Positions 1 through 64,000 of a DNA stretch of 64,000 nt are shown one piece after another. Numbering within the stretch: the stretch's first letter is position 1; every line of letters begins with the position of its first letter. The position numbers and the translations under genes are program-made. The notes beneath the pieces were generated by a model. The model did no database searches. It was not told the origin of the DNA and was given only the letters and a program-made list of their open reading frames with translations. The DNA is from a virus. The DNA is taken from positions 18,089 through 82,088 of the IMG/VR virus record IMGVR_UViG_3300043403_000102; one strand, given 5' to 3'.

Positions 1-662
1 ACCGCAGGCGTCACCGTCAGGGTGCCGCCGTGGATCTCGTCACCAGGGATGTCCGAGGTGAAGCCCGTGACCAGGCCGACGTAACCGCCAGTGATCGAGA
101 TCGCGATGGGGTTCGCAACCGACACCGGGGTGGGGCGACCGTTGAACAGCTTGCGAGTGAAGCCCGCGAGGTTCACGACAGGGACCGAAGTGCCCGCACC
201 TACGCCGCCCGCCTTGACGACCGTGTTACCGGCCACGTAGCAGTTAAACAGCTTGTCGCGAACGACGCGGTTCAAGCTCTGCCCCGAGTGGAGGCCGAGC
301 TGATGCATGTTGCGCAGGTACTGCGACGCAAGCGTCACGTAGCTGGTGGGCATGCTGGTGTCGATGGTGCTGGCCCACTGCTGAGCCGTGGCTTCCCACT
401 GCTCGATGCCGTAGGAGACAGGCACCGGGTCGTTGCCCGGCTGCAGGGGGCGCGTGGTCGGGGTGATGAGCCCGGCACGCGTGAAGGTCTGGTTGGCGCC
501 AAGGTTCACAGGCCACATCTCCGCCACGGCTTCCATGCGGAAAAGCAGCCGTGGGTACAGGGCATCTCGGAAGACGCGCTGAAGGGTGCGATCCTGGATG
601 GACGCCACGACGCTTGCGTTGAAGCTCGTGACCGCGAGTGACGAATCGGGGAAGTTGGCCAT
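1..662 (-). CDS. major capsid protein (partial, 3' end off window)
   Basis: The reading frame starts at ATG 662 with AGGAG about 12 bases upstream and stays open to the left edge, so the C-terminus is missing. The product begins MANFPDSSLAVTSF. It contains the stretches WEATAQQWASTIDT and TSYVTLASQYLRNMHQLG, followed by a conserved SLNRVVRDKLF helix and a beta-rich part. This pattern fits the coat proteins of tailed phages that assemble with a separate scaffold. It lies directly downstream of the scaffold-like gene, as expected in a head operon. Assignment rests on this pattern and on context, not on a search. About 220 residues are visible. Confidence 0.75.
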   Translation of the reverse strand, partial: MANFPDSSLAVTSFNASVVASIQDRTLQRVFRDALYPRLLFRMEAVAEMWPVNLGANQTFTRAGLITPTTRPLQPGNDPVPVSYGIEQWEATAQQWASTIDTSMPTSYVTLASQYLRNMHQLGLHSGQSLNRVVRDKLFNCYVAGNTVVKAGGVGAGTSVPVVNLAGFTRKLFNGRPTPVSVANPIAISITGGYVGLVTGFTSDIPGDEIHGGTLTVTPA

Positions 663-767
663 GTGAAATTCTTGCTCCTATTTTGTTCCAGCGGAAACGA
701 GTTGTTTGTTTATCGCACGAAGAGAGTGGGTAACGCAAACGATCCGCCCGCCGTCGCGCCCCCGAGA

Positions 768-1538
768 TTACATCCCAGGACGGTAACCGTATGTCCCCTG
801 CATGTGTTTATTGAACGCCGTGGGGGACATCTTGTCCACATCAACCGTACCGCCACCCGGGGTGGTAGGTGTAGGAGTAGGCAAAGACTCCCCCGGTAAT
901 GTGGAGGCTTTGGGGGCGGTGCCCGCAGGGACCGCAACCACAACGGGAGCGGCAGGGGTCACGTTGCCAAACAGATAGGGATGCGTGTTCTTCAACGTCC
1001 CGTAGAACGTCTCAGGGGTCAGCGTGTTGTCCGCCATCACGGCACGCGCGAAAAGCTGCACCGCGAGGGTCGCGCGCTCGTCGTCGGCAACCCCGGCTCG
1101 AAAGGCCGCGCTCTTGATGGCTTGCTCCATCTGGGCGTCCTTCAACCGGCGGGTGTCCTTCTTGTATTTGTTCTCGATGTCCTGGGCCCGCTTGTTGGCC
1201 TCGGCCAGTTGGCGCTCGGCCTTGCGCAGGGCAGCCGCGTGGTCGGCCGCTGCGGCGGGGGTTCCTGCCGGTGCGGCGGGCGTGGCCGCTGCAGCACTAG
1301 AGAGCTTTGCTCGCGCCTCCTCCAAGGTCATCCCCAGCGCTTCACGAGCCAGGGCATTGGAGTCCCGGCGAACGCGTTCCTTGAACGCGCTGACGGGGAT
1401 TCGAATTTCCTTGGGCTTGTTTTTCTGACTCCCAGCAGCAGACACGGGCTTTGCGGCGGCAGGCACAGGGGTGCTCACCGGGGCGGGTGGCTCGGTCGGG
1501 GTTACGGGCTGAGTGGGGTCTTGCGTTGGATCGGGCAT
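768..1538 (-). CDS. capsid assembly scaffolding protein
   Basis: About 256 residues starting MPDPTQDPTQPV. I chose ATG 1538 because AGGAG sits five bases upstream; an in-frame GTG at 1559 has no comparable site. The N-terminus is Pro/Thr/Ala-rich and disordered. The middle, about residues 80-140, is a charged coiled coil (AALRKAERQLAEANKRAQ), and the C-terminal part is again low-complexity with a short terminal segment. This architecture, immediately upstream of the coat gene, is typical of phage scaffolds that guide procapsid assembly and then leave. A protease fusion is not evident. Confidence 0.8.
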   Translation of the reverse strand: MPDPTQDPTQPVTPTEPPAPVSTPVPAAAKPVSAAGSQKNKPKEIRIPVSAFKERVRRDSNALAREALGMTLEEARAKLSSAAAATPAAPAGTPAAAADHAAALRKAERQLAEANKRAQDIENKYKKDTRRLKDAQMEQAIKSAAFRAGVADDERATLAVQLFARAVMADNTLTPETFYGTLKNTHPYLFGNVTPAAPVVVAVPAGTAPKASTLPGESLPTPTPTTPGGGTVDVDKMSPTAFNKHMQGTYGYRPGM

Positions 1539-1624
1539 GGGATTCTCCTGGGTACTCACCGATATTTACCGCTCGGCGGGGGCGTCTTGGAGGGTGGGCG
1601 CGAGGCTTAAGTGAGGGGTAGTTT

Positions 1625-2014
1625 TTAGAGGCTGGCTTCGAGGACCGAGGCCTTGTCAGTGGCGACCGAGTAGGTCACGCTGACAGCGGTGGCGGCGTCG
1701 ATAGGCGAGAACAAGATCTTGGTCGCGCCGTCCCAGATGCACTCGCCGGTCGCTGCGACCTGAGCTCCAGAGCCGGTGATGACGCCACGACGAAGCGTCT
1801 TCACGCCCGTCACGGTTCCCGCAGTCACGTTGACCTGGAACAACCCAGAGGGAGTCGCGGCCATCGTGGCGATGTTGGACGCCGGAACCAAGCCCGCCTC
1901 GGTGGCGGTCATCGACTTGATGAGCTTGGTCAGGAGCTCGCCGATGGGAAGCGCATGAAGCGCGTCTTCGAGCTGGTTCAGGTTGTTGGTATTGAGAACT
2001 TGACGAACGGACAT
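1625..2014 (-). CDS. putative capsid decoration or head protein
   Basis: 129 residues, MSVRQVLNTNNLNQ. After an N-terminal helical part it becomes beta-rich with Thr, Val and Ala (ATPSGLFQVNVTAGTVTGVKTL and later ILFSPIDAATAVSVTYS). It sits between the scaffold and another small beta-rich protein, which suggests a capsid-surface or head-associated virion protein. I do not recognise a specific family. A capsid-stabilising cement role is inference from size, composition and position. Confidence 0.55.
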   Translation of the reverse strand: MSVRQVLNTNNLNQLEDALHALPIGELLTKLIKSMTATEAGLVPASNIATMAATPSGLFQVNVTAGTVTGVKTLRRGVITGSGAQVAATGECIWDGATKILFSPIDAATAVSVTYSVATDKASVLEASL

Positions 2015-2066
2015 GATGGCCTCCTAGAAATTTGAAACGTCTACAAGTCTACTGAATAGGTGGGCG

Positions 2067-2462
2067 TTAAGTAACGTCCCCCGCGATCACGTATTCGAGG
2101 TCTGCGGTACCGACGCACTTGATGCTCGTGACCTCAGAGCCCGCAGAGGGTGTCGAGAGCATGAACAACTCAGATACGGGGAAGGCCTGGTCCGTGCCCG
2201 CCGCGCTGGTCAGCTTTACAACCAGTGACCCCCCGCGAACGCGCATGACAATCACGCGTACCTTCGTGATCGTTTCTAAGGCGATCACGAAGGGCGCTAG
2301 GTCCGTGGCCCCGTTGATTGTCGGCCGTGCGCCCTTGCTGGACCCGTAAGTGCCAGTGAACGACGTGTTCAGCAGCTCGGTCAGGCTCGGGGACGAGATC
2401 GAACTTTGCGCGGGAGATCCATTGATGGACCCCGTGTGTTGCATGACCGACGGGCTGGCCAC
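2067..2462 (-). CDS. hypothetical structural protein of head module
   Basis: 131 residues, MASPSVMQHTGSINGS. The first 55 residues are Ser/Thr/Gly-rich, and the rest forms alternating beta segments (VRVIVMRVRGGSLVVKLTSAAG; FMLSTPSAGSEVTSIKCVG). The composition resembles small virion-surface proteins such as the one at 54174-54545, but I see no clear homology between them. It is co-directional with the capsid genes. Function is unknown; a head or decoration protein is the best guess. Confidence 0.5.
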   Translation of the reverse strand: MASPSVMQHTGSINGSPAQSSISSPSLTELLNTSFTGTYGSSKGARPTINGATDLAPFVIALETITKVRVIVMRVRGGSLVVKLTSAAGTDQAFPVSELFMLSTPSAGSEVTSIKCVGTADLEYVIAGDVT

Positions 2463-2473
2463 GGGGGGTTACC

Positions 2474-2647
2474 TCAGCCCCCGACCGATTTGAGGCCCTT
2501 GCCAGCGAGAGGCGTCTCGCGGACCGGGTTCAGGCTCGTGCCCCAGGCGTCCGCTTCGGACTGCTTGGGCGCCGCGGGGGTCTTGGCAGGATCGCCGTGA
2601 GCGCGATCGTATTCGTCAGTCGTCAGCTTGGGTTCGGGTTCGCTCAT
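2474..2647 (-). CDS. small hypothetical protein, 57 aa
   Basis: A short frame starting MSEPEPKLTTDEYDRA and ending KGLKSVGG, with GGAG seven bases before the ATG. The product is hydrophilic and Pro/Ala/Asp-rich, with no membrane segment or cysteine. It fills the gap between two clear genes on the same strand with normal spacing, which supports it as a gene. No function can be proposed. Confidence 0.6.
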   Translation of the reverse strand: MSEPEPKLTTDEYDRAHGDPAKTPAAPKQSEADAWGTSLNPVRETPLAGKGLKSVGG

Positions 2648-2677
2648 GGGAAGGCTCCAGTTGGGAAAGGGTTAGGG

Positions 2678-3043
2678 TCAGTCGTTACCGTCGCCGGACT
2701 CGTCAGCAGCACTCGCCGCGAGTTCTTCCTCGCTGATGAGCTCATCAGACAGGGCGCTGGCCTCCTCGGCGTGGGCCCGGAAGTCCTCGACCGCTTTGCC
2801 CAGCTTGCCGATGTCGACGTCCGTATCCGTGTCGGCCTTCAGCAGAGCATCGATTCGGTCGGCCATCGTGGCCATGTCCGCCGACAGAGTCAGCAGGGCC
2901 TCGCCCGTGACCGTGGGCGCGGGCTCGCCGCCACCCTCGTCACCGTCAGGCTCACCGCCGCCACCGGCACCAAAGTCTTCACCGACGGGGCCTTGAGCGG
3001 CGTTGCGGGCGGCCCAGTTTTTCAAGTCTTCGGGATTCATCAT
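2678..3043 (-). CDS. acidic head-module protein
   Basis: About 120 residues, strongly acidic. It has a Gly/Glu/Asp-rich linker (GAGGGGEPDGDEGGGEP) at residues 25-42, then a predicted amphipathic helix with LSADMATMADRIDALLKA, and an acidic tail ending DESGDGND. Two adjacent ATGs exist (3043 and 3040). It could be an assembly chaperone, a second scaffold-like factor or a head completion factor; nothing visible distinguishes these. Confidence 0.5.
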   Translation of the reverse strand: MMNPEDLKNWAARNAAQGPVGEDFGAGGGGEPDGDEGGGEPAPTVTGEALLTLSADMATMADRIDALLKADTDTDVDIGKLGKAVEDFRAHAEEASALSDELISEEELAASAADESGDGND

Positions 3044-3076
3044 CGGAGAGTCTCGCTTGTGAGAGGGGGAAAAGGG

Positions 3077-3247
3077 TTAGCGCTTCAAACCAGAGGCAGG
3101 CGCGGGGCCTGCCGGGGGATTCGACACGTTGATGTCGTACGTGGGGGCCGCGGGGAGGGTGCTGCCCTTGGCGGCCTGCTCGACGACGGCGTCATCGAAG
3201 TTGGCCTTGTTGTTCTTCTGCAAAGCGATCTCGCGTGGGCTGGGCAT
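3077..3247 (-). CDS. small hypothetical protein, 56 aa
   Basis: Starts MPSPREIALQKNNKAN and ends PAPASGLKR. Its ATG overlaps the stop of the gene at 3247-3453 (TAATG), a coupling seen throughout this genome. The product is hydrophilic with a short N-terminal helix and a Pro/Ala tail. Function unknown. Confidence 0.6.
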   Translation of the reverse strand: MPSPREIALQKNNKANFDDAVVEQAAKGSTLPAAPTYDINVSNPPAGPAPASGLKR

Positions 3248-3453
3248 TACCGACCTCCGGTCAGGTTCTTAAAAGGCGTCGAGTCAACGACAGGGGCGCC
3301 GCTCTCGGTGGGGTCATCCGACAACCCGCCGGACTGGATGCGCTCCATGTCCGAGGCGAACGTGTTCTGCCTCATCGGGACATAGGGGCTCGTTGGATCG
3401 GAGGGGTGCCCGTCCAGGGTTTGCGATTGAGGAGGACCTTTAGATGCAGCCAT
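3247..3453 (-). CDS. small hypothetical protein, 68 aa
   Basis: MAASKGPPQSQTLDGH..., a proline- and serine-rich, probably disordered protein with no cysteines or membrane segment. It is coupled by TAATG to the next small gene downstream. Clusters of such short disordered genes between the MuF gene and the scaffold often encode minor head proteins, but this is inference. Confidence 0.55.
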   Translation of the reverse strand: MAASKGPPQSQTLDGHPSDPTSPYVPMRQNTFASDMERIQSGGLSDDPTESGAPVVDSTPFKNLTGGR

Positions 3454-3459
3454 GATGAT

Positions 3460-3765
3460 TCACTCCTCCGCGATGTTCGCGACCAGATAGAGCAACAACG
3501 CCAGCTTATCAGGGTTTTTGATTGTTCCCAAGCGGCTCACCATATCGCTGCATTGAGCCATGTCCGGCTTCAAAGCAGAGAGCCCCTCGACCAGGGCCTC
3601 CAGCTTCGGGTTCTCCCCCAGCAAACTGACAACGGTATCCATCGACACCAGCGGCTCGGTCTGAGGGATGGCTTTGGACATCGCAAGCAACTGCCCATCA
3701 TGGACCTCGTCCTCAAGACGACGTGATGCCCAATCGGCTAACGGCTCGTCTGTTGAGTTCCACAC
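3460..3765 (-). CDS. hypothetical protein, helical
   Basis: 101 residues if translation starts at GTG 3765; an internal ATG at 3681 would give a shorter form, and neither has a strong ribosome site. The C-terminal 60 residues are helical (LEALVEGLSALKPDMAQCSDMVSRL, then KLALLLYLVANIAEE). It lies between the MuF gene and small head genes. Function unknown. Confidence 0.5.
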   Translation of the reverse strand: MWNSTDEPLADWASRRLEDEVHDGQLLAMSKAIPQTEPLVSMDTVVSLLGENPKLEALVEGLSALKPDMAQCSDMVSRLGTIKNPDKLALLLYLVANIAEE

Positions 3766-3788
3766 GGTGATTGAGGTTGCTCTGAGAT

Positions 3789-4715
3789 TCAGGGCAGTGT
3801 CAAGCCCTGCGGCACTTCGGCAGTCACGTCACCAGGCCCATCATCATCGGGCCTTGTGACCGAGCTGTTCTGCCATGAGGGGGACCAAGGGATCACGACA
3901 GCACGATCATTGGGCCTGCCCGGAGGCATCATAAAAGGCGGATACCCCTTCTTTCCAGGGGGTGGCGTGTACACGAAGGGATCTCCCATGTCCCTCACTT
4001 GCCCATGCAGTCTCTTCGAGTCGTCGCCCGTTCGGTCGTCGAAAGTCTCGATGAGCTTGCGCTGGAGCTTGGGGATCTCTTCTTGAACCTTCCTCATCGT
4101 GGCGTACTGCGTGACCCCGTAACTGTGGCTGAGCTCCGTTCGAACTATGCGTTCGGCACGCCACCGCTGGGCAGCGAACACTCCGTCGGTACCCACCACG
4201 CGGTCGATGGCCTCGTCGACACCCTCGCCCGAGATGATGGACTTAGCCATCTGCATCTTGACCTGCTCGACCACGGGCTTGGTGTAGTAGGCCTCGGACT
4301 TTTTATATCGATTCAGCAGCGCGGGGTGAACGTCTTTATAGACGCCGCGAAGGACTGCAGCCTGCTCGACCTGTAACACGGGTGCGTGTCCGACGAACTG
4401 CTTTTCCAGGGCTTTTACCGAATAAACCGTGTGATGCGCACCCAGAGCACTGGCCTGTGCCCCGGTGGAATCGAGGTGCCCGACGAGCTTATTCCCGAAC
4501 TGCTGGATGCCTGCTTTGAGCTGGAGCATGACAAGGCGGGCGTGATAGGCGCTGAAGGACTCGCCCATGCCCCGCTTGACGAGGGCACGCAGCTTGGCCT
4601 CCATCTCGGCGCGCACCTCCTCGTACATGGGGGCCATCTTTCGGATCCCCCTAAGCTCAATGATGCCCTTGATCTGGGCACGCTGCAGCTTCAGGACCTT
4701 GTCGAGTGCGGTCAC
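3789..4715 (-). CDS. phage head morphogenesis protein, MuF/SPP1 gp7-like
   Basis: 308 residues from GTG 4715, whose GTGA overlaps the stop of the upstream endonuclease. The N-terminal two thirds is helical. Residues about 185-285 carry the MuF signature: AERIVRTELSHSYGVTQ, then FDDRTGDDSKRLHGQV, DPF and RPNDRA. Members of this family bind the portal or enter the capsid with the genome. Position just downstream of portal and upstream of scaffold agrees. The C-terminus is a short Pro/Asp-rich tail. Confidence 0.85.
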   Translation of the reverse strand: MTALDKVLKLQRAQIKGIIELRGIRKMAPMYEEVRAEMEAKLRALVKRGMGESFSAYHARLVMLQLKAGIQQFGNKLVGHLDSTGAQASALGAHHTVYSVKALEKQFVGHAPVLQVEQAAVLRGVYKDVHPALLNRYKKSEAYYTKPVVEQVKMQMAKSIISGEGVDEAIDRVVGTDGVFAAQRWRAERIVRTELSHSYGVTQYATMRKVQEEIPKLQRKLIETFDDRTGDDSKRLHGQVRDMGDPFVYTPPPGKKGYPPFMMPPGRPNDRAVVIPWSPSWQNSSVTRPDDDGPGDVTAEVPQGLTLP

Positions 4716-5566
4716 GGTTTCAGCTCTGGCGGCTTCTTTCCGTCTTCGATGGCGTTCTCACGCTTTATGCGCGCGATGTCGCTATCGCCAATCAACACCA
4801 GGGGGAGGGGAAGTACCCCGCGAGCGAAATGAATCTTCGTGATCTTCTTTTCATCGCCCGGTTTCACCCTTTCAAAACGATGAACTTCTACATACGCCTC
4901 GCCCAACGGGCTGCGCACCCAGAAATCAGGCGTGTACAATCTGCCGTCGCCGAGATCGAATTGCTGCGGCTCGTATTTCCAGGCGCACCCGAGCACATCC
5001 AGTCTTTCGGCAAACGCCACTTCCCACGTCGAGCGCATTTTCACGCCACCGTATTTTACCCAAACGATCGGCCGCACGGCCCCCCGCTTTTTCATCGCCT
5101 CCTTAAACACCGGACCGCGAACGAACTGACGCATGCGGTCTCGGCGCGCCTCATCCGACCAAATTCGGCGCGCCACCGCCGACCTAAGCTTTTGGTACTC
5201 GGGCGTGCGCACGCTCGCCAGGTGCCTGTCGCGGTGCTCCGGGTTCTTCCACGAGCGCTGCGATCTTGTCCTTTGAGCATCTCGCGCCCCTGGTACTGCC
5301 CACTGGCTTTTGGCGCTTTCCGAATACGCCTTCGAGGCACCCGCTTTAGAGCACGCGGGGGAGCAGTATTTTGTGACTCCTAATCGACTGGGAAACACCC
5401 GAAACTCCGCAGCGCATTCAGAGCACGCCGCATAAACAACAGGCTTTAAAGCCCCCCCGCGCTTCCCCGCGTGGCAACAAGACGGAGAGCAATACCGATA
5501 GACGTGCGAGGGCCCTCTCTTCTGCGCGACCTTCCCGCCGCAAGATACGCAAGCCGTGTAGATCAT
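4712..5566 (-). CDS. homing-type endonuclease (zinc fingers + PD-(D/E)XK/Vsr-like domain)
   Basis: 284 residues. Two Cys4 knuckles occur at the N-terminus (CVSCGG with YCSPSC, then CSECAA with YCSPAC). A basic repetitive linker rich in Arg and Trp (residues about 85-165) resembles DNA-binding modules of homing enzymes. The C-terminal domain has RSTWEVAFAERLD, WKYEPQQFDLGDGRLYTPDFW and EAYVEVH, the pattern of phage EDxHD/Vsr-type nucleases. It sits between MuF and an HNH gene with 4-base overlaps at both ends, so it reads as a mobile nuclease integrated into the head operon. A resident packaging role is the alternative. Confidence 0.8.
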   Translation of the reverse strand: MIYTACVSCGGKVAQKRGPSHVYRYCSPSCCHAGKRGGALKPVVYAACSECAAEFRVFPSRLGVTKYCSPACSKAGASKAYSESAKSQWAVPGARDAQRTRSQRSWKNPEHRDRHLASVRTPEYQKLRSAVARRIWSDEARRDRMRQFVRGPVFKEAMKKRGAVRPIVWVKYGGVKMRSTWEVAFAERLDVLGCAWKYEPQQFDLGDGRLYTPDFWVRSPLGEAYVEVHRFERVKPGDEKKITKIHFARGVLPLPLVLIGDSDIARIKRENAIEDGKKPPELKP

Positions 5567-5994
5567 TTGGTCATCGGCGGGGGAGATTTATCGGCATCCA
5601 GGGCGTCTTCTCGCGCATGGCAGAGGTCATGGTGGCGTGCACACAAGACGTGAAGGCTGTCGAGGTCATCGCCTTTGGGCTTCTTGGCCTGGGCCTTGAG
5701 CCACTTGTCGGCCTCGGGATCTTCGGCAATCTCTTTCTTGTGTCCGGCGATGTGGTCGAGGTCGAGGTTTTCCTTCGGGGCCTTGCAGCCGGGGATCTGA
5801 CAGGTCCACTTGTCCCGCTGGAACACGGCGAGGGCCAGCTTAGGGTCGAGACCTCCCTTGCCGTTGTTCTTGAGGGTGGCCCCTGCGGCCTTGGCCTCGG
5901 CTTGAATCTGCCCGACGGTGTCGAGCTTCTCGGCCAGGCGAAAGGCCGTGTTCTTGAGGTGCCTGGCTGCCCAGGGAGGAAGTACGCGCGGCAT
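5563..5994 (-). CDS. HNH endonuclease
   Basis: 143 residues. The HNH core is visible: LAVFQRDKWTCQIPGC (zinc Cys pair), LDLDHIAGH (first His) and LHVLCARHHDLCH (second zinc pair and His). HNH nucleases near portal and terminase genes can assist packaging in HK97-like phages, but the neighbouring Vsr-like gene makes a mobile origin also plausible. The N-terminal 50 residues are basic and probably bind DNA. Confidence 0.85.
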   Translation of the reverse strand: MPRVLPPWAARHLKNTAFRLAEKLDTVGQIQAEAKAAGATLKNNGKGGLDPKLALAVFQRDKWTCQIPGCKAPKENLDLDHIAGHKKEIAEDPEADKWLKAQAKKPKGDDLDSLHVLCARHHDLCHAREDALDADKSPPPMTK

Positions 5995-5997
5995 GGG

Positions 5998-6501
5998 TTA
6001 GCTCCCGGCTAAAGGGGCAATCTTAACCGCCGGACGATGCGCGGCCGACGTGAAGGCCCTTGGAGAAGGCTGGTTCATCGACTGTGAGAACAAAGCATCA
6101 CCGCGAAGCGCCTCGAGCGTCTCGGGGCTGGGTTGCCCATTCATCGAGTCGTAGCCGCTGTCCGCCACCAGCTCGGGGACGTTCGCCAGCATGGCCGCAT
6201 AGGTGTCGACGTTCCCAGGCTTCACCAGTTCGCAGGAAGTGAACTCCTTAGGAGCTGCGGCCACTCGACGCATGGGCTGAGGATACGCGGCGGGTGCGGC
6301 GACCTGAGCCTGTCCTTGCCCCAGGGGAACTAGGACAAACCCATACTGGGGGTTCGGGACGTACCCGTACCCGGGGGGCGGCGGCGGGAGCTCGCCCGGG
6401 GAATTAACTGGTGGGGCCTGAACCGCGGCGCGCGGCTGGGGAGCGGGGGCCTTCGAGGGGCCGCGCCCGGTGTGACGTGAAGCCCAGTCTTTAAAGTCCA
6501 T
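5998..6501 (-). CDS. proline-rich head-module protein
   Basis: 167 residues starting MDFKDWASRHTGRG; ATG 6501 is preceded by GGAGGA. Residues 18-75 are a Pro/Ala/Gly/Tyr-rich disordered region (PPPPPGYGYVPNPQYG). The rest is mixed, including ANVPELVADSGYDSMNG. The N-terminal DFKDWA resembles the NPEDLKNWA start of the acidic protein at 2678-3043, so both may share a short docking peptide. It overlaps the HAD gene by 11 bases. Function unknown; likely a minor virion protein. Confidence 0.55.
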   Translation of the reverse strand: MDFKDWASRHTGRGPSKAPAPQPRAAVQAPPVNSPGELPPPPPGYGYVPNPQYGFVLVPLGQGQAQVAAPAAYPQPMRRVAAAPKEFTSCELVKPGNVDTYAAMLANVPELVADSGYDSMNGQPSPETLEALRGDALFSQSMNQPSPRAFTSAAHRPAVKIAPLAGS

Positions 6502-6889
6502 TGAGGGTTCCTCCGGTGATGGTGGTGACGAGCGCTTGCCAGTCTGGGGGTTCGGCCAGGTTGTCCACGTAGACGTCGGCCACGGGCTTCCCGGGGGCCT
6601 GCCAAACGACATCAAAGAGGCTCCACAACTGCGCGGCTTTCAGGGCCGTGCGCATCTCGTTGAACCAGGCCCACTGGGTTTCGACCCGCGCGGGGACGGC
6701 CCCGTAGGACCAGAACCGCTGTTCCTCGTCGAGGAGCTGGGGCGAGTCGTCGCAGGGGTTGCATCGACATGACCACAGGATCAGCCGACACCCGGCCGTG
6801 TGGAGGGCCTTGATGGCGGCGACCGCGGCGGGCTTGGGCACGCCGTTCGAGGCGATGGTGCCGTCGAAGTCTATGGCGAGCGTGGACAT
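6491..6889 (-). CDS. HAD-superfamily phosphatase-like protein
   Basis: About 132 residues, MSTLAIDFDGTIA. The DFDGT sequence is HAD motif I with the nucleophile and acid/base aspartates. LILWSCR fits motif II, and VDVYVDNLAE near the end fits motif III/IV. The ATG overlaps the portal stop (TGATG). A small HAD with no large cap domain would dephosphorylate a nucleotide, sugar phosphate or protein; the substrate is not readable. Its place between portal and minor head genes is unusual. Confidence 0.75.
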   Translation of the reverse strand: MSTLAIDFDGTIASNGVPKPAAVAAIKALHTAGCRLILWSCRCNPCDDSPQLLDEEQRFWSYGAVPARVETQWAWFNEMRTALKAAQLWSLFDVVWQAPGKPVADVYVDNLAEPPDWQALVTTITGGTLNGL

Positions 6890-8547
6890 CACAGCGGTGC
6901 GTCCATGCCCCCGAAGCCGCCCCCGGTCATGCTGTCCATCTCGGCCTTCTGCTGCTCGGCGATCCTGGCTTCCATCCCGGCGACGTCGCGCACGTCGAAC
7001 ACGGGGGCCGCGCTCTTAACGGCGGTCTCCTGGTCGATGAGGCCCCCGGCCTTGGCCGCGACGATGTTGCCGATTACCTTCTGGTCGTCGTCGACGGTGG
7101 GCTGGAAGTACGGCCCCCATTGAAGCGCCAGATACCCACCGGGCCCGAGGGTCTGCTGGCCCATGGTACCGTCGGGGAGCTTGCGAGGCGGGAGCTTGAA
7201 GGCGTTCTTCAGGACGCGGGGGGCCCCCGTCGCTGCGTCGGGTTCCAGGGGAAACTCTTGGCCTAGGAGATGACGGGCCATCTTCTCGACGATGAGCAGC
7301 AACGGAATCATGCCGAGGTCGCCGTATTGGGCTCGCAGGTCGTCGGACTTCTCGAGCATGGGTGCATAGATGTATTCGATGGCCTTGGCCGACTGGGCGG
7401 CCCCCGAGATGGTTTGGGGGTCGACCATCACGCACCGAACGACGTCGAGGGTGTTCTGCTTCAACCGGTCGAAAAACTCCTGCCCGGCCTTGACGCCAGA
7501 GCCCGTGATCTCGAGAAAGTTGGCGGTGCCACCGGGGCCTACGTTAAGGGCGCCCGCGCTACCGGTGCGCACGCTGCCGCCTTGGGAGGCCATGACCTTG
7601 GGATCCACGCCCAGCACCAGCGTGGGGTCCAGGTTCGCCAGGATGGCCTGGTTGATCTGACTGATGATGCGGTCCATCGTGTCGAAGTTCTGCCAGGACC
7701 CGTGGCAGTCCGGGTGACCGTCTTCGCTCTCGGTGACGGGGAGGTTCTGAATCCAAACCCCGGGAAAGAACCCGAGGTTGTGTTCGACTTGGTCTTCGAC
7801 CTCCCACTCGAACGAGGCATCGTCTGTGAGCTGCACGGGCTTGTAGACGATGTCGTGCTCGGAGGTGATGATGCGGCGGTAGAGGAAGTCCACGATCTCG
7901 GTGCCGTCGACGTTGCCCTGCTTATCGTAGTGGTCGACCTCGACGGGGTACCGATATGACTTCAGCACCGCGGCGGGCGTGAAGGTGCGGCGGTCCTTCC
8001 ACATGATCTGAAGGTGCTTGGGGTTATGGACCTCAAGGCTGAATTTCCCTTCGCGAACGTGGGCCGTGACCAGGACGGAGCCGCAGGACCCGCCGATGGT
8101 GCGGGCCTCGCGCATCTTGGCGGTGAAGCGCATCTGCTCCATAGCGGCAAGCAAGAACTGCTCGGTGTCGGGGTCACCCTCGACCGTGAGCTTGGGCTTG
8201 CGCGTCTCCCCGAACAGGAGGCCCGTGAACCTATCGACGACGGCCTTGCACAGGTGGTACGGGGCGGTGGGACGTTTGCCACGCACGCTCATGGACATGG
8301 CGGGCTGGGTAAACCCGTTGGGTACTAAGATCTCAGGGGACACCGTTTCGAGGTTGTCCGCATTCATCCCCCACCAGTCGAGCTTCAGGTGGTTGTACTG
8401 GGTCGTGTCATAGAACGCCTGGTAGCGTTCGATTTGCTTGAAGCGCCTCGTCTCCCCAAGGACGGCGTTCGACTGCAGCACCTCGACGAGTTGGAAGTTC
8501 CGCTTGATGGGCGTTGTGGGGGCTGCCCCGCCGACGAGAGTGCTCAT
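6889..8547 (-). CDS. portal protein
   Basis: 552 residues. It has a helical N-terminus, the conserved clip/wing region (RIITSEHDIVYK; FFPGVWIQNLPVTE), a long helix-rich stem (SWQNFDTMDRIISQINQAI) and a C-terminal Gly/Met tail. Length and the KAVVDRFTGLLFGE and EMARHLLGQEF-type segments fit SPP1/T7-size portals. It lies upstream of HAD, HNH and MuF genes, as in many head modules. The dodecameric portal is the packaging channel and joins the tail. Confidence 0.85.
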   Translation of the reverse strand: MSTLVGGAAPTTPIKRNFQLVEVLQSNAVLGETRRFKQIERYQAFYDTTQYNHLKLDWWGMNADNLETVSPEILVPNGFTQPAMSMSVRGKRPTAPYHLCKAVVDRFTGLLFGETRKPKLTVEGDPDTEQFLLAAMEQMRFTAKMREARTIGGSCGSVLVTAHVREGKFSLEVHNPKHLQIMWKDRRTFTPAAVLKSYRYPVEVDHYDKQGNVDGTEIVDFLYRRIITSEHDIVYKPVQLTDDASFEWEVEDQVEHNLGFFPGVWIQNLPVTESEDGHPDCHGSWQNFDTMDRIISQINQAILANLDPTLVLGVDPKVMASQGGSVRTGSAGALNVGPGGTANFLEITGSGVKAGQEFFDRLKQNTLDVVRCVMVDPQTISGAAQSAKAIEYIYAPMLEKSDDLRAQYGDLGMIPLLLIVEKMARHLLGQEFPLEPDAATGAPRVLKNAFKLPPRKLPDGTMGQQTLGPGGYLALQWGPYFQPTVDDDQKVIGNIVAAKAGGLIDQETAVKSAAPVFDVRDVAGMEARIAEQQKAEMDSMTGGGFGGMDAPL

Positions 8548-8550
8548 GGC

Positions 8551-8760
8551 CTAAACAGTACCATCCCCGGGCGTGCGGGTGAGAGCCCGCGACATGCGCA
8601 GCAGCAACCAAGCCAGACAACGGTCATACCAAGACAGCCGCACCGCAGGATAGATGGGCCTGTCTGAGGGACCCTTCAAAGCACCGTCGGGGGTCGTCGT
8701 TGGGTAGGCGAAGCTCACCGTGACCGGCGGGCGTGCTTGGCTTTCTGTTTTTGGATCCAT
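8551..8760 (-). CDS. small hypothetical protein, 69 aa
   Basis: I start at ATG 8760 (MDPKTESQARPP) because GGAGGA precedes it; the frame extends further upstream only in shadow sequence. The product is basic, with a short hydrophobic helix (RCLAWLLLRM) near the C-terminus that could be membrane-associated. It overlaps the end of the upstream gene by 46 bases. Function unknown. Confidence 0.5.
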   Translation of the reverse strand: MDPKTESQARPPVTVSFAYPTTTPDGALKGPSDRPIYPAVRLSWYDRCLAWLLLRMSRALTRTPGDGTV

Positions 8761-9092
8761 TTCCAAAGGTCCTCCGGGGTCTCGAACCAGGCCAGCACGT
8801 CTTCGGTCGTGAAGGCCTTGCGCAGGTAGTTGTTCCGCCAAAGGCCACGGGTCTGCTTGCGGCCGTCTTGCAAGGTAGGCAACGCATTCGGGGGCCAGTA
8901 CGTGAAGCCCCCGTTGCCGAGGGCCTGGCGGTAGTCGGCAATCTTACGCCCTCGCACGGCCTCGGCCACGGCGTCCTGGTGCTGCTTGGGGTCGAAGATC
9001 GGCTGCGGGGCCGTGAGGTCTTGGCCCTGCCTTACGCGCTCGATGGTGCGGGCGAACTCGGCGGCGTCGAAAACCTTCGAGGGCTCGGGCAT
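8715..9092 (-). CDS. hypothetical protein, 125 aa
   Basis: MPEPSKVFDAAEFARTIERV..., a hydrophilic, mostly helical protein with a basic C-terminus (WKWIQKQKAKHARRSR) and a Trp-rich middle (TYWPPNALPT; LWRNNYLRKAF). The basic tail suggests nucleic-acid contact. It is co-transcribed between a Tad2-like gene and portal. I do not recognise it. Confidence 0.55.
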   Translation of the reverse strand: MPEPSKVFDAAEFARTIERVRQGQDLTAPQPIFDPKQHQDAVAEAVRGRKIADYRQALGNGGFTYWPPNALPTLQDGRKQTRGLWRNNYLRKAFTTEDVLAWFETPEDLWKWIQKQKAKHARRSR

Positions 9093-9095
9093 GAC

Positions 9096-9386
9096 TTAGG
9101 CCCAACCCCAGTCGTCGGCCAGCATGTCGGTCTGGCTGGCCAACCAAGGGACGAAGGATCCGTCTACCGTTCGCATGATGAGGTACGGGAGGAACTTGCA
9201 GACGGTGCCCTCGGGCATGCTTGTCGCCTTCGCGGTGTTCGCGTTGATGGGGATCCCCCCGGGATAGCCCGCCTGGTAGGCCAGCCACATATTTTTCCCG
9301 TTCCACCCCTTGCGGGAAACCTGACGACCGAGCTTGAGTTGGTTCAGAGCCCAACCGAAGTCGTACACGTATTCGTTGTCGCCCAT
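9096..9386 (-). CDS. tad2: Tad2-like anti-Thoeris protein (DUF2829)
   Basis: 96 residues. It matches the DUF2829 pattern closely: an N-terminal FGWALNQLKLGRQVSRKGWNGK, a central variable loop, FLPYLIMRTVDGSFVPW and the ending LASQTDMLADDW. Tad2 proteins bind and sequester the cyclic ADP-ribose-type signal of Thoeris immunity. Length equals the family norm, and the RKGWNGK and PWLASQTD blocks that build the ligand pocket are intact. Its location inside a head/packaging operon suggests late expression, unusual for an immediate anti-defence protein. Ligand and activity are inferred from the family. Confidence 0.85.
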   Translation of the reverse strand: MGDNEYVYDFGWALNQLKLGRQVSRKGWNGKNMWLAYQAGYPGGIPINANTAKATSMPEGTVCKFLPYLIMRTVDGSFVPWLASQTDMLADDWGWA

Positions 9387-9670
9387 CAGATCTTGCTCCT
9401 GTCGACGGTGGGGCCTTCCATCTCGCGACGGCGGGCCATGATCTCGGGCTCGGTTGAAACGCCAGGGGGAACGGCGAACATCACGCGGTACCCCGTAAGG
9501 GCCCTCACGTCGGCGTGGTACTGGGCGGCCGATGGGTCGGAGGCCTCCACGGTCACGCGCTTGAAGTCCCCGGGCTTGGCGGCCAAGTCATTGACGTCGG
9601 CCTTGATGAGAACGACGTCGAACATCTCACTGTGCTCGGGGAAGTTGGTCGGGGTTTCTTTGGTTGTCAT
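9386..9670 (-). CDS. hypothetical protein, 94 aa
   Basis: Starts MTTKETPTNFPEHSE at ATG 9670, with AAGGA upstream and a 4-base overlap with the methyltransferase stop. It has a central alpha/beta stretch (MFDVVLIKADVNDLA; RALTGYRVMFAVPPG) and a charged C-terminus. No motif is recognised. Coupling to the methyltransferase on one side and Tad2 on the other suggests an accessory or anti-defence role, but this is guilt by association. Confidence 0.55.
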   Translation of the reverse strand: MTTKETPTNFPEHSEMFDVVLIKADVNDLAAKPGDFKRVTVEASDPSAAQYHADVRALTGYRVMFAVPPGVSTEPEIMARRREMEGPTVDRSKI

Positions 9671-10944
9671 GGTGATTCCTTTACAGCGACCTGGCCGGTG
9701 AACGCTTCCCAACGAGCAAGGGCCGCGTCAACATAGGTGGGATTTAACTCCATCGCAAAGCAACGACGATCCAGCTTTTCAGCAGCGATGATCTGCGACC
9801 CAGACCCAGAGAAGGGTTCGTAGCAAATATCACCCAGGCGGGTGTGGTTGACCATCGCCCGCGTGAACACCTCGACGGGCTTTTGCGTTGGGTGCACACG
9901 CTGCCCGTTCGAAACCTCGTGCGTGATATTCCAGACTGTTCCCTGGTTTCGCTCCCCGTAAAACGGCGGGCGCTCCCCCTTGATCCAACCATAAAGGCAG
10001 GGCTCGTGCTGCCAATGGTAGTCCGAGGCTCCAAAGATGATCGAGGGCTTCGCCCAGATAATCTGGTTGTGGATCAACATCCCGACATCCAGACACGCCT
10101 TAATGAACACGGGAGCCTGAGCAGATGAATGCCAAATGTAGATGGCCGCCTTTTGAGCCAGGGCATAGGCCAATGCCGTCGTCAGGAACCCCGCGAGCAT
10201 CCGGTCAAGCTCAACCACGTCACGCCCGTCACCCGCGATCAAATCCCATTTACCTTCCGTCCCTTTAAGATCGGACCGCACGGTGTCTGTGTACGCCACA
10301 CCATAGGGTGGATCGGTGGCCATCAGCAACGCAGTCTTCCCACCCATAAGCCGCGTAACATCAGCATGGTTCGTCGAATCACCACACAGGATTCGATGCT
10401 TGCCCAGAACCCACAGGTCGCCTACCTGAGACCTTGGCGTCACATTATCTGGTACTTCGTCAGCCCCCACAGGGGGTGCGGAAACATCACCAAGCCCCTT
10501 CAACATTGTGGTCAGGTCCTCTGGCATGTAACCCAGCCCTACAAACCCGTCGGCCACAGTCGACAGGTCCTTCAGCATTTCGGAGAGCATCTTGTCGTCC
10601 CAGCCGCCGATCTCGGAGATTCGGTTGTCGGCAATGAGGAACGCCTCGGCCTCTGCATCAGAGGCGAAAGACACGCCCCGAGTTACAGGTACAAGCCATT
10701 CGCCGTCGGGGGCGACAGTTATTCTGTCGGGAGCTGCCTTGCCGTCGGCCTTCATCTTCGCCAGCGTCTCCAGGCGCCCGTGCCCTGCCACAAGACGCCC
10801 GGTGGCCTCATTCAGGGTCAAGGGCTGCACGAAGCCGAATCGCCCAATGCTCTCGTCAAGCTTGTCGATCCTGTGTGTCTTCGGGTTCCTGGGAGCCTTC
10901 AAGATCGCCGTCAGCGGTGTGTACTCAATGCGAATGGATGACAT
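9667..10944 (-). CDS. ParB/Srx-domain DNA N-methyltransferase
   Basis: 425 residues. Residues 1-120 are a ParB-like domain (RLVAGHGRLETLAKM; AFLIADNRISEIGGW). The C-terminal half is a beta-class amino-methyltransferase: catalytic DPPYGVAYTD at about residue 209, then RVHPTQKPVEVF and the SAM-binding LGDICYEPFSGSGSQ near the end. Such ParB-MTase fusions occur in phages and prophages and probably protect phage DNA or modify it before packaging. All core motifs look intact. Target sequence unknown. Confidence 0.9.
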   Translation of the reverse strand: MSSIRIEYTPLTAILKAPRNPKTHRIDKLDESIGRFGFVQPLTLNEATGRLVAGHGRLETLAKMKADGKAAPDRITVAPDGEWLVPVTRGVSFASDAEAEAFLIADNRISEIGGWDDKMLSEMLKDLSTVADGFVGLGYMPEDLTTMLKGLGDVSAPPVGADEVPDNVTPRSQVGDLWVLGKHRILCGDSTNHADVTRLMGGKTALLMATDPPYGVAYTDTVRSDLKGTEGKWDLIAGDGRDVVELDRMLAGFLTTALAYALAQKAAIYIWHSSAQAPVFIKACLDVGMLIHNQIIWAKPSIIFGASDYHWQHEPCLYGWIKGERPPFYGERNQGTVWNITHEVSNGQRVHPTQKPVEVFTRAMVNHTRLGDICYEPFSGSGSQIIAAEKLDRRCFAMELNPTYVDAALARWEAFTGQVAVKESP

Positions 10945-11154
10945 CTAAGACTCCGATCTCTTTTGAAGAGATGCTTGAACGCGCGCCTCAAGTATCGAGG
11001 CCAGCCCGCGATCGATCTCTTGAAGCGTGTGGGCCGTGGGGGTGACTTGACCCGCCTCTATTCTCGTCAGCTCACGGGTGCTGATGCCCGAGCGCAGCGC
11101 AAGCTCATCCCGCGAGACGCGGAAGAACGCACGCATGACCCGAAGTAACCTCAC
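10945..11154 (-). CDS. small XRE-family HTH regulator
   Basis: 69 residues from GTG 11154, or 63 from ATG 11136. It is a single helix-turn-helix: RVSRDELALRSGISTRELTRIEAGQVTPTAHTLQEID. It would bind DNA as a dimer. It sits between the terminase nuclease gene and the methyltransferase gene, where a controller-like regulator of the methyltransferase would be logical; this is inference. No cognate restriction gene is visible. Confidence 0.75.
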   Translation of the reverse strand: MRLLRVMRAFFRVSRDELALRSGISTRELTRIEAGQVTPTAHTLQEIDRGLASILEARVQASLQKRSES

Positions 11155-11186
11155 GTCCCGAAAGTGACATGTCTACCGGGGGCCTG

Positions 11187-11960
11187 TCAACGTACATTGA
11201 TGTTGGCGAAGGACGGTCCCGTGTTGCTCGCCTGAGCAGCCCCGCCCCAACGGGACATCGCCTCGCGGCAGAACCACATTGCCATGACGGTGTCGGCCTG
11301 CCCGCTCATGGGGTAGTTGTTGACCTCGGTGGTCCAGACGCACCAGCCGCACTGACAGGTCGGGGGGTGGCCCTCGAACTCGTCGGCGGGGATGACCCAG
11401 GCCTTGTTGGCGAACTCGACTTCTAGGCTGGGCAGGCCGACGTCGACCTTGTGCTTGTTGGCCCCGGTGGTGAAGCTTTCGATCTTGTACCAGAACGAGG
11501 CATCGACGCCGCCGACGTTCCGAATCCAGTCGATGATGGACTGCTGGTATCCGTTGTTCTCGACCATGATGTGCCGCACGTTCGGGTAGCTGGCGTGCAT
11601 CTGGGCCAGGTTCCGGGCGGTCTCGGGGCTGGTCCAGGCACCCCTTCGGATCTCCAGAGGGTAGCGGCGCTGGGTCGTGGGGTCGATAGACGCGGCAAAG
11701 ATGACGTTACCGGCCCGCGTGGCCCCTGCCAAGTCGACACCCATGAACGTGGGCCAGCCGCTGCGCTGGATATTCCCCAGGGCCACGCCGTGGCTGTAGC
11801 AGTTCTTGAAGCTCGGGAACAGCCGCTCCTCGTCCGTGAAGGCGCGCATCTGGAACCCACGGGCAAAGCTGCGGGGGTTCTCCTGCTGCTCCCTGCGAAG
11901 GCGGTCGGCGGGCCAATGCTCCCAAGGAGCCAGGGCAGGCAGCCGGTGCGTGTGGTTCAT
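11187..11960 (-). CDS. terL: large terminase, nuclease half (split TerL)
   Basis: 257 residues. Residues 11-50 contain the linker typical of the end of the ATPase domain (WPADRLRREQQENPRSFARGF, then FTDEERLFP). The RNase H-like nuclease follows: GVDLAGA (Asp about 76), MVENNG (Glu about 134) and SGQADTVMAMWF (Asp about 223). The three acidic metal ligands are in the right order. There is no ATPase domain; that half is at 25477-26337. The start ATG overlaps the upstream stop (ATGA), so this is a gene with its own start rather than a decayed remnant. Confidence 0.85.
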   Translation of the reverse strand: MNHTHRLPALAPWEHWPADRLRREQQENPRSFARGFQMRAFTDEERLFPSFKNCYSHGVALGNIQRSGWPTFMGVDLAGATRAGNVIFAASIDPTTQRRYPLEIRRGAWTSPETARNLAQMHASYPNVRHIMVENNGYQQSIIDWIRNVGGVDASFWYKIESFTTGANKHKVDVGLPSLEVEFANKAWVIPADEFEGHPPTCQCGWCVWTTEVNNYPMSGQADTVMAMWFCREAMSRWGGAAQASNTGPSFANINVR

Positions 11961-12199
11961 TCCGTCAGTGTAACAACTGTCGTGACCGATGCCCGGAACT
12001 GCAGGAGCAACGCATCGATGAAGGGCTTCCCGTCTTTGGGAGCCACGACACCTCCTGCAGCCATGCTGTAAATCCCGTCATCCATGTCAGCGGAGAACTC
12101 AGGGTCATTGTAGGTCGCTTCGACCGTTCCGTCCTTCAGCAGCTCGAAGGAAGCCAGGCACTCGGGGGACTCGCCAACGGTCATCACGTTGTAGGTCAT
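11957..12199 (-). CDS. small hypothetical protein, 80 aa
   Basis: MTYNVMTVGESPECLASF..., acidic, coupled by ATGA overlaps to the large fusion gene upstream and to the terminase nuclease downstream. The centre (DPEFSADMDDGIYSMAAGG) is acidic and the C-terminus hydrophobic. Function unknown. Confidence 0.55.
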   Translation of the reverse strand: MTYNVMTVGESPECLASFELLKDGTVEATYNDPEFSADMDDGIYSMAAGGVVAPKDGKPFIDALLLQFRASVTTVVTLTE

Positions 12200-14706
12200 T
12201 TAGTTCTTACCGTCCCTTCTTCAGAATCTGACCCGCTCCAGGGAACAAGTTTTGAGTATGGAATGTCTTTAGGGCGCGGGCTCCAGCTTGGCGCCACTTC
12301 TGCCATCACGGCTTGCACCGTGCGCTGCGTGTCCTTGCCCAAGTCCAGCTCGGGGGACTCGTGAGAGAACTTGAAGCTGCCCTCTTCGCCGTGAAACTCG
12401 ACCATGCGGGGGTTGGCCTTAAGGGCCTCCAGACGAACGATGACCCCGTGGATCGCTTCGGGCTCCAGGCCGTGAGCCTTGAGGGTACTGGCAATCTGGT
12501 GGGTGTCCGCATGCTCGATCATCTTGGATACCTCCGGGTGTAGCGGGCCCTCGACGTGGCGGTCCACACGGGGCAACTTCGCCATATGGGAGGGGACGAT
12601 GGAGGTGGGGAACGCCAACCCGTGGTCTATGAGCAGGGGCGTGCGGGTCTTACCCTCGTAACTGGGCATCCAGTTCCGGCTGTGCCGATCGGTGTTGCCG
12701 ATAATGAGATCGAAGGCGCGCATCTTTTGGAACCCGACGGGGTCGTCTTGGATTCCCTCCTGGGCTCTCGCGTGGGCGTTCGCGGTCAAGGTCTTCTCCA
12801 CGTCCGCGGGCTTCACACCGAATTTAGCCGCGTTGGCGTTGTAGCGTTCCTGTAGGGCCGCCGTTAATTCCTTCGGTAATCCCTTCGGCTGGTGGGCCGC
12901 CTGGACCGAGCCAATGCCTTCGGGGAGGTCCTCGCGCACCACGGTCGGGGGCACCATGTGCCCGAGGCCGAGGACTTGGGAAAGGGCGTAGGCAGCGACC
13001 TCCCGCTTGTAGCTGGTACCCGGGGTCACGTCAGGACGCATACGCGGCTCCCCCGTGGCAGGCTTGTAGTAGGCCTGAGAGCCGTCAGGGAAGTGTAACC
13101 GTTGGGTAACGGACACCCCCTTCTCCCCTTCCTTAAGGGGCTCGGCCTTTACGGGGGCCACGAACTCTAGCTTCGCGATTCCTTTGTCGATGACGTGGTC
13201 GGAGTCCTTCACATCCTCCTCACTCACCCAGTAGTGCCACTGATGGGACTTGTCCCCTATCTTGCGCTCGCGCTCGACCAGCACGAGGTTCTCACGCCCT
13301 GCCATGCGTGCGACCCCCGGCATTGTCACGCTAGGCACGTCGCCAGGTGTGGTGGTCTCGACGACAGAGCGCACAGGCTCTGCATGCACGTGAACCGCGG
13401 CCCCTATACGCACGAGGCGTGACTCGACGACAACCCAGTTCATTCCTCGGAACACCGCCGCAAGGTACAGGTCTTTGCGAGTGCCATAGTCCGCGGCGTA
13501 GGCGTGCTCCCAGCAGTCGATGGCCAGCAACACTGGGCACCCCGCCATGACGCCGTCGGCATGCTTCTCGACGAGGTTCACCCGAGGGCGCCGTTCGACA
13601 AGATCCCAAACCACCAGCACCCACCCATCGGTCGAACCGCAGGCCGCCCTTAGGTCCCGCGTGAAGTTCTCCCAAGACCCCCAGGACCTCTCGACCGCTT
13701 GAAGAAATACAGGCAAGGGGTGGCCGGGCACCGACGTGAACTGCTCGAAGTAGAACTCGTGCAGGGTCACGGCATTGTAGGCGCTGGGCTCAGACCGCAG
13801 GAGCTCGCCGTGCTCGGCCCACCCCATGCCTGAAAAAGGTTGCACCGCGCGGGGCATCCCGAGCCGATCGGCCACGGTCCCCCGCAGCGTCGTGTACGGG
13901 TCGGGCCTGCCTTGATAAATGTTCGTGGCGGCCTTGCCCCCGAGGGACTGCATGATGATGTCGACCGCTTCGAGCTTGGCCAGGGCCTCGGGCCACGCCG
14001 CATACTCGGCACGCCAGTCAGGGGCCCCGCTATCGAGCCACCTCCCGAAGGCCTCGGCCCAGGCCTCCTCGGGGTGCTTCTGGGCGTAGTGAGCGGGGGC
14101 ATAGGTCAGGTATTCGACGAAGCCCCGGCTGCTGGTGTTGGGCTCTAGGGTGTCGTCGCGCTGGGGGTATGGGATCGTCGGATCTCCGAACGCCGCCAAC
14201 CACAGCGGGTTCGCGCCCAATTCGTACCCGAAGAACACCGCGTGACCCAGCTCATGACGAAGGCAGCGCAGCACCTGGTCAAAGGCATAGGCGAACTCCT
14301 GGGTCCGCGAGGCCAGGCGCCACAGTTCGGCCGTGGCCAGGAACCAGGGGACGTTGATTCTGACGCTCTTGTCCGAGGTCCAGAAGTCTTCCGTCCCCAG
14401 GTACCAGGTGGGCCAGAACGCAGGGGCAGGGGTCTTGTACGTGAACTCGAGCTGTACCAGGGCCAGGGCGTCTTTCAGCGGCCCCACCGCGGGGGCGATC
14501 GAAAGCTCCAGGTGCCTGACGGGGAACGCCAGCAGGGTGCTGGTTGCGGGCCCCCTGGCGGGTTCGGCCGTCAGGGGGTAGGAAGTCTGAATGGCGTTCA
14601 GACGGTCGACCGCACGTCCGTAAAGGGACAAGTGCTGGTCGAGCATGCGGTCACTGATTCCCGTCAGCGCCCCTCGTAGGTAGGAGAAGTCCCTTGCGAT
14701 TCTCAC
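12196..14706 (-). CDS. zincin / Fe-Mn SOD-like / PI3K-HipA-like kinase fusion
   Basis: 836 residues with three recognisable parts. Residues about 100-225 are a zinc metallopeptidase-like domain with HELGH at 151-155 and EEAWAEAF near 213. Residues about 290-432 match Fe/Mn superoxide dismutase: TLHEFYFEQF (His 316), GWVLVVWD, and IDCWEHAYAADYG (Asp 397, His 401), then RGMNWVVVESR. Residues about 525-780 look like a PI3K/HipA-type kinase: YYKP (Lys near 548), IIGNTDRHSRNW at 669-679 and LLIDHG (Asp 694). The position next to terminase, portal and MuF suggests a virion-carried polyvalent protein injected with DNA. Domain calls are by motif; the first SOD His ligand is uncertain (perhaps 299). 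Confidence 0.75.
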   Translation of the reverse strand: MRIARDFSYLRGALTGISDRMLDQHLSLYGRAVDRLNAIQTSYPLTAEPARGPATSTLLAFPVRHLELSIAPAVGPLKDALALVQLEFTYKTPAPAFWPTWYLGTEDFWTSDKSVRINVPWFLATAELWRLASRTQEFAYAFDQVLRCLRHELGHAVFFGYELGANPLWLAAFGDPTIPYPQRDDTLEPNTSSRGFVEYLTYAPAHYAQKHPEEAWAEAFGRWLDSGAPDWRAEYAAWPEALAKLEAVDIIMQSLGGKAATNIYQGRPDPYTTLRGTVADRLGMPRAVQPFSGMGWAEHGELLRSEPSAYNAVTLHEFYFEQFTSVPGHPLPVFLQAVERSWGSWENFTRDLRAACGSTDGWVLVVWDLVERRPRVNLVEKHADGVMAGCPVLLAIDCWEHAYAADYGTRKDLYLAAVFRGMNWVVVESRLVRIGAAVHVHAEPVRSVVETTTPGDVPSVTMPGVARMAGRENLVLVERERKIGDKSHQWHYWVSEEDVKDSDHVIDKGIAKLEFVAPVKAEPLKEGEKGVSVTQRLHFPDGSQAYYKPATGEPRMRPDVTPGTSYKREVAAYALSQVLGLGHMVPPTVVREDLPEGIGSVQAAHQPKGLPKELTAALQERYNANAAKFGVKPADVEKTLTANAHARAQEGIQDDPVGFQKMRAFDLIIGNTDRHSRNWMPSYEGKTRTPLLIDHGLAFPTSIVPSHMAKLPRVDRHVEGPLHPEVSKMIEHADTHQIASTLKAHGLEPEAIHGVIVRLEALKANPRMVEFHGEEGSFKFSHESPELDLGKDTQRTVQAVMAEVAPSWSPRPKDIPYSKLVPWSGSDSEEGTVRTK

Positions 14707-14719
14707 AGCGAGCAGGCTA

Positions 14720-15424
14720 TCAGACTTTGGAGGGCTTGGGCCACAGGATGCGTCGGGTACGACTACCGCTGGCCTGGCTCATGCGGGCCTCGCCACGGCT
14801 TAGGAACAGGACCTCACCGTCGGGGGCCTCGGCAATCTGATAGCCGCCTTGGGCGATCTCGAAGGGCTCCAGCTCGTGCGTGTCCAGGTACGTCGTGCGG
14901 CCGTCGTGGGGCTTCAAGATGGGGAGGCCGAACCACTTAGGCAGCACGAAGTCACTCACGGGGATGATGCGGGTCTGCCCGAGCAGCTCGACCTCAATGC
15001 CGTATTCGTCTCGCTGAACCGGGTCACCAAGTTCGACGTAGTACGTGCGTCCCTTGGGCCCGTCGACCTTGCGGTCGAGCCTGGGGTTGCCGAACATCTC
15101 AAGGGCCTCATGCGACAGGGTCACGCTCGGGTGCTTCGACTGGCTCATGTCCACGAGACCGAAAACCCGCGACCCGAGCTGCGAATGATAGCCCGCGCTG
15201 TCGGCGTTGCCGTCGTCGTCGACGATGCCCAGGATGGCGGCCTGGTCCGCAGGGATACGCTCGGCGTGGCCATAGAAGGCCATGCCGGGGGTAACGCCCC
15301 AAAGCGGGGCCACATGCTCGCGGAGCTGCTTGGCAACGGCCGCAACCCACCACGCCACCTCATCGTCTTTGGCGACGGTCGAGTGGTTATAAACGGCGAT
15401 GTGCGTGATGGGTTGGTCGGTCAC
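14720..15424 (-). CDS. putative metalloprotease-like protein (SHEALE motif)
   Basis: 234 residues from GTG 15424. The strand-helix part with AFYGHAERIP and GYHSQLGSRVFGLVDM leads to VTLSHEALEMFGNPRLD at 102-117. There HEALE resembles an abbreviated zincin site found in phage proteins with SHE-x-LE-x(3)-P. The C-terminal half is beta-rich (VELGDPVQRDEYGIEV; FVLPKWFG). It lies next to the larger zincin fusion, so two zincin-like genes are adjacent. Proteolytic activity is inferred, not shown. Confidence 0.5.
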   Translation of the reverse strand: MTDQPITHIAVYNHSTVAKDDEVAWWVAAVAKQLREHVAPLWGVTPGMAFYGHAERIPADQAAILGIVDDDGNADSAGYHSQLGSRVFGLVDMSQSKHPSVTLSHEALEMFGNPRLDRKVDGPKGRTYYVELGDPVQRDEYGIEVELLGQTRIIPVSDFVLPKWFGLPILKPHDGRTTYLDTHELEPFEIAQGGYQIAEAPDGEVLFLSRGEARMSQASGSRTRRILWPKPSKV

Positions 15425-15795
15425 TTGAACGTGTAGCCCTTCTCGGACAGGAACATCTTCGCGTGGGAGGCCGCCGCGCTGCTGACGGTGTCGGCCTTGT
15501 TGGCATCGGCAGCCTCGCCGAACTGCTTACCCGAGGACTTAACAACACACGCGATCACGTCCTCGGTGATGCCGACGGCGGGGTTGATGAGGCCGATGAG
15601 GCAGCCAGTCCAGCCGCCCACCCCCACGAGGCAATCATTGATCTTGGGAATGAGGGGGATCCCAAAGTCGCGTACGGCCTGGGTCGAGCAGTCGATGATG
15701 CCGGGGTGTCCGGGGCCAGGCATCGGCTGGGGACAGCCCGCCACCGCACTGAGTCCAAGAAGAACGGCAAGGATCCGACGGATGATGTTGTTCAT
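15421..15795 (-). CDS. small lipoprotein
   Basis: 124 residues. The N-terminus is a lipoprotein signal: NNIIRR, a hydrophobic core LAVLLGLSAVAG and Cys 21, followed by a Pro/Gly-rich linker (PQPMPGPGHPG). The mature part holds three further cysteines and a hydrophobic helix (GGWTGCLIGLINPAVGI). An outer-membrane lipoprotein could be an outer spanin or a superinfection-exclusion factor; the transglycosylase and a second lipoprotein lie close upstream. The gene overlaps its neighbour by GTGA. Confidence 0.65.
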   Translation of the reverse strand: MNNIIRRILAVLLGLSAVAGCPQPMPGPGHPGIIDCSTQAVRDFGIPLIPKINDCLVGVGGWTGCLIGLINPAVGITEDVIACVVKSSGKQFGEAADANKADTVSSAAASHAKMFLSEKGYTFK

Positions 15796-15815
15796 CCCGA
15801 AAGCCTACCACGAAC

Positions 15816-16049
15816 CTAAGACGGCTTGTCGTCCGTGGCGGGGATGCCGATGGTGGCAGCCATCAACACGCGCATCTCGAAGGGGACCTCGCGGGCGTCA
15901 TAGACCACCGAGAAGCCGTGCTCGCTGCAGAACGTGATCGTCATGTGCTTCACGGGCGCCCCCTCGGTGGCCACGTTCAGGTAGTCGGGCAAGGCGCTGA
16001 GAAAGCTGCGGAGCTTCTCGCGGCGCGATCGTTCGGCGTCGTCCTTCAT
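15816..16049 (-). CDS. small hypothetical protein, 77 aa
   Basis: Starts MKDDAERSRREKLRSFL at ATG 16049, overlapping the stop of the DUF3310-like gene (TGATG). The N-terminal half is a charged helix; the C-terminal half is alpha/beta with HMTITFCSEHGFSVVYDA and ends in an acidic tail. Function unknown. Confidence 0.55.
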   Translation of the reverse strand: MKDDAERSRREKLRSFLSALPDYLNVATEGAPVKHMTITFCSEHGFSVVYDAREVPFEMRVLMAATIGIPATDDKPS

Positions 16050-16408
16050 CAAAGTCCCTCTAGGGTAGCAAGTAAGATCTGTTCAATGGATTCGAGGTCG
16101 TCCTGCTCGGCCGCGATAACCACCGCGGTGGTCATGTCGTCGTCGGGGGACTTTAGCTGAAGCTGCTCGATGGCGTTGGTGGCCCGCTCGTCTAGCTCAC
16201 TCGGGGGCAGCTTCCGGTTGCTCATCTCGCGACGCAGGTACCAGAGCGCCTTCTCGATGTCCTGACGGCTGGTGCCCTTGCTGCCGTGGCGCCAGACGTA
16301 CTTGATGACGTTGGCGAGGTTGAACTGAAACCCCTCGACGACATCAATGCACTCGACGCCACTGATGTGGCCCGTGTAATGTCGGGGGTGATGAACGGGG
16401 TCGCTCAT
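16049..16408 (-). CDS. DUF3310-like protein (phage nucleotide-kinase-like family)
   Basis: About 119 residues from ATG 16408 (MSDPVHHPRHYTG), overlapping the lipoprotein stop. The signature DPVHHPRHYT, GVECIDVVEGFQFNLANVIKYVWRHG and DIEKALWYLRRE is characteristic of DUF3310, a small phage family often labelled nucleotide kinase although its reaction is unproven. The C-terminal third (DDMTTAVVIAAEQDDLESIEQI) is an extra helical extension. Length is slightly above the usual core. Confidence 0.75.
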   Translation of the reverse strand: MSDPVHHPRHYTGHISGVECIDVVEGFQFNLANVIKYVWRHGSKGTSRQDIEKALWYLRREMSNRKLPPSELDERATNAIEQLQLKSPDDDMTTAVVIAAEQDDLESIEQILLATLEGL

Positions 16409-17037
16409 CACTTCCATCCCGGCAGGGCGTAGTTTCTGATAACGTTGGGGGAACGGGTCACGGCCTCGGAAACTTCTATCCGGTAGAGCTGCTGCTCTTT
16501 GGGGTTGGGAACCGTGTGCCTGCACATCTGCCAGGCAGAGGTCACGTTGCCCGAGGAGCAAGCCATGACTTGCGCCCCCCACAAGATTCGGATCAACGGC
16601 AACGTCACCGAGCTCTCCGCACGCCAGCGGATGATGACGTCGGTCGGTATGGCGCTCCCCGTTCGCGGAGCCCAAGCCACCTCGGTCTCAACGCCGCTCA
16701 GCATGTAATTCCCCCCGATCAAGAACATCACGGTGGCCACAGGCACCGCCTGGGTCCCGGAATCCGCCGGGGGCTTGGGAGGGGCCGGGGGAGGGGCCGG
16801 GCTCGCGTCTGGGGCCCGCTCGGGGACTTGGGGACCCGGTACCCCAGAATCCTGGGGAACGGGGCTCTGAGGCGTTCCTATTGCGAACGGGGCGGCCTGG
16901 ACCCCCGCGTCTATCAGGGGGGCGGTCTCGAACTCCGCGTTATCCCCAGCGCACCCCGTCAAGAGCCGTAGCCCCAACGTAGCGCCAAGCAGGCCTCGAA
17001 CCCTACGCCAACCCGACGGACCTTTTGAAGCGTTCAT
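16408..17037 (-). CDS. lipoprotein with proline-rich linker
   Basis: 209 residues. The N-terminus has a basic start, a hydrophobic stretch GLLGATLGLRLLTG and lipobox Cys 29. Residues 60-95 are Pro/Ala/Asp-rich (DASPAPPPAPPKPPADSG), a spacer suited to crossing the periplasm. The C-terminal domain is beta-rich with two cysteines (VMACSSGN; AWQMCRH). AGGAGGG precedes ATG 17037, and a copy of the nine-member promoter motif lies 20 bases upstream. An outer-membrane lysis or exclusion role is plausible. Confidence 0.7.
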   Translation of the reverse strand: MNASKGPSGWRRVRGLLGATLGLRLLTGCAGDNAEFETAPLIDAGVQAAPFAIGTPQSPVPQDSGVPGPQVPERAPDASPAPPPAPPKPPADSGTQAVPVATVMFLIGGNYMLSGVETEVAWAPRTGSAIPTDVIIRWRAESSVTLPLIRILWGAQVMACSSGNVTSAWQMCRHTVPNPKEQQLYRIEVSEAVTRSPNVIRNYALPGWK

Positions 17038-17058
17038 GCTGTGTGCCCTCCTGAAGTG

Positions 17059-17084
17059 TATTTAGGGGGCGTTCTCAAGTTTAC
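17059..17084 (-). promoter_or_regulatory. repeated promoter motif, copy 1
   Basis: On the minus strand it reads GTAAAC, 13 bases, CTAAATA(C). It lies 22 bases before the lipoprotein ATG at 17037, leaving room for an AGGAGGG ribosome site. The TAA inside CTAAATA is also the stop codon of the upstream gene. Confidence 0.7.
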
Positions 17085-17289
17085 TCCGCAGGTCAATCAC
17101 CCGGATCCAACAAGCCGCAATCCAGTACCCCGGGATTGCGGGGTACCCCCTCCCCACGGGATGAAGCTCAATTTCCCCTACGGCCCCCGCATCACAGTAC
17201 CGACGATAACGGTGGTTGTTCCCCACGTCGGCGAACCCGCACGGGGGCTTACACCCGGGGACGTGGAACTTGTCGCGTTCGTTGCTCAA
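17062..17289 (-). CDS. small cysteine-containing protein, 75 aa
   Basis: I start at TTG 17289, whose TTGA overlaps the transglycosylase stop, with AAGG upstream. The product runs MSNERDKFHVPGCKPPCGFA and contains CKPPC, YC and AAC, with His residues between, so it could bind zinc. It resembles the microproteins of 20-27 kb in size and Cys/His content but not clearly in motif order. The alternative is a longer frame from ATG 17343. Confidence 0.5.
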   Translation of the reverse strand: MSNERDKFHVPGCKPPCGFADVGNNHRYRRYCDAGAVGEIELHPVGRGYPAIPGYWIAACWIRVIDLRSKLENAP

Positions 17290-17708
17290 GTGTTCGACCT
17301 TCGATGAGCGAGCACCCGCCGCGCATAGGGGCTCGGCCTGCATCGACCCCCGTTGTATTGGGTCAGGGCATGCAACTCGACCCCCTCGCACACGTCGAGT
17401 GCCCTCTTCAAGAGGCGCATCCCGCACCGCACATTGAGGCGCAGGTTGCGCAGACCCCCTCGCTCGGCCCGGCAATACTCGATGGCTCGCCCGCTGGGGG
17501 CCACCTGCATCACGCCAAGCTCCCCGCGCTTGCCGACGACGTCCTGTCGATAGGCGCTTTCATGGGCCGCCACCATGATGGCCAGGTCGGCGGGTACCCC
17601 TATGCGCGTGGCCTCGGTGAGGATGATGGGCGCCAGCACGCGCACCCTTGCTATGGGTGCTCGCGGCGACGCCGTCAGCATCATGGCTATGATTCCTGCG
17701 ATGGTCAT
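17286..17708 (-). CDS. lytic transglycosylase (SLT-like)
   Basis: 140 residues with a hydrophobic N-terminus (TIAGIIAMMLTASP) that could be a signal or anchor. The goose-lysozyme/SLT fold is visible: LAIMVAAHESAYR (catalytic Glu), GKRGELGVMQVAP and HALTQYNGG. Several cysteines may form disulfides. It would cleave peptidoglycan, either as a second lysis enzyme or during entry or assembly. It lies beside two lipoprotein genes, some 35 kb from the amidase. Confidence 0.8.
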   Translation of the reverse strand: MTIAGIIAMMLTASPRAPIARVRVLAPIILTEATRIGVPADLAIMVAAHESAYRQDVVGKRGELGVMQVAPSGRAIEYCRAERGGLRNLRLNVRCGMRLLKRALDVCEGVELHALTQYNGGRCRPSPYARRVLAHRRSNT

Positions 17709-17734
17709 GGTCGCGTCAGTCTACAACGCATAAC

Positions 17735-18451
17735 TCATCGCCGCGAAAAGCTCATGTCCCAAACGTTGTGAACGATGTTCCGCTTCCAGTCCCAGATCGA
17801 AACCTGCTTAAGCCCCTTCGAGGTGAAGTGCGACAGCATGCAGTCTTTGGGGAATGGCTCGTCGCTGAAGCACAAACGTCCATTCAGGAAGTCGACCCCC
17901 GCTTTAGGGAACACGAGGTCGCGTGCCCAGTTGGACCCCGTCGATGAAGGAGTGAGCAAGAGGATCTCGGCCCCCTGCTCGGCCTCCTCCGCGCAACGCT
18001 TGGCCCAAGTAGGGGTGTCGTTGAACTCGCAGTTCAGCCACAGCAGACCCCCTATCTTGTGCCAGGGCCACGCGAAGGCATCGAAGCCCTCGGCCTTGGG
18101 GTCGGAGTTTTGGATCGTGTATTCGATCTTGACCTCGCGCCCTAGGCGGTGGTTCTTGGTGTTGTCCTCGATGGCACGCATGACGAAGGACGACGCATCG
18201 GCATTCGATGCCCCCTTAGTGACGAGGGCCTCGCCTATGGTCACAATCTCGGCGGTCGTGCATTCCCCGGATACCAGCGTCTCGGTGAACTCCTTGGGCG
18301 CGAAATACCGCGACGACTGCGTGTTCCCTGCATGCGCAGCGAGGTCGAAGCTGATGGGGCCGTACCGCGCGGTGACGGCAGCCATGAGGTTGTCAGGGGT
18401 GCGATAGTCCTGCTTGGACTTCACACCACTTGTGATACGTGGGCCGCTCAT
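17735..18451 (-). CDS. phage Dam-like N6-adenine methyltransferase, altered motif
   Basis: 238 residues resembling the phage DNA_N-6-adenine methyltransferase family: QDYRTPDNLMAAV, ISFDLAAHAGN, then LLWLNCEFNDTPTWAKRC, EILLLTPSSTGSNW and NGRLCFSDE. In the family the WLN is followed by PPY; here it is CEF, so the catalytic loop is changed and activity may be lost or altered. The protein otherwise spans the full domain. ATGA overlap couples it to the gene upstream. Confidence 0.75.
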   Translation of the reverse strand: MSGPRITSGVKSKQDYRTPDNLMAAVTARYGPISFDLAAHAGNTQSSRYFAPKEFTETLVSGECTTAEIVTIGEALVTKGASNADASSFVMRAIEDNTKNHRLGREVKIEYTIQNSDPKAEGFDAFAWPWHKIGGLLWLNCEFNDTPTWAKRCAEEAEQGAEILLLTPSSTGSNWARDLVFPKAGVDFLNGRLCFSDEPFPKDCMLSHFTSKGLKQVSIWDWKRNIVHNVWDMSFSRR

Positions 18452-18771
18452 GTTCTCACCTTCCTCACCTTCCTATGCGGTTCCGGTTTTTGCTTGAACG
18501 ACCACCACTCGGCGCCGTCGTACTCACTCCGTTCGAGCCACCAATTACTGCCGACAATCACAAGCGCTGCAGGGACCTCTTGAGAACCATGCCCAGGGTA
18601 ATACGAAGCAAAGTGGGTCTCGGCGTAGGCAACGAAGCCCGCCCAATCACACGTTTTAAGCTCCAGGGCGCCGCCAACGGCCTGGAAAAACTCGATGTCC
18701 TCTGGAGTTTTTCCGTACTCCTTAAGAGCCCTAATCGTTTCGAATAACAAGTTCTCCCTGCGCTCGCTCAC
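18448..18771 (-). CDS. hypothetical protein, about 107 aa
   Basis: I place the start at GTG 18771 (SERRENLLFETIRAL), coupled by GTGA to the small gene upstream. The product has an N-terminal helix and a C-terminal beta part with many Trp/Tyr (AALVIVGSNWWLERSEYDGAEWW) and a basic end. The layout resembles a small nucleic-acid-associated protein, but no family is recognised. Confidence 0.55.
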   Translation of the reverse strand: MSERRENLLFETIRALKEYGKTPEDIEFFQAVGGALELKTCDWAGFVAYAETHFASYYPGHGSQEVPAALVIVGSNWWLERSEYDGAEWWSFKQKPEPHRKVRKVRT

Positions 18772-18935
18772 TTTGGTTCCTCGGGTGGTAGTTCTTGACC
18801 CCCGTTCGGGACGTAGAACATCAGGCGAAAGCACAAGGGACACGCAGGGTAGACCACGGCCTTCGAACTGGGACGTGGGCCCTGCTTGGTCTGTTCGCGG
18901 TGGTCCTCGCAGTAGTACAGGAACGTCGCACTCAT
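18768..18935 (-). CDS. zinc-ribbon-like microprotein, 55 aa
   Basis: A frame of 55 residues, MSATFLYYCEDHREQ..., with YYCEDH and later ACPLCF, giving a CxxH plus CxxC arrangement that suits one zinc. Its start overlaps the stop of the gene at 18932 (ATGA) and its stop overlaps the next GTG, so it is tightly coupled on both sides. It resembles the larger microprotein family at 20-27 kb. Confidence 0.6.
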   Translation of the reverse strand: MSATFLYYCEDHREQTKQGPRPSSKAVVYPACPLCFRLMFYVPNGGQELPPEEPK

Positions 18936-19132
18936 TGAATCGGACCTAGACCGAAGGCGACATGCAGCTTTTCAATAACCGGAAATAGCACGCCCTCCAT
19001 GGTATTTCGGATTGGTGCCTCTCGCAGCGCCTTGTACAGGATCGTTATGCACAGCGCCTCGTCCCTCGTCAGCTCGACTCTCGCCGCTCTTGGTATATTG
19101 TGCGCCGCCAATACAGCATCTCGCATGTTCAT
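18932..19132 (-). CDS. small hypothetical protein, 66 aa
   Basis: Start at ATG 19132 (MNMRDAVLAAHNIPRAARVEL), just after the stop of the upstream gene. The rest is helical (DEALCITILYKALREA; VIEKLHVAFGLG). It has no Cys cluster. Function unknown. Confidence 0.5.
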   Translation of the reverse strand: MNMRDAVLAAHNIPRAARVELTRDEALCITILYKALREAPIRNTMEGVLFPVIEKLHVAFGLGPIQ

Positions 19133-19134
19133 CG

Positions 19135-19605
19135 TCACACCATGCCCTTCTGTTTTGCAAGCCAACCGGCAACTCGCAGCGTGCCCGCGTCGCCGTCGTG
19201 CTGAATGTCTCCGCCCTTGAGCTGGCTCTTAGGCAACCTGTACTCGGTGCCGCAGGACAACTGTACGAGCACGCTGGCTGCGGTCTCGCTCATGCAGATG
19301 ACGTCGTCGAACTCCGCCACCTCATCCTCAGTGGCAGCCTGTGGGTCTGTGAAGTCGGCCTGAATCTTCCGCCCCAGCCAGCGTGTAACCATAAGGGTTC
19401 CGCGTTCGCCCTTGAGGTGGATGCCTCCGGGGACGATCTGGCTCTTGGGGACGGGCCGGGTAACGCCTAGGGGGAAGGCGACGATGAGGGCCTTCTCGGT
19501 CTCGTGCTTCACCTCGCAGTCCTTGAACTCGACTAGGTCCCGGTCGAGATCTGCCAGCGATTGGCCTTCGTATTCAATGTCGTCGAGGACGTCCCACCCG
19601 GCCAT
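19135..19605 (-). CDS. hypothetical protein with internal duplication
   Basis: 156 residues built from two related units of about 45 residues. Unit 1 has ETEKALIVAFPLGVTRPVPKSQ...GTLMVTRWLGRK; unit 2 has ETAASVLVQLSCGTEYRLPKSQ...GTLRVAGWLAKQ. Each unit reads as a small beta barrel with a PKSQ turn. Similar single units occur in phage and plasmid proteins without known function. The duplication is clear by eye. Confidence 0.6.
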   Translation of the reverse strand: MAGWDVLDDIEYEGQSLADLDRDLVEFKDCEVKHETEKALIVAFPLGVTRPVPKSQIVPGGIHLKGERGTLMVTRWLGRKIQADFTDPQAATEDEVAEFDDVICMSETAASVLVQLSCGTEYRLPKSQLKGGDIQHDGDAGTLRVAGWLAKQKGMV

Positions 19606-19880
19606 CAGAACCCCGCCCCCGCGACGACAAAGATCCTATCTTGCCCGCAGACGTTGTTCCCAGACACTTCGCGGATCTCCTTCAGCTCCACTAGCCTGTC
19701 GAGCAAGGCCATGAAATAAAAGCGGTCTCCCGACCCAACGGTGTTAGAGACGACGTGGTACCCGTTAAAGGCCCCCGCAATACGCGAGGCTTTGTACGTG
19801 GCTTTGAGAACTTTAATAACGTCGCGCTGGCCGTTGTCGTCGAGCACTCGAGAACGCTCGGTCTGGTATGAATAAGGCAT
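19605..19880 (-). CDS. hypothetical protein, 91 aa
   Basis: Starts MPYSYQTERSRVLDDNG at ATG 19880, overlapping the stop of the gene upstream (TGATG). The pattern DVIKVLKATYKASRIAG, then FYFMALLDRLVELKEIREV looks like a winged-helix fold: three helices and a beta hairpin. A DNA-binding or modulating role is possible but unproven. Confidence 0.5.
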   Translation of the reverse strand: MPYSYQTERSRVLDDNGQRDVIKVLKATYKASRIAGAFNGYHVVSNTVGSGDRFYFMALLDRLVELKEIREVSGNNVCGQDRIFVVAGAGF

Positions 19881-20203
19881 CACGCGATCTCATCGGCGGG
19901 CGTGGCGGCGGCAATCGCAGCTTGCTCGGCCTTCATGGCGGCCCTGAACTGCTTCATCGCTTCGACGATGGTGACGACGACCTGCGCATGATGGGATTGG
20001 ATCCCCGTCGTAAGCGTGTCGCTCAGGGTGAGCATCGCCGCCACACGTCCCACCGAGGGCTCGACGGTGCTTATAAGATGCATGCACTGGTCGAGGAACC
20101 CAAGGTAATCGCGCACGACCTCCTCGACGGCATCTGGGGGCATATCGGGGATGTTGTGCTGAAGGGCGGACTCGAACAAGGCGACCATGGCTGATTTGCT
20201 CAT
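19880..20203 (-). CDS. hypothetical helical protein, operon leader
   Basis: 107 residues, MSKSAMVALFESALQHN..., almost entirely helical, with Ala/Val-rich heptads toward the C-terminus. It is the first gene after promoter copy 2: the TAAATAC box ends five bases before the ATG and no Shine-Dalgarno sequence fits between. The first three residues MSK are shared with the gene at 21880-22476, which has an identical start context. Confidence 0.55.
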   Translation of the reverse strand: MSKSAMVALFESALQHNIPDMPPDAVEEVVRDYLGFLDQCMHLISTVEPSVGRVAAMLTLSDTLTTGIQSHHAQVVVTIVEAMKQFRAAMKAEQAAIAAATPADEIA

Positions 20204-20209
20204 GCCTGG

Positions 20210-20235
20210 TATTTAGGGCGCCCCCTCGGGTTTAC
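20210..20235 (-). promoter_or_regulatory. repeated promoter motif, copy 2
   Basis: GTAAAC-N13-CTAAATAC on the minus strand, directly abutting the ATG at 20203 with only CAGGC between. If the box works as a -10 element, the transcript would begin at or next to the start codon. Confidence 0.7.
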
Positions 20236-20236
20236 C

Positions 20237-20572
20237 TCAGCGGAACGTCGTCAGGTGCTTTATCACCAGAGGCTCGGCCGCAGCCAGGCAGTCGGGGCAC
20301 GTCACCGTCTCGAATAGGTAGGTCCAAGGGGCGCGCTCGTTGGCCCCGCAGTAGTGGGCCTGGAACATGTGGTTGATGGGGCGCCAGTGAAGCACCTGCG
20401 GAGGCCTGAGCAGCTCGCGTGTCGTGAGGCGCGTGACCACGAGCGGGGGTAGCGGCTTGGCGCTGACGTCCCACCAGAACCGCCACCACAAGCGACGCCA
20501 ACCCCCGAGGGCCTCGAAGCGATGTCGGGCCAGGGCCAGCCTGCCTATGCGCAGCAGCCACGGGGAGGTCAT
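20237..20572 (-). CDS. microprotein-family member with basic N-terminus, 111 aa
   Basis: Start at ATG 20572, overlapping the stop of the next gene (ATGA). The N-terminal 60 residues are unusually rich in Trp/Arg (WRRLWWRFWWD). The C-terminal 50 residues carry the microprotein pattern: HMFQAHYCG, then TVTCPDCLAAAE, that is His, Cys and CxxC. It looks like a family member with an added amphipathic or membrane-active segment. Confidence 0.55.
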   Translation of the reverse strand: MTSPWLLRIGRLALARHRFEALGGWRRLWWRFWWDVSAKPLPPLVVTRLTTRELLRPPQVLHWRPINHMFQAHYCGANERAPWTYLFETVTCPDCLAAAEPLVIKHLTTFR

Positions 20573-20757
20573 AGCTTTATGTGCTCCCTGCACAGGGGGC
20601 AAAGTATCTCGGTGGACAAGGGCTTAGCTATTGCCAGTAGATCGGTGGGTACCTCGCGCACGCACCGCGCTTTGAACGTCGGTCCCGTTACCGGCCAATA
20701 AGCCTGCAAGTGCACGACGCCTTCTAAGATCTCACGCAGCTCATCGGCTTTTGTCAT
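20569..20757 (-). CDS. zinc-ribbon-like microprotein, 62 aa
   Basis: MTKADELREILEGVVHLQAY... ending LCPLCREHIKL. One Cys at about 32 and CPLC near the C-terminus plus VVH give the family arrangement of His, Cys and CxxC. Overlaps both neighbours by four bases. Function unknown. Confidence 0.55.
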   Translation of the reverse strand: MTKADELREILEGVVHLQAYWPVTGPTFKARCVREVPTDLLAIAKPLSTEILCPLCREHIKL

Positions 20758-21200
20758 GTTCGATCACCTATGTGGTTGGGGAAGACCGCGCCCGCGGGCA
20801 GCTCAGGCATGAGGCCATTCACCACCAAGAAATCCCGACAGCTATACCCCGAGAGCTCCCGGTACAGCAGCATAGCCGTGCGCAAGGGTTCGTCGTCGCG
20901 GAGCATCTCGATGACCTTCCTGCGGTGCCCGATGTCGACGTCGAAGTGTCCCGCGACGGCCACAGCCCACCGTGGCCCCCACCAGCGCATTTGATCATGA
21001 GCATTGCTATCCACGGCTATTGCCTCCTTCAACAAGGTTGGGATCGCCTTCGCAAGCAACATGCGCGTAGCCCCTAGCCTAACGTAATCGATGGCCTCCA
21101 TGTCGAGCTTGACCTGGTTGATGCGATGGCCAACCGTCGCCTCATGATCTGAGCGCAGACGGTACCTTACGCCGCAGATTGAACACGTGCCCTTGGCCAT
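20754..21200 (-). CDS. zinc-finger protein, 148 aa
   Basis: Begins MAKGTCSICGVRYRLRSDHEATVGH, a CxxC...H...H finger at the N-terminus. The rest is helical (LGATRMLLAKAIPTLLKEA; RRKVIEMLRDDEPLRTAMLLYRELSG). The N-terminal finger and length differ from the small array members. It could be a nucleic-acid-binding regulator. Function unknown. Confidence 0.55.
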   Translation of the reverse strand: MAKGTCSICGVRYRLRSDHEATVGHRINQVKLDMEAIDYVRLGATRMLLAKAIPTLLKEAIAVDSNAHDQMRWWGPRWAVAVAGHFDVDIGHRRKVIEMLRDDEPLRTAMLLYRELSGYSCRDFLVVNGLMPELPAGAVFPNHIGDRT

Positions 21201-21203
21201 TGG

Positions 21204-21647
21204 TCAGAGCCCCGGAAGATTGGCTTGCCCTGCGTCCTGGTACTTGACGAGGACCTTCGTCGCTTTCTTAACGGCGCGCCAACGCTTCATGAGAAGTCTG
21301 ATTGAGTCGATGAGGTCGCCGTAGTTAGGGCTAGGCAACCTGACGTCGGCCCATGCGTCTGCGTCGCCCGCGTAGGCCGTGAACAACTCGAGGCCCCGTC
21401 GATGCATGCGGTTGCGCGTGTCTTCGTCGGCATAGTAACTCAGCACCTCGAAGGCCTTTGCTCGCCACGTAACGAGGTGACCATCAACGCCCCAGTCGCA
21501 GGCGAAGGCGAGCATGTAAGGCGGAACGTACGTGCCCCGGTGAATCCCGCCTTGGATCTTGATGAAGGTACCAGGGGCCATGTTGTTGCTGGCCGCCCTG
21601 GCACAGCCGTTCGTGACCTTGATGAAGCCCTCGGGAATCTTTGCCAT
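21204..21647 (-). CDS. hypothetical protein, 147 aa
   Basis: Start at ATG 21647 (MAKIPEGFIKVTNG), one base after the upstream stop. It has a small N-terminal beta part, a helix-rich centre (AKAFEVLSYYADEDTRNRMHRRGLEL) and a basic C-terminus (LLMKRWRAVKKATKVLVKY). No known family recognised. Confidence 0.5.
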   Translation of the reverse strand: MAKIPEGFIKVTNGCARAASNNMAPGTFIKIQGGIHRGTYVPPYMLAFACDWGVDGHLVTWRAKAFEVLSYYADEDTRNRMHRRGLELFTAYAGDADAWADVRLPSPNYGDLIDSIRLLMKRWRAVKKATKVLVKYQDAGQANLPGL

Positions 21648-21648
21648 G

Positions 21649-21873
21649 TCAGCCCCTCCTGATGCTGTTAACGAGCACGCCGCATTCCTTGCACAAGGTG
21701 GTCCCCGGCAGGACAATGCGCTCGGCAGGGACGAGCCAGGCATAGGGGACCATGTTGCCACAAAGCGTATGCGTAAGGCCCATCCCCGCGTAGGAATCCC
21801 CCCTGCGCCTTTCGTGAACGACCCCTGCCAGTTGGGCGTCCATGTATCGGGCTATGCGTTCCCTCTCAAGCAT
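21649..21873 (-). CDS. zinc-ribbon-like microprotein (TLCG type), 74 aa
   Basis: MLERERIARYMDAQLAGVVHERR..., then HTLCGNMVPYAWLV and TLCKECGVLV. This is the canonical array pattern: N-terminal helix, VVH, TLCG-x-x-VP-x-x-W, then CxxC. It lies upstream of the main array and is probably a dispersed copy. Confidence 0.65.
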   Translation of the reverse strand: MLERERIARYMDAQLAGVVHERRRGDSYAGMGLTHTLCGNMVPYAWLVPAERIVLPGTTLCKECGVLVNSIRRG

Positions 21874-21879
21874 GTAGGC

Positions 21880-22476
21880 TCAGCAGGAGCAGGAGAAGAA
21901 GTTACCTCGGTCGGGGCCGACGTTCGCGCCCGTATAGATCGCGTAGTGCTCCCAGAAGTCATCACGCACTCGGTGCCCTTCCCAACGACCGCCGTCACTC
22001 AGGTAGTGGTCGTGAGCTAGGTACATGTCAGCCGCGTGCATGAACTCCTTAAGGTCGAGGCCTGCGGCTTCGGCCTCCTCGACCATCACGGCCCCCGCGC
22101 GCAGGAAGCGATCGCGGCTCTCGCTGTCCTCGACTGGGGGTGAGTCAATCTGGGGGTGCGACCACACGTGGCGCAGGGACGTGATCTTGCGGGGTAGGAC
22201 CACGAACCAGAAGTGCTCGCCTGGATCTACGTGGCGCGGAATGAAGGGGTCCACGATACCAAGGGCGTCGGCGGCATCGACGCACGCCACTGCGTCTATC
22301 CCGTTGCTCTGAAGGGTGACGTGCTGACCTCGCTGCAACCGATGAGCCGCACGGGCAGGAAGTACGGCGAGGTGGATGGCATCGCGTTTCTCCTTGTCGG
22401 TGATAATGGTCCCTAGGGTTTCGAGGGCGTCGGTGGAGACACTGCGCTTGTCGGCGCTCTTGGTTGGCTTGCTCAT
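21880..22476 (-). CDS. conserved phage hypothetical protein, 198 aa
   Basis: Acidic protein. Recognisable blocks are KRDAIHLAVLPARAAHRLQRGQHVTL, DALGIVDPFIPRHVDPGEHFW and PRKITSLRHVWSHPQ, followed by a helical part and the ending NFFSCSC. I believe similar proteins occur in other large phages without assigned function. The start is fixed by promoter copy 3, whose box ends five bases before the ATG. Confidence 0.65.
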   Translation of the reverse strand: MSKPTKSADKRSVSTDALETLGTIITDKEKRDAIHLAVLPARAAHRLQRGQHVTLQSNGIDAVACVDAADALGIVDPFIPRHVDPGEHFWFVVLPRKITSLRHVWSHPQIDSPPVEDSESRDRFLRAGAVMVEEAEAAGLDLKEFMHAADMYLAHDHYLSDGGRWEGHRVRDDFWEHYAIYTGANVGPDRGNFFSCSC

Positions 22477-22482
22477 GCCTGG

Positions 22483-22508
22483 TATTTAGGGCAACTATTC
22501 GGGTTTAC
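22483..22508 (-). promoter_or_regulatory. repeated promoter motif, copy 3
   Basis: GTAAAC-N13-CTAAATAC, followed by CAGGC and the ATG at 22476. The context is identical to copy 2 for more than ten bases around the start, and the first codons (MSK) are shared too. The motif overlaps the end of the upstream gene. Confidence 0.7.
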
Positions 22509-22725
22509 CCCGAGCCAGCAGGTTGCTGAACTCCTCGATCACCATGAACTCGGCGGCGGCTAGGGCCTCGTCGAGGCTGCCTGCGAAGTATTGCCCTCGG
22601 GCTTCGCGCAGCGTGGTGATCTGCCAGTTGCGCTCTCCTTCGGGCCCGCCGACCATTGCGCGCTGGGGGAGGATCCAAAGCTCATAGCTGCCGTGGCCTT
22701 GCCGGTACCAGTCGCGGTGTCTCAC
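22495..22725 (-). CDS. hypothetical protein, 76 aa
   Basis: MRHRDWYRQGHGSYELWILPQ..., with a Trp/Tyr-rich N-terminus and a helical C-terminus (SLDEALAAAEFMVIEEFSNLLA). The pattern of a short beta hairpin then a helix with DEALAAAE resembles small DNA-mimic or adaptor folds, but nothing is certain. Coupled by a 4-base overlap to the membrane protein upstream. Confidence 0.55.
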   Translation of the reverse strand: MRHRDWYRQGHGSYELWILPQRAMVGGPEGERNWQITTLREARGQYFAGSLDEALAAAEFMVIEEFSNLLARGKPE

Positions 22726-22856
22726 TCGTTGTTACCGTTCGGTAACGCCATGGCCAGCGATCCTAGGACGATGCCGAACTCCCACAGCTTGAAGCCGAGG
22801 GTGCCGACGTCAAAGAAGACGATGCCTGCGAGGGTTCCGACGATGAGCATCTTCAT
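22722..22856 (-). CDS. small membrane protein, 44 aa
   Basis: Start ATG 22856 (MKMLIVGTLAGIVFF), overlapping the stop of the first array gene. About 35 of 44 residues form one or two hydrophobic segments (TLAGIVFFDVGTLGFKLWEFGIVLGSLAMAL). It ends in a short polar tail. It could be an inner-membrane factor; no function is known. Confidence 0.5.
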   Translation of the reverse strand: MKMLIVGTLAGIVFFDVGTLGFKLWEFGIVLGSLAMALPNGNNE

Positions 22857-23080
22857 GTGTGCAATTTCCGAGTGAGCCTTGCTATGCGAAGGCACTCCTC
22901 GCAGATGTGAATGTCGATCGACGGCTCCACCGCGTAAGCCCACTTCAAAGCGACGAAGTCCCCGCACAGCGTTTTGAAGTGACTGAGTATCGGGTTATGC
23001 CCTAGGGGTTCGCTGCTGAAGTGGTAGTCCTGCGCAAGGTCAGCACGCATCCTGCGGGCAGCCTTCTCCTCCTTGGTCAT
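22853..23080 (-). CDS. zinc-ribbon microprotein, array member 1
   Basis: 75 residues from ATG 23080. It has a charged N-terminal helix (TKEEKAARRMRADLAQDYHF), then FKTLCGDFVALKWAY and HICEECLRIARL. The putative zinc ligands are the His of YHF, the Cys of TLCGD and the CxxC pair. Very similar to the members at 23316 and 23077. Four-base overlaps join it to both neighbours. Confidence 0.7.
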   Translation of the reverse strand: MTKEEKAARRMRADLAQDYHFSSEPLGHNPILSHFKTLCGDFVALKWAYAVEPSIDIHICEECLRIARLTRKLHT

Positions 23081-23319
23081 GGTATCTTGCTCCGGGTTCT
23101 TAGGCGGCCTTCGGATAGGTGCGCACAGTCTGAGCACATCGTGTTACTCCGACCTGCAGGCATCGTGTAAGCTGACCACTGCAGCGGAGCGATGTCCCCG
23201 CATAGCGTGCGAAAATAGCCCGAGTGCAGATTGACGCTCGGGTGTTGATGGTGGGTGTAATGATAAAGCCGCGTGAGCTCTGCGCGCATCGAACACGCAG
23301 ACAGGGCCTCCGCGGTCAT
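23077..23319 (-). CDS. zinc-ribbon microprotein, array member 2
   Basis: 80 residues, MTAEALSACSMRAELTRLYHYTH..., then FRTLCGDIAPLQWSA and TMCSDCAHLS. The family order is kept: helix, YHY, TLCGD, W, CxxC. The region between the two Cys positions differs strongly from its neighbours, so the family keeps a scaffold and varies its surface. Confidence 0.7.
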   Translation of the reverse strand: MTAEALSACSMRAELTRLYHYTHHQHPSVNLHSGYFRTLCGDIAPLQWSAYTMPAGRSNTMCSDCAHLSEGRLRTRSKIP

Positions 23320-23582
23320 ACTGCTTCCTTCCTGTAAACTGTAGGGTCTCTTTCACCACGGGCCAAACGTTCGCAATCCAGGCACAAATCATCAGCCCTC
23401 AACCTTGACGTGGGTGTTGCATATAGAACGGACCACTCAACGGGGACAATGTCCCCACAAAGGGTCTTAAAGTAGCGAGACATACCGCTGTGGTACGTAT
23501 CCCTGCGCTGACTGAAGTGATACACCCTTACAAGGTCCGCGTGCATCCTGCGGGCGGCCTTCTCTTCCTCGGTCAAGGCCAT
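23316..23582 (-). CDS. zinc-ribbon microprotein, array member 3
   Basis: 88 residues, MALTEEEKAARRMHADLVRVYHFSQ..., then FKTLCGDIVPVEWSV and DLCLDCERLARGE. Its N-terminal EEKAARRM-x-ADL is shared with member 1, which indicates recent duplication. It overlaps member 4 by ten bases. Confidence 0.7.
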   Translation of the reverse strand: MALTEEEKAARRMHADLVRVYHFSQRRDTYHSGMSRYFKTLCGDIVPVEWSVLYATPTSRLRADDLCLDCERLARGERDPTVYRKEAV

Positions 23583-23818
23583 GTGATCTGCCCTGGTATC
23601 CGTTCACCGACTACCACGCGCGCGCAGTCAGGGCACATCTGGTCGGAGGCGTTGACCGTGTTTGGGTACGAACAGACCCAGCGCGATGGAATAAGCACCC
23701 CGCACTTCGAGCGAAAGAAGTGCCCTTCCATCGCCGGGATGGCGATGTCGGCGTAGTGGTAGACCTCGGCCATGTTCGCCGTCATTAACGACACTCGAAA
23801 GTCTTGGTTGGTGATCAT
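23573..23818 (-). CDS. zinc-ribbon microprotein, array member 4
   Basis: 81 residues from ATG 23818. It begins MITNQDFRVSLMTANMAEVYHY, then FRSKCGVLIPSRWVC and QMCPDCARVVVGERI. SKCG replaces TLCG; the other positions are kept. Coupled by ATGA to the gene upstream. Confidence 0.65.
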   Translation of the reverse strand: MITNQDFRVSLMTANMAEVYHYADIAIPAMEGHFFRSKCGVLIPSRWVCSYPNTVNASDQMCPDCARVVVGERIPGQITWP

Positions 23819-24090
23819 AAACCTCTGCCCACAAGCCCGCCCATCAGGATGCTGTAACACAGGGGGCAGATTAGGTCGGCCAAGATCCTGTCCTTCGATT
23901 TAATCCAGGGGCCCCTAGGCACGTACGCTTCACACCAGGCCCTATAGAACGCTTGGCCCTCGTCGTTGTACATGGCAGGGTAGCCCATCCAGATGTGGAC
24001 GACCTGAGCCAACTCGGCTTCCATCGTGAACTTGACGGCGTCGAAGTCCGCGATGGCTTGGGTGGAGTACTTAGGTGGTGGCGAGCCCAT
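23815..24090 (-). CDS. zinc-ribbon microprotein, array member 5 (operon leader)
   Basis: 91 residues, MGSPPPKYSTQAIADFDAV..., with VVHIWMG, FYRAWCEAYVPRGPW and LICPLCYSIL. It is a divergent member: WCEAYVP in place of LCGDVVP. It is the first gene behind promoter copy 4, with five bases between the box and its ATG. Confidence 0.6.
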   Translation of the reverse strand: MGSPPPKYSTQAIADFDAVKFTMEAELAQVVHIWMGYPAMYNDEGQAFYRAWCEAYVPRGPWIKSKDRILADLICPLCYSILMGGLVGRGL

Positions 24091-24096
24091 GCCTTG

Positions 24097-24122
24097 TATT
24101 TAGGGCAGCCATTCAGGTTTAC
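24097..24122 (-). promoter_or_regulatory. repeated promoter motif, copy 4
   Basis: GTAAAC-N13-CTAAATAC in the middle of the microprotein array, ending close before ATG 24090. The TAA of GTAAAC is the stop codon of the upstream array gene at 24119-24364. Confidence 0.7.
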
Positions 24123-24364
24123 CCAGGGAACGAGGCACACTCGGGGCACACGGGGCTGTCGATGCCCACTGACGTCCCTTCAATCACGAGGACGCCACAC
24201 AGGCCTTCGAGCAGGCCTTGCCCTATCGGACGTAGGCGCAGGTGCCGCACGCGATCCGTGTTCTCAAGGACTCTGCGCATGCGCTCGACCCGATTGCGCG
24301 CTCGACGCTCCTTAGCAGCACGGCGCTTGCGGCTGACGACTTGGATCTTCTGGCTCTTGGTCAT
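24119..24364 (-). CDS. zinc-ribbon microprotein, array member 6
   Basis: 81 residues from ATG 24364. The N-terminal half is very basic (KRRAAKERRARNRVERMRRVL). The C-terminal half has VRHLRL, GLCGVLV and PVCPECASF. The basic helix sets this copy apart and would suit nucleic-acid binding. Confidence 0.6.
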   Translation of the reverse strand: MTKSQKIQVVSRKRRAAKERRARNRVERMRRVLENTDRVRHLRLRPIGQGLLEGLCGVLVIEGTSVGIDSPVCPECASFPG

Positions 24365-24591
24365 CTCAGCGCCCGCCTTGCCATGCAGTCCTCGCATCGA
24401 ACCAGCGTCTCGTCCCACCTCATACGGTGAGGGCTAAGGGTGATCCATTTGCGAGGCACCACGTCACCGCACAGTGTTTCGACAGGCTCGTCGTCAACAT
24501 CCTCAGTGGGCCTTGACGATAATAAATGCTTGGGAAAATGGGACACCCCCACCAACTCAGCACGCATCAAGGACGCGGGGTTCATCTTCAT
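24361..24591 (-). CDS. zinc-ribbon microprotein, array member 7
   Basis: 76 residues, MKMNPASLMRAELVGVSHF..., then VETLCGDVVPRKWITL and VRCEDCMARR. This copy is close to the family consensus. Overlaps both neighbours by four bases. Confidence 0.7.
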   Translation of the reverse strand: MKMNPASLMRAELVGVSHFPKHLLSSRPTEDVDDEPVETLCGDVVPRKWITLSPHRMRWDETLVRCEDCMARRALR

Positions 24592-24833
24592 AGGCCCCTC
24601 AAGTAGGGCACATGAATGCGATGGTATTCGCGCAAGCAGTCAGGGCACCAGTACGGGGTCTTGTCTGTGACCTCGTGAAAGCGCGTGGTGATCCACTTGA
24701 ACGTCACGACCTCGCCGCACAAGGTTTCGATGGGGTGCTGGTCATACAGTTGCTCTCGGGACAAGACATGCCTGTGGTAGTGAAATACCCCGCGAAGGTC
24801 GGCACGCATAAGGTTTGCCTGGTCCATCACCAT
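24588..24833 (-). CDS. zinc-ribbon microprotein, array member 8
   Basis: 81 residues, MVMDQANLMRADLRGVFHYHRHVL..., then IETLCGEVVTFKWITT and WCPDCLREYH. It resembles member 7 in LMRA-(E/D)-L-x-GV and KWIT, so the two are probably a recent tandem pair. Confidence 0.7.
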   Translation of the reverse strand: MVMDQANLMRADLRGVFHYHRHVLSREQLYDQHPIETLCGEVVTFKWITTRFHEVTDKTPYWCPDCLREYHRIHVPYLRGL

Positions 24834-24843
24834 TTCCCCTGCT

Positions 24844-25053
24844 TCATCCTACGACTGCCGTTCCATCTAGGCAGGCGGGGCACCAGGGGTATTCGAGGGA
24901 CGCGAATCGCTCCTCGGCAGTGACGATGACCCACGAACGGTGAACCACATCGCCGCAAAGCGCTTTCGTAAGTGGTTTCGCCACCTCACCAACGGCAATG
25001 AAGTGCTTCACACCTATGAGGGTATCTCGCATGAGTGCGGCTCGCGCGTTCAT
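24844..25053 (-). CDS. zinc-ribbon microprotein, array member 9
   Basis: 69 residues from ATG 25053. It begins MNARAALMRDTLIGVKHF, then KALCGDVVHRSWVIV and PWCPACLDGT. All four putative ligands are present. Confidence 0.7.
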   Translation of the reverse strand: MNARAALMRDTLIGVKHFIAVGEVAKPLTKALCGDVVHRSWVIVTAEERFASLEYPWCPACLDGTAVVG

Positions 25054-25250
25054 CGGGCCTGCCAAAGCTGGAGGCACTCCGCGCACTTGATGTCCTCGGG
25101 GAAGTGCACGATGTGATTGCTCCCTACCGATAACTTTCGCCCACAGTACGCCCATGAAGTTGCGGCGTGCACAGAGTACGCCCTTACGATATGAGGCCCG
25201 GTCAGCAAGGCCTCTACTCGCGCGGCGGCTTTCAGATCATCAAAGGTCAT
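25050..25250 (-). CDS. zinc-ribbon microprotein, array member 10
   Basis: 66 residues from ATG 25250. It begins MTFDDLKAAARVEALLTGPHIV, then WAYCGRKLSVG and IKCAECLQLW. A more divergent copy: YCGRK in place of LCGDV. Confidence 0.65.
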   Translation of the reverse strand: MTFDDLKAAARVEALLTGPHIVRAYSVHAATSWAYCGRKLSVGSNHIVHFPEDIKCAECLQLWQAR

Positions 25251-25480
25251 CCGCCCACCGGGTCCTGCCTCTTTATCACCCCGTGAAGGGCCAGGCATTC
25301 GAGGCAGGCGGGCGCTGGCATGATCCACGGGTTGAACTCGGAGAACCACTGAGCCGGGACGTAGTCCCTGCATAGCGTCTCTATGAGGGGGGCTGTGCAG
25401 GCTCGGCCCGGGTACCTCCTGAGATGCTTAACCCCGTTAAGGGCCGCCCGCATAATACCCGCCTGCACCTCCTTGGTCAT
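25247..25480 (-). CDS. zinc-ribbon microprotein, array member 11
   Basis: 77 residues, MTKEVQAGIMRAALNGVKHL..., then IETLCRDYVPAQWFSE and PACLECLALHG. TLCRD replaces TLCGD. Its start overlaps the stop of the terminase ATPase gene by four bases, so the array is translationally coupled to a packaging gene. Confidence 0.7.
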   Translation of the reverse strand: MTKEVQAGIMRAALNGVKHLRRYPGRACTAPLIETLCRDYVPAQWFSEFNPWIMPAPACLECLALHGVIKRQDPVGG

Positions 25481-26337
25481 CCGCCCACCAGCTTGAACGG
25501 TGCGGTCTGAGGCCCCCCAACGAGCGGGTACGAGATAGGGTCAGGCGCCCCGATGAGTTCCTGCTCGATGACGTCGCACCCCTGGGATACGCGCTGGATG
25601 AGCGTGCACCAGCCGGGGCGCTGCATAAGGTGATGGGTGGCGTCGTCCAGGTGCCAGGGCGTCCCGATGTACAGCACGCGGGCGTCGGGCTCTAGGCGGC
25701 TCAACCACGTGCTCTCGATGAACTGAAGGACCTTGGACCGCTGGGTGGAGTCGAAGCTGTTCTTCTGGTCGACGACGTCGTCAAAGATCATGATGTCCGC
25801 TCGTCCACCCACGCCCGTCGTGAGGATGCCTCGGGCGTGAATGCTCGGGTCGATGGCCCCGCCCGTACGCTCCAAGTAGATCTCATGGCCCGCCCATTTG
25901 CGACCTCGACGGATGCCAGGGAAAATGCCCTTGAAGGCTGCGGTCTCGATGAGGGCCTTGGCCCTCTCGACTCGTTTGGTGGCGCTGCTGTCGTCGTTGG
26001 TGATGACCTTGATTCGGAGGTTCGGATCTCTACCCAGGGACCACGCGATAAGAGGCACCGCAAGCGTGGAGCTTTTACCGTGACCGAAGGGCGCCATGAT
26101 CATGGCCTTGAGTCCACGGGACCAGCAGTACTTAAGGTGAAGGATCCACTGTATGTGGATGGGGCTTAGGCGCAGTGGATGGCCGTGGTCGTCCTGGACC
26201 ACACGCTCGATGAACAGACCGAGGTCCCCCTTGGCTGCGTCGGAGGCGCGGGCCATCGTTGCATACATCAGCAGGAGCTTGCGCCGCTGGGCCAGGGGCA
26301 ACATGTCCGCGATGGTCGTTGTGGTCGTCTCAGCCAT
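25477..26337 (-). CDS. terL: large terminase, ATPase half (split TerL)
   Basis: 286 residues. Walker A is APFGHGKSS at 82-90, Walker B is IMIFDD at 182-187, and the coupling motif is YIGTPWH at 223-229. An N-terminal helical region with LRLSPIHIQWI resembles the adenine-binding area of terminases. The protein ends at residue 286, where the nuclease domain would begin; the missing nuclease is at 11187-11960. No intein residues are visible at the C-terminus (ends PFKLVGG). TerS lies upstream, as expected. Confidence 0.9.
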   Translation of the reverse strand: MAETTTTTIADMLPLAQRRKLLLMYATMARASDAAKGDLGLFIERVVQDDHGHPLRLSPIHIQWILHLKYCWSRGLKAMIMAPFGHGKSSTLAVPLIAWSLGRDPNLRIKVITNDDSSATKRVERAKALIETAAFKGIFPGIRRGRKWAGHEIYLERTGGAIDPSIHARGILTTGVGGRADIMIFDDVVDQKNSFDSTQRSKVLQFIESTWLSRLEPDARVLYIGTPWHLDDATHHLMQRPGWCTLIQRVSQGCDVIEQELIGAPDPISYPLVGGPQTAPFKLVGG

Positions 26338-26545
26338 GATACTGATCCCCGGACATCAAGGCACGCCAAGCCAGGCAGGCTGGGCATGTCGCAAGAGCCA
26401 GGACTCTAACAAAGTGCCCATTGACGTCGCACTTCGCCCAGTCGCCCCACACGGCGTCGCCCGGGGTATCGAAGGCAGGGAACACACCGCACGGGCCATT
26501 GGCGTAGTGAATGTCGCCCGTCGGCTTGTAGGTAATGCGGGTCAT
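26330..26545 (-). CDS. microprotein array, subtype B member 1
   Basis: 71 residues, MTRITYKPTGDIHYANGPCG..., then WAKCDVNGHF and ATCPACLAWRALM. Subtype B shares an N-terminal HY-x-x-GPC, a central aromatic segment and a C-terminal CPAC-x-x-WR. Four Cys plus His could bind zinc. Overlaps the terminase ATPase gene by eight bases. Confidence 0.65.
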   Translation of the reverse strand: MTRITYKPTGDIHYANGPCGVFPAFDTPGDAVWGDWAKCDVNGHFVRVLALATCPACLAWRALMSGDQYHG

Positions 26546-26551
26546 CCGGGG

Positions 26552-26782
26552 TTACTCGGCCTCCCGCATGCGTGCCCATGTATCGTCGGGGTTGGCGTCA
26601 ACGAGCATGCGCCATGCTTTGCAGGCGGGACAGTTGACGACGCGTGTGTGCAACCTGGGCGTCTTGTCCGAAGCACACTTCGCGTACTTAAACGTCGACC
26701 ACCACGTACCATCGCTCACGCGGCACTTGTCACTAAAGCAAGGACCCTGCAGGTAATGGATAATCAGTACGCTAAACGGCAT
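26552..26782 (-). CDS. microprotein array, subtype B member 2
   Basis: 76 residues, MPFSVLIIHYLQGPCFSD..., then WWSTFKYAKCASD and NCPACKAWRMLV. It follows the subtype B pattern closely. The C-terminal tail is acidic and longer than in member 1. Confidence 0.65.
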   Translation of the reverse strand: MPFSVLIIHYLQGPCFSDKCRVSDGTWWSTFKYAKCASDKTPRLHTRVVNCPACKAWRMLVDANPDDTWARMREAE

Positions 26783-26999
26783 GGCTCAGGGCCTCCCACA
26801 TCGCGCAAGCAGGGCACATCTCGTCGTCACCCATAGTCCCAGCGCGAGCAACCCACGCCTCCCACATCTTCGGGAACATGTGATCGTAGTTCTTTAAATG
26901 GTAGTGGCTGCTGTGCTGGGTAAACGTCGGCGTGCCCTCGGGGCAAACACAAGGGCCGTCCACGTAGTGAGCAAGGCGTACCAAATCGAAGGCGCTCAT
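26772..26999 (-). CDS. microprotein array, subtype B member 3 (operon leader)
   Basis: 75 residues from ATG 26999 (MSAFDLVRLAHYVDGPC); GTG 27002 is an alternative. It has CVCPEG, MWEAWVA and EMCPACAMWEAL. It is the first gene behind promoter copy 5, with six bases between box and ATG and no ribosome site. Confidence 0.65.
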   Translation of the reverse strand: MSAFDLVRLAHYVDGPCVCPEGTPTFTQHSSHYHLKNYDHMFPKMWEAWVARAGTMGDDEMCPACAMWEALSHAV

Positions 27000-27006
27000 C
27001 ACTTTG

Positions 27007-27032
27007 TATTTAGGGCCGGGCGTTCGGGTTAC
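27007..27032 (-). promoter_or_regulatory. repeated promoter motif, copy 5 (variant)
   Basis: GTAACC in place of GTAAAC, then 13 bases and CTAAATAC. It ends a few bases before the start at 26999/27002. This is the weakest upstream half of the nine copies. Confidence 0.6.
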
Positions 27033-27319
27033 CTAGATTGTCCAGTTGGCGGGATCATCGTACTGTCGCACTTCAGCACTTCAGGTGCGGCGAGCTCCCG
27101 CCACATCTCGCACGCGGGGCAGTAGTCGAACCCGGCATCGGCGTGCTCGAACCACGCATGTCGCTTGTAGGCACCTCCATAAAACTGGTGAAGCTCGGGG
27201 TCATAGTCCTTTGGCTTTGTACACGGCCCTCCTTCATGGTGCACGAGCAACCCGCCGCTAAGAACTGACCGGGGGTTGCGGAGTAAGCTCGTGCAGGCCA
27301 AGCGCTGAGGAAGGGTCAT
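27029..27319 (-). CDS. microprotein array, subtype B member 4
   Basis: 96 residues from ATG 27319 (MTLPQRLACTSLL). It has LVHHEGGPCTKP, KRHAWFEHADAG and DYCPACEMWRELA, with a 20-residue C-terminal extension. Overlaps member 5 by four bases. Confidence 0.65.
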   Translation of the reverse strand: MTLPQRLACTSLLRNPRSVLSGGLLVHHEGGPCTKPKDYDPELHQFYGGAYKRHAWFEHADAGFDYCPACEMWRELAAPEVLKCDSTMIPPTGQSR

Positions 27320-27519
27320 CGCTCGGCCGCCATGAAGCGTGCAAACATCTCGCATGCGGGGCAGCGTCGTATGTCGACGCCATCACCAGAAGGCTCGAAC
27401 CAGGTTCGGTAATGGATACGCCCTGCCCTCTCGTGCGTTTCGTGTTCATAGCCTGGCGGCTTCACGCAGGGTCCCTCCTCATAGTGCGCGATGTAGCCGT
27501 ACTTAGTTCTTGGGGTCAT
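27316..27519 (-). CDS. microprotein array, subtype B member 5
   Basis: 67 residues from ATG 27519 (MTPRTKYGYIAHYEEGPCVKP), then HYRTWFEPSGDG and RRCPACEMFARFM. It overlaps the end of the TerS-like gene by 17 bases. Five subtype B copies therefore lie between the TerS-like and TerL-ATPase genes. Confidence 0.65.
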   Translation of the reverse strand: MTPRTKYGYIAHYEEGPCVKPPGYEHETHERAGRIHYRTWFEPSGDGVDIRRCPACEMFARFMAAER

Positions 27520-28348
27520 CGCTGCTCGTGGTGGTGACGGTACCGAAGAGGTCCTCGGCGCTAACACCGGGGGGCATGGCACCTCCGCTGGTGATGATGT
27601 AGTCGAGCTGCTCGGGCGTGAGCTTCTGAAAGGCGGCGAGCGCAGAGGCTGCGGTGCCCATGATCTCGGCCCGCGAGGTAGGGCCCCCACGCCAGAAGGA
27701 CTCGATGCGACCGACGGCCTCGACGGAGTTGACGATGGTGCGCCAGGCATCGGCCATCTCAAGCGCGGAAGCAGGGACATCCTCATCGATGACATGAACG
27801 TCGCCGTGCTTGTCGAGCACCTTGCGTTTGCGGTTCTTGATGAACTCGGCGCGCTGGGTCGCGACGTTGGCCTTCATGATGAGGTTGCCGAGGCCAATCT
27901 TGGTGGCGTGGGAGAGCTTGAGCATGTGGGCCTTGTTGGCCTCCCACTCCTCGGACTCCTTCTTTTTCTTGTCCTCGATGGTGCTGGTCTTGGCCGTGGC
28001 TGCGGCTGCCTCCCATACGCGCAGTCGTTCGATGAATGATGGGAACCCACGCTCGGGATAGCCGTCCTCGACGAGGCGCGAGATGGTCTGAAAGGACAGG
28101 GAGAACATGGCGGAAAGCCTGGACTTATTGCGGGTGCCGTCTCGCCAGGATTCCCATATGGCTTCGTAGAGCTCGGCGTCGATGCGCTTGCCGTGGTGCT
28201 TGTGCTTGGGGTCGCCCTTGATGACCTTGCGCTTACCCTTGATGTAGCTCCCGCCGTTCTTGGCTGTGGTGTGCGGGGGTGGTATGACCGTCGTGGGGTC
28301 GGGGACGTTTGGCGGTGGTGGTGCTGGCGGGTCGTTCGGGTTGGACAT
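27503..28348 (-). CDS. putative small terminase subunit (TerS-like)
   Basis: 281 residues. A Pro/Lys-rich N-terminus is followed by a helix-turn-helix region at about 60-105 (ELYEAIWESWRDGTRNKSRLSAMFSLSFQTISRLVEDG). A long coiled, charged middle (EDKKKKESEEWEANKAHMLKL) and an acidic C-terminus follow. This is the layout of small terminases: DNA-binding HTH, oligomerisation helices, tail. It is the nearest large gene upstream of the TerL ATPase half. Length is above the usual 150-200 residues. Confidence 0.7.
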   Translation of the reverse strand: MSNPNDPPAPPPPNVPDPTTVIPPPHTTAKNGGSYIKGKRKVIKGDPKHKHHGKRIDAELYEAIWESWRDGTRNKSRLSAMFSLSFQTISRLVEDGYPERGFPSFIERLRVWEAAAATAKTSTIEDKKKKESEEWEANKAHMLKLSHATKIGLGNLIMKANVATQRAEFIKNRKRKVLDKHGDVHVIDEDVPASALEMADAWRTIVNSVEAVGRIESFWRGGPTSRAEIMGTAASALAAFQKLTPEQLDYIITSGGAMPPGVSAEDLFGTVTTTSSDDPKN

Positions 28349-28523
28349 GTCTGGTCTCCTCCTTGGGGTATCCCGCCTGCCGGTGCGCTGTCCGTGAGCG
28401 TACTGGGGAGTCGAAGAGCGGGGTGCTGATGGTTAAGATACGCCGCGTGATGGGCTTTGGGCAAGGAGGCTTGGATTAGGCGGGGTTCGGGTACGGGCTG
28501 GAAGATGGCTATGCTGCAGAGTT

Positions 28524-28859
28524 TCAGGGCGTGGTCTCGTCATCCTGCTCGGCGTAACGAGCCAGCCGGTAAGCCATGTCGGCGGCGACGTGCTCGACGT
28601 AGAACTGCGCAGCGAGGTCTTTGAGGTCTTGGATTACCTGGTCTTCGGGGGCTCTGTTTGTTATCCGGCGTCGAACGCGATGCGGGGGATCTGGGTAGTT
28701 GCGCAGCTCGACGGTGACGCGCCCTATGCGGCTGATGATACAAAAGGAGCCGCTCGTACCAATCCAATCAAGCCTGCCGTTGGAAGCGGGCTTGCCGCAT
28801 ATGGAGTTGCTGTAGAGCGAGCCATAGGGCTTCCACAGCAGGGTGGGGTGACTGCTCAT
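28524..28859 (-). CDS. hypothetical protein, tandem family 2 member 1
   Basis: 111 residues from ATG 28859 (MSSHPTLLWKPYGSLYSN). A beta-rich N-terminal half with a short peptide strand (RIGRVTVELRNYP) is followed by a helical C-terminal half (VIQDLKDLAAQFYVEHVAADMAYRLARY). Two related genes lie immediately upstream with the same layout of a Trp-rich beta start and a helical end. Function unknown. Confidence 0.55.
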   Translation of the reverse strand: MSSHPTLLWKPYGSLYSNSICGKPASNGRLDWIGTSGSFCIISRIGRVTVELRNYPDPPHRVRRRITNRAPEDQVIQDLKDLAAQFYVEHVAADMAYRLARYAEQDDETTP

Positions 28860-29140
28860 AGATCCCATCTCGGCTTCACACCATGCTCCAGCAGCTTGGC
28901 GAAATGCTCGGCCACAAGTTCCTCCCAGCGGGCCTGCGCCATGGCCTTGGCCGTATCCATCGTGACGTCAAGGGCCTTCGTCAGAAGGAAGTTTTCGCAC
29001 ATGATGGGGCTCGGGATGCTGCGGACTTGAACGCGATACTGGTTGGGCTCAATCCAGACGGTGGCCACGTGCCTGTCATCTGCCGTGAACCCGTTACAAG
29101 CCAGGGCTTCGAAGCCGTTGTACGTCCAGCGAAGGCTCAT
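28856..29140 (-). CDS. hypothetical protein, tandem family 2 member 2
   Basis: 94 residues, MSLRWTYNGFEALACNGF..., with ATVWIEPNQYRVQV, CENFLLTKALDV and AKAMAQARWEELVAEHFAKLL. The blocks WIEP-x-x-Y-R and AK-x-x-AQ-x-x-(F/W)E-x-x-VA recur in the gene at 29137, so the two are paralogues. Function unknown. Confidence 0.6.
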   Translation of the reverse strand: MSLRWTYNGFEALACNGFTADDRHVATVWIEPNQYRVQVRSIPSPIMCENFLLTKALDVTMDTAKAMAQARWEELVAEHFAKLLEHGVKPRWDL

Positions 29141-29412
29141 GGCTTGCTAAGACGCTTGGCCATGCTTCCGGCCACCGCGCGCTCAAAGGCCCCTTGGGCG
29201 TTGCGTTTGGCGTCGTTCAAGGTGACCCCCTGGGTGGAGAACATGAACTGCTCGGTGGTGATCCATGAGGCGAAGATCTGAATTCGATACCGTTGCATCT
29301 GGGGCTCCAGCCATATGATGGACGCCAGGCAGTGAGTGTCAGGCGTGAACCCGTCGACGCGATTGTCAACGACGCCCCCCCATTGAATCAATCTGCCCTT
29401 GACGATGTCCAT
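29137..29412 (-). CDS. hypothetical protein, tandem family 2 member 3
   Basis: 91 residues from ATG 29412 (MDIVKGRLIQWGG); AAGGACCAAC precedes the ATG, a form of the shared leader of this genome. It has HCLASIIWLEPQMQRYRIQI, EQFMFSTQG and AKRNAQGAFERAVAGSMAKRL. Clear paralogue of 28856-29140. Confidence 0.6.
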   Translation of the reverse strand: MDIVKGRLIQWGGVVDNRVDGFTPDTHCLASIIWLEPQMQRYRIQIFASWITTEQFMFSTQGVTLNDAKRNAQGAFERAVAGSMAKRLSKP

Positions 29413-29427
29413 GTTGGTCCTTATGCT

Positions 29428-29451
29428 AAGTGTCCCCCGTGGGGGACACTT
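29428..29451 (-). promoter_or_regulatory. perfect hairpin upstream of family 2 gene
   Basis: An 11-base inverted repeat (arm AAGTGTCCCCC) with a two-base centre lies between the stop of 29451-29735 and the leader of 29137-29412. No T-run follows on the minus strand, so it may be a protein-binding palindrome, an RNA stability hairpin or a weak terminator. Confidence 0.55.
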
Positions 29452-29735
29452 CAGGTAATGCCTACGCACGCAAGAAGCCCTGCCATGTACCGCGCGACGT
29501 GCCTCTCAGAGGACCAGATCTTTTCGGCGTGCGCCTTTGCTATCTCTACAGTGCGGGGCCTGTACGTTTTGGAAAGCCAGGGTTTGTTGTGCACCGTCAA
29601 AACAAGCGGCCCTCGCGTGTAAATCTTTGAGGAGTTGTACACGAACACGCGAGCACCGACGTCGGTGCTATCGCCTAGGTAACCTGTGTGATACGTCACG
29701 CTCTGGTTATTCCAGCAAACCCATCGCAGCTTCAC
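29451..29735 (-). CDS. hypothetical protein, tandem family 2 member 4
   Basis: 94 residues, MKLRWVCWNNQSVTYHTG..., with VFVYNSSKIYTRGPLVLTV and EIAKAHAEKIWSSERHVARYMAGLL. It is a weaker relative of the three genes downstream: same length, Trp-rich N-terminus, and AKAHAEK-x-W in the C-terminal helix. Coupled by a 4-base overlap to the upstream gene. Confidence 0.55.
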   Translation of the reverse strand: MKLRWVCWNNQSVTYHTGYLGDSTDVGARVFVYNSSKIYTRGPLVLTVHNKPWLSKTYRPRTVEIAKAHAEKIWSSERHVARYMAGLLACVGIT

Positions 29736-30043
29736 GGCTTCACCAGTGCGTCTTCCATCTTCAGGGCCCGGAAGGCATTCATTCGCTCCGTGATGGATCG
29801 GGTGGTGTCGAGTGCGTTGGCCAGCTCCAAGGCGAGGTTGTTGAGGTACCCAACTTCGGGATAGGCCCAGCCAAGGAGTTGGCCGCCCGAGATGTAATCG
29901 CCGGGACCGTCACCAAACCCGGGCTGTCCCAGCACATTGCCTAGGGAACGCATCTGGCGAGCCCAATCATCCCAAAGGATCCTGAGCTTGTGAGCCTCGG
30001 CCAAGAGCTCGGCCCTGGCGAGCACCGCGGGGCTGAACGACAT
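29732..30043 (-). CDS. hypothetical helical protein, 103 aa
   Basis: Starts MSFSPAVLARAELLAEAHK at ATG 30043, overlapping the SbcC-like stop (TGATG). It is helical at both ends with a Gly-rich centre (GQPGFGDGPGDYISGG). Function unknown. Confidence 0.5.
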   Translation of the reverse strand: MSFSPAVLARAELLAEAHKLRILWDDWARQMRSLGNVLGQPGFGDGPGDYISGGQLLGWAYPEVGYLNNLALELANALDTTRSITERMNAFRALKMEDALVKP

Positions 30044-31728
30044 CACACGGCCTCCAGCCGGGAGCCGTCGACGTCATCCTTGACGGCGCGCATGACCGTG
30101 GACCTTGGGAACAGCGTCTGGACCTCGGGGTTGTGGGTGATGACCAGGACCTGCCGCCCTTGCCCCAGGGCTTCGAGGTACGAGGCCACCCGTGCGATGC
30201 CATCCCGGTCGAGGGCATCGAACACCTCGTCGAAGGCCACGAACCCCTCGGCGTCGGGCCCCAGGAGTTGGGCCAAGGCCAGCAGCAGCGCAACGTCTAC
30301 GCGGCTGCGCTCGCCCGAGCTGGCCCCCCCGTACTCGCCCCCGCCCGCCCCGATGACTTGGAACGAGATGGCATCGATGGCCTTGCCGCTCTTAAGCTGC
30401 GCCGTGGCGCTGATGCCGACCTTAAGGTCGAGCCCTAGCTGGCCGAGCACCTGGTTGGTGGCGTGCTCGATTTGCTTAAGGGCACGTCCTAGGAGCATAT
30501 GCCTAGCGCCCCTAAGGCCGTAGACCTCGGCCGTGGCCCCGAGGACAGCGACACGGGTTCGGATCTTGGCCAGCTCCGCGGCGACGACGGCCTGCTCGGC
30601 TTCGAGGTCGGTCGTGTCCTTGTCGCGGGCCGCGCGCATCTGGGCGACGAGCTCGGCCTCCCTCAGCTCCAGCGTGAGGCGTTCGACGTCCGTGCGGGCG
30701 GTAACGGCCTCCTGATTGAGGGCCTCCCCCCGTGCGTCAAGGACGGTCTTCTCGCCCTCGACCTCGGAGAGCTCCTCCTCGAAGCCCTTGATGGCGCCTA
30801 GGAGCTCGGCCAGGGCCTCGGACTGCTTTAGGCGATCTTCCCCTAGGACGGTGACGATGCGGGCCTTGGCGGCCTCCTCAATCGCTTGGAGGCAGGTCGG
30901 GCACTGGTCCCGGACTTGGAGCGCCAGCACCCGGGAGTCGAGCTTGGTCAGGGCGGCCTTCATGTCGTAGGTGCGCGCCTGGGCCCCGGTCAGGTTCTTC
31001 AGGGCCTTGTCCCGGGCCAGGCTCGTCGCGGCAAGCAGCTCCTTGAGTTTGATCTTCTTGTCCTGGGTTCGAAGGAGCGCCTCGGTAGCGGCCTGCTTCT
31101 CGGCCGTGATGGCGTCGAGGGGGCGCGTGGCCTTGAGAGCGGGCTGGGCCTCGATTGCGGCGATGCGCTTGGTCAGGGCGAAGGCTTGGCCGTCGAGCTG
31201 CATCTGGCGGTCGCTGGCCTCTCGCAGGCGCACCTTGAGCACGTCGGCGGCTTCGCCGAACCGCTCGAGCCCGAGGAAACTTTCAAGCAGCTCCTTGCGT
31301 TCCTTGTCGGTGCTGGCCCCAAACTTGGCGAGGAACTCCTTAGCGAACAGGCGCGTGGCCGTGAACCGGGCCCAGGGACCTAGGAGGTTTTCGATCTTGG
31401 TTTGGGTCTCGGTGGCGGTCTGCCCTGCGAGGTCCTCGCCGTCTCGGGTGAGCAGGATGGTGGCGGTCTGTTTGTTGCGCGTACGCCCCACCGCCCAGTC
31501 ATGGCCCTTATGGGTGAAGTTGACTTGGGCGCTGGCGCTCTTGGCCCCCGGGGGCACGGGGCTCTTACCCCGAAGGGTCTCGCCATAGAGAGCCCAGCAC
31601 ATGGCCTCCATCATCGTGCTCTTGCCTGCACCGTTGTCGCCCGTGAGCAGCGTGACCCCGTCGACGGGGGACCAGGCCCCCGCGTGATAGGTCATGAAGT
31701 TCTCGAGCTTGATTGATTGGATCTTCAT
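30043..31728 (-). CDS. SbcC/gp46-like recombination ATPase subunit
   Basis: 561 residues from ATG 31728 (MKIQSIKLENFMTYHAG). Walker A is GDNGAGKS at about 30-37. Coiled-coil arms flank a zinc hook CPTC at 276-279. The ABC signature SSGERSRVDVALLL and Walker B FVAFDEVFDALD are near the C-terminus. The short arms are typical of phage gp46 proteins. With the SbcD-like gene it forms a nuclease that processes DNA ends for recombination-dependent replication. The start overlaps the SbcD stop region by four bases. Confidence 0.9.
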   Translation of the reverse strand: MKIQSIKLENFMTYHAGAWSPVDGVTLLTGDNGAGKSTMMEAMCWALYGETLRGKSPVPPGAKSASAQVNFTHKGHDWAVGRTRNKQTATILLTRDGEDLAGQTATETQTKIENLLGPWARFTATRLFAKEFLAKFGASTDKERKELLESFLGLERFGEAADVLKVRLREASDRQMQLDGQAFALTKRIAAIEAQPALKATRPLDAITAEKQAATEALLRTQDKKIKLKELLAATSLARDKALKNLTGAQARTYDMKAALTKLDSRVLALQVRDQCPTCLQAIEEAAKARIVTVLGEDRLKQSEALAELLGAIKGFEEELSEVEGEKTVLDARGEALNQEAVTARTDVERLTLELREAELVAQMRAARDKDTTDLEAEQAVVAAELAKIRTRVAVLGATAEVYGLRGARHMLLGRALKQIEHATNQVLGQLGLDLKVGISATAQLKSGKAIDAISFQVIGAGGGEYGGASSGERSRVDVALLLALAQLLGPDAEGFVAFDEVFDALDRDGIARVASYLEALGQGRQVLVITHNPEVQTLFPRSTVMRAVKDDVDGSRLEAV

Positions 31729-32870
31729 TGGTCTCTCCCAGCGCTGAGCGCGTTCCAAACCCCCAAGGCCTCGGCGTGGACGTCATCCCTCGATACCCCG
31801 GGCGGTAACGTCATCTGCTCGATGAACTCGGCAATGGCCGCCTTGGCATCGGACACCTGAGGCAGCGGCCCCAGGTCAATCGTGGCGTCGACGGGGGCCG
31901 CGTCTTCCACGACAATCGCACCGGTTGCCAGGACGGCACGCACCTTCTCGCCTGCCTTCGGTCCGAGGCGCGCATAGACGGGGTGGGACTTGGCGACCAG
32001 CATAGGCATCGCCATCGCGGCGTCGTTCGCCTCGTCCACGCGAAAGAACCGAGGCCCGGGGACTTCGACCCCTGTGATTGAATCAGGGACATACAGGGAC
32101 AGGCCGCCCACTGCTGGGTAGGTGCCGTCATCACCGAAGCCATGCGGAATTAGCGTGCCTACCTGAAGGATGCTCATCGCCCCGGTGACGCCCTCGCACT
32201 CCCAGAACTCACGGTGGTGGAAGTTCCCGACGAAGCAGTCGAGGACCCCGAGCCTCGTCATCACATCGAACAGGGCATCGTAATGGATGGCATCGTTGGC
32301 TCGGGCCTTCCATTCTCCCGCGCCCTTGTCGTCCCCGTAGACACCAACGTGTGTGATTAAGATCTTACGAGTATTGATCAACTCGCAAGGCGGGGGCTCG
32401 AAGGTCCGCAGGTACTCGGACATGGGCATCTGAGACTGGAACGGCACGCAGAGGGCCGTGATGCCCAACTCCTCCATGTCAATCCAAGTCGGCTCGGTGA
32501 CGATGGTGGCCTCGTTGAACAGCGGGGCCAGCGCCGTGTTGCCGTCCTTGGCGGTGGCGTCGGGCATGTCGTGGTTCCCCGGGATGAGCACGACCCCCAT
32601 GGTCTGGGCGTCCTCGCTGCTCAGCACGTGCTTCACGGCCGCGATGAGTGAGGGCTCGGGGCGGCACTTGTTAAAGAGGTCACCGGCCACGAACAGCACC
32701 TTCACCCCTGCGGCCTTGGCCTTGGAGATGGACGCGCTAAAGGCGTCGAGAGTTTCCTTTGCTCTACGGTTCAGGCCCGCGATGATGGGCCCTCCATACT
32801 TGGGGTGGTTGTCGATGTGAAGGTCGGCCACGATGCCGATGCAGTTGGATTCCTTTTTCTTGGCAGCCAT
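31725..32870 (-). CDS. SbcD/gp47-like metallophosphoesterase subunit
   Basis: 381 residues from ATG 32870, overlapping the RecA stop (TGATG). The calcineurin-like motifs are intact: GIVADLHIDNHP, KVLFVAGDLF, LIPGNHDMPD, then ILITHVGVYG and FHHREFWE. It supplies the Mn-dependent nuclease of the SbcCD/gp46-47 complex. A C-terminal extension of about 100 residues is partly helical. Confidence 0.9.
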   Translation of the reverse strand: MAAKKKESNCIGIVADLHIDNHPKYGGPIIAGLNRRAKETLDAFSASISKAKAAGVKVLFVAGDLFNKCRPEPSLIAAVKHVLSSEDAQTMGVVLIPGNHDMPDATAKDGNTALAPLFNEATIVTEPTWIDMEELGITALCVPFQSQMPMSEYLRTFEPPPCELINTRKILITHVGVYGDDKGAGEWKARANDAIHYDALFDVMTRLGVLDCFVGNFHHREFWECEGVTGAMSILQVGTLIPHGFGDDGTYPAVGGLSLYVPDSITGVEVPGPRFFRVDEANDAAMAMPMLVAKSHPVYARLGPKAGEKVRAVLATGAIVVEDAAPVDATIDLGPLPQVSDAKAAIAEFIEQMTLPPGVSRDDVHAEALGVWNALSAGRDQ

Positions 32871-33865
32871 CACTTCTCCTCTTCGGGTATTGCGGCAAGG
32901 TCGGCCTCAAACTGCTCGATGCTGACAACGTCAGTCCAGCCCAAGTTGGCGAGCGCAGTCTTGATGGACTGGCACTTATCGGGCACGCAGCCGACATCCT
33001 TGGCGTGATGAAGGATGGCGTGCTTGTCGCTGAACCCCGTGGCGTAGTCGAGCTTGAGCTCGGCCTTGCGAAAGGGCGGGCACAGCTTGTTCTTCATGGC
33101 TTGGATCCCCATGTAGCGTGCGCCCGGGCCGTCGCCCTTGCCGTGCCTGACATTGAGGCGCACCGATGCGTAGAACTTGATGGCGTTGCCGCCGGGAGTG
33201 GTCTCGGGGTTCCCGTACAGGACCCCGATCTTCATGCGCACTTGGTTGATAAGCAGGAGCGTGGCCCCGTGGCGGTGCTTGCCCAGCAGCGCCGAGAGCT
33301 GCCTCAAGGAGCGCGACCAGATGCGCGCCTGCTCGCCTATGGCGGCGTCCCCGGTGAGGCCCTCGTCGAACTCCTTCTTGGTCTTGCAGGCGGCCACGCT
33401 ATCGACCGCAATCAACATCGGGCGCTTGGTCTTAGCGAGAAGCCGCTCAATCTGCGGGAACATCCCGGCCTCCCCGTCCATGTAGTCGGGCTGCAACAGC
33501 AGGAGCTCGTCGGTGTTCACACCCAGCATGCGGGCCCACTCGGGGTCGTAGGCGTGTTCGACTTCGACGAGGACGGCTTGACCGCCTATGCGCTGGCACC
33601 CGGCAAGCATCATGTTCATGACGCTGGACTTGCCCGCGCCTTCGCCCCCGTACATCTCAATCACGCGGCCCCAAGGAAGACCGCCTACTCCTAGGATGTA
33701 ACGATCGAGCGGTGTAATCCCGGTGGGGAACACGCCCCTCACGCCGACGTTGGCGCTGGCCAACGTCATGGCGATGTCGTCGCGCTTGAACACCGTACAA
33801 AGATCATCGGCCAATGCCTGGGCGGACTCGGTACCCGTCGGGGGTTTCTTCTTGATCGCGGCCAT
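32870..33865 (-). CDS. recA: RecA/UvsX recombinase
   Basis: 331 residues. The core is complete: GITPLDRYILGVGGLPWGRVIEM, Walker A GGEGAGKSS at 73-81, Walker B MLIAVDSVAA, and loop/base INQVRMKIGVLYGNPETTPGGNAIKFYAS. The N-terminal domain is short and a C-terminal zone (DVGCVPDKCQ...) is specific to the phage. It forms the recombinase filament for strand exchange. The gene lies directly downstream of a terminator-ended structured RNA. Confidence 0.92.
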   Translation of the reverse strand: MAAIKKKPPTGTESAQALADDLCTVFKRDDIAMTLASANVGVRGVFPTGITPLDRYILGVGGLPWGRVIEMYGGEGAGKSSVMNMMLAGCQRIGGQAVLVEVEHAYDPEWARMLGVNTDELLLLQPDYMDGEAGMFPQIERLLAKTKRPMLIAVDSVAACKTKKEFDEGLTGDAAIGEQARIWSRSLRQLSALLGKHRHGATLLLINQVRMKIGVLYGNPETTPGGNAIKFYASVRLNVRHGKGDGPGARYMGIQAMKNKLCPPFRKAELKLDYATGFSDKHAILHHAKDVGCVPDKCQSIKTALANLGWTDVVSIEQFEADLAAIPEEEK

Positions 33866-33884
33866 CGGTTCACCTCACACAAAT

Positions 33885-34010
33885 AAAAAAAGCGGCGGTG
33901 CTTTTTATCCGATAGTCAGCAGCAAAGAATCCATGACGGTGCTGCGCTCGAAAGGACCAACTCACGCACGCAGCACCCGGATCTCGCTGGTCGGAATTTG
34001 CACCGCCGCA
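33885..34010 (-). ncRNA. candidate structured sRNA or leader with anti-leader loop
   Basis: A ten-base stem (GCGGCGGTGC at 34000-34009 and its complement at 33892-33901) encloses about 100 bases. Seven T residues follow at 33891-33885 on the minus strand, giving a strong intrinsic terminator. Inside is a nine-base stem (33938-33946 with 33969-33977) whose 22-base loop holds TTGGTCCTTTCGA, the exact complement of the leader before genes at 46-50 kb. It lies between SSB and RecA genes. It may be an sRNA, a 3'-end-derived RNA or an attenuator of recA. Transcription has not been shown. Confidence 0.6.
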
Positions 34011-34034
34011 AAAACAAGTCTACTTCACGACGGT

Positions 34035-34814
34035 CTAAAAGTCGTCGTCATCAATACCCCCGCCGCTCTTAACGGGCGTGGCATCGACGTCGATAACACC
34101 AGGCGGCGGGGCATCAGGATCTTCCCCCGCGAGGATGGCCGCGATCTCATCGGGCGTGCGGCGGGGGTAGACCGTGCTCAGGTCGTTCAAAGCGCCGAGC
34201 CAAGAACGATCGGCAATCGGGCTGGGTGCCTTAGAGAACCGCACCTTGTATCGGGTGTCCGTCTTGCCTGTGCCTTCGCGGTCGATGACCATGTTGTACC
34301 CGCGATCGGGATGACTGATGTCCCCCAGGGCCGTGTCATCGTCAGGGCCACTCCCGAGCATCAACGTGAGAATGTCCCCGTAAATGCCGGGGGCGTACTC
34401 CGCAACGAGCACCCCCAATGCGGGGTTCTGAAGGTCAATGACATTGGCCAAGATGCGGTGGCCTGCCGTGAAGTCGCCCGCCGTCTTGCTGGCCTGGCCC
34501 TGGCTGCGATAAAGCTCGGAGGCTTTGTCACAGGAGGCACACAGCTTCGACGCTCGTGTCTTGCGCGGGCACACGGTGGCCGTCTTCTTGGCGGGGTCAT
34601 TGGGGTTGGGAAGGTAGTGAACATATGTCTCGTAAAACGGGGACCTGATGTGGGGTCCCCACGGGGGCAGAATGCGCACGAGGTTGCGCCCCACGACCAG
34701 CTTCATCTTGGCCTTCTGACGGGCGGCCTTCTGGTCGAGGATGTTCTGGCGGGCTTCTTGAAGGAAGGAGAGGTCGGCTTTGCCGTGGACTGTCAGTGCT
34801 TTGTCGTCGCTCAT
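34035..34814 (-). CDS. single-stranded DNA-binding protein, T4 gp32-like
   Basis: 259 residues. It has a basic N-terminal helix (QKAARQKAKMKLVVGRNLVRILPP), a zinc-binding zone (TVCPRKTRASKLCASCDKASELY), an OB-like core, and a very acidic C-terminal tail ending GGGIDDDDF. This follows gp32: N-domain, zinc OB core, acidic tail for partner contact. It is located beside RecA, SbcCD and polymerase genes. AAAGGAAACC precedes the ATG. Confidence 0.85.
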   Translation of the reverse strand: MSDDKALTVHGKADLSFLQEARQNILDQKAARQKAKMKLVVGRNLVRILPPWGPHIRSPFYETYVHYLPNPNDPAKKTATVCPRKTRASKLCASCDKASELYRSQGQASKTAGDFTAGHRILANVIDLQNPALGVLVAEYAPGIYGDILTLMLGSGPDDDTALGDISHPDRGYNMVIDREGTGKTDTRYKVRFSKAPSPIADRSWLGALNDLSTVYPRRTPDEIAAILAGEDPDAPPPGVIDVDATPVKSGGGIDDDDF

Positions 34815-34862
34815 GTGTGCTGGTTTCCTTTGGTTGCTGTTCTATGGGTTGCGTGTTGTGAT

Positions 34863-35354
34863 TTAGAGGTCGGAGTCGAGTAAGCGTTGGCGGGCCTTCG
34901 AGGTCGCAGTCTCGCCGTTGATGGAGGGGCTCGGCCTCATCTCGGCACGGTAGTTGGCCCCTAGGCTGATGAGCATCTCGCGCTTGGTCTGAAGGGCATC
35001 GCACACGTTGCCGACCTTCTCCACGTGCAGGGTTACGGAGTCCATCGCCTGTGCGGCACGCGTGAAACGCGGGTCGAGTATCGTGCTGGCCTTGACGAAC
35101 TCATCGGTGGCGGGCTTGCCGTTGGACATCGTGGCCCCCTTGTATTCGATGTAAAGCTGCGACTCGACCACCTCAAGCTCGCGCTTGACCTGGCGCTGAC
35201 GAGCCTTCGCTTCGGCGTAGCAGCCGCCGTAATACGCGACGTGACCGGGGATTGAGGTCATGTCGTTGTTGATCTCGGTCTCGTTCCCGATGCTCACGAC
35301 CTCGCGGACTTGGTCCGGGTCGAGCATCGACGTGTCTTGCTTGGGGTTTGTCAT
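34863..35354 (-). CDS. replication-module hypothetical protein
   Basis: 163 residues, helical (EAKARQRQVKRELEVVESQLYIEYKG). It leads the SSB operon behind promoter copy 6. Its place next to SSB and the recombinase suggests a mediator or assembly factor, but no signature of a known mediator is visible. The EYKG-x-TMSNGKPATDEFVK block looks conserved and may form a surface helix-turn. Function unknown. Confidence 0.6.
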   Translation of the reverse strand: MTNPKQDTSMLDPDQVREVVSIGNETEINNDMTSIPGHVAYYGGCYAEAKARQRQVKRELEVVESQLYIEYKGATMSNGKPATDEFVKASTILDPRFTRAAQAMDSVTLHVEKVGNVCDALQTKREMLISLGANYRAEMRPSPSINGETATSKARQRLLDSDL

Positions 35355-35360
35355 GTTAGA

Positions 35361-35386
35361 TATTTAGGGGCGCCAGTTTGGTTTAC
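35361..35386 (-). promoter_or_regulatory. repeated promoter motif, copy 6
   Basis: GTAAAC-N13-CTAAATA, then six bases (TCTAAC) and ATG 35354. It drives the SSB end of the recombination cluster if functional. Confidence 0.7.
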
Positions 35387-35391
35387 CCGAA

Positions 35392-37965
35392 TCAAACGGG
35401 CAGACTTTTTAGGTGACCCCAGTCATCCCCGACCTCCACGTCCACGGCCATCGGCACCCCGCCGCTAGGCCACCGCAGCATCAGGCGTTTGGCCTCGGCG
35501 GCCACCCGCAACACGTCGGCGTCGGGTACCTCCAGCACGATGGAGTCGTGCACCGTCATGACGACCTTGGTCTTGGGCTCCTCGTCCAGGGTCCATCGCA
35601 CGATCTCGACGAGGCTGGCCAGGCAGAAGCAATTCGCGATTCCTTGGATGGGGGTGTTCTGTGAGACGTTGACCCAGTGCCTTCGGATCTTCTCGTCCTC
35701 CTTGGTGCTGCCCTCTTGGCCCAGGCCATAGGCCGAACGACGGAACGTCCAATCAAGGCCGCTGCCCGGAGGGTTCCAAGACCACCGCAGCACGCCAGAT
35801 ACAGTGCCTTGAGCTTCTTGGTCGCGGCGCCACTTCGCCAGGCCCGCGTACTTGCCTAAGATCTTGTCGATGATGTTCTGCGCGGCATCGGTCGACATCC
35901 CCAAGGACTTACCCAGGGCATAGGAGCCCTGGCCAAAGATGAGGCCGAAGTTCACGGCCTTGGCGGCGGACCGCTGGGTCTTGGTAACCTGAGCAATCGG
36001 CGTGTTGAAAGCCAGAGCGGCCGTGGCCTTGTGGAAGTCCTCGCCGCTTTCAAAAGCCTTAGCCATCGCAACGTCCCCGCTCAGCATCGCGGCAACCCGC
36101 AACTCCTGCTGACTGTAGTCGAGCGAGACCAACTTCTTACCGTGAGGCGCGATGAAGCACCCACGCGCCCAAGACCCCTCGTCCCCCTCGACGTCGGGGC
36201 GGGTGATGTTCTGCATGTTGGGCCCCGACGAACTCAAGCGCCCCGTGCGCACGATCTTAAACGTCGTATGCACTCGCCCGTCGAGCACCGACATGTGCTT
36301 AAGCATCCCGAGCCCGTAGGTGCTGCGCTGCTTCTTGATGCCTGCGAAGTCCAGCAACAGGGCCACCGCGGGGTGTGAGGTCTTGAGCGCTTCAAGGGTG
36401 GCCGCGTCCGTGCTCGGCTTGCCCGTCGCGGTCTTGCTCATGACGGGCAGATTTAACTTTTCATACAGCAATTGAGCGATCTCATTGGGCGTGATCTTGA
36501 TCTCATGCGGGGCCTTCTTGGTCGAACCAGGCCGCGGAAGCAACCACTCACGGGGGACCTCGGGGATGGCCGCCAGGGATTGAATACACTGGTTGAGCTT
36601 GTTCTCTAAGAACATGTCATAGGCGCGCACGTTATCAGGGCTCAAGGCCATGCCGTTGCGCTCGACGTGGCCGAGCATCTCGAAGGCGGGGCCTATGAGC
36701 TTGGACCACGTAAGCTTCAACGCCTCAGGCATGGCCTTGGTCATCCAAGCATCAAGACGCGTAGTCGCGGCGATGTCGCGCCCGTTGTACGCGTGCAGCT
36801 TATCGACGGGCATCTTGGCGAACCGTGCGCCCCCCTTGGCGTCCTCGTCGTCCTCGCCGCTCTTAGCGGCTTCCTTGTACCCGCCGAACCCCACGAGCCA
36901 GGACAGCGGGCCTAGCCCCGATAGGGCCTCGGGTTCTCGCAGGCGCGCCCACAGCATCAGGTCACGTTCGACCCCCTTAATGTCCACGCCGAACTGCCGG
37001 TAGATGGCGTGGCGATCGTGCTTGACGTTGACGTTGACCTTAGGGACTCGGTGGTCTTCCATGAGCGCCTTGAAGGCACGCTGAACCACGGGGGTCCCCA
37101 GGGCCTCGCGGCTGAGCACCAGGGGGGCGCATCCACCATGGCCAATGCCTACGCATAGCAGCGCGAAGTCGCGCCCCCATAGGCTGCCTGCATGCTCAAC
37201 GTCAACCACCAGATTCCCGGGCGTCGTTGGCCCTTTGTATTTGTAGTCCCAGTGGATGTCGCACAACCTCTGGGCCGCCTCTATCGGGTCGGGTACCAAA
37301 GTCACCCCTGCGGGTTGCACGGGTAGCTCGGACGTCAGAGCCCAGGCCAGGTCTCTCTCGAACGTGATGCGTATAAAGCGATTGCGAATGCTGACGGTGT
37401 GGTCGCCCAAAATGAATGCGGGGATCCCCCGCACCATCCCCCAGGCGTGCCGCAGGTAGGTCGCATCTACATACCGCCCGAACGCGGACTGTATCGCGTG
37501 GTTACCGATGAGAATGATCCGGCTCGGCTTCGACTGCTCGATGTCGTTCAGCAAGTAGGGGCGGCACTTCTCGATCGTGTCGGTCTCGGGGGACTTCCCG
37601 ACGGAACACCCGATGGCATAGGTCAGGTTGACGCCGTCGGGGCATATGCGCTCAGCCAACCTGCGCACGTAAACGGACGAATGACTTGAGAAGGACCTGC
37701 CGCTGTGTGCCTCGTCGCGCGTGGGCGAGGGCAGCACGACGAGCGGCAAGCCAGGCGTAATAACAGGTGCCCCCATGCAGACGGTGGGGCTCTTGGTGTA
37801 AGCCTCGCAAGCCGTACATCCCGGAGTTCGCGCACGGGCTGCGTTCGCTCCCAACGTATCGAGCCCAGGGTTCCAAGGCTCCCACAGAGGCAGCGAGCGC
37901 GTGGGCTGCTCGGCCGTGGGTTCCAGAGGGTAAACCCGGTTATTCCAGTCGTCCCAGGGCTTCAC
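35392..37965 (-). CDS. polA: family A DNA polymerase with UDG-like N-terminal domain
   Basis: 857 residues from GTG 37965; GGAG lies 12 bases upstream. Residues 45-215 look like a family 4 uracil-DNA glycosylase with Cys at 50, 53, 120 and 134, but the catalytic GEAPG loop is replaced (LPSPTRDEAHSG). The 3'-5' exonuclease starts at LVVDVEHAG (Asp/Glu about 255/257) and ends with YNGRDIAATTRLD. Polymerase motifs are DYSQQELR (A), RSAAKAVNFGLIFGQG (B) and VHDSIVLEV (C). Motif B has Phe where E. coli has Tyr766 and motif C has HDS in place of HDE. The layout is that of SPO1-like polymerases. Confidence 0.92.
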   Translation of the reverse strand: MKPWDDWNNRVYPLEPTAEQPTRSLPLWEPWNPGLDTLGANAARARTPGCTACEAYTKSPTVCMGAPVITPGLPLVVLPSPTRDEAHSGRSFSSHSSVYVRRLAERICPDGVNLTYAIGCSVGKSPETDTIEKCRPYLLNDIEQSKPSRIILIGNHAIQSAFGRYVDATYLRHAWGMVRGIPAFILGDHTVSIRNRFIRITFERDLAWALTSELPVQPAGVTLVPDPIEAAQRLCDIHWDYKYKGPTTPGNLVVDVEHAGSLWGRDFALLCVGIGHGGCAPLVLSREALGTPVVQRAFKALMEDHRVPKVNVNVKHDRHAIYRQFGVDIKGVERDLMLWARLREPEALSGLGPLSWLVGFGGYKEAAKSGEDDEDAKGGARFAKMPVDKLHAYNGRDIAATTRLDAWMTKAMPEALKLTWSKLIGPAFEMLGHVERNGMALSPDNVRAYDMFLENKLNQCIQSLAAIPEVPREWLLPRPGSTKKAPHEIKITPNEIAQLLYEKLNLPVMSKTATGKPSTDAATLEALKTSHPAVALLLDFAGIKKQRSTYGLGMLKHMSVLDGRVHTTFKIVRTGRLSSSGPNMQNITRPDVEGDEGSWARGCFIAPHGKKLVSLDYSQQELRVAAMLSGDVAMAKAFESGEDFHKATAALAFNTPIAQVTKTQRSAAKAVNFGLIFGQGSYALGKSLGMSTDAAQNIIDKILGKYAGLAKWRRDQEAQGTVSGVLRWSWNPPGSGLDWTFRRSAYGLGQEGSTKEDEKIRRHWVNVSQNTPIQGIANCFCLASLVEIVRWTLDEEPKTKVVMTVHDSIVLEVPDADVLRVAAEAKRLMLRWPSGGVPMAVDVEVGDDWGHLKSLPV

Positions 37966-37967
37966 CG

Positions 37968-38588
37968 CTACAGCGCTCCTTCGATCCCCTTGTTGGTGCA
38001 CTGACGGCGAACGCGCTCTTCGAGCTTGCCGTCCTTGTGAATCTTGTCGATGGCGGGGCTGATGTTCGCATCACGCAGGTGCTCGACGAACTTCCACACG
38101 TCGGCGTAGGTCTTGGCGCCGCTGTCTCGGATGGCGTCGACGATCTCACCGAGCAGGGTCATGCGTGCGTAGGCAGACACGTCCGTCGAAATGACTGTGC
38201 CCTTGGCTTTAACGGGTGCCTGCGCCGCCGGTGGCTCCTCGTCCATCTCGCGCTTGATATCCGCCGAGGTCATGGTCGACAGCGTCGGCGGTACCACGGG
38301 GGCTGCGCCACCGAGCGTAAGCTTGGGCTTAATCCCAATTGTAAGCGGGGGCGCGGCGGCCGAGCCCGGACCCCCGCGAAGCAGTGCGGGAGCTTCGGTG
38401 AATATCTCCTTGAGCTGAACTGTCGCTTCGGCCGTCGAAGGCGGGGCCGCTTCGGGCGCAATCCCGAGAAGCTGCTGCACCTCCTTCCATGAAGTTACCC
38501 CCTCAATGGTCAAGGCGTGGCCAGTCCAGTTGATGCCGTACGCATTGCCGTTAATTTTTATCGCGGCCGAGATCGCTCTTATTTCCAT
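37968..38588 (-). CDS. replication-module hypothetical protein, 206 aa
   Basis: Start at ATG 38588 (MEIRAISAAIKINGNAYG), with AAGGACC upstream. It has a small beta N-terminus (INWTGHALTIEG), a long Pro/Ala-rich linker, and a helical C-terminal domain (VSAYARMTLLGEIVDAIRDSG; DVWKFVEHLRDANI). It leads the polymerase operon. It might be a polymerase or helicase accessory; no family recognised. Confidence 0.55.
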   Translation of the reverse strand: MEIRAISAAIKINGNAYGINWTGHALTIEGVTSWKEVQQLLGIAPEAAPPSTAEATVQLKEIFTEAPALLRGGPGSAAAPPLTIGIKPKLTLGGAAPVVPPTLSTMTSADIKREMDEEPPAAQAPVKAKGTVISTDVSAYARMTLLGEIVDAIRDSGAKTYADVWKFVEHLRDANISPAIDKIHKDGKLEERVRRQCTNKGIEGAL

Positions 38589-38626
38589 GGTCGTTTGGTC
38601 CTTTTCTTCTTGCTTGTGCTGAATTG

Positions 38627-38653
38627 TATTTAGGGAAGGGGTCCGGGGTTTAC
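38627..38653 (-). promoter_or_regulatory. repeated promoter motif, copy 7 (14-base spacer)
   Basis: GTAAAC-N14-CTAAATAC, the only copy with a 14-base spacer. It lies 39 bases before ATG 38588, leaving room for a ribosome site (AAGGACC). The TAA of GTAAAC is the primase stop. Confidence 0.65.
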
Positions 38654-39501
38654 CCCACGATGTACCGATCGACCTCTCGCTTGAGCACGCCCGGGTCGGT
38701 GCCGGGGGGCAGGTGACACCAGCGCACGTCGTCGGCTCCTCGCAGGCGTAGACGCATCGCCAGGGCCGCGCACTCCTCCCAAGCGTCACCGTCGAGGCAA
38801 AAGATGATGCGTGATCCTGTTACCTCGACGGCTTCCAACCAGGCAAGCTGCTCCTCGGTGACGTTCTTGCCGAACGTGGCCACACCACACGGATACAGTG
38901 CAAGCGCATCGAGAACGCCCTCGACCACGTAGACGCTGGCCTTCCATCCGAGATCCTGCCCCCAAAGGGTCCCTCGACGGTTCATGCCTTTTGGGTATAG
39001 ATACTTAGGCTCGACCTTCGGGTGAATTGTGCGCGCGCTGAAGCCCGCATACTGCCCGGAGACAATGTGCGGAACGATGATGCGCCCGGCATAGTACCCC
39101 CGCGCAGCCACAAGCACCCCGGCTTGAAGTGCCTCCTCAAGCAGGTTGCGCTTGCGCAGGTAGGCGATGAATGCACGATGGTCAGAAGATCTTGGGTCAA
39201 GGGGATCGGCGTCCTCGGGCATCGGTTCGAGGGTGACCTCGACCTTGACCTTCTCGGCCAGCACCTCAACGTCTAAGATCTCAGAAACGTCGGCCTTGCC
39301 ACCCGAGCCGCAGCGATAGCAGTTGTACAGGCCGTTCTCGGCGTTGAGCTGCATCTTGTACTTGCGGTCGGCTTCGCCGGTCTTTAGCTCGCAGAACGGG
39401 CAGCACGTCGCATACTCCCCTCGGGCGTTGGGGCCCTTGGTGCCGTGCTCGGCCACCGCACGCGCGATGACCTTCGAGACCTTGGTGAGGGGCTTCTTCA
39501 T
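38650..39501 (-). CDS. dnaG: DnaG-type DNA primase
   Basis: 283 residues. A zinc-ribbon N-terminus is present (CCPFC, then NCYRCGSGG), followed by the TOPRIM-containing catalytic region: VYVVEGVLDALAL, VATFGKNVT and IIFCLDGDA. It is shorter than bacterial DnaG and lacks a DnaB-binding C-terminal domain. It is coupled by four bases to the helicase gene. It would prime the lagging strand. Confidence 0.88.
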   Translation of the reverse strand: MKKPLTKVSKVIARAVAEHGTKGPNARGEYATCCPFCELKTGEADRKYKMQLNAENGLYNCYRCGSGGKADVSEILDVEVLAEKVKVEVTLEPMPEDADPLDPRSSDHRAFIAYLRKRNLLEEALQAGVLVAARGYYAGRIIVPHIVSGQYAGFSARTIHPKVEPKYLYPKGMNRRGTLWGQDLGWKASVYVVEGVLDALALYPCGVATFGKNVTEEQLAWLEAVEVTGSRIIFCLDGDAWEECAALAMRLRLRGADDVRWCHLPPGTDPGVLKREVDRYIVG

Positions 39502-40835
39502 AGGGCACCTTCCTCGTCAGCCGTGAGCGCCTGACCCCCGCGAATGAACTGCCCATAGGCGAAGCCATTGTGGTACGGGCCGACGACCGCCCCGCTTTGA
39601 GCATACCGGCACCACCCGACGTTCAACCTTACGAGGCCGTTCTGTCGCTCCTCCTCGGTGCCGCAGATGGCGATACCAACGTCCGAGATCGCAGCCTTCA
39701 TGAAGCTGTCCGCGATGTCCGCCATCGACACGACCTCCTTCGATAAGCTGTCTCGCTTAGCCCACGACGCCGTCCAAAAGCGCGTGCGGTACTTCACGGC
39801 AAGGCCTCGAAGCTCGGAGTACACCCCGCCGAGCGCCCCGTACTTGTTGTCAAAGGACCCTAGGCTTTGCATAAGGTCGCCCGAGTCCACGATGACCACG
39901 GTGGGTTCAAGCCCACGTTCGGCACGCAACATCTGGAGATGCTCGTCGATGTCCTTGGCCGTGGTGCTGTAGCTAGGGAACTGCTTGATGACGAGACAGC
40001 CCCCCATCGTGTTGACGAAGTCCATGACCTTCGAGTTAACGAAGTCGGCGCGCTTGTTCAGCTCGTCGATGAGCACGTCGGCGATGGACGCGTCGATGCG
40101 ATCGATAAGGTCCGACTCGCTCATCTCAAGGCTGTAGTACACGACGGTGCCCCCGCACTCCATCGTGTACTTTGCGATATGTCCCAGCAGTTGGCTCTTG
40201 CCGAACTTGGGGGCCCCGAGGATGGTGCCGAGTTCACCGGCAGCCAGGCCCCCACGGATCATGTCGTCAAGGTCCGAAATACCGGTACCCAGACGAGGGG
40301 GGCGCTTGTTGAGGCGCCGTGCCTCGGTACGGGTTTCGAGGTCGCCTAGGTAGTCCGCGCCCATGCTGATGTCGACGAGACCGATGCTGGCGGCCTTGTC
40401 GATCTTGGCGCGGATGGCCTCGTAATCCCCGCGCGGAAGGATGGCGAGGGATTCGTTCATGGCGTTCCACATCGCCACCTTGCGGGCCTCGCCTAGGAAG
40501 GCCTCTTGGACAAATAGGCCGTCCGCTCGTGGGATCTCCTCGGCGTACTCGAAAGCCTGGGACGCGCCGATGAGTTGGTCGTTGGTGACCTTGCCCGAGT
40601 TTACCCGTGCGCGGATGTCCTGAAGGACGACGATGCTAGTCGGGGGTTTGTTGTGGCGCTTGTACAGGGCAACGGCGGACTCGACGATGAGTTGAAGCTC
40701 AGGCTTCCCCATACGAGCTGGTGCCAAGAACGGAGCCACACGCTGGAACAAGAGGGGGTCTGCGAAGAACTGATAGATGGACGCATACTGGAAGTCGACT
40801 TCAAAGGGATAGGGCTCGGTTGAGGGTGCGGGCAC
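39498..40835 (-). CDS. dnaB: replicative DNA helicase, DnaB-like
   Basis: 445 residues from GTG 40835, which overlaps the upstream gene by 35 bases. Residues 1-140 are a helical N-domain; the RecA-like motor has Walker A GAPKFGKSQ, VVYYSLEMSESDLIDR, and Walker B TVVIVDSGDLMQS. The C-terminal region ends AQSGAVVGPYHNG..., a shortened linker. It works with the primase downstream. The GTG start and 35-base overlap are unusual but no better start is visible. Confidence 0.9.
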   Translation of the reverse strand: MPAPSTEPYPFEVDFQYASIYQFFADPLLFQRVAPFLAPARMGKPELQLIVESAVALYKRHNKPPTSIVVLQDIRARVNSGKVTNDQLIGASQAFEYAEEIPRADGLFVQEAFLGEARKVAMWNAMNESLAILPRGDYEAIRAKIDKAASIGLVDISMGADYLGDLETRTEARRLNKRPPRLGTGISDLDDMIRGGLAAGELGTILGAPKFGKSQLLGHIAKYTMECGGTVVYYSLEMSESDLIDRIDASIADVLIDELNKRADFVNSKVMDFVNTMGGCLVIKQFPSYSTTAKDIDEHLQMLRAERGLEPTVVIVDSGDLMQSLGSFDNKYGALGGVYSELRGLAVKYRTRFWTASWAKRDSLSKEVVSMADIADSFMKAAISDVGIAICGTEEERQNGLVRLNVGWCRYAQSGAVVGPYHNGFAYGQFIRGGQALTADEEGAL

Positions 40836-41331
40836 TTTCGATCCATTCTCGCCACTGGCGGCGTCGGTCGGCCTTAGACTGGTACGTTAACGGAGCAAGC
40901 ACTTCACCGGAACGTTGCCGATAATAAGGCAACCAACAAATCACCGCCTTCAAACTGATAACCTCGCTGCGATAAGGGGTGCGCCCCTTCAACTGACGCA
41001 TGCGGCGCATGACAAAGGTGACGTAAGCGTCGAAGCTGACACGAGCCCGTATAATGAGCACCGCTGCCGTCGAATAGGCAGCGCGTTGGTTTTCCGTGAT
41101 GATCGAACGGGTGTTAGGCTTGGTAAGCAGGTTGCGCTCGTAGGCGACGAGCAACCTATCGACGGCCGAGTCAAGGTTGATGAACCCGTTCGGTAGGTTG
41201 TCAGGCCGCTTGATCTCATCACGAGACACGGCATCCATGGGGGGTGGTGCAACCCATTCACCGGGGCACAGAGCACCCAGCGATCTACCTATGCGCTTGT
41301 CGTTCGTCCATATGGGGGGTCGTCGCTGCAT
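40801..41331 (-). CDS. replication-module hypothetical protein, 176 aa
   Basis: MQRRPPIWTNDKRIGRS..., basic and helical (FINLDSAVDRLLVAYERNLLTK; FDAYVTFVMRRMRQLKGRTPYRSEVIS). It overlaps the helicase gene, so the two are probably co-expressed; a helicase loader or regulator is possible but there is no ATPase motif. Promoter copy 8 and a GAGAGGACCA leader lie upstream. Confidence 0.55.
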   Translation of the reverse strand: MQRRPPIWTNDKRIGRSLGALCPGEWVAPPPMDAVSRDEIKRPDNLPNGFINLDSAVDRLLVAYERNLLTKPNTRSIITENQRAAYSTAAVLIIRARVSFDAYVTFVMRRMRQLKGRTPYRSEVISLKAVICWLPYYRQRSGEVLAPLTYQSKADRRRQWREWIESARTLNRALSL

Positions 41332-41347
41332 TGGTCCTCTCGATGTC

Positions 41348-41373
41348 TATTTAGATTGAGGTGGTTGGTTTAC
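41348..41373 (-). promoter_or_regulatory. repeated promoter motif, copy 8
   Basis: GTAAAC-N13-CTAAATA, followed by the leader GAGAGGACCA and ATG 41331. This is the only site where the promoter motif and a variant of the GAAAGGACCA leader occur together. CTAAATA includes the stop of the gene at 41351-41713. Confidence 0.7.
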
Positions 41374-41713
41374 CTGTAAGAACCTCACGCACCGCAAGTG
41401 CTGCGGTTTGCCAAGCACCTACCTGCTGCGCAGCCGGAAGCCTGTCAAGGCTCAAGGCCAAACGGGCTGCCAGCGTACACAACAAACCAACCCCTGGGGC
41501 TAGAAGATGATCGGCGGTTAGACGATCGCGGAGGTGTGCAAGAACGCACACCTCTAAACTCGTTGGGGTATCAGCACGCCACACACCACGCTGCTTAAGT
41601 AGGTTGACGACTTCGATCACACCATCAACGGCATCATTCGATGTCGCAAGGTGCCTATGCATGTGTCGTTGCGCCTTCGTAGGCAGGCCTGTATTTACCC
41701 ATCTCTTCTTCAT
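41351..41713 (-). CDS. hypothetical protein, 120 aa
   Basis: Starts MKKRWVNTGLPTKAQRHMH at ATG 41713; GAGAGGGG precedes. It has a basic N-terminus and long helices (DGVIEVVNLLKQRGVW; DRLPAAQQVGAWQTAALAVREVL). It is the last gene before the 0.9 kb gene-free stretch. Function unknown. Confidence 0.55.
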   Translation of the reverse strand: MKKRWVNTGLPTKAQRHMHRHLATSNDAVDGVIEVVNLLKQRGVWRADTPTSLEVCVLAHLRDRLTADHLLAPGVGLLCTLAARLALSLDRLPAAQQVGAWQTAALAVREVLTGKPTTSI

Positions 41714-41759
41714 CAATTACCCCTCTCTTTCCTGCTTTGAATACACCCCGGCCTTTCCA

Positions 41760-42553
41760 CCCCTTTGACATTCCCTTGTGCTGTAACCCAGCAGGGGAGA
41801 CGTCACGTCTGGTGTAGATGCCTTGCGTCTGAAAGAGTGAATGATCTACTGCTGCTAACTCAGGTCGTACTAGCTGCGAGGCTTAGCAAGGAGATCTCCT
41901 ATATCGACCCTGATGGTTGAACACGTCGGGGGCACTTCCGTTCCCCGTGCTTGCCATATCTTCAATCCATCGAAGGTCTTCGATGAGGGTCCCCCCTCAT
42001 CAGGCGATCTCAACGCGGCCGACGCTATGCTGTACAGCGTGGGTGGTTGAGGCAATTTTTGTCAATTGGACGCTTAAGTCTCTGACAGTAGATCAAAGCG
42101 ACTCGCTTTGTGCTGTTCGATCTCGCTATATGGCCAAGGACCGCGAGCTTGAGGTCGTGTCCCTCTGGAAGCCGCTTGCCCATCTACATCCTCCCGTCGC
42201 CCGGACTGCTCCGCCGTAACATCATTCTCTGTCGATCTTGAATCCGTACCTAGGTCGCAGTCGGTTGACGCTGCGACAAACTGCTTACGGTGATGCACTC
42301 GACATGAAGTTTGATGCCACCTCGTGGCGGTAGAAACGGTGCCCCTTTGAAAGCCAAGGCATGTAGTTGCACTTCACTAGCGTTGAGATCGGTTTTGTTT
42401 GTCAACCAGCATCAGTTGTCGTATTCTGCGAAAGCTCGGTTAACAACCGAGGGCAGCATCTGAGATTGGTTTCTTTGTGGTGATTGTTTCCCTCTCTTGG
42501 CTGCTGTTGAGCCCCCACCGAGTTCGAGCTCGGCTGGGGGCTTTTCCTTTTTC
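41760..42553 (+). ncRNA. candidate large structured RNA
   Basis: No gene on either strand explains this 0.9 kb gap. It contains many inverted repeats: CATCGAA/TTCGATG, GATGAGGG/CCCTCATC (sharing GATG with the former, so they may compete), AAAGCG/CGCTTT, GTCGCAG/CTGCGAC, CTCGGTT/AACCGAG and a palindrome GAGATCTC. The stretch ends with a plus-strand intrinsic terminator. All genes nearby run the other way, so a plus-strand RNA is implied. Size is in the range of the large phage RNAs GOLLD and ROOL, but I cannot match a family. The 5' end is not defined. A replication origin is the alternative. Confidence 0.5.
42511..42553 (+). terminator. intrinsic terminator on plus strand
   Basis: GCCCCCACCGAG pairs with CTCGG-c-TGGGGGC across a TTCGAG loop: 12 base pairs with one bulge. 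TTTTCCTTTTT follows on the plus strand only; the minus strand lacks a T-run. It would terminate a plus-strand transcript from the gene-free stretch. Confidence 0.85.
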
Positions 42554-42635
42554 AAGGAAGCTCCGGGGTTAATGATGCGCGGCAATTATTACCTCTGGTC
42601 CAGGCCCGAGGGGTAGGAAATTTTTCAGCCTGTTT

Positions 42636-42959
42636 CTAATTGCCTGAATCCTTTGGGGTTTTTTCTTCCGACCGGACCACGTGCTTGGCGATGAACTCGT
42701 CGTACTTCAGGCCCGTGAGGCCCTTGCACATGGCGTCCATCAGGGTCCGTTGCCGGTCAAGGGCCCCGCTGAGAAGGCCGATCATCCGGTCGGCCCTTCG
42801 GTTGACCTCGCGCAGCCTGACGTGGTGGGCGGCCAATGAGATTGCCAAGATCCCCAGAATCGGCCCCGTGAACCACGTTGGGGAGTGACGCACCAGCAGG
42901 TACCCCAACCCCGCCGAGAACCCCACCACGAGGGCTGCCTGCACCTTGTTGGAGGTCAT
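42636..42959 (-). CDS. small membrane protein, 107 aa
   Basis: It has two hydrophobic segments near the N-terminus (AALVVGFSAGLGYLLV and FTGPILGILAISLAAHH), then a charged helical cytoplasmic-type tail (RLREVNRRADRMIGLLSGALDRQ). A holin-like topology is possible but the position is far from the endolysin. Other options are a membrane anchor for replication or an immunity protein. Overlaps the next gene by ATGA. Confidence 0.55.
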   Translation of the reverse strand: MTSNKVQAALVVGFSAGLGYLLVRHSPTWFTGPILGILAISLAAHHVRLREVNRRADRMIGLLSGALDRQRTLMDAMCKGLTGLKYDEFIAKHVVRSEEKTPKDSGN

Positions 42960-43168
42960 GATGTGATGTCACCTACGTCGTCGTCTTCGTACTCCCCGTC
43001 GAACCCGCACCGGCAGCAGGGCTTCTCATCCCACCAGCAAGCGCAGTGCTTCTTGTCTTCGCTGTCCTTGCAGTACCCGTGCTCGGGCCTATTGGTTCTC
43101 TCCATCTCGGCGATGGCCGCGTTTACGTAGGCGATGGCGGCATCGAGTGCTTTGGTGTTGTTGCTCAT
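42956..43168 (-). CDS. small cysteine-rich protein, 70 aa
   Basis: An N-terminal helix is followed by GYCKDSEDKKHCACWWDEKPCCRCGFDGEYEDDD: six Cys in about 20 residues, then an acidic tail. It can bind zinc. It does not follow the TLCG pattern of the 20-27 kb array. Function unknown. Confidence 0.6.
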   Translation of the reverse strand: MSNNTKALDAAIAYVNAAIAEMERTNRPEHGYCKDSEDKKHCACWWDEKPCCRCGFDGEYEDDDVGDITS

Positions 43169-44562
43169 AGGCGCCCCCTCATCAACTGGGTCTCTTCGTT
43201 CGATACCAGGCGCACGTCATGTCCCGTCTGAGCGTACAGGGTCCTGCGGGTGCGCGCGTGGTCCTCAAGCCAGGGGTTGCCTATGTCGGCGAGATCCCAC
43301 ACCTCGCACGTCGTCTTCCCCTCGGCGATGCGCTTCACACGCCCTATGCGCTGGATGATCTTGATGGTGGACTTGCCAGCCCCCGCCACAACCACAGAGG
43401 CCAGCTCAGGGATGTCCACCCCCTCGTCGAATACAGGGGTAGCAATCGCAACGTCGAGTTCGCCCCTGCGCATGCGATTGATGGTGTCGAGTCGGCTCAA
43501 GGCCCCATCAGCCCCGTGCACGAGTCGAACAGTGACCCCTAGGCGCTTCTCAAGCAACGGCTTTAGGGCCTTGCCATGTTCAAGGTGACTGACGAACACC
43601 AAGCACGGCTTCGCCGCGCCCTTGACGATCGCTGCGATGGTCAGGTTGCGGGTCTCGCTCGTCGCGACCAGCGCATGGTACGCGTCCTGCCACGTCTCCG
43701 CGGTCAGCCTTTGAATGCACGGCACGAGTCGCACGACGGGGGCCGACAGCTTCCCCAGGTCCACCAGGCCCTGCTCCCTGGCCGAATAGATCGGCTCCCC
43801 CAACGCCCCCACCACCAGAACGTTCCGGCTGTCCCCGCGCTCAAGCGGCGTGGCCGAGAACCCGAACCGCCAATAGGCGTTGTGTGTCGCGTTAAGAACG
43901 GGCAGGAAACCCGTGGCTGAAGCGGTGTGGCATTCGTCTACGATAAGGCCCCTGGCTTCGCCCAGGAGGCGCTGGACGTGGGCCGTGCCCAAACCCCTAG
44001 CCAGGGTCTGGAACGTCGCCACGGTCGCGCGCTGGGGGTCCCAGGTACCGTCCCCGACGGTGCCGCAGGTCTCCCCGGTCCTGGAGGTAATCCGGGCGGC
44101 CAACTGGCCCAGGAGGGACGTCGTATGGACCAGGACGACCCAGGGCCCCGGGATGGCTGCAACCAGGGCGGCTATGACCTCGCCCTTGCCTGCCCCGGTG
44201 GGGGCCTTGACCAGCCCTCGACCGGCCTTCAGGCAGGCCGCCAGCATCTGGGGCTGCTCTCGTTCGGTGTCGAGCCAGGACGTGTCGGCCTTCGAATCGG
44301 GTTCGATGCGGGTCCGCCGGTCCAAGATATCAACCCGGTGCCCTGCTCGCTCGGCCCCTCGGCGCACGGGCCCCAGGAACCCCGTGGGGAATGTATTCGC
44401 CACCGCGTTGAACATCCGCTGACGTGTGTCCCCTCGGGGCACCCTTGCTCCTGGGATGCGGGCCTGTGGGGGTTGGAAGCTCAGGTACCCGTCGAGCCAG
44501 GCGTGCTCGGCAGCCGTGCCGTTGACGACGCGGGTGTCTACGTTCCCGATGTGTAGGTGCAT
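43165..44562 (-). CDS. UvsW-like SF2 DNA helicase
   Basis: 465 residues. Motif I is APTGAGKG, then ATVATFQTL, LIVDECHTA (motif II), FGFSATPL (motif III), and motifs V/VI in IATPVFDEGVDIPE and QRIGRVKR. The N-terminal domain of about 120 residues is a recognition domain. UvsW-type helicases resolve branched intermediates in recombination-dependent replication, matching the SbcCD/RecA/SSB set. Coupled by ATGA to the Cys-rich gene. Confidence 0.88.
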   Translation of the reverse strand: MHLHIGNVDTRVVNGTAAEHAWLDGYLSFQPPQARIPGARVPRGDTRQRMFNAVANTFPTGFLGPVRRGAERAGHRVDILDRRTRIEPDSKADTSWLDTEREQPQMLAACLKAGRGLVKAPTGAGKGEVIAALVAAIPGPWVVLVHTTSLLGQLAARITSRTGETCGTVGDGTWDPQRATVATFQTLARGLGTAHVQRLLGEARGLIVDECHTASATGFLPVLNATHNAYWRFGFSATPLERGDSRNVLVVGALGEPIYSAREQGLVDLGKLSAPVVRLVPCIQRLTAETWQDAYHALVATSETRNLTIAAIVKGAAKPCLVFVSHLEHGKALKPLLEKRLGVTVRLVHGADGALSRLDTINRMRRGELDVAIATPVFDEGVDIPELASVVVAGAGKSTIKIIQRIGRVKRIAEGKTTCEVWDLADIGNPWLEDHARTRRTLYAQTGHDVRLVSNEETQLMRGRL

Positions 44563-44566
44563 CGGG

Positions 44567-44821
44567 TCACGCGCGCTTGCCGTAGGCGGGTCCGCACAAG
44601 GTCTTGAGGTCGCCCGCGTGGACGAACACCCGCTTCAAGCCCGCGCGCTGCGTGCGCAGAACCTGCTTGGCGATCCATCCGTACACCGTTGATAGGGGCG
44701 TTCCACTCACGCGTGCGGCCTCCGATGGAGTGATCCAGCCATCTTTAGCGAGCGCGGCCGCAAGTCGCGGTTGCTTAGGTCCTGGAGGACAGCCGCGCGG
44801 TTTCATTGGTGTTGGGGCCAT
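44567..44821 (-). CDS. small MerR/excisionase-type HTH protein
   Basis: 84 residues from ATG 44821. A Pro/Lys-rich N-terminus precedes the HTH: WITPSEAARVSGTPLSTVYGWIAKQVLRTQRAG, then a wing-like RVFVHAGDL. It would bind DNA as an excisionase-like or regulatory protein. Without an integrase it is more likely a regulator. It lies just downstream of the ParB-like gene. Confidence 0.7.
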   Translation of the reverse strand: MAPTPMKPRGCPPGPKQPRLAAALAKDGWITPSEAARVSGTPLSTVYGWIAKQVLRTQRAGLKRVFVHAGDLKTLCGPAYGKRA

Positions 44822-44831
44822 GAGGGTTTGC

Positions 44832-45488
44832 TCAACTTTCTTGTGGTTGGGGGAAACGACGGCACAACTCAAGCAGCCCGCTTTCGAGGGTGGTACCATA
44901 CCGCAGGGCGGTGGCTTTGATCTCGTCGCGGTCTTCGGCCGCGTCCAGCACGAGCCGCAGGGCGTATCGTTTCTGGTTGGTCATCGAGGCCTCCTCGGTT
45001 TGGAGGCCCCCGCCCTCGCCGTAGGCCCCGGGCCCCAGGTCGTCGAAGGTGTTGGTCTGGGCCAGGTCCTTGAGCATCAGCTCGATGTCCCCGCCCGAGA
45101 ACCCCGTCAGCGTGAGGTCGGGGAACTTGAGGTCGCTCAGATCTTTGAGCACCAGCGCGGCCTTGGCTAGGTCGGTGGTCCCACGCAGACGATTCAGCGA
45201 CAGCATCGCCGCCGCGGCCTGGGGGTCTTCGAGGTGGTCCGCAATCAACACGGGGATCTCTTTGAGCCCTGCGGCCTGGGCAGCACGGAATCGATGGTGC
45301 CCGTCGACCAGCACGAACCCATCATTGCCCGTGCGCACGGTCACCGGTTGGATAAATCCGAGCTTGGCGATGGCGTTCGTCAACATCTCGAACTCCGACG
45401 GGTCCATCGCGTTGGGGTTGATGCCTGGGTTCTCCTGTATCGCGGTGACCTTGAGATACTTCAGTTGGGGCTTCGGGGCTGCGGTCAT
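44832..45488 (-). CDS. ParB-like nuclease/CTPase-type protein
   Basis: 218 residues from ATG 45488, overlapping the sigma-like stop (ATGA). It has the ParB/Srx core: GFIQPVTVRTGNDGFVLVDGHHRFRAAQAAGLKEIPVLIADH, then AMLSLNRLRGTTD. The C-terminal half is helical with GFSGGDIELMLKDLAQ and an HTH-like segment. No methyltransferase is fused here. It could bind DNA near the origin or regulate genes. Confidence 0.75.
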   Translation of the reverse strand: MTAAPKPQLKYLKVTAIQENPGINPNAMDPSEFEMLTNAIAKLGFIQPVTVRTGNDGFVLVDGHHRFRAAQAAGLKEIPVLIADHLEDPQAAAAMLSLNRLRGTTDLAKAALVLKDLSDLKFPDLTLTGFSGGDIELMLKDLAQTNTFDDLGPGAYGEGGGLQTEEASMTNQKRYALRLVLDAAEDRDEIKATALRYGTTLESGLLELCRRFPQPQES

Positions 45489-46099
45489 GGTCTCAGATCC
45501 TCCAGGGTGCCTAGTTCGTTCAGTTCTTCGTACAGATTCCAAAGCTCCACGTCCGAGCGCAAGGCCTCCTTCACTTGGCTGCACATCCGGTAGAACTGCC
45601 TCGTGGTGACACCGAGTTGCTCGGCCCGCTCTTGAGACGCCCCGTTGTAGACGTCGGCGAGCGTGTGCTCTCGAACGACCGCACGCGCCTGCTCGGGTAC
45701 CTGCTCTAGGGCATTGTCGAGTAGGCGGTGGAACTTGCGACGCGCGTCCCTAAGGGCCTGCGTGCGTTCGACGTTCAACGCGGCGACCTCGGGCGTGGAC
45801 CCCTCGTCATCGAGCCAGCCCTCGGCCGCGTCTAGGTCGACCGCGTGCTTGATGCCCCTCGCGGCTTCCCAGTTGTCATGTATCGAATACGGACAGATCG
45901 TCCGCGCGACAAAGTTCCCCAGCTCCCTGCTCACGGCCACGTACGTGTATCCGGGGGCCTTGATGCCCTTGTCCCAAGTCGACAGAGCAATCCGCCATGC
46001 CTCCTGCTGCAGGTCCTCGGCATCGACGTTGTAGTATTTACGCTGAGCGTTCTTGATGACGTCGCGCATGACTTTGGCCTGCTCGCTTGTAATTTCCAT
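45485..46099 (-). CDS. phage-encoded RNA polymerase sigma factor
   Basis: 204 residues. Region 2 is visible at about 25-65 (VDAEDLQQEAWRIALSTWD and GYTYVAVSRELGNFVAR). Region 4 is at about 150-185 (LEQVPEQARAVVREHTLADVYNGASQERAEQLGVTTRQFYRMCSQV), a helix-turn-helix for the -35 element. Such a two-domain factor redirects host polymerase. The GTAAAC-N13-CTAAATA motif of this genome is the natural candidate target. A GAAGGGACCA leader precedes the gene, and a strong hairpin insulates it from the MoxR gene. Confidence 0.8.
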   Translation of the reverse strand: MEITSEQAKVMRDVIKNAQRKYYNVDAEDLQQEAWRIALSTWDKGIKAPGYTYVAVSRELGNFVARTICPYSIHDNWEAARGIKHAVDLDAAEGWLDDEGSTPEVAALNVERTQALRDARRKFHRLLDNALEQVPEQARAVVREHTLADVYNGASQERAEQLGVTTRQFYRMCSQVKEALRSDVELWNLYEELNELGTLEDLRP

Positions 46100-46135
46100 C
46101 GCCGTTGGTCCCTTCGAAAGTGAGAGTGAGAAACT

Positions 46136-46177
46136 ATATAGAGCCGGGGGAGAAAGTAAATACCCCCGGCTCTATAT
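46136..46177 (-). terminator. hairpin between MoxR and sigma genes
   Basis: Perfect 15-base arms, ATATAGAGCCGGGGG at 46136-46150 and its complement at 46163-46177, around a 12-base loop. It lies between the MoxR stop (46189) and the sigma start (46099). A weak T-rich tail follows on the minus strand. Confidence 0.75.
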
Positions 46178-46188
46178 TCGACTGATGC

Positions 46189-47334
46189 TTAGGGCATGAT
46201 GCCTGCGGTCCTAAAGATCGGCTCGAGCTGATACAGGACCTTCGTCGCCGCCGAACCCTTGGACAGCTTCGCCCGGCATAGGAGCTTGGCCGCAGGGAAC
46301 ACCAGGTCCGCCGAAGTCTCGACGGATTTGATCATCAGCTCCCAGAGCTTGTCGGCCCGAGCGTCGCGCTTGGCTGCGTTCGTCGGGATGACCAGGGCTG
46401 CGCACCCTTGGTACACGGCCAGCGTGCGATCGAGGCGCTTGTCGGGCTTCCAAGTCGTTTTGCCGTCGAGAAGCTCCTCGAAGTCGGGTAGGTCGGCAGC
46501 CTCGCAGTAAACCAGAAACTCGGAGGCTGCTCCCTCTCCCACGCAGCCGCTTAGCAGTTGCTGCGCCTCGATGGTACCTAGGCCGTGGATTGCGCCGCCC
46601 GCGATGGCCCGGGTGGCGACCTCCCAAGTGCGCAGCGAGGCCCACGCCTTCGACGCGTTCGGGTCTTCGGGCTTCGGGGTCTTGCGCAGCAGCTCGGGCC
46701 GCCGCGAGATGAACCCCGTGGTCAGGCCCGTGGCATTCGCGTAGGCAACCGGCCACTTAGCCATGACCATCTCCTCCAACGCTTCGGGGTCAGCGTTGCC
46801 CCCGATGGCCGCGCTCCCCGCGCCGCCGATCATGTAATCAATCCAATCGGTGTGACTCGGGGCATCCCAGCGCCAGTGAATGAACCGGTTTGCCATCGGC
46901 ATCGGAAGGTCGGTGCCGTCGGCCGACATCTCGACGGGGTTCTGAGAGGCCAGGATGCGCACCCTGCGATTGAGCTTGGTCTCACCGATCACCCGCTCGA
47001 ACACCACCCGAAGCAAGGCCTTCTGAACCATGGCAGGGGCCGTGTTGAACTCGTCGAAGTGGATCACGCCACCCCCTGCCGTGTTCAGCCGCGTGGCATA
47101 GGCCGGGGGCAGATACGAAAGCGCCCCCTTCTCGACCCAGGGCATCCCGAGGAAGTCCGATGGTTCGCGCAGGGACGCGATGACGGTCTCGCACAGGAGA
47201 CCGAGCTCGCCGCAGGTGCGTTCGACTACCGAGCTCTTGGCGGTACCGGGCTCGCCGGTGAACAAGGTCGGGAGTCCCCAGCCGTGAGGGCCTGGCGTGA
47301 AGAGAACGGTCTTGAGCATTGCTGATAGGTTCAT
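46189..47334 (-). CDS. MoxR-type AAA+ ATPase
   Basis: 381 residues. Walker A is TGEPGTAKSS, Walker B is GGVIHFDEFNTAP, then sensor I RILASQNPVE and PMPMANRFIHW. The C-terminal part is helical and acidic. MoxR ATPases act as chaperones with VWA-domain partners; the next gene upstream (47369-48628) is a VWA protein, so the pair is standard. A GAAAGGACCA leader precedes it. Confidence 0.88.
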   Translation of the reverse strand: MNLSAMLKTVLFTPGPHGWGLPTLFTGEPGTAKSSVVERTCGELGLLCETVIASLREPSDFLGMPWVEKGALSYLPPAYATRLNTAGGGVIHFDEFNTAPAMVQKALLRVVFERVIGETKLNRRVRILASQNPVEMSADGTDLPMPMANRFIHWRWDAPSHTDWIDYMIGGAGSAAIGGNADPEALEEMVMAKWPVAYANATGLTTGFISRRPELLRKTPKPEDPNASKAWASLRTWEVATRAIAGGAIHGLGTIEAQQLLSGCVGEGAASEFLVYCEAADLPDFEELLDGKTTWKPDKRLDRTLAVYQGCAALVIPTNAAKRDARADKLWELMIKSVETSADLVFPAAKLLCRAKLSKGSAATKVLYQLEPIFRTAGIMP

Positions 47335-47342
47335 GGTGTGAT

Positions 47343-47353
47343 GGTCCTTTCGA
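47343..47353 (-). promoter_or_regulatory. conserved TCGAAAGGACC leader, MoxR gene
   Basis: Reads TCGAAAGGACC on the minus strand, eight bases before ATG 47334. It includes a Shine-Dalgarno core (AAAGGA) plus conserved flanks. It is complementary to the loop of the structured RNA at 33885-34010. Confidence 0.65.
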
Positions 47354-47368
47354 TTCAGGTCTGTGACG

Positions 47369-48628
47369 TCAGTCGTTGTCGATGTGGATGATTTGACCCC
47401 AGCTAAGGGGTCCAGCAGTCGTATGCGGCAATGGCGCGTTCTTTCCGCAGAGCACCCAGATCACCCGGATGCCGGGTGGGGGTGTTGCGGGGGCCTCGCC
47501 CGCGCCGTCGGTCAAGAACACGAACAGCGGTGGCTTGGGCTTCATACGTTCGACGGCATCGAACGCGGGGACGAAGCTGGTGCCCCCACCGCCCTTGAAG
47601 GCCTTGAGGAAGTCGAGGGCCGACTTGATCTTGCCGTTGTGGTGAACCTCCGAGTCGCAGGCAATGAACTGCACCGCCGCCCGCACGCTCTTGAGGATGC
47701 CGTCAATCTCGGAGGCGGCGAGCTTGAGGGCCTCGCCGAGCATGCTGCCCGAGGTATCGAGACCCACGCACACCTGAGGCAAGGGCGCGCGTATCGCCGG
47801 GATGATGATCTGCCCGTCTCGACCGCTGAACATCGCCTGCCGTCGGCTGCGATGTTGATAGGTGTAGTCCTTCATGCCGATTTGAGCCGCTACGCCCGAT
47901 CGGATGGCTCGGCGCAGTTGGTCCTCCCAGCGAATCTTGGGGGGCGCGAGATGCTCCTCCGCCCATATGCGCAGGCCAAGGGGCACCGACCCTTCGCCCT
48001 TGGTCCGGGTTTCCGCCTCGATGGCCGATGCCACTTGATTGCGTATGCGCTGCAGATCCGCTTCGCTGCGCCCCTCGCTGGCGGTTCCGTCGGCATCCTC
48101 GGGGGATTCCCCGGGGAGGGGCGCGCCCCCGCTGCCCGATCCATCCATGCCCCCGGCTGCCGTCGGCTTTGACGGGGCCCCCTTGAGGTTCCCGTCTTCG
48201 TCGAGTTTCTTCATCAACTCGTGGTAGTAGGTCTCGGCCAGCAGCCCGTTCTTGAGGCCGAATGTTTTGGGCCAGCAGCCATTCGTGGGCAGGGGCACGT
48301 TGGCCTCGGAGAGGTCATCGTTGATCTCGCAGTCGGCCGCTACGTTCCAGATCTTGGGCTCTGCCGCCATCGTCTTGGCCCGTGATGCGTGCGACCGGAT
48401 GCTGTGGTTCGCCTCGTGCAGCAGCACCCCCGAGACCTGCTCAAGGGGCAACGTCGATATCCATTCAGGATCCCACATAAGCACGCCGCTTCGGGTGACT
48501 CCCATCGTACCCAGGCCGGGCGTCTCTCGGGGAATGAGCCCCATCACGGCGGCCTGCATATAAGGCATGTATTTGCGGGTCATCATGCGCGCGATTGCCA
48601 TCATCTGCTCGGGCGAGAACGTCGTCAT
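47369..48628 (-). CDS. VWA-domain protein with metallopeptidase-like N-terminus
   Basis: 419 residues from ATG 48628, overlapping the upstream stop. Residues 1-150 resemble a DUF2201-type zincin-like domain with VLLHEANHSIRSH (HExxH). A Gly/Ser-rich linker at 150-190 follows, then a VWA domain with MIDAS motif VGLDTSGSM and TDGAGE. It is the partner of the MoxR ATPase. The pair could act in remodelling a host or phage protein complex; the substrate is unknown. Confidence 0.85.
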   Translation of the reverse strand: MTTFSPEQMMAIARMMTRKYMPYMQAAVMGLIPRETPGLGTMGVTRSGVLMWDPEWISTLPLEQVSGVLLHEANHSIRSHASRAKTMAAEPKIWNVAADCEINDDLSEANVPLPTNGCWPKTFGLKNGLLAETYYHELMKKLDEDGNLKGAPSKPTAAGGMDGSGSGGAPLPGESPEDADGTASEGRSEADLQRIRNQVASAIEAETRTKGEGSVPLGLRIWAEEHLAPPKIRWEDQLRRAIRSGVAAQIGMKDYTYQHRSRRQAMFSGRDGQIIIPAIRAPLPQVCVGLDTSGSMLGEALKLAASEIDGILKSVRAAVQFIACDSEVHHNGKIKSALDFLKAFKGGGGTSFVPAFDAVERMKPKPPLFVFLTDGAGEAPATPPPGIRVIWVLCGKNAPLPHTTAGPLSWGQIIHIDND

Positions 48629-48861
48629 CAAAGCACCTCAAGCCCGGCGTTCCGAACCCACTCGATGTAGCTCGCCAGGTTGATGAGGGTGGTGTTGACG
48701 TCGGTGCCGATCGTCTTGTACGCGATGACTTCACTACCTCCCTCGGCCATCAGCTCACCCACGCACGGGGTTCCCGGGTAGACGACGAACTTACGTTCGC
48801 TCTCTAACAAGATCGCCTGCGCCTCTTCCAACTTCATGTGCCGTCGTGTTGCCATGTTCAC
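48628..48861 (-). CDS. small hypothetical protein, 75-77 aa
   Basis: Start at GTG 48861 (overlapping the previous stop, GTGA) or ATG 48855 (MATRRHMKLEEAQAIL). The rest is alpha/beta with FVVYPGTPCVGELMAEG and a helical C-terminus. It lies inside the MoxR/VWA operon. Function unknown. Confidence 0.55.
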   Translation of the reverse strand: MNMATRRHMKLEEAQAILLESERKFVVYPGTPCVGELMAEGGSEVIAYKTIGTDVNTTLINLASYIEWVRNAGLEVL

Positions 48862-49721
48862 ACCCTCCGTGCCTTCTTGTCTTGCGCCTCTTGTTCAGCG
48901 CGTGCCTCGGCATCCAAGATAGACGCCATCAGCCGCGCCTTCATCGCCTGCATTGCGTCCTGCAGGCCCTGCATCGATTGCCCTAGCATCGTCTCGTAGA
49001 CCGAGACCTTGTTGATGGCCTCGTCGGTCTTGAGCTGCCTTGTCCTCAGAGCGCGTACCCCGAGGTCGTCGTTGGTGTTGATCTCGGTTTCGAGGTCCAC
49101 CAGGTACTGATGGGCTTCGGCCTCCATCGAGCGCAGCACGAGGTCCTTCACCTCCTCGGTTTTGATTGCTGGTATCTCGACGAACGTCTGCCCCTTGAGC
49201 GTCGGGCACTTTGTCAAGGCCCGCGTCGGTAGGAAATACAAGCCCCCCGCCTGCTTCAAGGCGATGCCTTGAAGCAGGAACGCGGTGTCGATGAGCCAAC
49301 CCGAAAGGTCCTGCGTGGACAGGGTGCCGTCCATGATGCGGTCGAACTCCTCGATAATCGCGGGGCCTAGGTGGTGCGCAGGCGGCTCTATGAAGGGGCG
49401 CCCAAAAAGCCGTGCCTGCACCACCACCCGGTAGTCCAGGGGTTCGGCGGGGTCGTCCGATTTGCGCTCTTCGACGAGCGCCCACCGACCAGATTCAATC
49501 CGTCGAAGCAGCATGTGTGGCCCTGCGGCCAGGCTCATGGCCCTGCGCAATGCCACCGCGGGGCTGCACTGTTTGGGGTGCAGGTGATCGGAGATCTGCG
49601 CTGTCGTAAGATCTGCGCAAAGATTGGCGTGGCTCGTGTTGCCACTCAGGCTCCACGTCACGATCGCTCCGGCAAGGTGCGATTGGTCGAACCCGGGTAG
49701 GGCTATCAGGTCAAGGGGCAT
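48858..49721 (-). CDS. hypothetical protein of the MoxR/VWA operon, 287 aa
   Basis: MPLDLIALPGFDQSHLAG..., with a beta-rich N-terminal half (RIESGRWALVEERK; YRVVVQARLFGRP), a centre with GLYFLPTRAL, and a long coiled C-terminus (INKVSVYETMLGQSMQGLQDAMQAMKARL). It is the largest partner gene of the MoxR/VWA pair and is likely part of the same complex. A perfect TCGAAAGGACCA leader precedes its ATG. Confidence 0.6.
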   Translation of the reverse strand: MPLDLIALPGFDQSHLAGAIVTWSLSGNTSHANLCADLTTAQISDHLHPKQCSPAVALRRAMSLAAGPHMLLRRIESGRWALVEERKSDDPAEPLDYRVVVQARLFGRPFIEPPAHHLGPAIIEEFDRIMDGTLSTQDLSGWLIDTAFLLQGIALKQAGGLYFLPTRALTKCPTLKGQTFVEIPAIKTEEVKDLVLRSMEAEAHQYLVDLETEINTNDDLGVRALRTRQLKTDEAINKVSVYETMLGQSMQGLQDAMQAMKARLMASILDAEARAEQEAQDKKARRV

Positions 49722-49724
49722 GTT

Positions 49725-49735
49725 GGTCCTTTCGA
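49725..49735 (-). promoter_or_regulatory. conserved TCGAAAGGACC leader, gene 49721
   Basis: Reads TCGAAAGGACC followed by AAC and the ATG at 49721. Together with AAC it matches 14 consecutive bases of the complement of the loop in the structured RNA at 33885-34010, the longest match found. Confidence 0.65.
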
Positions 49736-49736
49736 T

Positions 49737-49856
49737 TTACGGGGCGACAGTTACCGAGGCGAACACCCAGACCACCCCCACCAGGAGCGCGAGAAAGATC
49801 ACGCAATCAAGGATCGCGGCGGCGGGGCTTTGTTTGCATTCGTTTTCGTCAATCAT
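49737..49856 (-). CDS. small membrane protein, 39 aa
   Basis: MIDENECKQSPAAAIL..., then one hydrophobic segment (DCVIFLALLVGVVWVFASV). The start overlaps the next stop by ATGA, which supports it as real. A small single-span membrane protein of unknown role. Confidence 0.55.
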   Translation of the reverse strand: MIDENECKQSPAAAILDCVIFLALLVGVVWVFASVTVAP

Positions 49857-50179
49857 CCGAGTGCCTCTTGCATCGTGGTGTCCGAGCCCGACAACATCTC
49901 GTTGACCATCGCGGGCACCCGCCCGAAATACAGGATGCGTTTGTTGTGGTCCTCGCGACGTTCGATGACGGGGATCCCCGCCATACGCAGGCGACTGATG
50001 AGGGCCGCTGACGAGGCCCTATATTTCCCCGAATAGGTCGCGGCCGACCCCTTCAGGGTCGAGCCGCTGATGGACTCGTTCCCGAGAACGATACCGCGCT
50101 GATAGCTTCCCTTGCAAAGCGCCAGCGCCCGGTCTTGTTCCTCTTGTGTACCGTGGTCCCAGTTTGCCCACTTGCCCAT
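49853..50179 (-). CDS. hypothetical protein, about 108 aa
   Basis: Start at ATG 50179 (MGKWANWDHGTQEEQDR), six bases after a TCGAAAGGACC leader. It is basic, with an HTH-like centre (RASSAALISRLRMAGIPVIERREDHNKRILYFG), reminiscent of a winged helix with a wing of basic residues. It could bind DNA. Overlaps the small membrane gene by four bases. Confidence 0.6.
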   Translation of the reverse strand: MGKWANWDHGTQEEQDRALALCKGSYQRGIVLGNESISGSTLKGSAATYSGKYRASSAALISRLRMAGIPVIERREDHNKRILYFGRVPAMVNEMLSGSDTTMQEALG

Positions 50180-50182
50180 GAT

Positions 50183-50193
50183 GGTCCTTTCGA
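50183..50193 (-). promoter_or_regulatory. conserved TCGAAAGGACC leader, gene 50179
   Basis: TCGAAAGGACC with ATC before ATG 50179. Fourth exact copy of the core. Confidence 0.65.
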
Positions 50194-50208
50194 TGATGCG
50201 GGTACTCC

Positions 50209-50269
50209 GCTCAGGACTCCGCATGCGTGATGCGAGGCCCTGAGCGAAGGGGCAGTCGCCTGCCCCTCA
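50209..50269 (-). terminator. stem-loops between two small genes
   Basis: AGGGGCAG at 50249-50256 pairs with CTGCCCCT just after it, and CGCTCAGG near 50209 pairs with CCTGAGCG near 50240. Together they form adjacent hairpins between the stop of 50278 and the leader of 50179. No T-run is evident. They may terminate or protect mRNA ends. Confidence 0.55.
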
Positions 50270-50277
50270 ACACCTCC

Positions 50278-50784
50278 CTAGCGAGGGTTTGCAGACAGGT
50301 GGGCCAGCGGTACGAACCCGAGCATCTTCCGGACGTTGCCGTCCGTCATCTCGGCACCGATGCGCACGAGGGCGCGCTTGCCGATGAGCTTCTCGACATA
50401 GAGCGAGTTCAGGTCGCTCTCGCTGTACGCCCCCAGGTATTCGGCGTGGTGCTTGGCGCGAAGCCAAACCTGCGTGCCGAGGGACACGATCAGCTTGCCT
50501 GCGCCGACACCTACCGGAGGGGCAAATCCTTCGGCCTTCTGGGCGGCGATGGTTTCGATGAGCGTCTTGCAGGCGCTGATGGCTTCATCAGAGGCGGCCG
50601 TGATATCGACGTTGCGCCACTTTGCGACCATGCGGCCAATGCGCGCGGCCGATTTATGGGCAGCCACCGCGCTCCCGAAGACCGAGTCGATCTTGCTCTT
50701 CTTGGCCCTTGGGGCTTTGGTCGAGGCCTTGGTGACAGGAGGGGGGACGAGCGCGGGGCGAGCGGCCTTTTGAATAGTTGCCAT
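50278..50784 (-). CDS. hypothetical protein, 168 aa
   Basis: Start at ATG 50784 behind a TCGAAAGGACC leader. The N-terminus is Pro/Lys-rich and disordered (KAARPALVPPPVTKASTKAPRAKKSK). The rest is helical with ARIGRMVAKWRNV and VWLRAKHHAEYLGAY, ending with RKMLGFVPLAHL. The basic N-terminus suggests nucleic-acid contact. Isolated between hairpins, so probably an independent transcript. Function unknown. Confidence 0.6.
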   Translation of the reverse strand: MATIQKAARPALVPPPVTKASTKAPRAKKSKIDSVFGSAVAAHKSAARIGRMVAKWRNVDITAASDEAISACKTLIETIAAQKAEGFAPPVGVGAGKLIVSLGTQVWLRAKHHAEYLGAYSESDLNSLYVEKLIGKRALVRIGAEMTDGNVRKMLGFVPLAHLSANPR

Positions 50785-50791
50785 GATGTTT

Positions 50792-50802
50792 GGTCCTTTC
50801 GA
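50792..50802 (-). promoter_or_regulatory. conserved TCGAAAGGACC leader, gene 50784
   Basis: TCGAAAGGACC preceded by CGAA. The same extended core CGAATCGAAAGGAC also precedes the gene at 51674, so these are close copies of a leader cassette. Confidence 0.65.
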
Positions 50803-50817
50803 TTCGGGGGTAAGTCC

Positions 50818-50853
50818 CCGAAGCAGCCCGCAGTTGAGGGTGGGCTGCTTCGG
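50818..50853 (-). terminator. perfect 12-base hairpin
   Basis: CCGAAGCAGCCC at 50818-50829 pairs with GGGCTGCTTCGG at 50842-50853. It lies between the stop of 50858-51136 and the leader of 50784. No T-run is visible, but position and stability suggest a termination or processing site. Confidence 0.65.
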
Positions 50854-50857
50854 ACTC

Positions 50858-51136
50858 TCACTCATACGTCGCGGTGGCAAGGGCCCGAACGTAATCCGTC
50901 CAGCCGTCGATTATGTGCGCGTCGTCTGGGTCGACTCCGTTGAGGCACGTATCCAGGAGCGTTGCGGTGGTCCAAGCCCCGCTTCGCAGGTTGTCGAGGT
51001 CGCCTTGAACGTCTGCGAGGTCGCTACCGCAAAACTCAAGCGTCGTCATGGTGTTGCGGTTGAACAAGACGGGAGGGGTCGAGGGGACCAAAAACTTGTC
51101 ATCAGGCAAGGGCTTCGATTGAAGTGCGCAGGCCAT
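50858..51136 (-). CDS. hypothetical protein, 92 aa
   Basis: MACALQSKPLPDDKFLV..., with an in-frame ATG at 51049 (MTTLEFCGSDLADVQGDL) giving a shorter 63-residue form. Acidic, helical, with AWTTATLLDTCLNG and TDYVRALATATYE. Function unknown. Confidence 0.55.
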   Translation of the reverse strand: MACALQSKPLPDDKFLVPSTPPVLFNRNTMTTLEFCGSDLADVQGDLDNLRSGAWTTATLLDTCLNGVDPDDAHIIDGWTDYVRALATATYE

Positions 51137-51138
51137 GT

Positions 51139-51327
51139 TCAGTTGCCCCCTTTCTCTTTGCCCCCGAACTTCGCCTCGTCGAACGCGAGCTGCTTCAGGT
51201 CACGGGCGCTCAATCCGCTAATCGCCGCCGAGTTCCCCGCAACTACGGTATGAAAATCCCTTGCATGATGTTTGCGGAAAGCCTCGGCGTGAGCGGTGTC
51301 GGGGAAGGTGAAAATTTTGGTGGCCAT
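51139..51327 (-). CDS. small hypothetical protein, 62 aa
   Basis: MATKIFTFPDTAHAEAFRKHHARDF..., alpha/beta with a His-rich helix and a basic end (FGGKEKGGN). It resembles a tiny ferredoxin-like or DNA-binding fold, but no family is recognised. It lies between other small genes. Confidence 0.5.
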   Translation of the reverse strand: MATKIFTFPDTAHAEAFRKHHARDFHTVVAGNSAAISGLSARDLKQLAFDEAKFGGKEKGGN

Positions 51328-51330
51328 GTT

Positions 51331-51429
51331 TCAGTTGTCTTTCTTCTTAGGGTACACCAGCTCGCTCATCGTTACCGCTGGGATGCGGACCGTCTTGGAT
51401 TCTGGCGGCCTCTTTACCGGGGCGCTCAT
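51331..51429 (-). CDS. tiny protein, 32 aa
   Basis: MSAPVKRPPESKTVRIPAV... ending LVYPKKKDN, with GGAGG just before the ATG. The start overlaps the stop of the gene at 51426 (ATGA), supporting it as a translated frame. Basic and disordered. Function unknown. Confidence 0.5.
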   Translation of the reverse strand: MSAPVKRPPESKTVRIPAVTMSELVYPKKKDN

Positions 51430-51674
51430 CGGAGGAACTCCTTGATGTCCCGGGCCAGGCAGCGCAGCTCCTCTTTGTCCAGGTCGGGGTCGCTGACCTC
51501 GATTGAGGCGCTGAGAATAGCGATGCAGGTTTGTAGGAGCTGCTTTTTGGCCCTCGCCTCCGTATCGCTCAACTCATCATCCCCACCATGGGGCTTCAGG
51601 TCTTCGAGGGCGAATTTGCAGTCATCCAGGTCGCGGAGAGTATTTTCAAATCGGCAATAGCTCATGTTGGCCAT
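51426..51674 (-). CDS. conserved small phage protein (MANMSYCRFENT family)
   Basis: 82 residues starting MANMSYCRFENTLRDLDDCKFALE, a start I recall as common to a widespread phage and conjugative-element family of unknown function. The rest is helical and acidic (DTEARAKKQLLQTCIAILSASIEV). The ATG follows a close copy of the shared leader (TCGAAAGGACT). Length equals the family norm. Confidence 0.65.
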   Translation of the reverse strand: MANMSYCRFENTLRDLDDCKFALEDLKPHGGDDELSDTEARAKKQLLQTCIAILSASIEVSDPDLDKEELRCLARDIKEFLR

Positions 51675-51681
51675 GTTGTTT

Positions 51682-51692
51682 AGTCCTTTCGA
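51682..51692 (-). promoter_or_regulatory. TCGAAAGGACT leader, gene 51674
   Basis: One base from the consensus (T for C at the end), upstream of ATG 51674. It shares the CGAA flank with the copy at 50792. Confidence 0.6.
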
Positions 51693-51703
51693 TTCGGGAA
51701 CAA

Positions 51704-51772
51704 GCCCGGTCGAACCGCCCACCCTTTCGGGGTGAGAAGCTCGACCGGGCCGCGCTTGTTTGCTGCGCGGCC
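51704..51772 (-). terminator. double hairpin
   Basis: GCCCGGTCGA (51704-51713) pairs with TCGACCGGGC (51741-51750), with a small inner stem. GGCCGCGC (51748-51755) pairs with GCGCGGCC (51765-51772). Both lie upstream of the MANMSYCRFENT gene. They would separate its transcript from the gene-free stretch to the right. Confidence 0.65.
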
Positions 51773-52188
51773 CTTACAGAATTTATTTCAGCGGGGGTGC
51801 TCGGTGTCCGGGGGAATACTGACGGACCGTGCCGCCATCATCTCAGGAGCCGGTGCAGCGCGCTTTGGTTGCGCTCCCCTGCCTATCTGTCCATGTTCGT
51901 CTGCCGTCTCGCGTCCGCTCCCCTGTGGGGCCTGGGGACCTTTGGGGTCCTTGGGTTTGGGCCTGGCTCCTAGCGGGGTCTGTTACGTCCGCCCTGGGGC
52001 TGCCTACCGGTTTCGCGCTGGCCTGGTTTTCAGAGAGCGTCGGGGAGGAAGTTCTTTCGAGCCACCCGTCCTGACAAGAACAATACTAGGGGATAAATAG
52101 AGAATAGGCAATAAATAATAACGGGAAAAGAACATAGCTCCGCTAACTACGCGTAATCACGAGGCAATTAGGCGCAACTTTTTTCGAC
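51773..52188. other. gene-free stretch with AT-rich tract
   Basis: About 415 bases with no convincing gene on either strand. The right half (52080-52160) is AT-rich for this genome and contains repeated TAAATA-like tracts (GATAAATAG, CAATAAATAATAA). It could hold promoters for the transcription unit to the left or a regulatory region; I see no copy of the GTAAAC-N13-CTAAATA motif. Plus-strand frames here are low-complexity and lack ribosome sites. Confidence 0.4.
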
Positions 52189-52227
52189 GGGAACTGCGGC
52201 CCGCGACAATGGGGGGCCGCAGTTCCC
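52189..52227 (-). terminator. 14-base perfect hairpin after amidase gene
   Basis: GGGAACTGCGGCCC (52189-52202) pairs perfectly with GGGCCGCAGTTCCC (52214-52227). It follows the amidase stop at 52243 on the minus strand. The next bases on that strand are GTCGAAAAAA, not T-rich, so termination would be atypical; it may instead protect the 3' end. Confidence 0.65.
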
Positions 52228-52242
52228 CGCAGCGCGCGGCCC

Positions 52243-52902
52243 CTATACCCGGGACCAGTCGAACCAGGGCGCGGCCCTCAGGGCCCCCGGATCCCAACCC
52301 CCGCCGCCACCCCACCGGGATAGGGGGGACAGATCCTCGTGCCCGAACACAGGCAGGCCAGAAATTAACCAGCGCCTCTGAATATCGGCCACGAGCGCCG
52401 CCACCGTCCGATATTGCGCCTCGGTATAGAGGGAGCCCGTCGAATCGATTCCCTGCAGCGGAACCAACTCGACCCCTACCCCTACTTGGTTGGGGCTCCC
52501 CGTGCGCAGAAGGCCCGCAGGGTTGTTGGCGGGGCCGTGGGCCCTGTCCCACGCCGCGAGGCCCGCAGGGCTCAGGCCCTTGCGCCAGGAGCCGTCTCGG
52601 TAGGACGCAGCTTCTTGGGGCGATACGCGGCAGTGCCAGGCCATCTCGGTCTCGTTGGCCACCTGCCACAGCACCCCATCGAGGTCGATCACGTAGTGCG
52701 CGAAGTTCGACTCAGGGTCCTGGTACTCTCCGAGCACGGCCTCGATGACGGGCTTGTTGAGCTTCTTGGCGAGGTCGTAGACCCCGCGTCCCGTGGTGTG
52801 CACGACGAGCGCCTCGGGTTCGGGGCGCGGGCGATCTTTCACGTCGCGCATGTGCCCGACTACGCGGGCGAGGGATGACAGGCCTCTAGGGTCGTTGCTC
52901 AC
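52243..52902 (-). CDS. N-acetylmuramoyl-L-alanine amidase (endolysin)
   Basis: 219 residues from GTG 52902, whose GTGA overlaps the resolvase stop. The amidase_2 zinc site is visible: LVVHTTGRG (first His), EMAWHCRV and VFGHEDLSPLSRW (later His). NFAHYVIDLDGVLWQV and VGVGVELVP are typical strands. It has no signal peptide, so it needs the holin candidate at 53428-53679. It cleaves the amide link between glycan and peptide. Confidence 0.87.
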   Translation of the reverse strand: MSNDPRGLSSLARVVGHMRDVKDRPRPEPEALVVHTTGRGVYDLAKKLNKPVIEAVLGEYQDPESNFAHYVIDLDGVLWQVANETEMAWHCRVSPQEAASYRDGSWRKGLSPAGLAAWDRAHGPANNPAGLLRTGSPNQVGVGVELVPLQGIDSTGSLYTEAQYRTVAALVADIQRRWLISGLPVFGHEDLSPLSRWGGGGGWDPGALRAAPWFDWSRV

Positions 52903-53399
52903 GCACTGATTCTGCGCCCGTACTCCGCGATGAGCAAGGCGTCGGCCCAGCCGTCCTTCAGCCCGCCCTTGGGGCCTCGGAGGTTGACCCCGGGGAACAA
53001 CTGCCCCGCAATGTGCGCGGCTTGCTCTTTGCGCGCCTTTGTACCGTCTGCCTTGGGCATGCCCTTCATGAGCAACGCACGCCACGTCTGCGGGGCCACC
53101 TGAACGTAAGGGATGCGCAGCACCGAGAGCATGCCTATCCAAAGACCCCCGCCATACCCGATGCTGTGGGCGCTGACGACTCCCTCGCCGGGCCGAACAC
53201 CCGTGCGCTCGATGACGACGACGGCCTCCCCTAAGCGATGGATCGTTTCCAGCATTGTGACCATGCCGCGCAGATCATATTCCCGCTTCGTCGTCGTGGT
53301 TCCCAGCGTGGGGGTTGACGATATGAGCGGCACACCACTTGGTGACAGAGACACCACCGCGCCGCTCTTGCCTGGGTCGATACCGACATAAGTCTTCAT
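52899..53399 (-). CDS. RuvC-like Holliday junction resolvase
   Basis: 166 residues. The RNase H-like start is YVGIDPGKSGAVV (catalytic Asp), then VVIERTGV (Glu), and DGWADALLIAEYGRR (C-terminal acidic pair). It resembles phage RuvC-like nucleases that cut branched DNA before packaging. It is the first gene after promoter copy 9 and is joined to the amidase by GTGA overlap. Confidence 0.85.
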   Translation of the reverse strand: MKTYVGIDPGKSGAVVSLSPSGVPLISSTPTLGTTTTKREYDLRGMVTMLETIHRLGEAVVVIERTGVRPGEGVVSAHSIGYGGGLWIGMLSVLRIPYVQVAPQTWRALLMKGMPKADGTKARKEQAAHIAGQLFPGVNLRGPKGGLKDGWADALLIAEYGRRISA

Positions 53400-53405
53400 C
53401 CCCCG

Positions 53406-53431
53406 TATTTAGGGGGAAGGTAGTGGTTTAC
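53406..53431 (-). promoter_or_regulatory. repeated promoter motif, copy 9
   Basis: GTAAAC-N13-CTAAATAC, then GGGGG and ATG 53399. It would drive the resolvase and amidase. The TAA of GTAAAC is the stop of the holin-like gene. Confidence 0.7.
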
Positions 53432-53679
53432 TTTTCAGGGGGGAACATCGGTGGCTGCGAGGGGGTCTTGTCCGCGCGCAGACGGTCCAGCGCCGCGTCC
53501 TGATACTGCGGGGTCAACGCCGACCGCAAGCTCGTCAGCAGTGCCACCGCAATGGCTGCCCACTTGGCGGCCTTGTCGCTGATGAGCCCCTGGGACGCAA
53601 TGTCCCCGATAACCCCGATGCTCAGGGAGAGAATCAAAAAGAAGATGCTGATGCCGCGTTTCTCAAGTTGCTGAAGCAT
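53428..53679 (-). CDS. putative holin
   Basis: 83 residues. It has a basic N-terminus (MLQQLEKRG), a first hydrophobic segment (ISIFFLILSLSIGVIGDIA), a second (AAKWAAIAVALLTSLR), and a charged Pro-rich tail (RLRADKTPSQPPMFPPEK). Two segments and a polar tail fit class II holins, and the endolysin lies two genes downstream. No experimental match. Confidence 0.6.
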   Translation of the reverse strand: MLQQLEKRGISIFFLILSLSIGVIGDIASQGLISDKAAKWAAIAVALLTSLRSALTPQYQDAALDRLRADKTPSQPPMFPPEK

Positions 53680-53682
53680 GGT

Positions 53683-54081
53683 TCATTCCCCTTCCGGTAG
53701 GTCCACACGACAAGCGAGGCCTTCGCCCTGCTTCATGCAGGTGATGACCATCGCCTTCAAAAGTTTTCGTGTCTTGGCATACGAGGCCGCGATCTCTTGC
53801 CGATACGCCACCCCGCCGCCTGCGACCACTTGCTCGGCGTTCAGGTGAATAGACTTGTCGCTCTGATGGACTTGGCCCTGGAAACCCACCATCGCCAAGC
53901 TGGCCACGCCTGACAGCAGCACAAGGAGCAAGGCGCCTACCATGGGGGCCGACAGCACCACGCGAGAAATGTTCACTGTGCTGTCCGGTTGGCTATAGCT
54001 AGACGGTACCGGACCCGATGCTTGAGGCCTCGAATAGCCAACGGGTATTTCAACTGGCGTGGGCGTGTTGTCGTTGGACAT
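53683..54081 (-). CDS. membrane protein, spanin- or holin-associated candidate
   Basis: 132 residues. It has a Pro/Ser-rich 40-residue N-terminus, one membrane segment (VVLSAPMVGALLLVLLSGVASLAMVG), and a helical exported or cytoplasmic domain with two Cys. Single-span proteins next to the holin are often inner spanins; no outer spanin gene is overlapping here. The lipoproteins at 15.4-17.0 kb might be the partners. Confidence 0.5.
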   Translation of the reverse strand: MSNDNTPTPVEIPVGYSRPQASGPVPSSYSQPDSTVNISRVVLSAPMVGALLLVLLSGVASLAMVGFQGQVHQSDKSIHLNAEQVVAGGGVAYRQEIAASYAKTRKLLKAMVITCMKQGEGLACRVDLPEGE

Positions 54082-54109
54082 TCGAGGGTACTCCTGCCGT
54101 GAGGGTTAA

Positions 54110-54152
54110 AAGATCCGAGAGCCCCCTGTTTGTAAGGAGGCTCCCGGATCTT
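54110..54152 (-). terminator. terminator between tail-fibre and lysis modules
   Basis: AAGATCCGAGAGCC (54110-54123) pairs with GGCTCCCGGATCTT (54139-54152) with one mismatch. On the minus strand a CTTTTAA follows. It separates the virion gene at 54174 from the membrane protein gene at 53683. Confidence 0.75.
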
Positions 54153-54173
54153 AAGCGGCGAGATTAACCTAAA

Positions 54174-54545
54174 TCAGCCTGCGACGCCTATTTCGCCTTC
54201 CATCTGGATCACCAGAGCGAGGGTCGTACCCGCACCACCGACGAGGAAGTCCGCGGCATCGAAGCGCATGATGCCGTTCCAGTCCACGAACGAGTTGGCC
54301 GGGACCGACGTGGCGATGCCCACAACTTCGGTGCCCGCTGCGTTGGCACCCGTGGCGCCCTTGTAGAGCGAGAACGTGGCCGCGGTGCCCGTCTTGTTGA
54401 TGATGCGGATGTGTCGCAGCACGATGTACTGAGAGCTGGAACCCGCATTCACGCCGCCCGTTGCCGTCGGAGGGTTGAGGATGTTGGTGGTGAGCGTCGT
54501 GGACAACGCCACCGGGCCGGAGTTGAAAACCTTGTTCTGCGCCAT
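54174..54545 (-). CDS. small virion protein, tail-fibre or decoration type
   Basis: 123 residues, beta-rich with Ala/Gly/Thr repeats (VALSTTLTTNILNPP; FSLYKGATGANAAGTEVVG). A GAACGAAAGGGATC leader precedes the ATG. It lies at the end of the tail-fibre cluster and may be a fibre cap or decoration protein. No family is certain. Confidence 0.55.
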   Translation of the reverse strand: MAQNKVFNSGPVALSTTLTTNILNPPTATGGVNAGSSSQYIVLRHIRIINKTGTAATFSLYKGATGANAAGTEVVGIATSVPANSFVDWNGIMRFDAADFLVGGAGTTLALVIQMEGEIGVAG

Positions 54546-54573
54546 CTGATGATCCCTTTCGTTCGTTTCTTTT

Positions 54574-55632
54574 TTACTTGTCGAAAATGTCTATGCGCTT
54601 GCCGTTGCTGCCCGCTGTACCCGCAGCCCCGGTACCCGTGCCCGTGCCGCCCGTGCCACCTGAAAGCACGACGGTTCCGTTTTCGGTGAGGGTTTGGGTG
54701 ATGAAGCTGAGCAGCCCGCCGCCTCCGCCTCCCCCGCCGCCTGAGTTACCGCTGACGGCATTGCCGCCGTTCCCTCCGGCCACGCTGATGATGGATCCCG
54801 GGGCCATGAAGATCTTGGGCGAGCACAGCACCATGTGGCCACCTCCGGCGCCCCCGCCGCCTCCAAGGTTCGTTCCGCCGTTTCCCCCACCAGCACCACC
54901 ACCCGCCCCGCCTTGAAAGAAGGCCGCGCCTCCTGAGGCCGAACGATCGTCGTCTACGCCAGCCAGCAAGGACTCGGTTCGACGTGGGCGCACGCGCTGA
55001 TTTGATGGCCCTCGTGTATTCCCGCCAGCACCAGCAGCTGTGGCCCCAGCGCCGCCAGCCCCGCCATCACCACCGATGCCCGGGGTGTTGTTGTTGTTCC
55101 AGCCACTGCCTGCTGCCCCTGCCGCGTTCGTACCCGTTGCCCCTGCGGCACCTTGCCCGAGGGGGCCATTGGTGGCGTTCGTTCCCGCCGTGGCCCCGCT
55201 GGCGTTGCCGCCGACACAGGACAGTGTGCCAAAGATCTTGATCGCCTTGCGGGCGATGACCCTGAACCCGTCGGTCTTGACGGTGACTCCGGCATCGACG
55301 ATAAACTTGTCCGGGTAGACGTCCTGCGTGAGCGTTTGAACTGCCCCGCCACCGATGCTGAACTGAAGGTCGCCGTCTTTGCCGTCCCCGTACAGCGTCT
55401 GGTTACCAGGACCTGCTGCCGTGGCTGCGGCGTCAGCAGCCGCATTGTCCACGGCGGCGATCTCAGCGGCGCTCATCATCGACAGCGTGTCGCCGGTCAG
55501 CTTCCAATACTTACTCGGCCCAGTTAGACCAGTGACAACGGGGTTGATTAGGTACGGAGGATCTGTGAAGTCTGGCGTGTTGACGCTGACTTGGTAATCC
55601 GCTGTGTTCGTTCGATTTATTACGCTGCCCAT
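54574..55632 (-). CDS. glycine-rich tail-tip adhesin
   Basis: 352 residues. The N-terminal 60 residues resemble an attachment segment. From about 170 to 330 it is dominated by glycine, with repeats such as GGAGGGAGGGNGG and GNSGGGGGGGGG separated by short hydrophobic or variable segments. Poly-glycine helices of this type occur in gp38-like tip adhesins that determine receptor choice. The segment between the glycine blocks (HMVLCSPKIFMAPG) would be the packed core. Function by analogy. Confidence 0.65.
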   Translation of the reverse strand: MGSVINRTNTADYQVSVNTPDFTDPPYLINPVVTGLTGPSKYWKLTGDTLSMMSAAEIAAVDNAAADAAATAAGPGNQTLYGDGKDGDLQFSIGGGAVQTLTQDVYPDKFIVDAGVTVKTDGFRVIARKAIKIFGTLSCVGGNASGATAGTNATNGPLGQGAAGATGTNAAGAAGSGWNNNNTPGIGGDGGAGGAGATAAGAGGNTRGPSNQRVRPRRTESLLAGVDDDRSASGGAAFFQGGAGGGAGGGNGGTNLGGGGGAGGGHMVLCSPKIFMAPGSIISVAGGNGGNAVSGNSGGGGGGGGGLLSFITQTLTENGTVVLSGGTGGTGTGTGAAGTAGSNGKRIDIFDK

Positions 55633-55639
55633 TTTTCAC

Positions 55640-56374
55640 CTATCCAGCAAGCTGCCCTGGGATACCAGTACACCTTGGAGCTGCGATGCGCATCGCACCG
55701 TACGCTGGCGATCCAACGAAGTTTGAGATCGTGCTCGACCCGAAATTGCTTGTATCCCTCACAGCGGTCGCAACCACACCAGGTGCGGCTTCGTTGAGGG
55801 CATACGAGTAATTCAACCCTCCGATAATGTTGTCGCCACCCGTAGCGATACACAGAAGCTCGGCAGCGGTGAGCGCACGGTCATAAATGCGTACGTCCTC
55901 GACTTCCCCAGTCCACGGATCGAACGATATGGCGGGCTCGGTCGCGTTGTTGTTCCCACCGATGTAAAGCGGATACGTGCAAGTCTCCAAGGACAGCGTG
56001 CTGGCGGTGCTCCCCACGTTCACCCCGTCCACGTAGCAAATTAGGTTCGCCCCGTCGTAGGTAAGGGCGACGTGATACCAAGTCGAGTAGTTCAACACGG
56101 TCGACCCTGTGACCTCGACGTTCGAGCCAGAGCTGACAGAAATGATCACCTGGCCATTGTATGTGCTGCCGCCGAGGTCATTCCCGCCAACCCAGAGCCA
56201 GTCCCGTGCGGGGTTCACACTAGATGCACGCGAGAACGCGGGGACCTTTTGCGCCGTAAATGCCGTGGCATACAGACGGCAGCAACACGTCATGTTGGTC
56301 GTGAAACTGAGATGATTGGGGTTCGACAGATAGCAGTACGCCAGCGGCGAGTTCCCGGTGAAAATCAGGCTCAT
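55640..56374 (-). CDS. LamG/concanavalin-like lectin-domain tail protein
   Basis: 244 residues from ATG 56374, overlapping the collagen-like gene stop (ATGA). Residues about 60-200 follow the LamG sandwich: [27 protein letters not shown], then YPLYIGGNN and [18 protein letters not shown]. Such domains bind carbohydrate or other ligands on the surface of virions. It lies between two fibre genes. Confidence 0.75.
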
Positions 56375-57291
56375 GAGTAGAAGACCTCCAGCAGCCACAC
56401 GGTGCGATCTCCGACGAGCTTGGTCCCAGCCCCAGGAGCAACCGTCGTGATCTCGACCTTGTAATTCGTGTCGGCCGCCCACGCGGGCGAGAACGACGAC
56501 AGCGCATAAGTCTGAGAGAATATCTGCCAGTTGGTGTTCAGGTTCGCCATCGAGATGTCCGTCAGCGTTCGGCTGCTGGCGGCCGGGGGTGCTGCGTTGT
56601 TCGTGATCGCCTGCCAGTACAACTTGAACGCAAACGTCCTCGTGGCGGGAGGGGCCGTCTGCGCACGCAAGGTCCAGCGGAACGTGACGGTCGAGACCGC
56701 AGGAGGGATCACCAACGTCAGTCCACGACCTTCTTCCGTGGTGTCGTCGTAACGAACCACAGGGAAGTTTGTGTTCAGCGTGTCCATCGACGACGGTGCC
56801 AGCGCGTTCACCGGCCAGCCTGCGTTGATGGGCTCCTCGGTGTACGCCATCACGAACGACTGCTTATACGCATAGATCGCCGCAGGACCCGGAGGACCCG
56901 GAGGTCCTATGTCGCCGTCCTGACCGTCAATTCCTGCGGTCCCCGGGGCACCTGTGAGCCCCGTCAGTCCGGTGAACCCCGGGGGTCCGGGAGGTCCGGG
57001 GTCACCCATGTCTCCGTCGTATCCGGGAATTCCGGTAACACCCTGCGGTCCCGTTGCGCCTGTGGCTCCCGTTGCGCCTACTGGGCCAGCAGGCCCCGGG
57101 GGGCCGTCATCGCCCGTCTGGCCTTCGATACCGACAGGTCCAGAAGGGCCCGTTGGACCCGTGCCCACGAATGTCACCACACCGAGGTCGTCGATGTAAT
57201 AAATACCGTTCGCCTTGGCGTAAAACGTGACTCGATTCAGCGCCGGGGCGGGCGGGTCTACGCCCTGCTCAACCAGTGTGATTTTGCTCAT
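56371..57291 (-). CDS. collagen-like tail fibre
   Basis: 306 residues. The N-terminus is followed by a Gly-X-Y repeat of about 100 residues ([16 protein letters not shown]...; GPPGPPG). A C-terminal beta-rich head follows, including [24 protein letters not shown]. Collagen-like stalks in phage fibres form trimeric rods with a binding head. The length of the repeat probably varies by recombination. Confidence 0.8.
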
Positions 57292-57569
57292 AAGGTCAGC
57301 ATCTCCCCGGTGTCCTCAACTGTAATTTCTACTCCGTCAGCCACCACCACATCGTGGGTCATCCACGTGATGTCGGCGGGCACGGCAAGGGCGAAGGGTA
57401 GGGTATTGCGTACGAACGAATCCCGGTAATTGAACTGGCCGTAGGAGTCCTTGCTCTGATACCCGCCTTGCGAGTAGTTCAGGACTCCGACGGTAGTTGG
57501 GACAGCGGTCGCCGTCGCGTCGAGGGGAAGTTCCTCGACGTCTCGTTGGAATTTATCGACGGCGGCCAT
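57288..57569 (-). CDS. tail-fibre-associated protein, 93 aa
   Basis: [19 protein letters not shown]..., a short N-terminus like that of the gene at 57579 (MAAIDELQRQL), then a beta part ([33 protein letters not shown]). Coupled by four bases to the collagen fibre. It could be a stalk or linker protein. Confidence 0.55.
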
Positions 57570-57578
57570 TCAGTTCAC

Positions 57579-58268
57579 TTAGCCGATGGCAAGTTGGAAG
57601 CCGCGGATTGTGGCTTTGTTTCCGCCAGCACTTGCCACAGCAGTGATTTGAACGAGCTGCTGGCCACCCGGGTTCGTGAAGGCCGCTCCCAGGTTGGTCT
57701 GCTTCTCAAACGTCGTAGACGTTGTGGTGCAGGTCGCGCGGAGGGTACCGCCTGTCGTAGCGCCAGGAGCGGTCGCTCCTGTGTAGAGCTTGAAGGTTCC
57801 CGTGGCCGCGCTGATCTTAACGATGGCAGAGAGACGCGCCTGGATGTTTCCGACTGCCCCAGCGTCGTCAAAGTTGATGTTGTATTCGGCCACGATGAAC
57901 TCGGTGGTCCCTACGACCGAGGTCTGTTGGTCGCTGCCGAGGGTGATCTTGTTGACCGACCCACCGGACGCCGCAACCGTGATGGCGTTGCCCGCTTGGG
58001 AAAGCGTGATGCCCGAGCCAGAGACGAGCTGAACGTCTCCGTAGAGGTTCGCCGCTGCGTCCGCATGCAGCGAGTGAACCGCTTGGTGGACGTGGTCCGC
58101 AGGAGACGCCACAAGACTGGCTCCCGCCGAGGCCGCCGCCGCCGGGTTCGACGGTGCCGTGGTGTTGTCGGTGTACGTGGCATCGAGGGCGGTTGTCGGG
58201 GTGCCGAGGTTCGAGATCCGAAAGGACTCGGCACTTAGTTGTCGTTGCAGTTCGTCAATGGCGGCCAT
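57579..58268 (-). CDS. tail-fibre protein with AEYNINF segment, 229 aa
   Basis: MAAIDELQRQLSAESFRIS..., Ala/Thr-rich, with a repeat-like centre (GVTLS-type turns; SGSGITLSQAGNAITVAASGGSV) and a C-terminal domain (AVGNIQARLSAIVKIS; FEKQTNLGAAFTNPGGQQLVQI). The C-terminal domain resembles that of the gene at 58305. Likely a virion fibre component. Confidence 0.6.
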   Translation of the reverse strand: MAAIDELQRQLSAESFRISNLGTPTTALDATYTDNTTAPSNPAAAASAGASLVASPADHVHQAVHSLHADAAANLYGDVQLVSGSGITLSQAGNAITVAASGGSVNKITLGSDQQTSVVGTTEFIVAEYNINFDDAGAVGNIQARLSAIVKISAATGTFKLYTGATAPGATTGGTLRATCTTTSTTFEKQTNLGAAFTNPGGQQLVQITAVASAGGNKATIRGFQLAIG

Positions 58269-58304
58269 GTCTGGCTCCTAAATCTTGTAAGGGGGTGGGG
58301 ACGG

Positions 58305-58745
58305 TCAGGTGAAGAGTATCTCATAAGCGCGTAGCCGTGCGCGCTCGCCCGTGGTCGCGGTGATCGTGAGCTTGACGAGACGCGGGGCGGCAGGGTTCGC
58401 GAAGGCAGACCCAATCACCTGGTCTGGTATCGAGGGGAACGCCGCGTTGGTTGTCGACAGCAAGGCGACCACCGCGCCGTCGGCTACCCCCGAGGTTCCC
58501 CCGACCCTCACCCGATAGTCCCCAGAGCCCGCCGTTTGCATCGTGAGGGCCGTTAGGCGCGGTGTGAGGGTAAGTGCCGTCAGGACCGAGAAGTCCACGC
58601 TGGCCTCCATACAGAGCATCTCCGAGGCCCCGAGGCTGGACTTCTGCGTCTCGGCTTCCACCAGGAGGATGGACGCCGCCGAGGGTGGCGTGGGCGGAAC
58701 AGGGGTCGCGCCCGACTCCACGCGCGTGTAGTGGACGCGTGGCAA
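58305..58745 (-). CDS. tail-fibre-associated protein, 146 aa
   Basis: MPRVHYTRVESGATPVPP..., then ETQKSSLGASEMLCMEA and PRLTALTMQTAGSGDYRVRVGG. Its C-terminal part has IGSAFANPAAPRLVKLTITATTG, comparable with AAFTNPGGQQLVQITAVA in the neighbouring gene, so a duplicated fibre domain is likely. Confidence 0.6.
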   Translation of the reverse strand: MPRVHYTRVESGATPVPPTPPSAASILLVEAETQKSSLGASEMLCMEASVDFSVLTALTLTPRLTALTMQTAGSGDYRVRVGGTSGVADGAVVALLSTTNAAFPSIPDQVIGSAFANPAAPRLVKLTITATTGERARLRAYEILFT

Positions 58746-59144
58746 TCAGATCTCCATCATCCGTATGGTCACGCTGACCGCAGCGCCGATGGTGTAAATC
58801 GCCTGAATCTGCACGTAACAGGTCGCGGGCTTGATGTTCCGCGTCTCGTAGGCGTCAAGGTGCGCGGCCTTCAGCACAGGCAGTGCGTTGGTCCATATCA
58901 AGCTTTGCTCGTCGAGGAACCAGGTCTGCCAGTCTGCGGCAGCCCCGTAGACCCCCGAACCGCCCGCGTCCCTGAAGTCAAGAAACACGGTGTTCCCCTG
59001 GGTGGCCCCCGCCAGGCCGCCGTAAGGCGGGCGATCCTTCAGAACGAAGCGATCTTCTGCCGAGGGGGATACCAGGTTTGGATCGGGGTCGGGCGTGAAC
59101 CCCCCGAGCAGCTTGATGCGAGAGTGCTGGAATTGAACGCCCAC
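58746..59144 (-). CDS. tail-fibre-associated protein, 132 aa
   Basis: MGVQFQHSRIKLLGGFTPDPD..., with TVFLDFRDAGGSGVYG, WFLDEQSLIWTN and CYVQIQAIYTIGAAVSVTIRMMEI. Beta-rich, probably a fibre base or decoration protein. Function unknown. Confidence 0.5.
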   Translation of the reverse strand: MGVQFQHSRIKLLGGFTPDPDPNLVSPSAEDRFVLKDRPPYGGLAGATQGNTVFLDFRDAGGSGVYGAAADWQTWFLDEQSLIWTNALPVLKAAHLDAYETRNIKPATCYVQIQAIYTIGAAVSVTIRMMEI

Positions 59145-59159
59145 GATGACCTCACTCTA

Positions 59160-60317
59160 TCAGGTTCGGGTCTGTTCCAAAAACAGCCCGTGCGCGATGG
59201 CCATGTCAGGAGCCAGGTCGACGTCGGCGAATCGGATCATCCCGTCCTTGTGAATGCCGCGCCGAAGGATTGCCCCTTTGGACAGCCCTATCGGTAGGAG
59301 ATCTCCAGACAGGGGCTCACGTCGAAGCTCGCCTCTTGTCTTGAAGCCCCCGATGCCGTCCAGCTCCTGTCCCTCGAACAGAGTCTGCTTTGCTACCGTG
59401 ATGGTCCGGCCTGCCGGTGGCCCAAATAGGGGGCCGGGGATCTGAGCGGGCAGATAGATCGCCTCGGCCACGGACACGGGGACCTCGAAGTGACAGCCAT
59501 GAAAGGTGCGGTGAACGTATCGCATGGGTCCGGGAGGTCCTCCGCCGAGCTTGTAATGCGTGGCCAAAGCGCCCTCCGAGTCGTCCCGATCTCGAATCAG
59601 CATCCCCACGCCACCCCCAAAGTCTCCCCCCAAGGTGTACGCCAGGAAGCTCGTGTCGCCGCGCACGGCATAAGACAAGTCCCTCGCCGCGGTCGCCAGC
59701 GTGCTCGGTACACCCTGCATCCCTGGGATCGTAGGCAGGTACCCGGTGCAGTTCGCCACCACGTTCTGCTCAAGTTGCATCTTGGTTCCGTCGGCAAACG
59801 AGCACAGCATCTGAGGCCGCGTCCCCGCTGCCTTTGAAACCCACTCCTCCATGTCGCGCGGGGTCTTCGCGTGGTCCAGGAACCCCTTACAGGTGATGAG
59901 CCCCACAACGTCCCAGCCATAAAGCTGCGCCTCGGCGTACATGCGCAGCATGCACCCGGGCTGGTCTCCGTCGGTCACCCCGTAAACCGTACCCGCCTGC
60001 CGCGCCCGATTGGCCAGGGCAGGCCCGACGGTCGCGTCTGTCTCGGCCGAGAAAGACAGGAAGGGGATCCCCTTGGCGATGGCTGCGAGGGCCGCAGTTG
60101 TGCCCCGTGCGACGTCCCCCGAGGCATCTACCACGACGTCCACCCCCTCGGTCACGACACTTGGCCGTGCGTGCCGCGACACCAGGCGGCTGACCGTCAT
60201 GCCTCGCGTGTTGTCGAGGCGCTTGGCGATTGCCGTGCCCATGACCCCCGTTCCCAAGATCCCCACCTTGATCGGGCTTACCCGGTCAGCCAAGACGCGC
60301 ATCAGGTACCCGCTCAT
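59160..60317 (-). CDS. NAD(P)-dependent oxidoreductase with SAF-like C-terminus
   Basis: 385 residues. The Rossmann start is IKVGILGTGVMGTAIAKRLD, then VDVVVDASGDVARGTTAALAAIAKGIPFLSF. A central catalytic-type region is followed by a C-terminal SAF-like part (LPAQIPGPLFGPPAGRTITVAKQ; GKT-type turn). It resembles homoserine-dehydrogenase-like/SAF oxidoreductases that act in amino-acid or surface-sugar synthesis. A gene of this kind in a tail-fibre cluster is unusual; with the divergent glycosyltransferase next to it, it may supply a modification of virion or host glycans. Confidence 0.7.
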   Translation of the reverse strand: MSGYLMRVLADRVSPIKVGILGTGVMGTAIAKRLDNTRGMTVSRLVSRHARPSVVTEGVDVVVDASGDVARGTTAALAAIAKGIPFLSFSAETDATVGPALANRARQAGTVYGVTDGDQPGCMLRMYAEAQLYGWDVVGLITCKGFLDHAKTPRDMEEWVSKAAGTRPQMLCSFADGTKMQLEQNVVANCTGYLPTIPGMQGVPSTLATAARDLSYAVRGDTSFLAYTLGGDFGGGVGMLIRDRDDSEGALATHYKLGGGPPGPMRYVHRTFHGCHFEVPVSVAEAIYLPAQIPGPLFGPPAGRTITVAKQTLFEGQELDGIGGFKTRGELRREPLSGDLLPIGLSKGAILRRGIHKDGMIRFADVDLAPDMAIAHGLFLEQTRT

Positions 60318-60320
60318 GGG

Positions 60321-60331
60321 CTAGAGTCTAG
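60321..60331. promoter_or_regulatory. palindrome between divergent genes
   Basis: CTAGAGTCTAG is an 11-base perfect palindrome in the 17 bases between the start codons of the oxidoreductase (60317, minus) and glycosyltransferase (60335, plus). Neither gene has an obvious ribosome site. It could be a shared operator or a mirror of very short leaders. Confidence 0.45.
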
Positions 60332-60334
60332 ACC

Positions 60335-61039
60335 ATGCGCGACGTGGTTTCTGTCTTGACGTGCCCCTTTTGGCACACGCCGAACCCAGTTGAGGTCCCC
60401 GCTCAACTTATGGCAACCCTCACGCAGCTCGACCTCGCAGGGGCTGACAAGGCGCACGTCAAGATAGTCTTCTGTGACGGGCCGTTTCCCTTCGACGAGA
60501 TCCGAACGTCTACGAGCTCACGAACTTGGCGTGTTGTCGCACGAGACACTGGGCCATCAGGAAGCGTGTCGGCGTTCTGGTGGGTCTTCGAGCACGCCCT
60601 CAAGTTGGAGTGCGATCGCCTGCTTTTTTTCGAGGATGACGTGTTCGTCTGCAAGGGAACCGTCAAACGAATGCAAGCCATTGGCGTGCCCGATGGCGCG
60701 GCAATGATCCGGTATTACGATTCGGTCGAGTGGCCACGGGGAACACCGCCAGGTCTTTATCGCAGCCCTGGTATCGGTCGACATCCCCTAGGGCTAATCG
60801 GAATGCAGGGCGTGGTCATTCCGAGAGACACCCTTGCGCTGCTGTATTTTACAAGCGCTGCGAGTCCAGAAAGTATCAGGCCCGCCGACATCGTGTTGAG
60901 CGAGGTTCTTCACGCCCACGGAAGGCATGTGCTGACACACCTGCCTTCCCTCGTTCAGCACGAGGGAGTCATAAGCAGATCAGGGGCGGGTCCTCACCAG
61001 GCCCCCAACTTCGCAGGGTACAACTACGACGCTGGCTAA
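60335..61039 (+). CDS. glycosyltransferase, GT-A type
   Basis: 234 residues on the plus strand, the only clear gene in this orientation. The pattern fits a small GT-A enzyme: VVSVLTCPFWHTPN, LLFFEDDVFV (a DxD-like acidic motif) and SLVQHEGVI near the end. The lack of a membrane segment suggests a cytosolic enzyme acting on proteins or nucleotide-linked sugars. The DNA sequence is less GC-rich than its neighbours, with AT-rich codons (TTTTTTTCGAGGA...), which suggests recent acquisition. It ends by overlapping the convergent fibre gene by four bases. Confidence 0.75.
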   Translation: MRDVVSVLTCPFWHTPNPVEVPAQLMATLTQLDLAGADKAHVKIVFCDGPFPFDEIRTSTSSRTWRVVARDTGPSGSVSAFWWVFEHALKLECDRLLFFEDDVFVCKGTVKRMQAIGVPDGAAMIRYYDSVEWPRGTPPGLYRSPGIGRHPLGLIGMQGVVIPRDTLALLYFTSAASPESIRPADIVLSEVLHAHGRHVLTHLPSLVQHEGVISRSGAGPHQAPNFAGYNYDAG

Positions 61040-62085
61040 GCGAGAATCGGACAGACCGGCGCGGGGCTGTTCGCCGTCGTGGGGGCGGCGTCACCGGCGG
61101 ACAGCAGGGAGATGTCGATCCAAGTGATCGACCCCGCGCAGAATGGGACCACCGGAAGGTTCCCGTCTTCGGTGTAGACACTGTTAAACACGGCGGCCGT
61201 GTCGTACATGGACACGTAATAGACCCCCACCTTGGTCAATGTGGAGGGGGACGAGAACGTCGCGGTGTTCACCCCCGCAGCCGCCGTGACGTTGACGGAG
61301 TTGACCAACGACCCGCCCGAGTCCCAGATCGCCGCTTTGATGGTGTTGCCGACACTGAAGCTGCCGGGAACAAACTTGACCCCCGTGCAAGAGACGTCGT
61401 CGGCCCCTACCTGGAACTTTGCTCCCGTGGTCGCATCGGCGAATCCGAAGGCCGCCCCCAACACGGAAGCTCGGATCGCGGGGCTCACAAAGATTTGAGG
61501 GCCCCCGCCTCCCCCGCCGCCCGCCGCCACGATCTCAAGGGTTTCATTCGCCCCCGGATTGAGCGTGTTCAACGTGATGTTGCTACCCGCTACGATCTTG
61601 GACGTCAAGAACCCTGGCGTGGTGTCGTTGGTCGTGACCTTGACCGTGAACGCGTCGCTGCCCCCACCGCCAGACCCAGGAGGTCCCGGGGGCCCGATAT
61701 CCCCCGGTGGTCCCTGTTCCCCGTCTGCTCCCGGGGGCCCTTGAGGGCCAGCCAGTGCGGTGACCGATATGCCAACAAGTGTGCTGCCAACCCGCTTGAG
61801 TACCTGCCCGTCAGCCACAGCACCGATGGTGAGCTTCGTGGGCCCGCTCGTCTCGTGGACCGCAGCGACTTCGGGGTTTGGATAAGTGGCTGCGAGGTCG
61901 CCGCTAGCCGCCCCCGAAGGGGCACCGCCTCCGGTGCTAGGCGGCGTGGTCCAGTCCGTAACCAGGGCACCAGTCTTTTGATATAGCGCCCCGTTGTAGC
62001 GGACGACCGTTCCGAGGACAGCAGTGTATCCGGTCGTGGTTGGGTCTGAGGGAACTTCGACGTATGCGCCCTGAATCGTTGACAT
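61036..62085 (-). CDS. collagen-like tail fibre with beta-rich head
   Basis: 349 residues. An N-terminal part with VRYNGALYQKTGALVTDW leads to a short Gly-X-Y segment ([25 protein letters not shown]) and a Gly-rich linker. The C-terminal head of about 170 residues has ASVLGAAFGFADATTG and GVKFVPGSFSVGNTIKAAIW. It ends convergent with the glycosyltransferase gene. The modular layout matches the fibre at 56371. Confidence 0.75.
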   Translation of the reverse strand: MSTIQGAYVEVPSDPTTTGYTAVLGTVVRYNGALYQKTGALVTDWTTPPSTGGGAPSGAASGDLAATYPNPEVAAVHETSGPTKLTIGAVADGQVLKRVGSTLVGISVTALAGPQGPPGADGEQGPPGDIGPPGPPGSGGGGSDAFTVKVTTNDTTPGFLTSKIVAGSNITLNTLNPGANETLEIVAAGGGGGGGPQIFVSPAIRASVLGAAFGFADATTGAKFQVGADDVSCTGVKFVPGSFSVGNTIKAAIWDSGGSLVNSVNVTAAAGVNTATFSSPSTLTKVGVYYVSMYDTAAVFNSVYTEDGNLPVVPFCAGSITWIDISLLSAGDAAPTTANSPAPVCPILA

Positions 62086-62097
62086 GATCTAAAGTCC

Positions 62098-63462
62098 TTA
62101 TGGCGTCAGGGGATTGAGAAGGCCGGTGACTTTGGCGGTGCAGGCCCAGTTCATTCCGACGGCTCCCGCACCCTTCACCTGTATCGCGATCTGAGTGTTG
62201 CTGAGGAAGGTCAACCTCACATCTGCGTTCACGTTACCCTGATAGGTGAGGTCGTTCGTGGTGGCCAGAAGCTGCCCGGAGTTTCCCGGGGCTGTGAACG
62301 CCACGCCCCACGTTCGCTTGAAGAACGAAGCGAGGTTGGCATTGGGATCGTTCCCGAAGGGGATCGTGGTGTCAAACAGCGGAGCCGCCACGAACGTCGC
62401 TTCAATGATGCCGGTCCACCTGAAAGGTAGGTCATCGACGGGGAACACACCGACCCCACGGAAGTCCAGAAGCAGGATCGTGGTGTACGTGTTGGAGTTG
62501 TAGAGGGTGACGTTGTCCCCGTTGAACTCCTCGGTGTACGGCACGTCGAAGTTGGGCCGCAGCAGAATCTTTACGAGACCGCCGCCGTAGTGAACCCAAT
62601 TCACGTTGTCGATACGCTCGCCAATGACCATCATGCGGCGACCGATCGGGGGACGGAAGACCCCGCGCGTCCCGTCGAAACTTAGGTAGACCTTGTGACC
62701 TGGGCCGTCGAGGAGCGCGTCAGCCTGCGACCCGTACCCGATAACGAACACTGTGGCCAGTCCCCCGATGGTGACGAGCCCTGAGGACCCCGGAGCAATA
62801 GACGCCTGAGTGACCCCGATGCCACGTTCCGCCGACAACGTCGGGAGCCCAACGAGAAAGCCCCCGTTGCCAGAGGCATTGACGGTGTTGAAATGAACAA
62901 TCCGATTTGCAGGGACCGTGACCAATGAGTCATTCCGCAGCGTGATTTCTAGGTGGTCCGCAGGCCCAGGGGGAGGCGGTGTACCACCTGCCGCCACGAG
63001 CCGGAACCAACGGTTGATCATCTTGGCGTATCCCTGCTGAACGAGGGGGTCCGCGGTGTCTTGGTTGACCTCGTACCCGGCAAGGATCCGAAGCGGCAGA
63101 CCGTCAGGGGTGACCGCGATGTTCAGCCGCACCAACATCGCTGAGATCCGGGTCTCAGTCGGCGTGTTCTCGTTCAGCGTGCATTGAACGAGATACGACC
63201 CATCAAGGTAGACGGGCGGGGCGTCGGTATCCACCACGAAGCTCCCAGTGGCTCCCGTCCCCAGAGAGCACGGCTCGGGCCCGGAGCCTCCGGCCAACGA
63301 TCCCTCGGGGCGTCCAATGATCTCCCAACGGAACGTGCTCACGCCCGCGGACGACGTGAGCGAGCACAGGATCGTGTCCCCTTGGACAAGATCCTCGCGA
63401 TACCCATCGATTGGGGTCCCGCCGTTGCGGAGGCTGTGAATCTGGACGCCTTCAAAAGCCAT
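62098..63462 (-). CDS. large tail protein, fibre or baseplate type
   Basis: 454 residues, beta-rich throughout. Recognisable stretches include TFRWEIIGRPEGSL, YLVQCTLNENTPTETRISAML, a Pro-rich linker at about 160 (GGTPPPPGP), and the C-terminal half FRWTGIIEATFVAAP and LTYQGNVNADVRLTFLS. The Pro linker separates two domains. It lies at the start of the fibre cluster, so it may join the fibres to the tail. Family not recognised. Confidence 0.65.
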   Translation of the reverse strand: MAFEGVQIHSLRNGGTPIDGYREDLVQGDTILCSLTSSAGVSTFRWEIIGRPEGSLAGGSGPEPCSLGTGATGSFVVDTDAPPVYLDGSYLVQCTLNENTPTETRISAMLVRLNIAVTPDGLPLRILAGYEVNQDTADPLVQQGYAKMINRWFRLVAAGGTPPPPGPADHLEITLRNDSLVTVPANRIVHFNTVNASGNGGFLVGLPTLSAERGIGVTQASIAPGSSGLVTIGGLATVFVIGYGSQADALLDGPGHKVYLSFDGTRGVFRPPIGRRMMVIGERIDNVNWVHYGGGLVKILLRPNFDVPYTEEFNGDNVTLYNSNTYTTILLLDFRGVGVFPVDDLPFRWTGIIEATFVAAPLFDTTIPFGNDPNANLASFFKRTWGVAFTAPGNSGQLLATTNDLTYQGNVNADVRLTFLSNTQIAIQVKGAGAVGMNWACTAKVTGLLNPLTP

Positions 63463-63474
63463 GCGTGGTCCCTC

Positions 63475-64000
63475 TTAGTAAGAGCCGTAACGGCGAACGT
63501 TCATGTTGAACGCGCTTGCTCGAATGTCGCCCAAGGCCACGGCGTTGTTCACGACCGCATTGATCGAAAGCTGCGGAGTGGTCTTCTCGACGAACGTCAC
63601 CAGGGCCTGAGTCATGTGGCGAAAGTTCGCGACCTGCATGCCGTGAACGATTGAGTAACTCACGAAGGGCGCGAGTGCCCCGCCGAAGACTGAGTTCAGG
63701 TAAGAGCGCAAGCGCAGCACCTCGGGAACCGTGGCAGTGATGCCCATGAAGTTCACCAGTGCTTGATTCGCGGTGACCGGGCATGAGGTCAGCGTGATGT
63801 CCATGTCGGCCAACGTGATCGGAGCCAACGTTGGCTCCATGAACGAGCCGTCACCGGCTGTCGCCCAATCTCCCGAGTAGACGCACGCTTTGATGGACGA
63901 GGACCCTGCCGAAGTCCAACCCACTCCGATGTAGAGGGCTCCTGCAATCGTGGGCCCTCGGGGGGTTTGAATGTTGGCCGTTGGGCGCCCTTGAGCGTCT
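63475..64000 (-). CDS. structural protein (partial, 5' end off window)
   Basis: The frame runs open through the right edge; the visible part is about 174 residues and reads ...DAQGRPTANIQTPRGPTIAGALYIGVGW. It contains KACVYSGDWATAGDGSF, DITLTSCPVTANQ, VNFMGITATVPEVLRLR and a C-terminal NAVALGDIRASAFNMNVRRYGSY. Beta-rich with few charges, it looks like a tail or baseplate structural protein. The true start lies outside the window. Confidence 0.6.
   Translation of the reverse strand, partial: DAQGRPTANIQTPRGPTIAGALYIGVGWTSAGSSSIKACVYSGDWATAGDGSFMEPTLAPITLADMDITLTSCPVTANQALVNFMGITATVPEVLRLRSYLNSVFGGALAPFVSYSIVHGMQVANFRHMTQALVTFVEKTTPQLSINAVVNNAVALGDIRASAFNMNVRRYGSY

What the first reader, a model, noticed from the sequence alone, without database searches (positions are those of the whole stretch)
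20237..27519. Tandem array of diversified zinc-ribbon microproteins around the terminase genes
About 16 co-directional genes of 60-96 codons lie in two blocks (22853-25480 and 26330-27519), with dispersed relatives near 18.8, 20.6, 20.2 and 21.7 kb. They share a scaffold: N-terminal helix, a His (V-x-H-Y/F), a Cys in TLCGD, a Trp, then CxxC; subtype B reads HY-x-x-GPC...CPAC-x-x-WR. Lengths and surface residues differ strongly while the likely zinc ligands stay fixed. Four-base overlaps join most members, and promoter copies 4 and 5 lie inside the array. The pattern looks like expansion under selection, perhaps effectors aimed at host factors or defences.
Basis: partly seen in the sequence, partly recalled or inferred. 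Interest (0 to 1): 0.85.

Follow-up and report, generated by a model that had tools for sequence, protein, structure and literature searches.

The report
Phage-specific tandem arrays of zinc microproteins
An uncultivated phage carries two dense runs of tiny, very different, probably zinc-binding protein genes (13 related genes of one family and 5 of another) packed around its DNA-packaging genes; none of the relatives searched has them, which points to a recently amplified set of accessory proteins of unknown target.

Summary
The array is real, all on the minus strand. The 20.2-27.6 kb stretch holds 19 minus-strand ORFs with an ordered His...Cys...CxxC pattern; shuffles give 0.3 on average. 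They form two sequence families, not one. Family A has 13 genes (22853-25480, plus 21649 and 20569); 11 of 13 are recovered leave-one-out. Family B has 5 genes (26330-27519). A and B cannot be joined by sequence. The gene at 20237 is a third, conserved type: relatives have it in single copy, and its Cys half aligns with family A. The gene at 18768 is unsupported. Frames are intact and translationally coupled, also to TerL. Closest pairs have dN below dS, so positive selection is not shown. No A or B genes were found in 24 IMG/VR records related to the phage, including contigs of 75-93 kb, or in any database searched. Most likely these are amplified accessory proteins that keep one zinc-stapled scaffold and vary the surface and the target (inferred). 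The closest precedent is the ~35-copy zinc-ribbon expansion of Bacillus phage G, a different family. By-product: the terminase large subunit is split, with ATPase and nuclease genes 13.5 kb apart and array A between them.

The parts
27503..28348 (-). TerS-like gene upstream of block B (281 aa)
   Evidence: Orthologues adjacent to or upstream of TerL in G004, G003, G011, G012 and G013; no PHROG hit
27316..27519 (-). B1, family B zinc microprotein, 67 aa
   Evidence: LOO E 2e-13
27029..27319 (-). B2, family B, 96 aa
   Evidence: LOO E 3.7e-11
26772..27002 (-). B3, family B, 76 aa; promoter-like element just upstream
   Evidence: LOO E 6e-6; element at 27014
26552..26782 (-). B4, family B, 76 aa
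   Evidence: LOO E 9.6e-7
26330..26545 (-). B5, family B, 71 aa; overlaps TerL start by 8 bases
   Evidence: LOO E 4.6e-5
25477..26337 (-). TerL ATPase half (286 aa), ends where the ATPase domain ends
   Evidence: phrog_38 E 3.8e-37, profile 266-471; Walker A APFGHGKSS
25247..25480 (-). A1, family A, 77 aa; 4-base overlap with TerL
   Evidence: LOO E 2.8e-12
25050..25250 (-). A2, probable divergent family A member, 66 aa
   Evidence: LOO 9.0 bits, below shuffled maximum 11.7; H, CG and CxxC in order
24844..25053 (-). A3, family A, 69 aa
   Evidence: LOO E 2.3e-12
24588..24833 (-). A4, family A, 81 aa; modelled by AlphaFold2 (pLDDT 77)
   Evidence: LOO E 2.3e-14; model
24361..24591 (-). A5, family A, 76 aa
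   Evidence: LOO E 4.6e-14
24119..24364 (-). A6, probable divergent family A member, 81 aa, very basic (pI 11.3)
   Evidence: LOO 12.0 bits, shuffled maximum 12.5
24092..24121 (-). Promoter-like element GTAAACC-N10-CCCTAAATAC between A6 and A7 (other array copy near 27002-27030)
   Evidence: 6 matches at up to 3 mismatches against 1.07 expected, none of 100 shuffles as many
23815..24090 (-). A7, family A, 91 aa
   Evidence: LOO E 4e-6
23573..23818 (-). A8, family A, 81 aa
   Evidence: LOO E 8.4e-11
23316..23582 (-). A9, family A, 88 aa
   Evidence: LOO E 3.5e-18
23077..23319 (-). A10, family A, 80 aa
   Evidence: LOO E 4.4e-16
22853..23080 (-). A11, family A, 75 aa
   Evidence: LOO E 3.4e-16
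21649..21873 (-). D1, dispersed family A member, 74 aa
   Evidence: LOO E 1.5e-13
20569..20757 (-). D2, dispersed family A member, 62 aa; overlaps D3 by 4 bases
   Evidence: LOO E 6.1e-6
20237..20572 (-). D3, conserved single-copy zinc-ribbon type with aromatic N-terminal helix and Pro-rich linker, 111 aa
   Evidence: Orthologues in L016, L021, L022, L034, L039; hhalign to family A 78%, E 1.8e-5
11187..11960 (-). TerL nuclease half (257 aa), 13.5 kb from the ATPase half
   Evidence: phrog_38 E 1.3e-11, profile 489-628; invariant Asp/Glu/Asp in 4-row alignment

Best explanation
Two families of small, probably zinc-stapled accessory proteins were amplified locally in this phage lineage at both edges of the TerL ATPase gene. 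Shown: each member keeps four candidate ligands (His, Cys, CxxC); the genes are intact, mostly joined by 4-base start-stop overlaps, broken into sub-operons by a repeated promoter-like element, and absent from all relatives examined. Inferred: each is a treble-clef-like mini-domain held by one zinc (A4 model: N-terminal helix, beta strand with the His, TLCG turn, then a long helix whose start carries CxxC). Lengths, loops and charge differ so that each copy binds a different partner, most likely host or competitor proteins during infection. The conserved single-copy gene D3 (20237) may be the ancestral type of family A.
For: Family statistics; ligand invariance; excess over shuffles; intact coupled frames. 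A and B absent from G003, G004 and 22 further virus records, including five of 75-93 kb, although TerS, TerL, the 836-aa protein and portal are conserved there. The TerS-TerL junction is empty in G004 and holds unrelated small genes in G003 and G015, so it is a site of gene turnover. Charge from -5 to about +10 argues for different partners rather than one nucleic-acid ligand. Adjacent copies are more alike than in random order (p 0.015), and the TerL/A1 and A1/A2 junctions share GGTGGGCGGATGACC, both as expected of tandem duplication. D3 to family A: hhalign 78%.
Against: No functional match in Pfam, NCBIfam, PHROGs, PDB or BFVD. The only selection signal is purifying. No infection, expression or metal data. 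The A-D3 link rests on 30 columns and may be shared ligand geometry. All members come from one metagenomic contig; the near-identical second contig (L008) stops before the array.
Confidence: 0.42

Rival explanations
1. Nucleic-acid-binding or transcription-modulating zinc ribbons, as proposed for the phage G expansion: each copy binds DNA, RNA or RNA polymerase and tunes host or phage transcription.
For: Zinc ribbons are classic nucleic-acid binders (general knowledge); PMC7824862 proposes this for ~35 copies in phage G; some members are very basic (A6 +9.6, D3 +7.9); repeated promoter-like elements lie among the genes.
Against: Most members are near neutral or acidic (B3 -5.0); no similarity to any known DNA-binding zinc family above threshold; phage G ZnR is a different family with a CxxC...CxxxC-type pattern.
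Confidence: 0.25
2. Packaging or virion accessory proteins: the small proteins work with the split terminase, for example bridging the separately encoded ATPase and nuclease subunits.
For: Position on both sides of the TerL ATPase gene and translational coupling to it; the terminase is split; single H-C-CxxC genes also occur near TerS-TerL in some relatives (L021, L026).
Against: Relatives with a similar or wider split (G012 10.5 kb, G003 15.7 kb, G015 17 kb) have no A or B family; G004 has TerS directly abutting TerL. One accessory role does not explain 18 divergent copies.
Confidence: 0.1
3. A duplication-prone locus whose copies are mostly neutral cargo, kept open because they were duplicated recently and cost little.
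For: Absence from all relatives; tandem duplication signature.
Against: Copies are at most 49% identical, with dS saturated or nearly so and dN about 0.3 of dS or lower for the closest pairs; 18 frames without a stop and with fixed ligands do not fit neutral drift.
Confidence: 0.1
4. A dedicated anti-defence repertoire, each member neutralising one bacterial immune system.
For: Small size, diversification around a fixed scaffold, location in a region of gene turnover, absence from relatives.
Against: No test; no hit to any described family in the libraries searched; positive selection not shown. It is a special case of the best explanation.
Confidence: 0.13

Closest known systems
ZnR expansion of Bacillus phage G (YP_009015343.1 and about 35 copies; PMC7824862)
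   Same: Lineage-specific, many-copy expansion of small probable zinc-ribbon proteins in one phage, partly clustered, function unknown.
   Different: Phage G copies seen here are about 107-118 aa with a CxxC...CxxxC-type pattern; they are not recognised by the A, B or D3 profiles at a significant level. Ours are 62-96 aa, H...C...CxxC, tightly tandem and coupled to terminase genes.
Pfam DUF3039 (PF11238)
   Same: By my recollection of that family, the same order of features: His, (A/T)LCG, W, CPxC; matched by 2 members of the A family (best E 0.036).
   Different: Below the gathering score (13-14 bits against 22.7); DUF3039 function is unknown, and it is not known to me as a tandem array.
D3 type of this phage lineage (window 20237; L016, L021, L022, L034, L039)
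   Same: H...(P)LCG...W...CPxC; Cys half aligns with family A (hhalign 78%).
   Different: One copy found per relative, about 99-111 aa, with an N-terminal hydrophobic or aromatic helix and Pro-rich linker.

Membership tests
DUF3039 (PF11238) | Profile score above the Pfam gathering cut-off of 22.7 bits | tested here: not met
   13.0 and 13.7 bits
DUF3039 (PF11238) | Order His ... LCG ... W ... CPxC | tested here: met
   Present in most A members; the DUF3039 side of the comparison is from memory
Phage G ZnR family | Sequence similarity to gp32-like ZnR | tested here: not met
   A, B and D3 profiles give only E > 0.4 on phage G 1-50 kb, while gp32 itself finds 4 paralogues there
Phage G ZnR family | Many-copy, lineage-restricted expansion in one phage | tested here: met
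   13 A + 5 B in this phage, 0 in relatives
Structural zinc-binding mini-domain (treble-clef-like) | Four conserved ligands with the last pair at a helix N-terminus | tested here: met
   Ligand columns invariant; DSSP of the A4 model shows helix 64-79 starting at the CxxC (C63, C66). Family A only
Structural zinc-binding mini-domain (treble-clef-like) | Fold match to a solved zinc ribbon or treble clef | tested here: inconclusive
   No PDB match with E <= 0.001 or Z >= 2; weak BFVD hit A0A6J5PD54 (prob 0.89, TM 0.48, E 0.12); B model poor (pLDDT 59)
Structural zinc-binding mini-domain (treble-clef-like) | Bound zinc | not testable with these tools
   Needs purified protein

The most novel reading that the evidence does not exclude
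One phage has built, from a single-copy zinc microprotein, a repertoire of 18 divergent zinc-stapled binders, each aimed at a different host or immune target and made from the same messages as its terminase: a phage counterpart of a multigene effector family.
Probability: 0.22. Interest if true: 0.82.

Novelty: new variant of a known kind. Interest (0 to 1): 0.52.

Why it matters
The one close precedent found for such a large family of zinc microproteins in a phage (phage G) has no known function, so a second, unrelated case in an 80-kb phage shows that such expansions recur. If the copies are target-specific binders, the array is a ready library of small stable inhibitors of bacterial proteins, and the dense tandem layout makes whole-block deletion and single-gene expression simple to design. 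The families would also add new small-protein families to phage annotation.

Tried and rejected
One shared scaffold for A and B: rejected as a claim of homology (hhalign 6%). Membership of 18768: rejected (4.6 bits). Positive selection: no support. DUF3039 membership: below cut-off. A phage G type ZnR: rejected by sequence. Vibrio phage K404 and Pseudaeromonas phage KLEP7 hits: E 0.2 and 2; K404 has one H...CG...CPEC C-terminus in a larger protein, no array. Relatives of A and B in IMG/VR, phages and GTDB: none by peptide-pattern scans or tblastn. The promoter-like element as a tracer of sister phages: it found contigs L003-L007 without arrays. Host identification from GTDB with TerL: none. 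Correlation of similarity with distance along the array: not significant (p 0.18), although adjacent pairs are (p 0.015). The first look of the genome search might miss weak hits, so absence was rechecked with hmmsearch --max on the loci held, which cover only parts of those records.
Full report
What is there. The window is part of an 82,088-base uncultivated virus record. Between 20.2 and 28.3 kb all genes of interest run on the minus strand. In transcription order: a TerS-like gene (27503-28348), five family B genes (B1-B5), the TerL ATPase gene (25477-26337), eleven family A genes (A1-A11, 25480 down to 22853), then other small genes with D1 (21649), D2 (20569) and D3 (20237) among them.

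Is it more than chance? The stretch 20.2-27.6 kb holds 19 minus-strand ORFs of 55-130 aa with an H...C...CxxC pattern, 0 on the plus strand, against a mean of 0.3 and a maximum of 3 in 200 dinucleotide shuffles. A leave-one-out profile test recovered 11 of 13 A members at E 6.1e-6 or better and all five B members at E 4.6e-5 or better; 25,520 shuffled segments reached at most 13.7 bits. A2 and A6 score 9 and 12 bits, at or below the shuffled maximum, and are members mainly by position and ligand order. D3 and D4 (18768) fail this test. In the whole 82-kb record the A and B profiles find clear hits only in this region (one further A match at E 0.003, 14 bits, lies in a long frame elsewhere).

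One family or two? A and B profiles do not find each other; hhalign gives 6%. In A the His-Cys gap is 14-22 residues and the Cys-CxxC gap 16-24; in B they are 5 and 33-44. They share the order of likely ligands, which can arise twice.

Coding and selection. The claimed frame has the best codon score of the six, or nearly so, for almost every gene. Eleven of 19 junctions are 4-base start-stop overlaps, including TerL/A1. For the closest pairs (A4/A5, A9/A11, B1/B2; 48-49% identity) dN is 0.46-0.50 and dS 1.6, saturated and 2.7: old duplicates under constraint. This does not show diversifying selection and, with saturated dS, cannot exclude it at single sites. Adjacent copies are more alike than in random order (p 0.015), but the overall order correlation is weak (p 0.18). 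TerL/A1 and A1/A2 share the 15-base junction GGTGGGCGGATGACC (sequence), a likely duplication trace.

Promoter-like element. GTAAACC-N10-CCCTAAATAC recurs on the minus strand, often 6-7 bases before a start codon, with copies at 27014 and 24104-24121 inside the blocks. Transcription from it is not shown. If its TAAATA acts as a -10 box, some messages would be nearly leaderless (inference).

Relatives of the phage. Using the portal and the TerL halves I found more than 30 related contigs. TerS, TerL, the 836-aa protein, the nuclease half and the portal are conserved. A and B were not found in G003, G004 or 22 further virus records, nor with unfiltered hmmsearch on the held loci. In G004 TerS overlaps TerL by 4 bases, so the B block has no counterpart; G003 and G015 have other small genes there. 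The near-identical contig L008 covers only about 2.9-16.7 kb of the window and says nothing about the array.

Origin. D3 has orthologues in G004, G011, G012, G013 and L034, with H...(P)LCG...W...CPxC; in G011 it lies about 0.85 kb downstream of TerL, where block A sits here. hhalign of family A against the D3 alignment gives 78% and E 1.8e-5 over 30 columns, and array members take 8 of the best 9 non-self places when the D3 profile is run on the window's 1,276 six-frame segments, though none with a significant score beyond A4 (E 0.011). Amplification of a D3-like gene is plausible. Convergence on ligand geometry is not excluded, and the alignment used for hhalign contains two doubtful distant rows (L026, L040).

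Structure. AlphaFold2 on A4 with 13 rows: mean pLDDT 77, pTM 0.65; helix 5-14, strand 17-20 with the His, strand 35-37 before the TLCG turn, helix 64-79 starting at the CxxC. No solved structure matches; one uncharacterised phage protein in BFVD is a weak match. The B model is poor. Zinc itself is inferred from the ligands.

Mechanism. Most likely (0.42): amplified accessory proteins with a zinc-stapled scaffold and different partners. Rivals: transcription or nucleic-acid modulators (0.25), an anti-defence repertoire as a special case (0.13), packaging accessories (0.10), near-neutral cargo (0.10).

Known or new. Lineage-specific expansion of small zinc ribbons in a phage is described once in what I could read: about 35 copies in Bacillus phage G, proposed as transcription factors or structural DNA-binding proteins (PMC7824862). 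The families here are unrelated to it by sequence and unmatched in Pfam, NCBIfam and PHROGs. I file it as a new variant of a known kind.

By-product. The large terminase is split: the ATPase gene matches phrog_38 positions 266-471 and a separate gene at 11187-11960 matches 489-628, with conserved acidic residues in an alignment of four. Distant relatives have one ORF (L045, L047, L048, L054, L058), others two adjacent ORFs (L033, L044, L029), others a wide gap, and G013 has the order nuclease, TerS, ATPase.

Noticed in passing
25477-26337 and 11187-11960 (window); L021-L058: The terminase large subunit is encoded as two genes, ATPase and nuclease, 13.5 kb apart. Relatives form a series from one ORF, through adjacent ORFs, to gaps of about 1.6, 5.5, 10.5, 15.7 and 17 kb, and one with permuted order (nuclease, TerS, ATPase).
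   Followed up: partly
L016:15868-17922 (G004): The TerL ATPase gene of a relative is interrupted in frame near query residue 88 by about 1.2 kb that reads through as one 684-aa ORF, intein-like (insert starts CQPAGALVQMSDGSEVPIGRL).
   Followed up: no
window minus strand 53430, 41372, 38634, 35385, 27014, 24121, 22507, 20234, 17083: A repeated promoter-like element GTAAACC-N10-CCCTAAATAC (some copies vary), often only 6-7 bases before a start codon. Exact matches to the pattern occur in five IMG/VR contigs (L003-L007), but not in the relatives' loci held here.
   Followed up: partly
L026:8877-9302, L021:9015-9482: Single small H...CG...CxxC ORFs lie at the TerS-TerL junction of two relatives, the place where block B sits in this phage; similarity to A or B is not significant.
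   Followed up: partly
window 21880-22476: Protein of unknown function (phrog_11912, E 2.8e-54) shared with very large phages of Achromobacter, Sinorhizobium, Erwinia, Caulobacter and others at about 40% identity, although other proteins of this phage that were searched found no close match there.
   Followed up: no
window 6889-8547: The only annotated phages with a related portal are Komagataeibacter phages phiKX1 and phiKX2 (27% identity), a faint hint of an alphaproteobacterial host.
   Followed up: no

What the first reader, a model, noticed from the sequence alone, without database searches (positions are those of the whole stretch)
33885..34010. Structured RNA upstream of recA with a loop complementary to a conserved phage leader
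A ten-base terminator stem (34000-34009 with 33892-33901, then seven T residues) encloses a nine-base hairpin whose 22-base loop carries TTGGTCCTTTCGA. This is the perfect complement of the leader TCGAAAGGACCAA in front of genes at 49721 and 50784, and of the 11-12-base core before 47334 and 50179. The complementary run sits wholly in the loop, exposed, as in antisense sRNAs that block ribosome binding. It could silence the MoxR/VWA and small-protein operons when SSB/RecA transcription is high.
Basis: partly seen in the sequence, partly recalled or inferred. Interest (0 to 1): 0.85.

Follow-up and report, generated by a model that had tools for sequence, protein, structure and literature searches.

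The report
Phage RNA loop matching start-site leaders
This phage puts the same short sequence in front of at least seven genes, including a probable sigma factor, and carries its exact complement in the loop of one folded RNA next to its ssb gene; a relative with a different leader has a correspondingly different complement beside its own ssb, which suggests an antisense switch on translation.

Summary
The minus strand 34009-33885 is a highly folded element (-62.9 kcal/mol, z = -6.2) closed by a 10-bp stem plus T7. Its hairpin carries TTGGTCCTTTCGA, the exact complement of the ribosome-binding leader TCGAAAGGACCAA. No other transcribed place in the window pairs perfectly with two or more leaders over 10 or more bases. 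The leader family is larger than reported: seven genes plus one partial, including a probable phage sigma factor. All three single-base variants within its first 12 positions still pair, as G.U.

Relatives support pairing. A relative (RecA 34%, portal 41%) has a different recurrent leader, AACCCAGGAGG, in seven genes, again including a sigma-like gene. Its genome holds exactly one reverse copy, in the noncoding gap beside ssb. The leaders resemble "start-associated sequences" of cluster K mycobacteriophages, whose role is unknown; in subcluster K1 the single reversed copy, reported in 2011 as unexplained, lies in an apical loop.

Most likely: the 3' end of the ssb transcript is an antisense RNA that masks these leaders, turning down the sigma and MoxR/VWA genes. 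Transcript and repression are inferred. Weak points: the loop is partly paired, the relative's copy is not in a clean loop, and other cluster K subclusters lack it.

The parts
33885..34010 (-). Structured RNA element at the 3' end of the ssb transcript: nested rod closed by a 10-bp stem, then T7
   Evidence: MFE -62.9 kcal/mol, z -6.2; no Rfam family
33948..33960 (-). Anti-leader TTGGTCCTTTCGA within the 22-nt apical loop (UUGGUC unpaired in the MFE)
   Evidence: Exact complement of leaders
33885..33891 (-). T7 run after the closing stem, terminator-like
   Evidence: Sequence; distant relatives have terminator-like hairpins in the same ssb-recA gap
35361..35386 (-). Phage-type promoter-like site GTAAAC-N13-CTAAATA upstream of gene 34863-35354 and ssb
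   Evidence: One of 9 such sites, 0-1 in shuffles
34035..34814 (-). ssb (single-strand DNA-binding protein)
   Evidence: phrog_1192 E 3e-21
32870..33865 (-). recA-like recombinase, just downstream of the element
   Evidence: PF00154 E 1.6e-63
46105..46117 (-). Leader TCGAAGGGACCAA of the sigma-like gene 45485-46099 (13/13 pairs with one G.U)
45485..46099 (-). Probable ECF-type phage sigma factor
   Evidence: NCBIfam TIGR02937 E 4e-6, below curated cut-off; top Foldseek matches are mostly sigma factors on a low-confidence model
47341..47353 (-). Leader TCGAAAGGACCAT of the MoxR-type AAA gene 46189-47334
49723..49735 (-). Leader TCGAAAGGACCAA of gene 48858-49721 (14 nt complementary)
50181..50193 (-). 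Leader TCGAAAGGACCAT of gene 49853-50179
50790..50802 (-). Leader TCGAAAGGACCAA of gene 50278-50784, preceded by a strong hairpin
51680..51692 (-). Leader TCGAAAGGACTAA of gene 51426-51674 (13/13 pairs with one G.U)
41331..41343 (-). Leader TCGAGAGGACCAA of gene 40801-41331 (13/13 pairs with one G.U), directly behind a phage-type promoter-like site
38593..38607 (-). Partial member AGAAAAGGACCAAAC before gene 37968-38588 (10 nt complementary)

Best explanation
The ssb transcript, started at a phage-type promoter, ends in a folded 3' element of about 125 nt. Its apical loop is an antisense seed for a family of phage ribosome-binding leaders. The RNA, as the 3' UTR or a processed sRNA, pairs with TCGAAAGGACCAA over 12-14 nt covering the Shine-Dalgarno sequence, blocks ribosome binding and so turns down a set of genes including the phage sigma factor and the MoxR/VWA genes once replication genes are on. 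Shown: the fold, the complementarity, its uniqueness, the leader family, the promoter motif, and a matched change of leader and anti-leader in a relative. Inferred: transcription of the element, pairing in the cell, repression, that the sigma-like protein reads the GTAAAC/CTAAATA promoters, and the resulting feedback loop.
For: Fold z -6.2. The reverse copy is unique and far beyond chance. The seven best loop-to-leader duplexes among all gene starts are the seven family members, net -6.7 to -11.5 kcal/mol after opening costs. The three leaders with a single change in positions 1-12 keep that pair as G.U. Relative IMGVR_UViG_3300028024_000007 has another leader, AACCCAGGAGG, in seven genes and one reverse copy in 92.8 kb, in the gap between the preceding gene and ssb (expected 0.015-0.047 genome-wide, under 1e-4 in that gap). 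A sigma-like gene is in the leader set of both phages. In cluster K1 phages the single reversed start-associated sequence sits in an apical loop whose stem varies while the loop stays fixed.
Against: No expression data. The only other copy is 100% identical, so there is no covariation within the species. The 13 nt are partly paired in the loop. In the relative the reverse copy lies 5' of ssb, is not in a clean loop, and that region folds no better than mononucleotide shuffles. Cluster K subclusters other than K1 keep the same leader without a matching loop. A Microbacterium phage with such leaders has only an 11-nt reverse copy buried in a stem. Other phages with ssb-recA gap terminators have no recurrent leader. 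The duplex energies alone do not stand out from shuffled loops. Covariation in the K1 stem does not clearly exceed shuffles.
Confidence: 0.58

Rival explanations
1. It is only the transcription terminator or attenuator between ssb and recA; the match to the leaders is chance or has no function.
For: Terminator-like hairpins lie in the ssb-recA gap of many distant relatives with unrelated sequences, with no match to leaders. T7 follows the stem.
Against: Chance of the 13-mer in this gap about 3e-6; unusually strong nested fold; a matching reverse copy in a relative with a different leader.
Confidence: 0.17
2. The leader motif is a binding site for a phage protein, on DNA or RNA, and the reversed copy is another site or decoy read on the double-stranded DNA.
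For: Motif occurs in both orientations; phage repeat sites such as the 13-bp stoperators of L5 exist (named in PMC3203893).
Against: All forward copies sit at Shine-Dalgarno distance before start codons; variants keep RNA pairing through G.U; one reverse copy only, in the loop of a strand-specific terminator-like element.
Confidence: 0.13
3. The RNA pairs with the leaders but activates or stabilises them, for example by opening the strong hairpins found just upstream of several leaders, or the leaders serve to titrate the RNA.
For: Hairpins directly upstream of leaders at 46100-46188, 50180-50277, 50785-50857.
Against: The pairing covers the Shine-Dalgarno core itself, which normally blocks initiation.
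Confidence: 0.1
4. A plus-strand transcript shows the leader sequence in a hairpin loop as a decoy.
For: The plus strand reads TCGAAAGGACCAA in the same hairpin.
Against: No plus-strand start codon at the right distance and no T-run on that strand; the T-run and nearly all neighbouring genes are on the minus strand.
Confidence: 0.02

Closest known systems
Start-associated sequences (SAS/ESAS) of cluster K mycobacteriophages and cluster EF Microbacterium phages (PMC3203893, PMC7302621)
   Same: 13-bp motif over the Shine-Dalgarno position before many non-structural genes, conserved beyond 16S pairing, inverted repeats upstream of several, and in K1 one reversed copy not at a gene start
   Different: Different sequence (TCGAAAGGACCAA versus GGGATAGGAGCCC or GGGAAAGGACCCC); unrelated phage; here the reversed copy lies in a terminator-like RNA by ssb. 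No RNA partner had been identified for SAS, though the 2011 paper left an RNA or protein partner open
Staphylococcal sRNAs with C-rich motifs (RNAIII, RsaE) and the icaR 3' UTR anti-SD motif (PMC3868564)
   Same: 3' region or sRNA motif that pairs with Shine-Dalgarno sequences and blocks ribosomes
   Different: Short generic UCCCC motif versus a 13-nt match tailored to one phage leader family; no sequence or Rfam relationship
3' UTR-derived trans-acting sRNAs of bacteria (for example CisR, PMC13250501)
   Same: Position at an mRNA 3' end using its terminator
   Different: Here phage-encoded and aimed at the phage's own leaders; no Hfq or processing evidence

Membership tests
Start-associated sequence (SAS) leaders | Conserved ~13-nt motif immediately upstream of several start codons, at the Shine-Dalgarno position | tested here: met
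   Seven genes, motif starting 12-19 nt before the start codon
Start-associated sequence (SAS) leaders | Conservation beyond what pairs with 16S rRNA | tested here: inconclusive
   TCG and CCAA flanks are conserved around AAAGGA, but the host and its 16S 3' end are unknown
Start-associated sequence (SAS) leaders | Same sequence as cluster K or EF SAS | tested here: not met
   TCGAAAGGACCAA versus GGGATAGGAGCCC / GGGAAAGGACCCC
Start-associated sequence (SAS) leaders | Inverted repeat upstream of about half of them (ESAS) | tested here: inconclusive
   Strong hairpins precede several leaders; conservation of their sequences was not shown
Trans-acting antisense sRNA | Complementarity to several target ribosome-binding sites | tested here: met
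Trans-acting antisense sRNA | Expressed discrete transcript | not testable with these tools
   No RNA data
Trans-acting antisense sRNA | Changes target expression | not testable with these tools
   Needs reporters
Known Rfam RNA family | Match at or above gathering score | tested here: not met
   No match
Intrinsic terminator | GC-rich stem followed by U-run | tested here: met
   10-bp stem + T7, but the stem encloses about 98 nt, so nested folding is needed

The most novel reading that the evidence does not exclude
Several phage groups use a two-part RNA code: a phage-specific leader shared by a gene set, and one antisense RNA carrying its complement; leader and anti-leader co-evolve. Here the switch feeds back on the phage sigma factor: sigma-driven ssb transcription makes the RNA that shuts off translation of sigma and other leader genes, while six of nine sigma-type promoters lie only 6-7 nt before ATG and so probably give leaderless messages that escape it.
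Probability: 0.33. Interest if true: 0.9.

Novelty: new variant of a known kind. Interest (0 to 1): 0.78.

Why it matters
Start-associated sequences were reported in 2011 without a known function, and I found no later explanation in the papers searched. A reverse copy in a folded RNA gives a concrete partner and a simple test, and would show that phages use one antisense RNA to switch a whole set of their own genes at translation.

Tried and rejected
Rfam: no family. No phage record similar in DNA. Relatives drawn by taxonomy are not available for a virus record. The ssb and recA protein searches gave only the identical phage and distant relatives; the portal protein gave the useful relatives. 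An apical loop complementary to leaders was not found in the ssb-recA gaps of about 20 distant relatives. A contig search by the leader pattern gave only single hits per contig besides this phage. A genome scan with ssb found nothing; with recA it found only RecA-like proteins at about 39-49%. Replication origin idea: no GC-skew switch at the element. The reverse copy in AnnaSerena lies in a stem, not a loop. The duplex-energy test against shuffled loops was uninformative. Direct alignment of the two sigma-like proteins is weak (E 0.012), so shared ancestry of the two is not claimed on sequence alone.

Full report
Setting. The window is bases 18089-82088 of an 82,088-base IMG/VR virus record. 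A second record of the same virus is 100% identical over the shared part. Nearly all genes are on the minus strand. The element lies in the 169-nt gap between ssb (34035-34814, phrog_1192) and a recA-like gene (32870-33865, PF00154), which is followed by SbcD-like and SbcC-like genes.

Observation. The minus strand from 34010 to 33885 folds at -62.9 kcal/mol, with 0 of 200 dinucleotide shuffles as good (z -6.2). A 10-bp stem closes it and seven T follow. The top hairpin holds TTGGTCCTTTCGA. The 13-mer TCGAAAGGACCAA stands exactly before genes 48858-49721 and 50278-50784; near copies stand before 46189-47334, 49853-50179, 45485-46099, 51426-51674 and 40801-41331. A 10-nt core stands before 37968-38588. 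Among 99 minus-strand leaders in the window, the site at 33948 is the only place whose transcript is perfectly complementary to two or more leaders over 10 or more nt; 60 simulated genomes gave none at 12 nt. The expected number of 13-mer copies on that strand of the whole record is about 0.001. No further exact copy lies in the first 18 kb.

Pairing. The seven best duplexes of the loop with all gene starts are the seven family members, though their energies alone do not stand out from shuffled loops. Net energies after opening both partners are -6.7 to -11.5 kcal/mol for the seven and -5.3 for the partial member. Three leaders differ by one base within the first 12 positions (A to G twice, C to T once); each change keeps a pair as G.U. 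This is modest support, since such changes also keep a usable Shine-Dalgarno sequence. The predicted fold closes five weak pairs within the 22-nt loop, leaving UUGGUC free.

Regulatory context. Nine sites GTAAAC-N13/14-CTAAATA lie on the minus strand before gene starts (one with a mismatch); shuffled sequences give 0-1. In six of nine the ATG follows 6-7 nt after CTAAATA, which would make leaderless messages (my inference). One site, 35386-35361, precedes gene 34863-35354 and ssb, so the element is the 3' end of that transcript. The gene with leader TCGAAGGGACCAA, 45485-46099, matches the sigma70-ECF model TIGR02937 with E 4e-6, below its curated cut-off. A low-confidence model (mean pLDDT 62) finds mostly sigma factors among its top Foldseek matches, none with E below 0.001. 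Whether this protein reads those promoters is inferred.

Relatives near recA/ssb. Distant relatives with the ssb-recA order often have terminator-like hairpins in the gap, with unrelated sequences, no match to their leaders, and no recurrent leader in eight large contigs. So a terminator there is ordinary; the anti-leader is not.

The key relative. The portal protein found IMGVR_UViG_3300028024_000007 (92,779 bases; portal 41%, RecA 34%, SbcD-like 38%). It has its own recurrent leader AACCCAGGAGG before seven genes, five exact and two with one mismatch. The reverse complement CCTCCTGGGTT occurs exactly once in the genome, at 87465-87475, inside the roughly 190-nt noncoding gap between the gene before ssb and ssb. 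Expected copies are 0.015-0.047 genome-wide and under 1e-4 in that gap. The leader thus differs between the two phages and the reverse copy differs with it, and both lie next to ssb. One leader gene there also has Sigma70 region 2 as its only Pfam hit (E 0.0023, below cut-off) and mostly sigma factors as top structure matches (low-confidence model). Limits: the copy lies 5' of ssb, is partly paired (opening cost 7.5 kcal/mol), and the region folds no better than mononucleotide shuffles.

Independent parallel. Pope et al. [quoted passage not shown] I find that in Anaya and Angelica this site is the apical loop CCTCCTATCC of a long hairpin in a stretch of about 380 nt near the right end that is noncoding in most annotations; the reversed site has one mismatch in 13, leaving 10 consecutive matching nt. 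Seven K1 sequences keep the loop unchanged while the stem varies with 94% of cells paired, though shuffles are not clearly exceeded; one of the seven (Niklas) was aligned with one base left out so as to keep 53 columns. Other subclusters keep the same leader but have other pyrimidine-rich loops, or none. A cluster EF Microbacterium phage with SAS GGGAAAGGACCCC (PMC7302621) has only an 11-nt reverse copy in a stem. So the parallel supports the idea for K1 but is not universal.

Conclusion. The best reading is an antisense RNA at the 3' end of the ssb transcript aimed at a phage-specific leader family. The kind of mechanism is known (for example the icaR 3' UTR and RNAIII, PMC3868564); a start-associated leader family with a dedicated reverse copy in an RNA appears new from the papers searched here, which is not an exhaustive literature check.

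Noticed in passing
window minus strand 53431, 41373, 38653, 35386, 27032, 24122, 22508, 20235, 17084: Nine phage-type promoter-like sites GTAAAC-N13/14-CTAAATA; in six the ATG follows 6-7 nt later, suggesting leaderless mRNAs.
   Followed up: partly
41714-42411: About 700 nt without a convincing gene, with stronger folding than shuffles (z -3.8 on 450 nt); no Rfam match; possible large noncoding RNA.
   Followed up: no
46100-46188, 50180-50277, 50785-50857: Strong hairpins without T-run directly upstream of leader genes, reminiscent of the ESAS inverted repeats of cluster K phages.
   Followed up: partly
54082-54173: Strong hairpin with T-run, probable terminator.
   Followed up: no
12196-14706: 836-aa phage protein with an Fe/Mn superoxide dismutase C-terminal domain match (PF02777 E 4e-16).
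   Followed up: no
35392-37965: Family A DNA polymerase with a uracil-DNA glycosylase superfamily match at its N-terminus (PF03167 E 1.4e-8).
   Followed up: no
L111:34683-35067 and equivalents in 14 other cluster K phages: Conserved stretch of about 380 nt near the right end of cluster K mycobacteriophages, mostly without annotated genes, with conserved blocks and a variable apical loop.
   Followed up: partly
L127:32062-32547 (AnnaSerena): 486-nt gene-free gap with repeated CCACAAT-type motifs and strong predicted folding.
   Followed up: no
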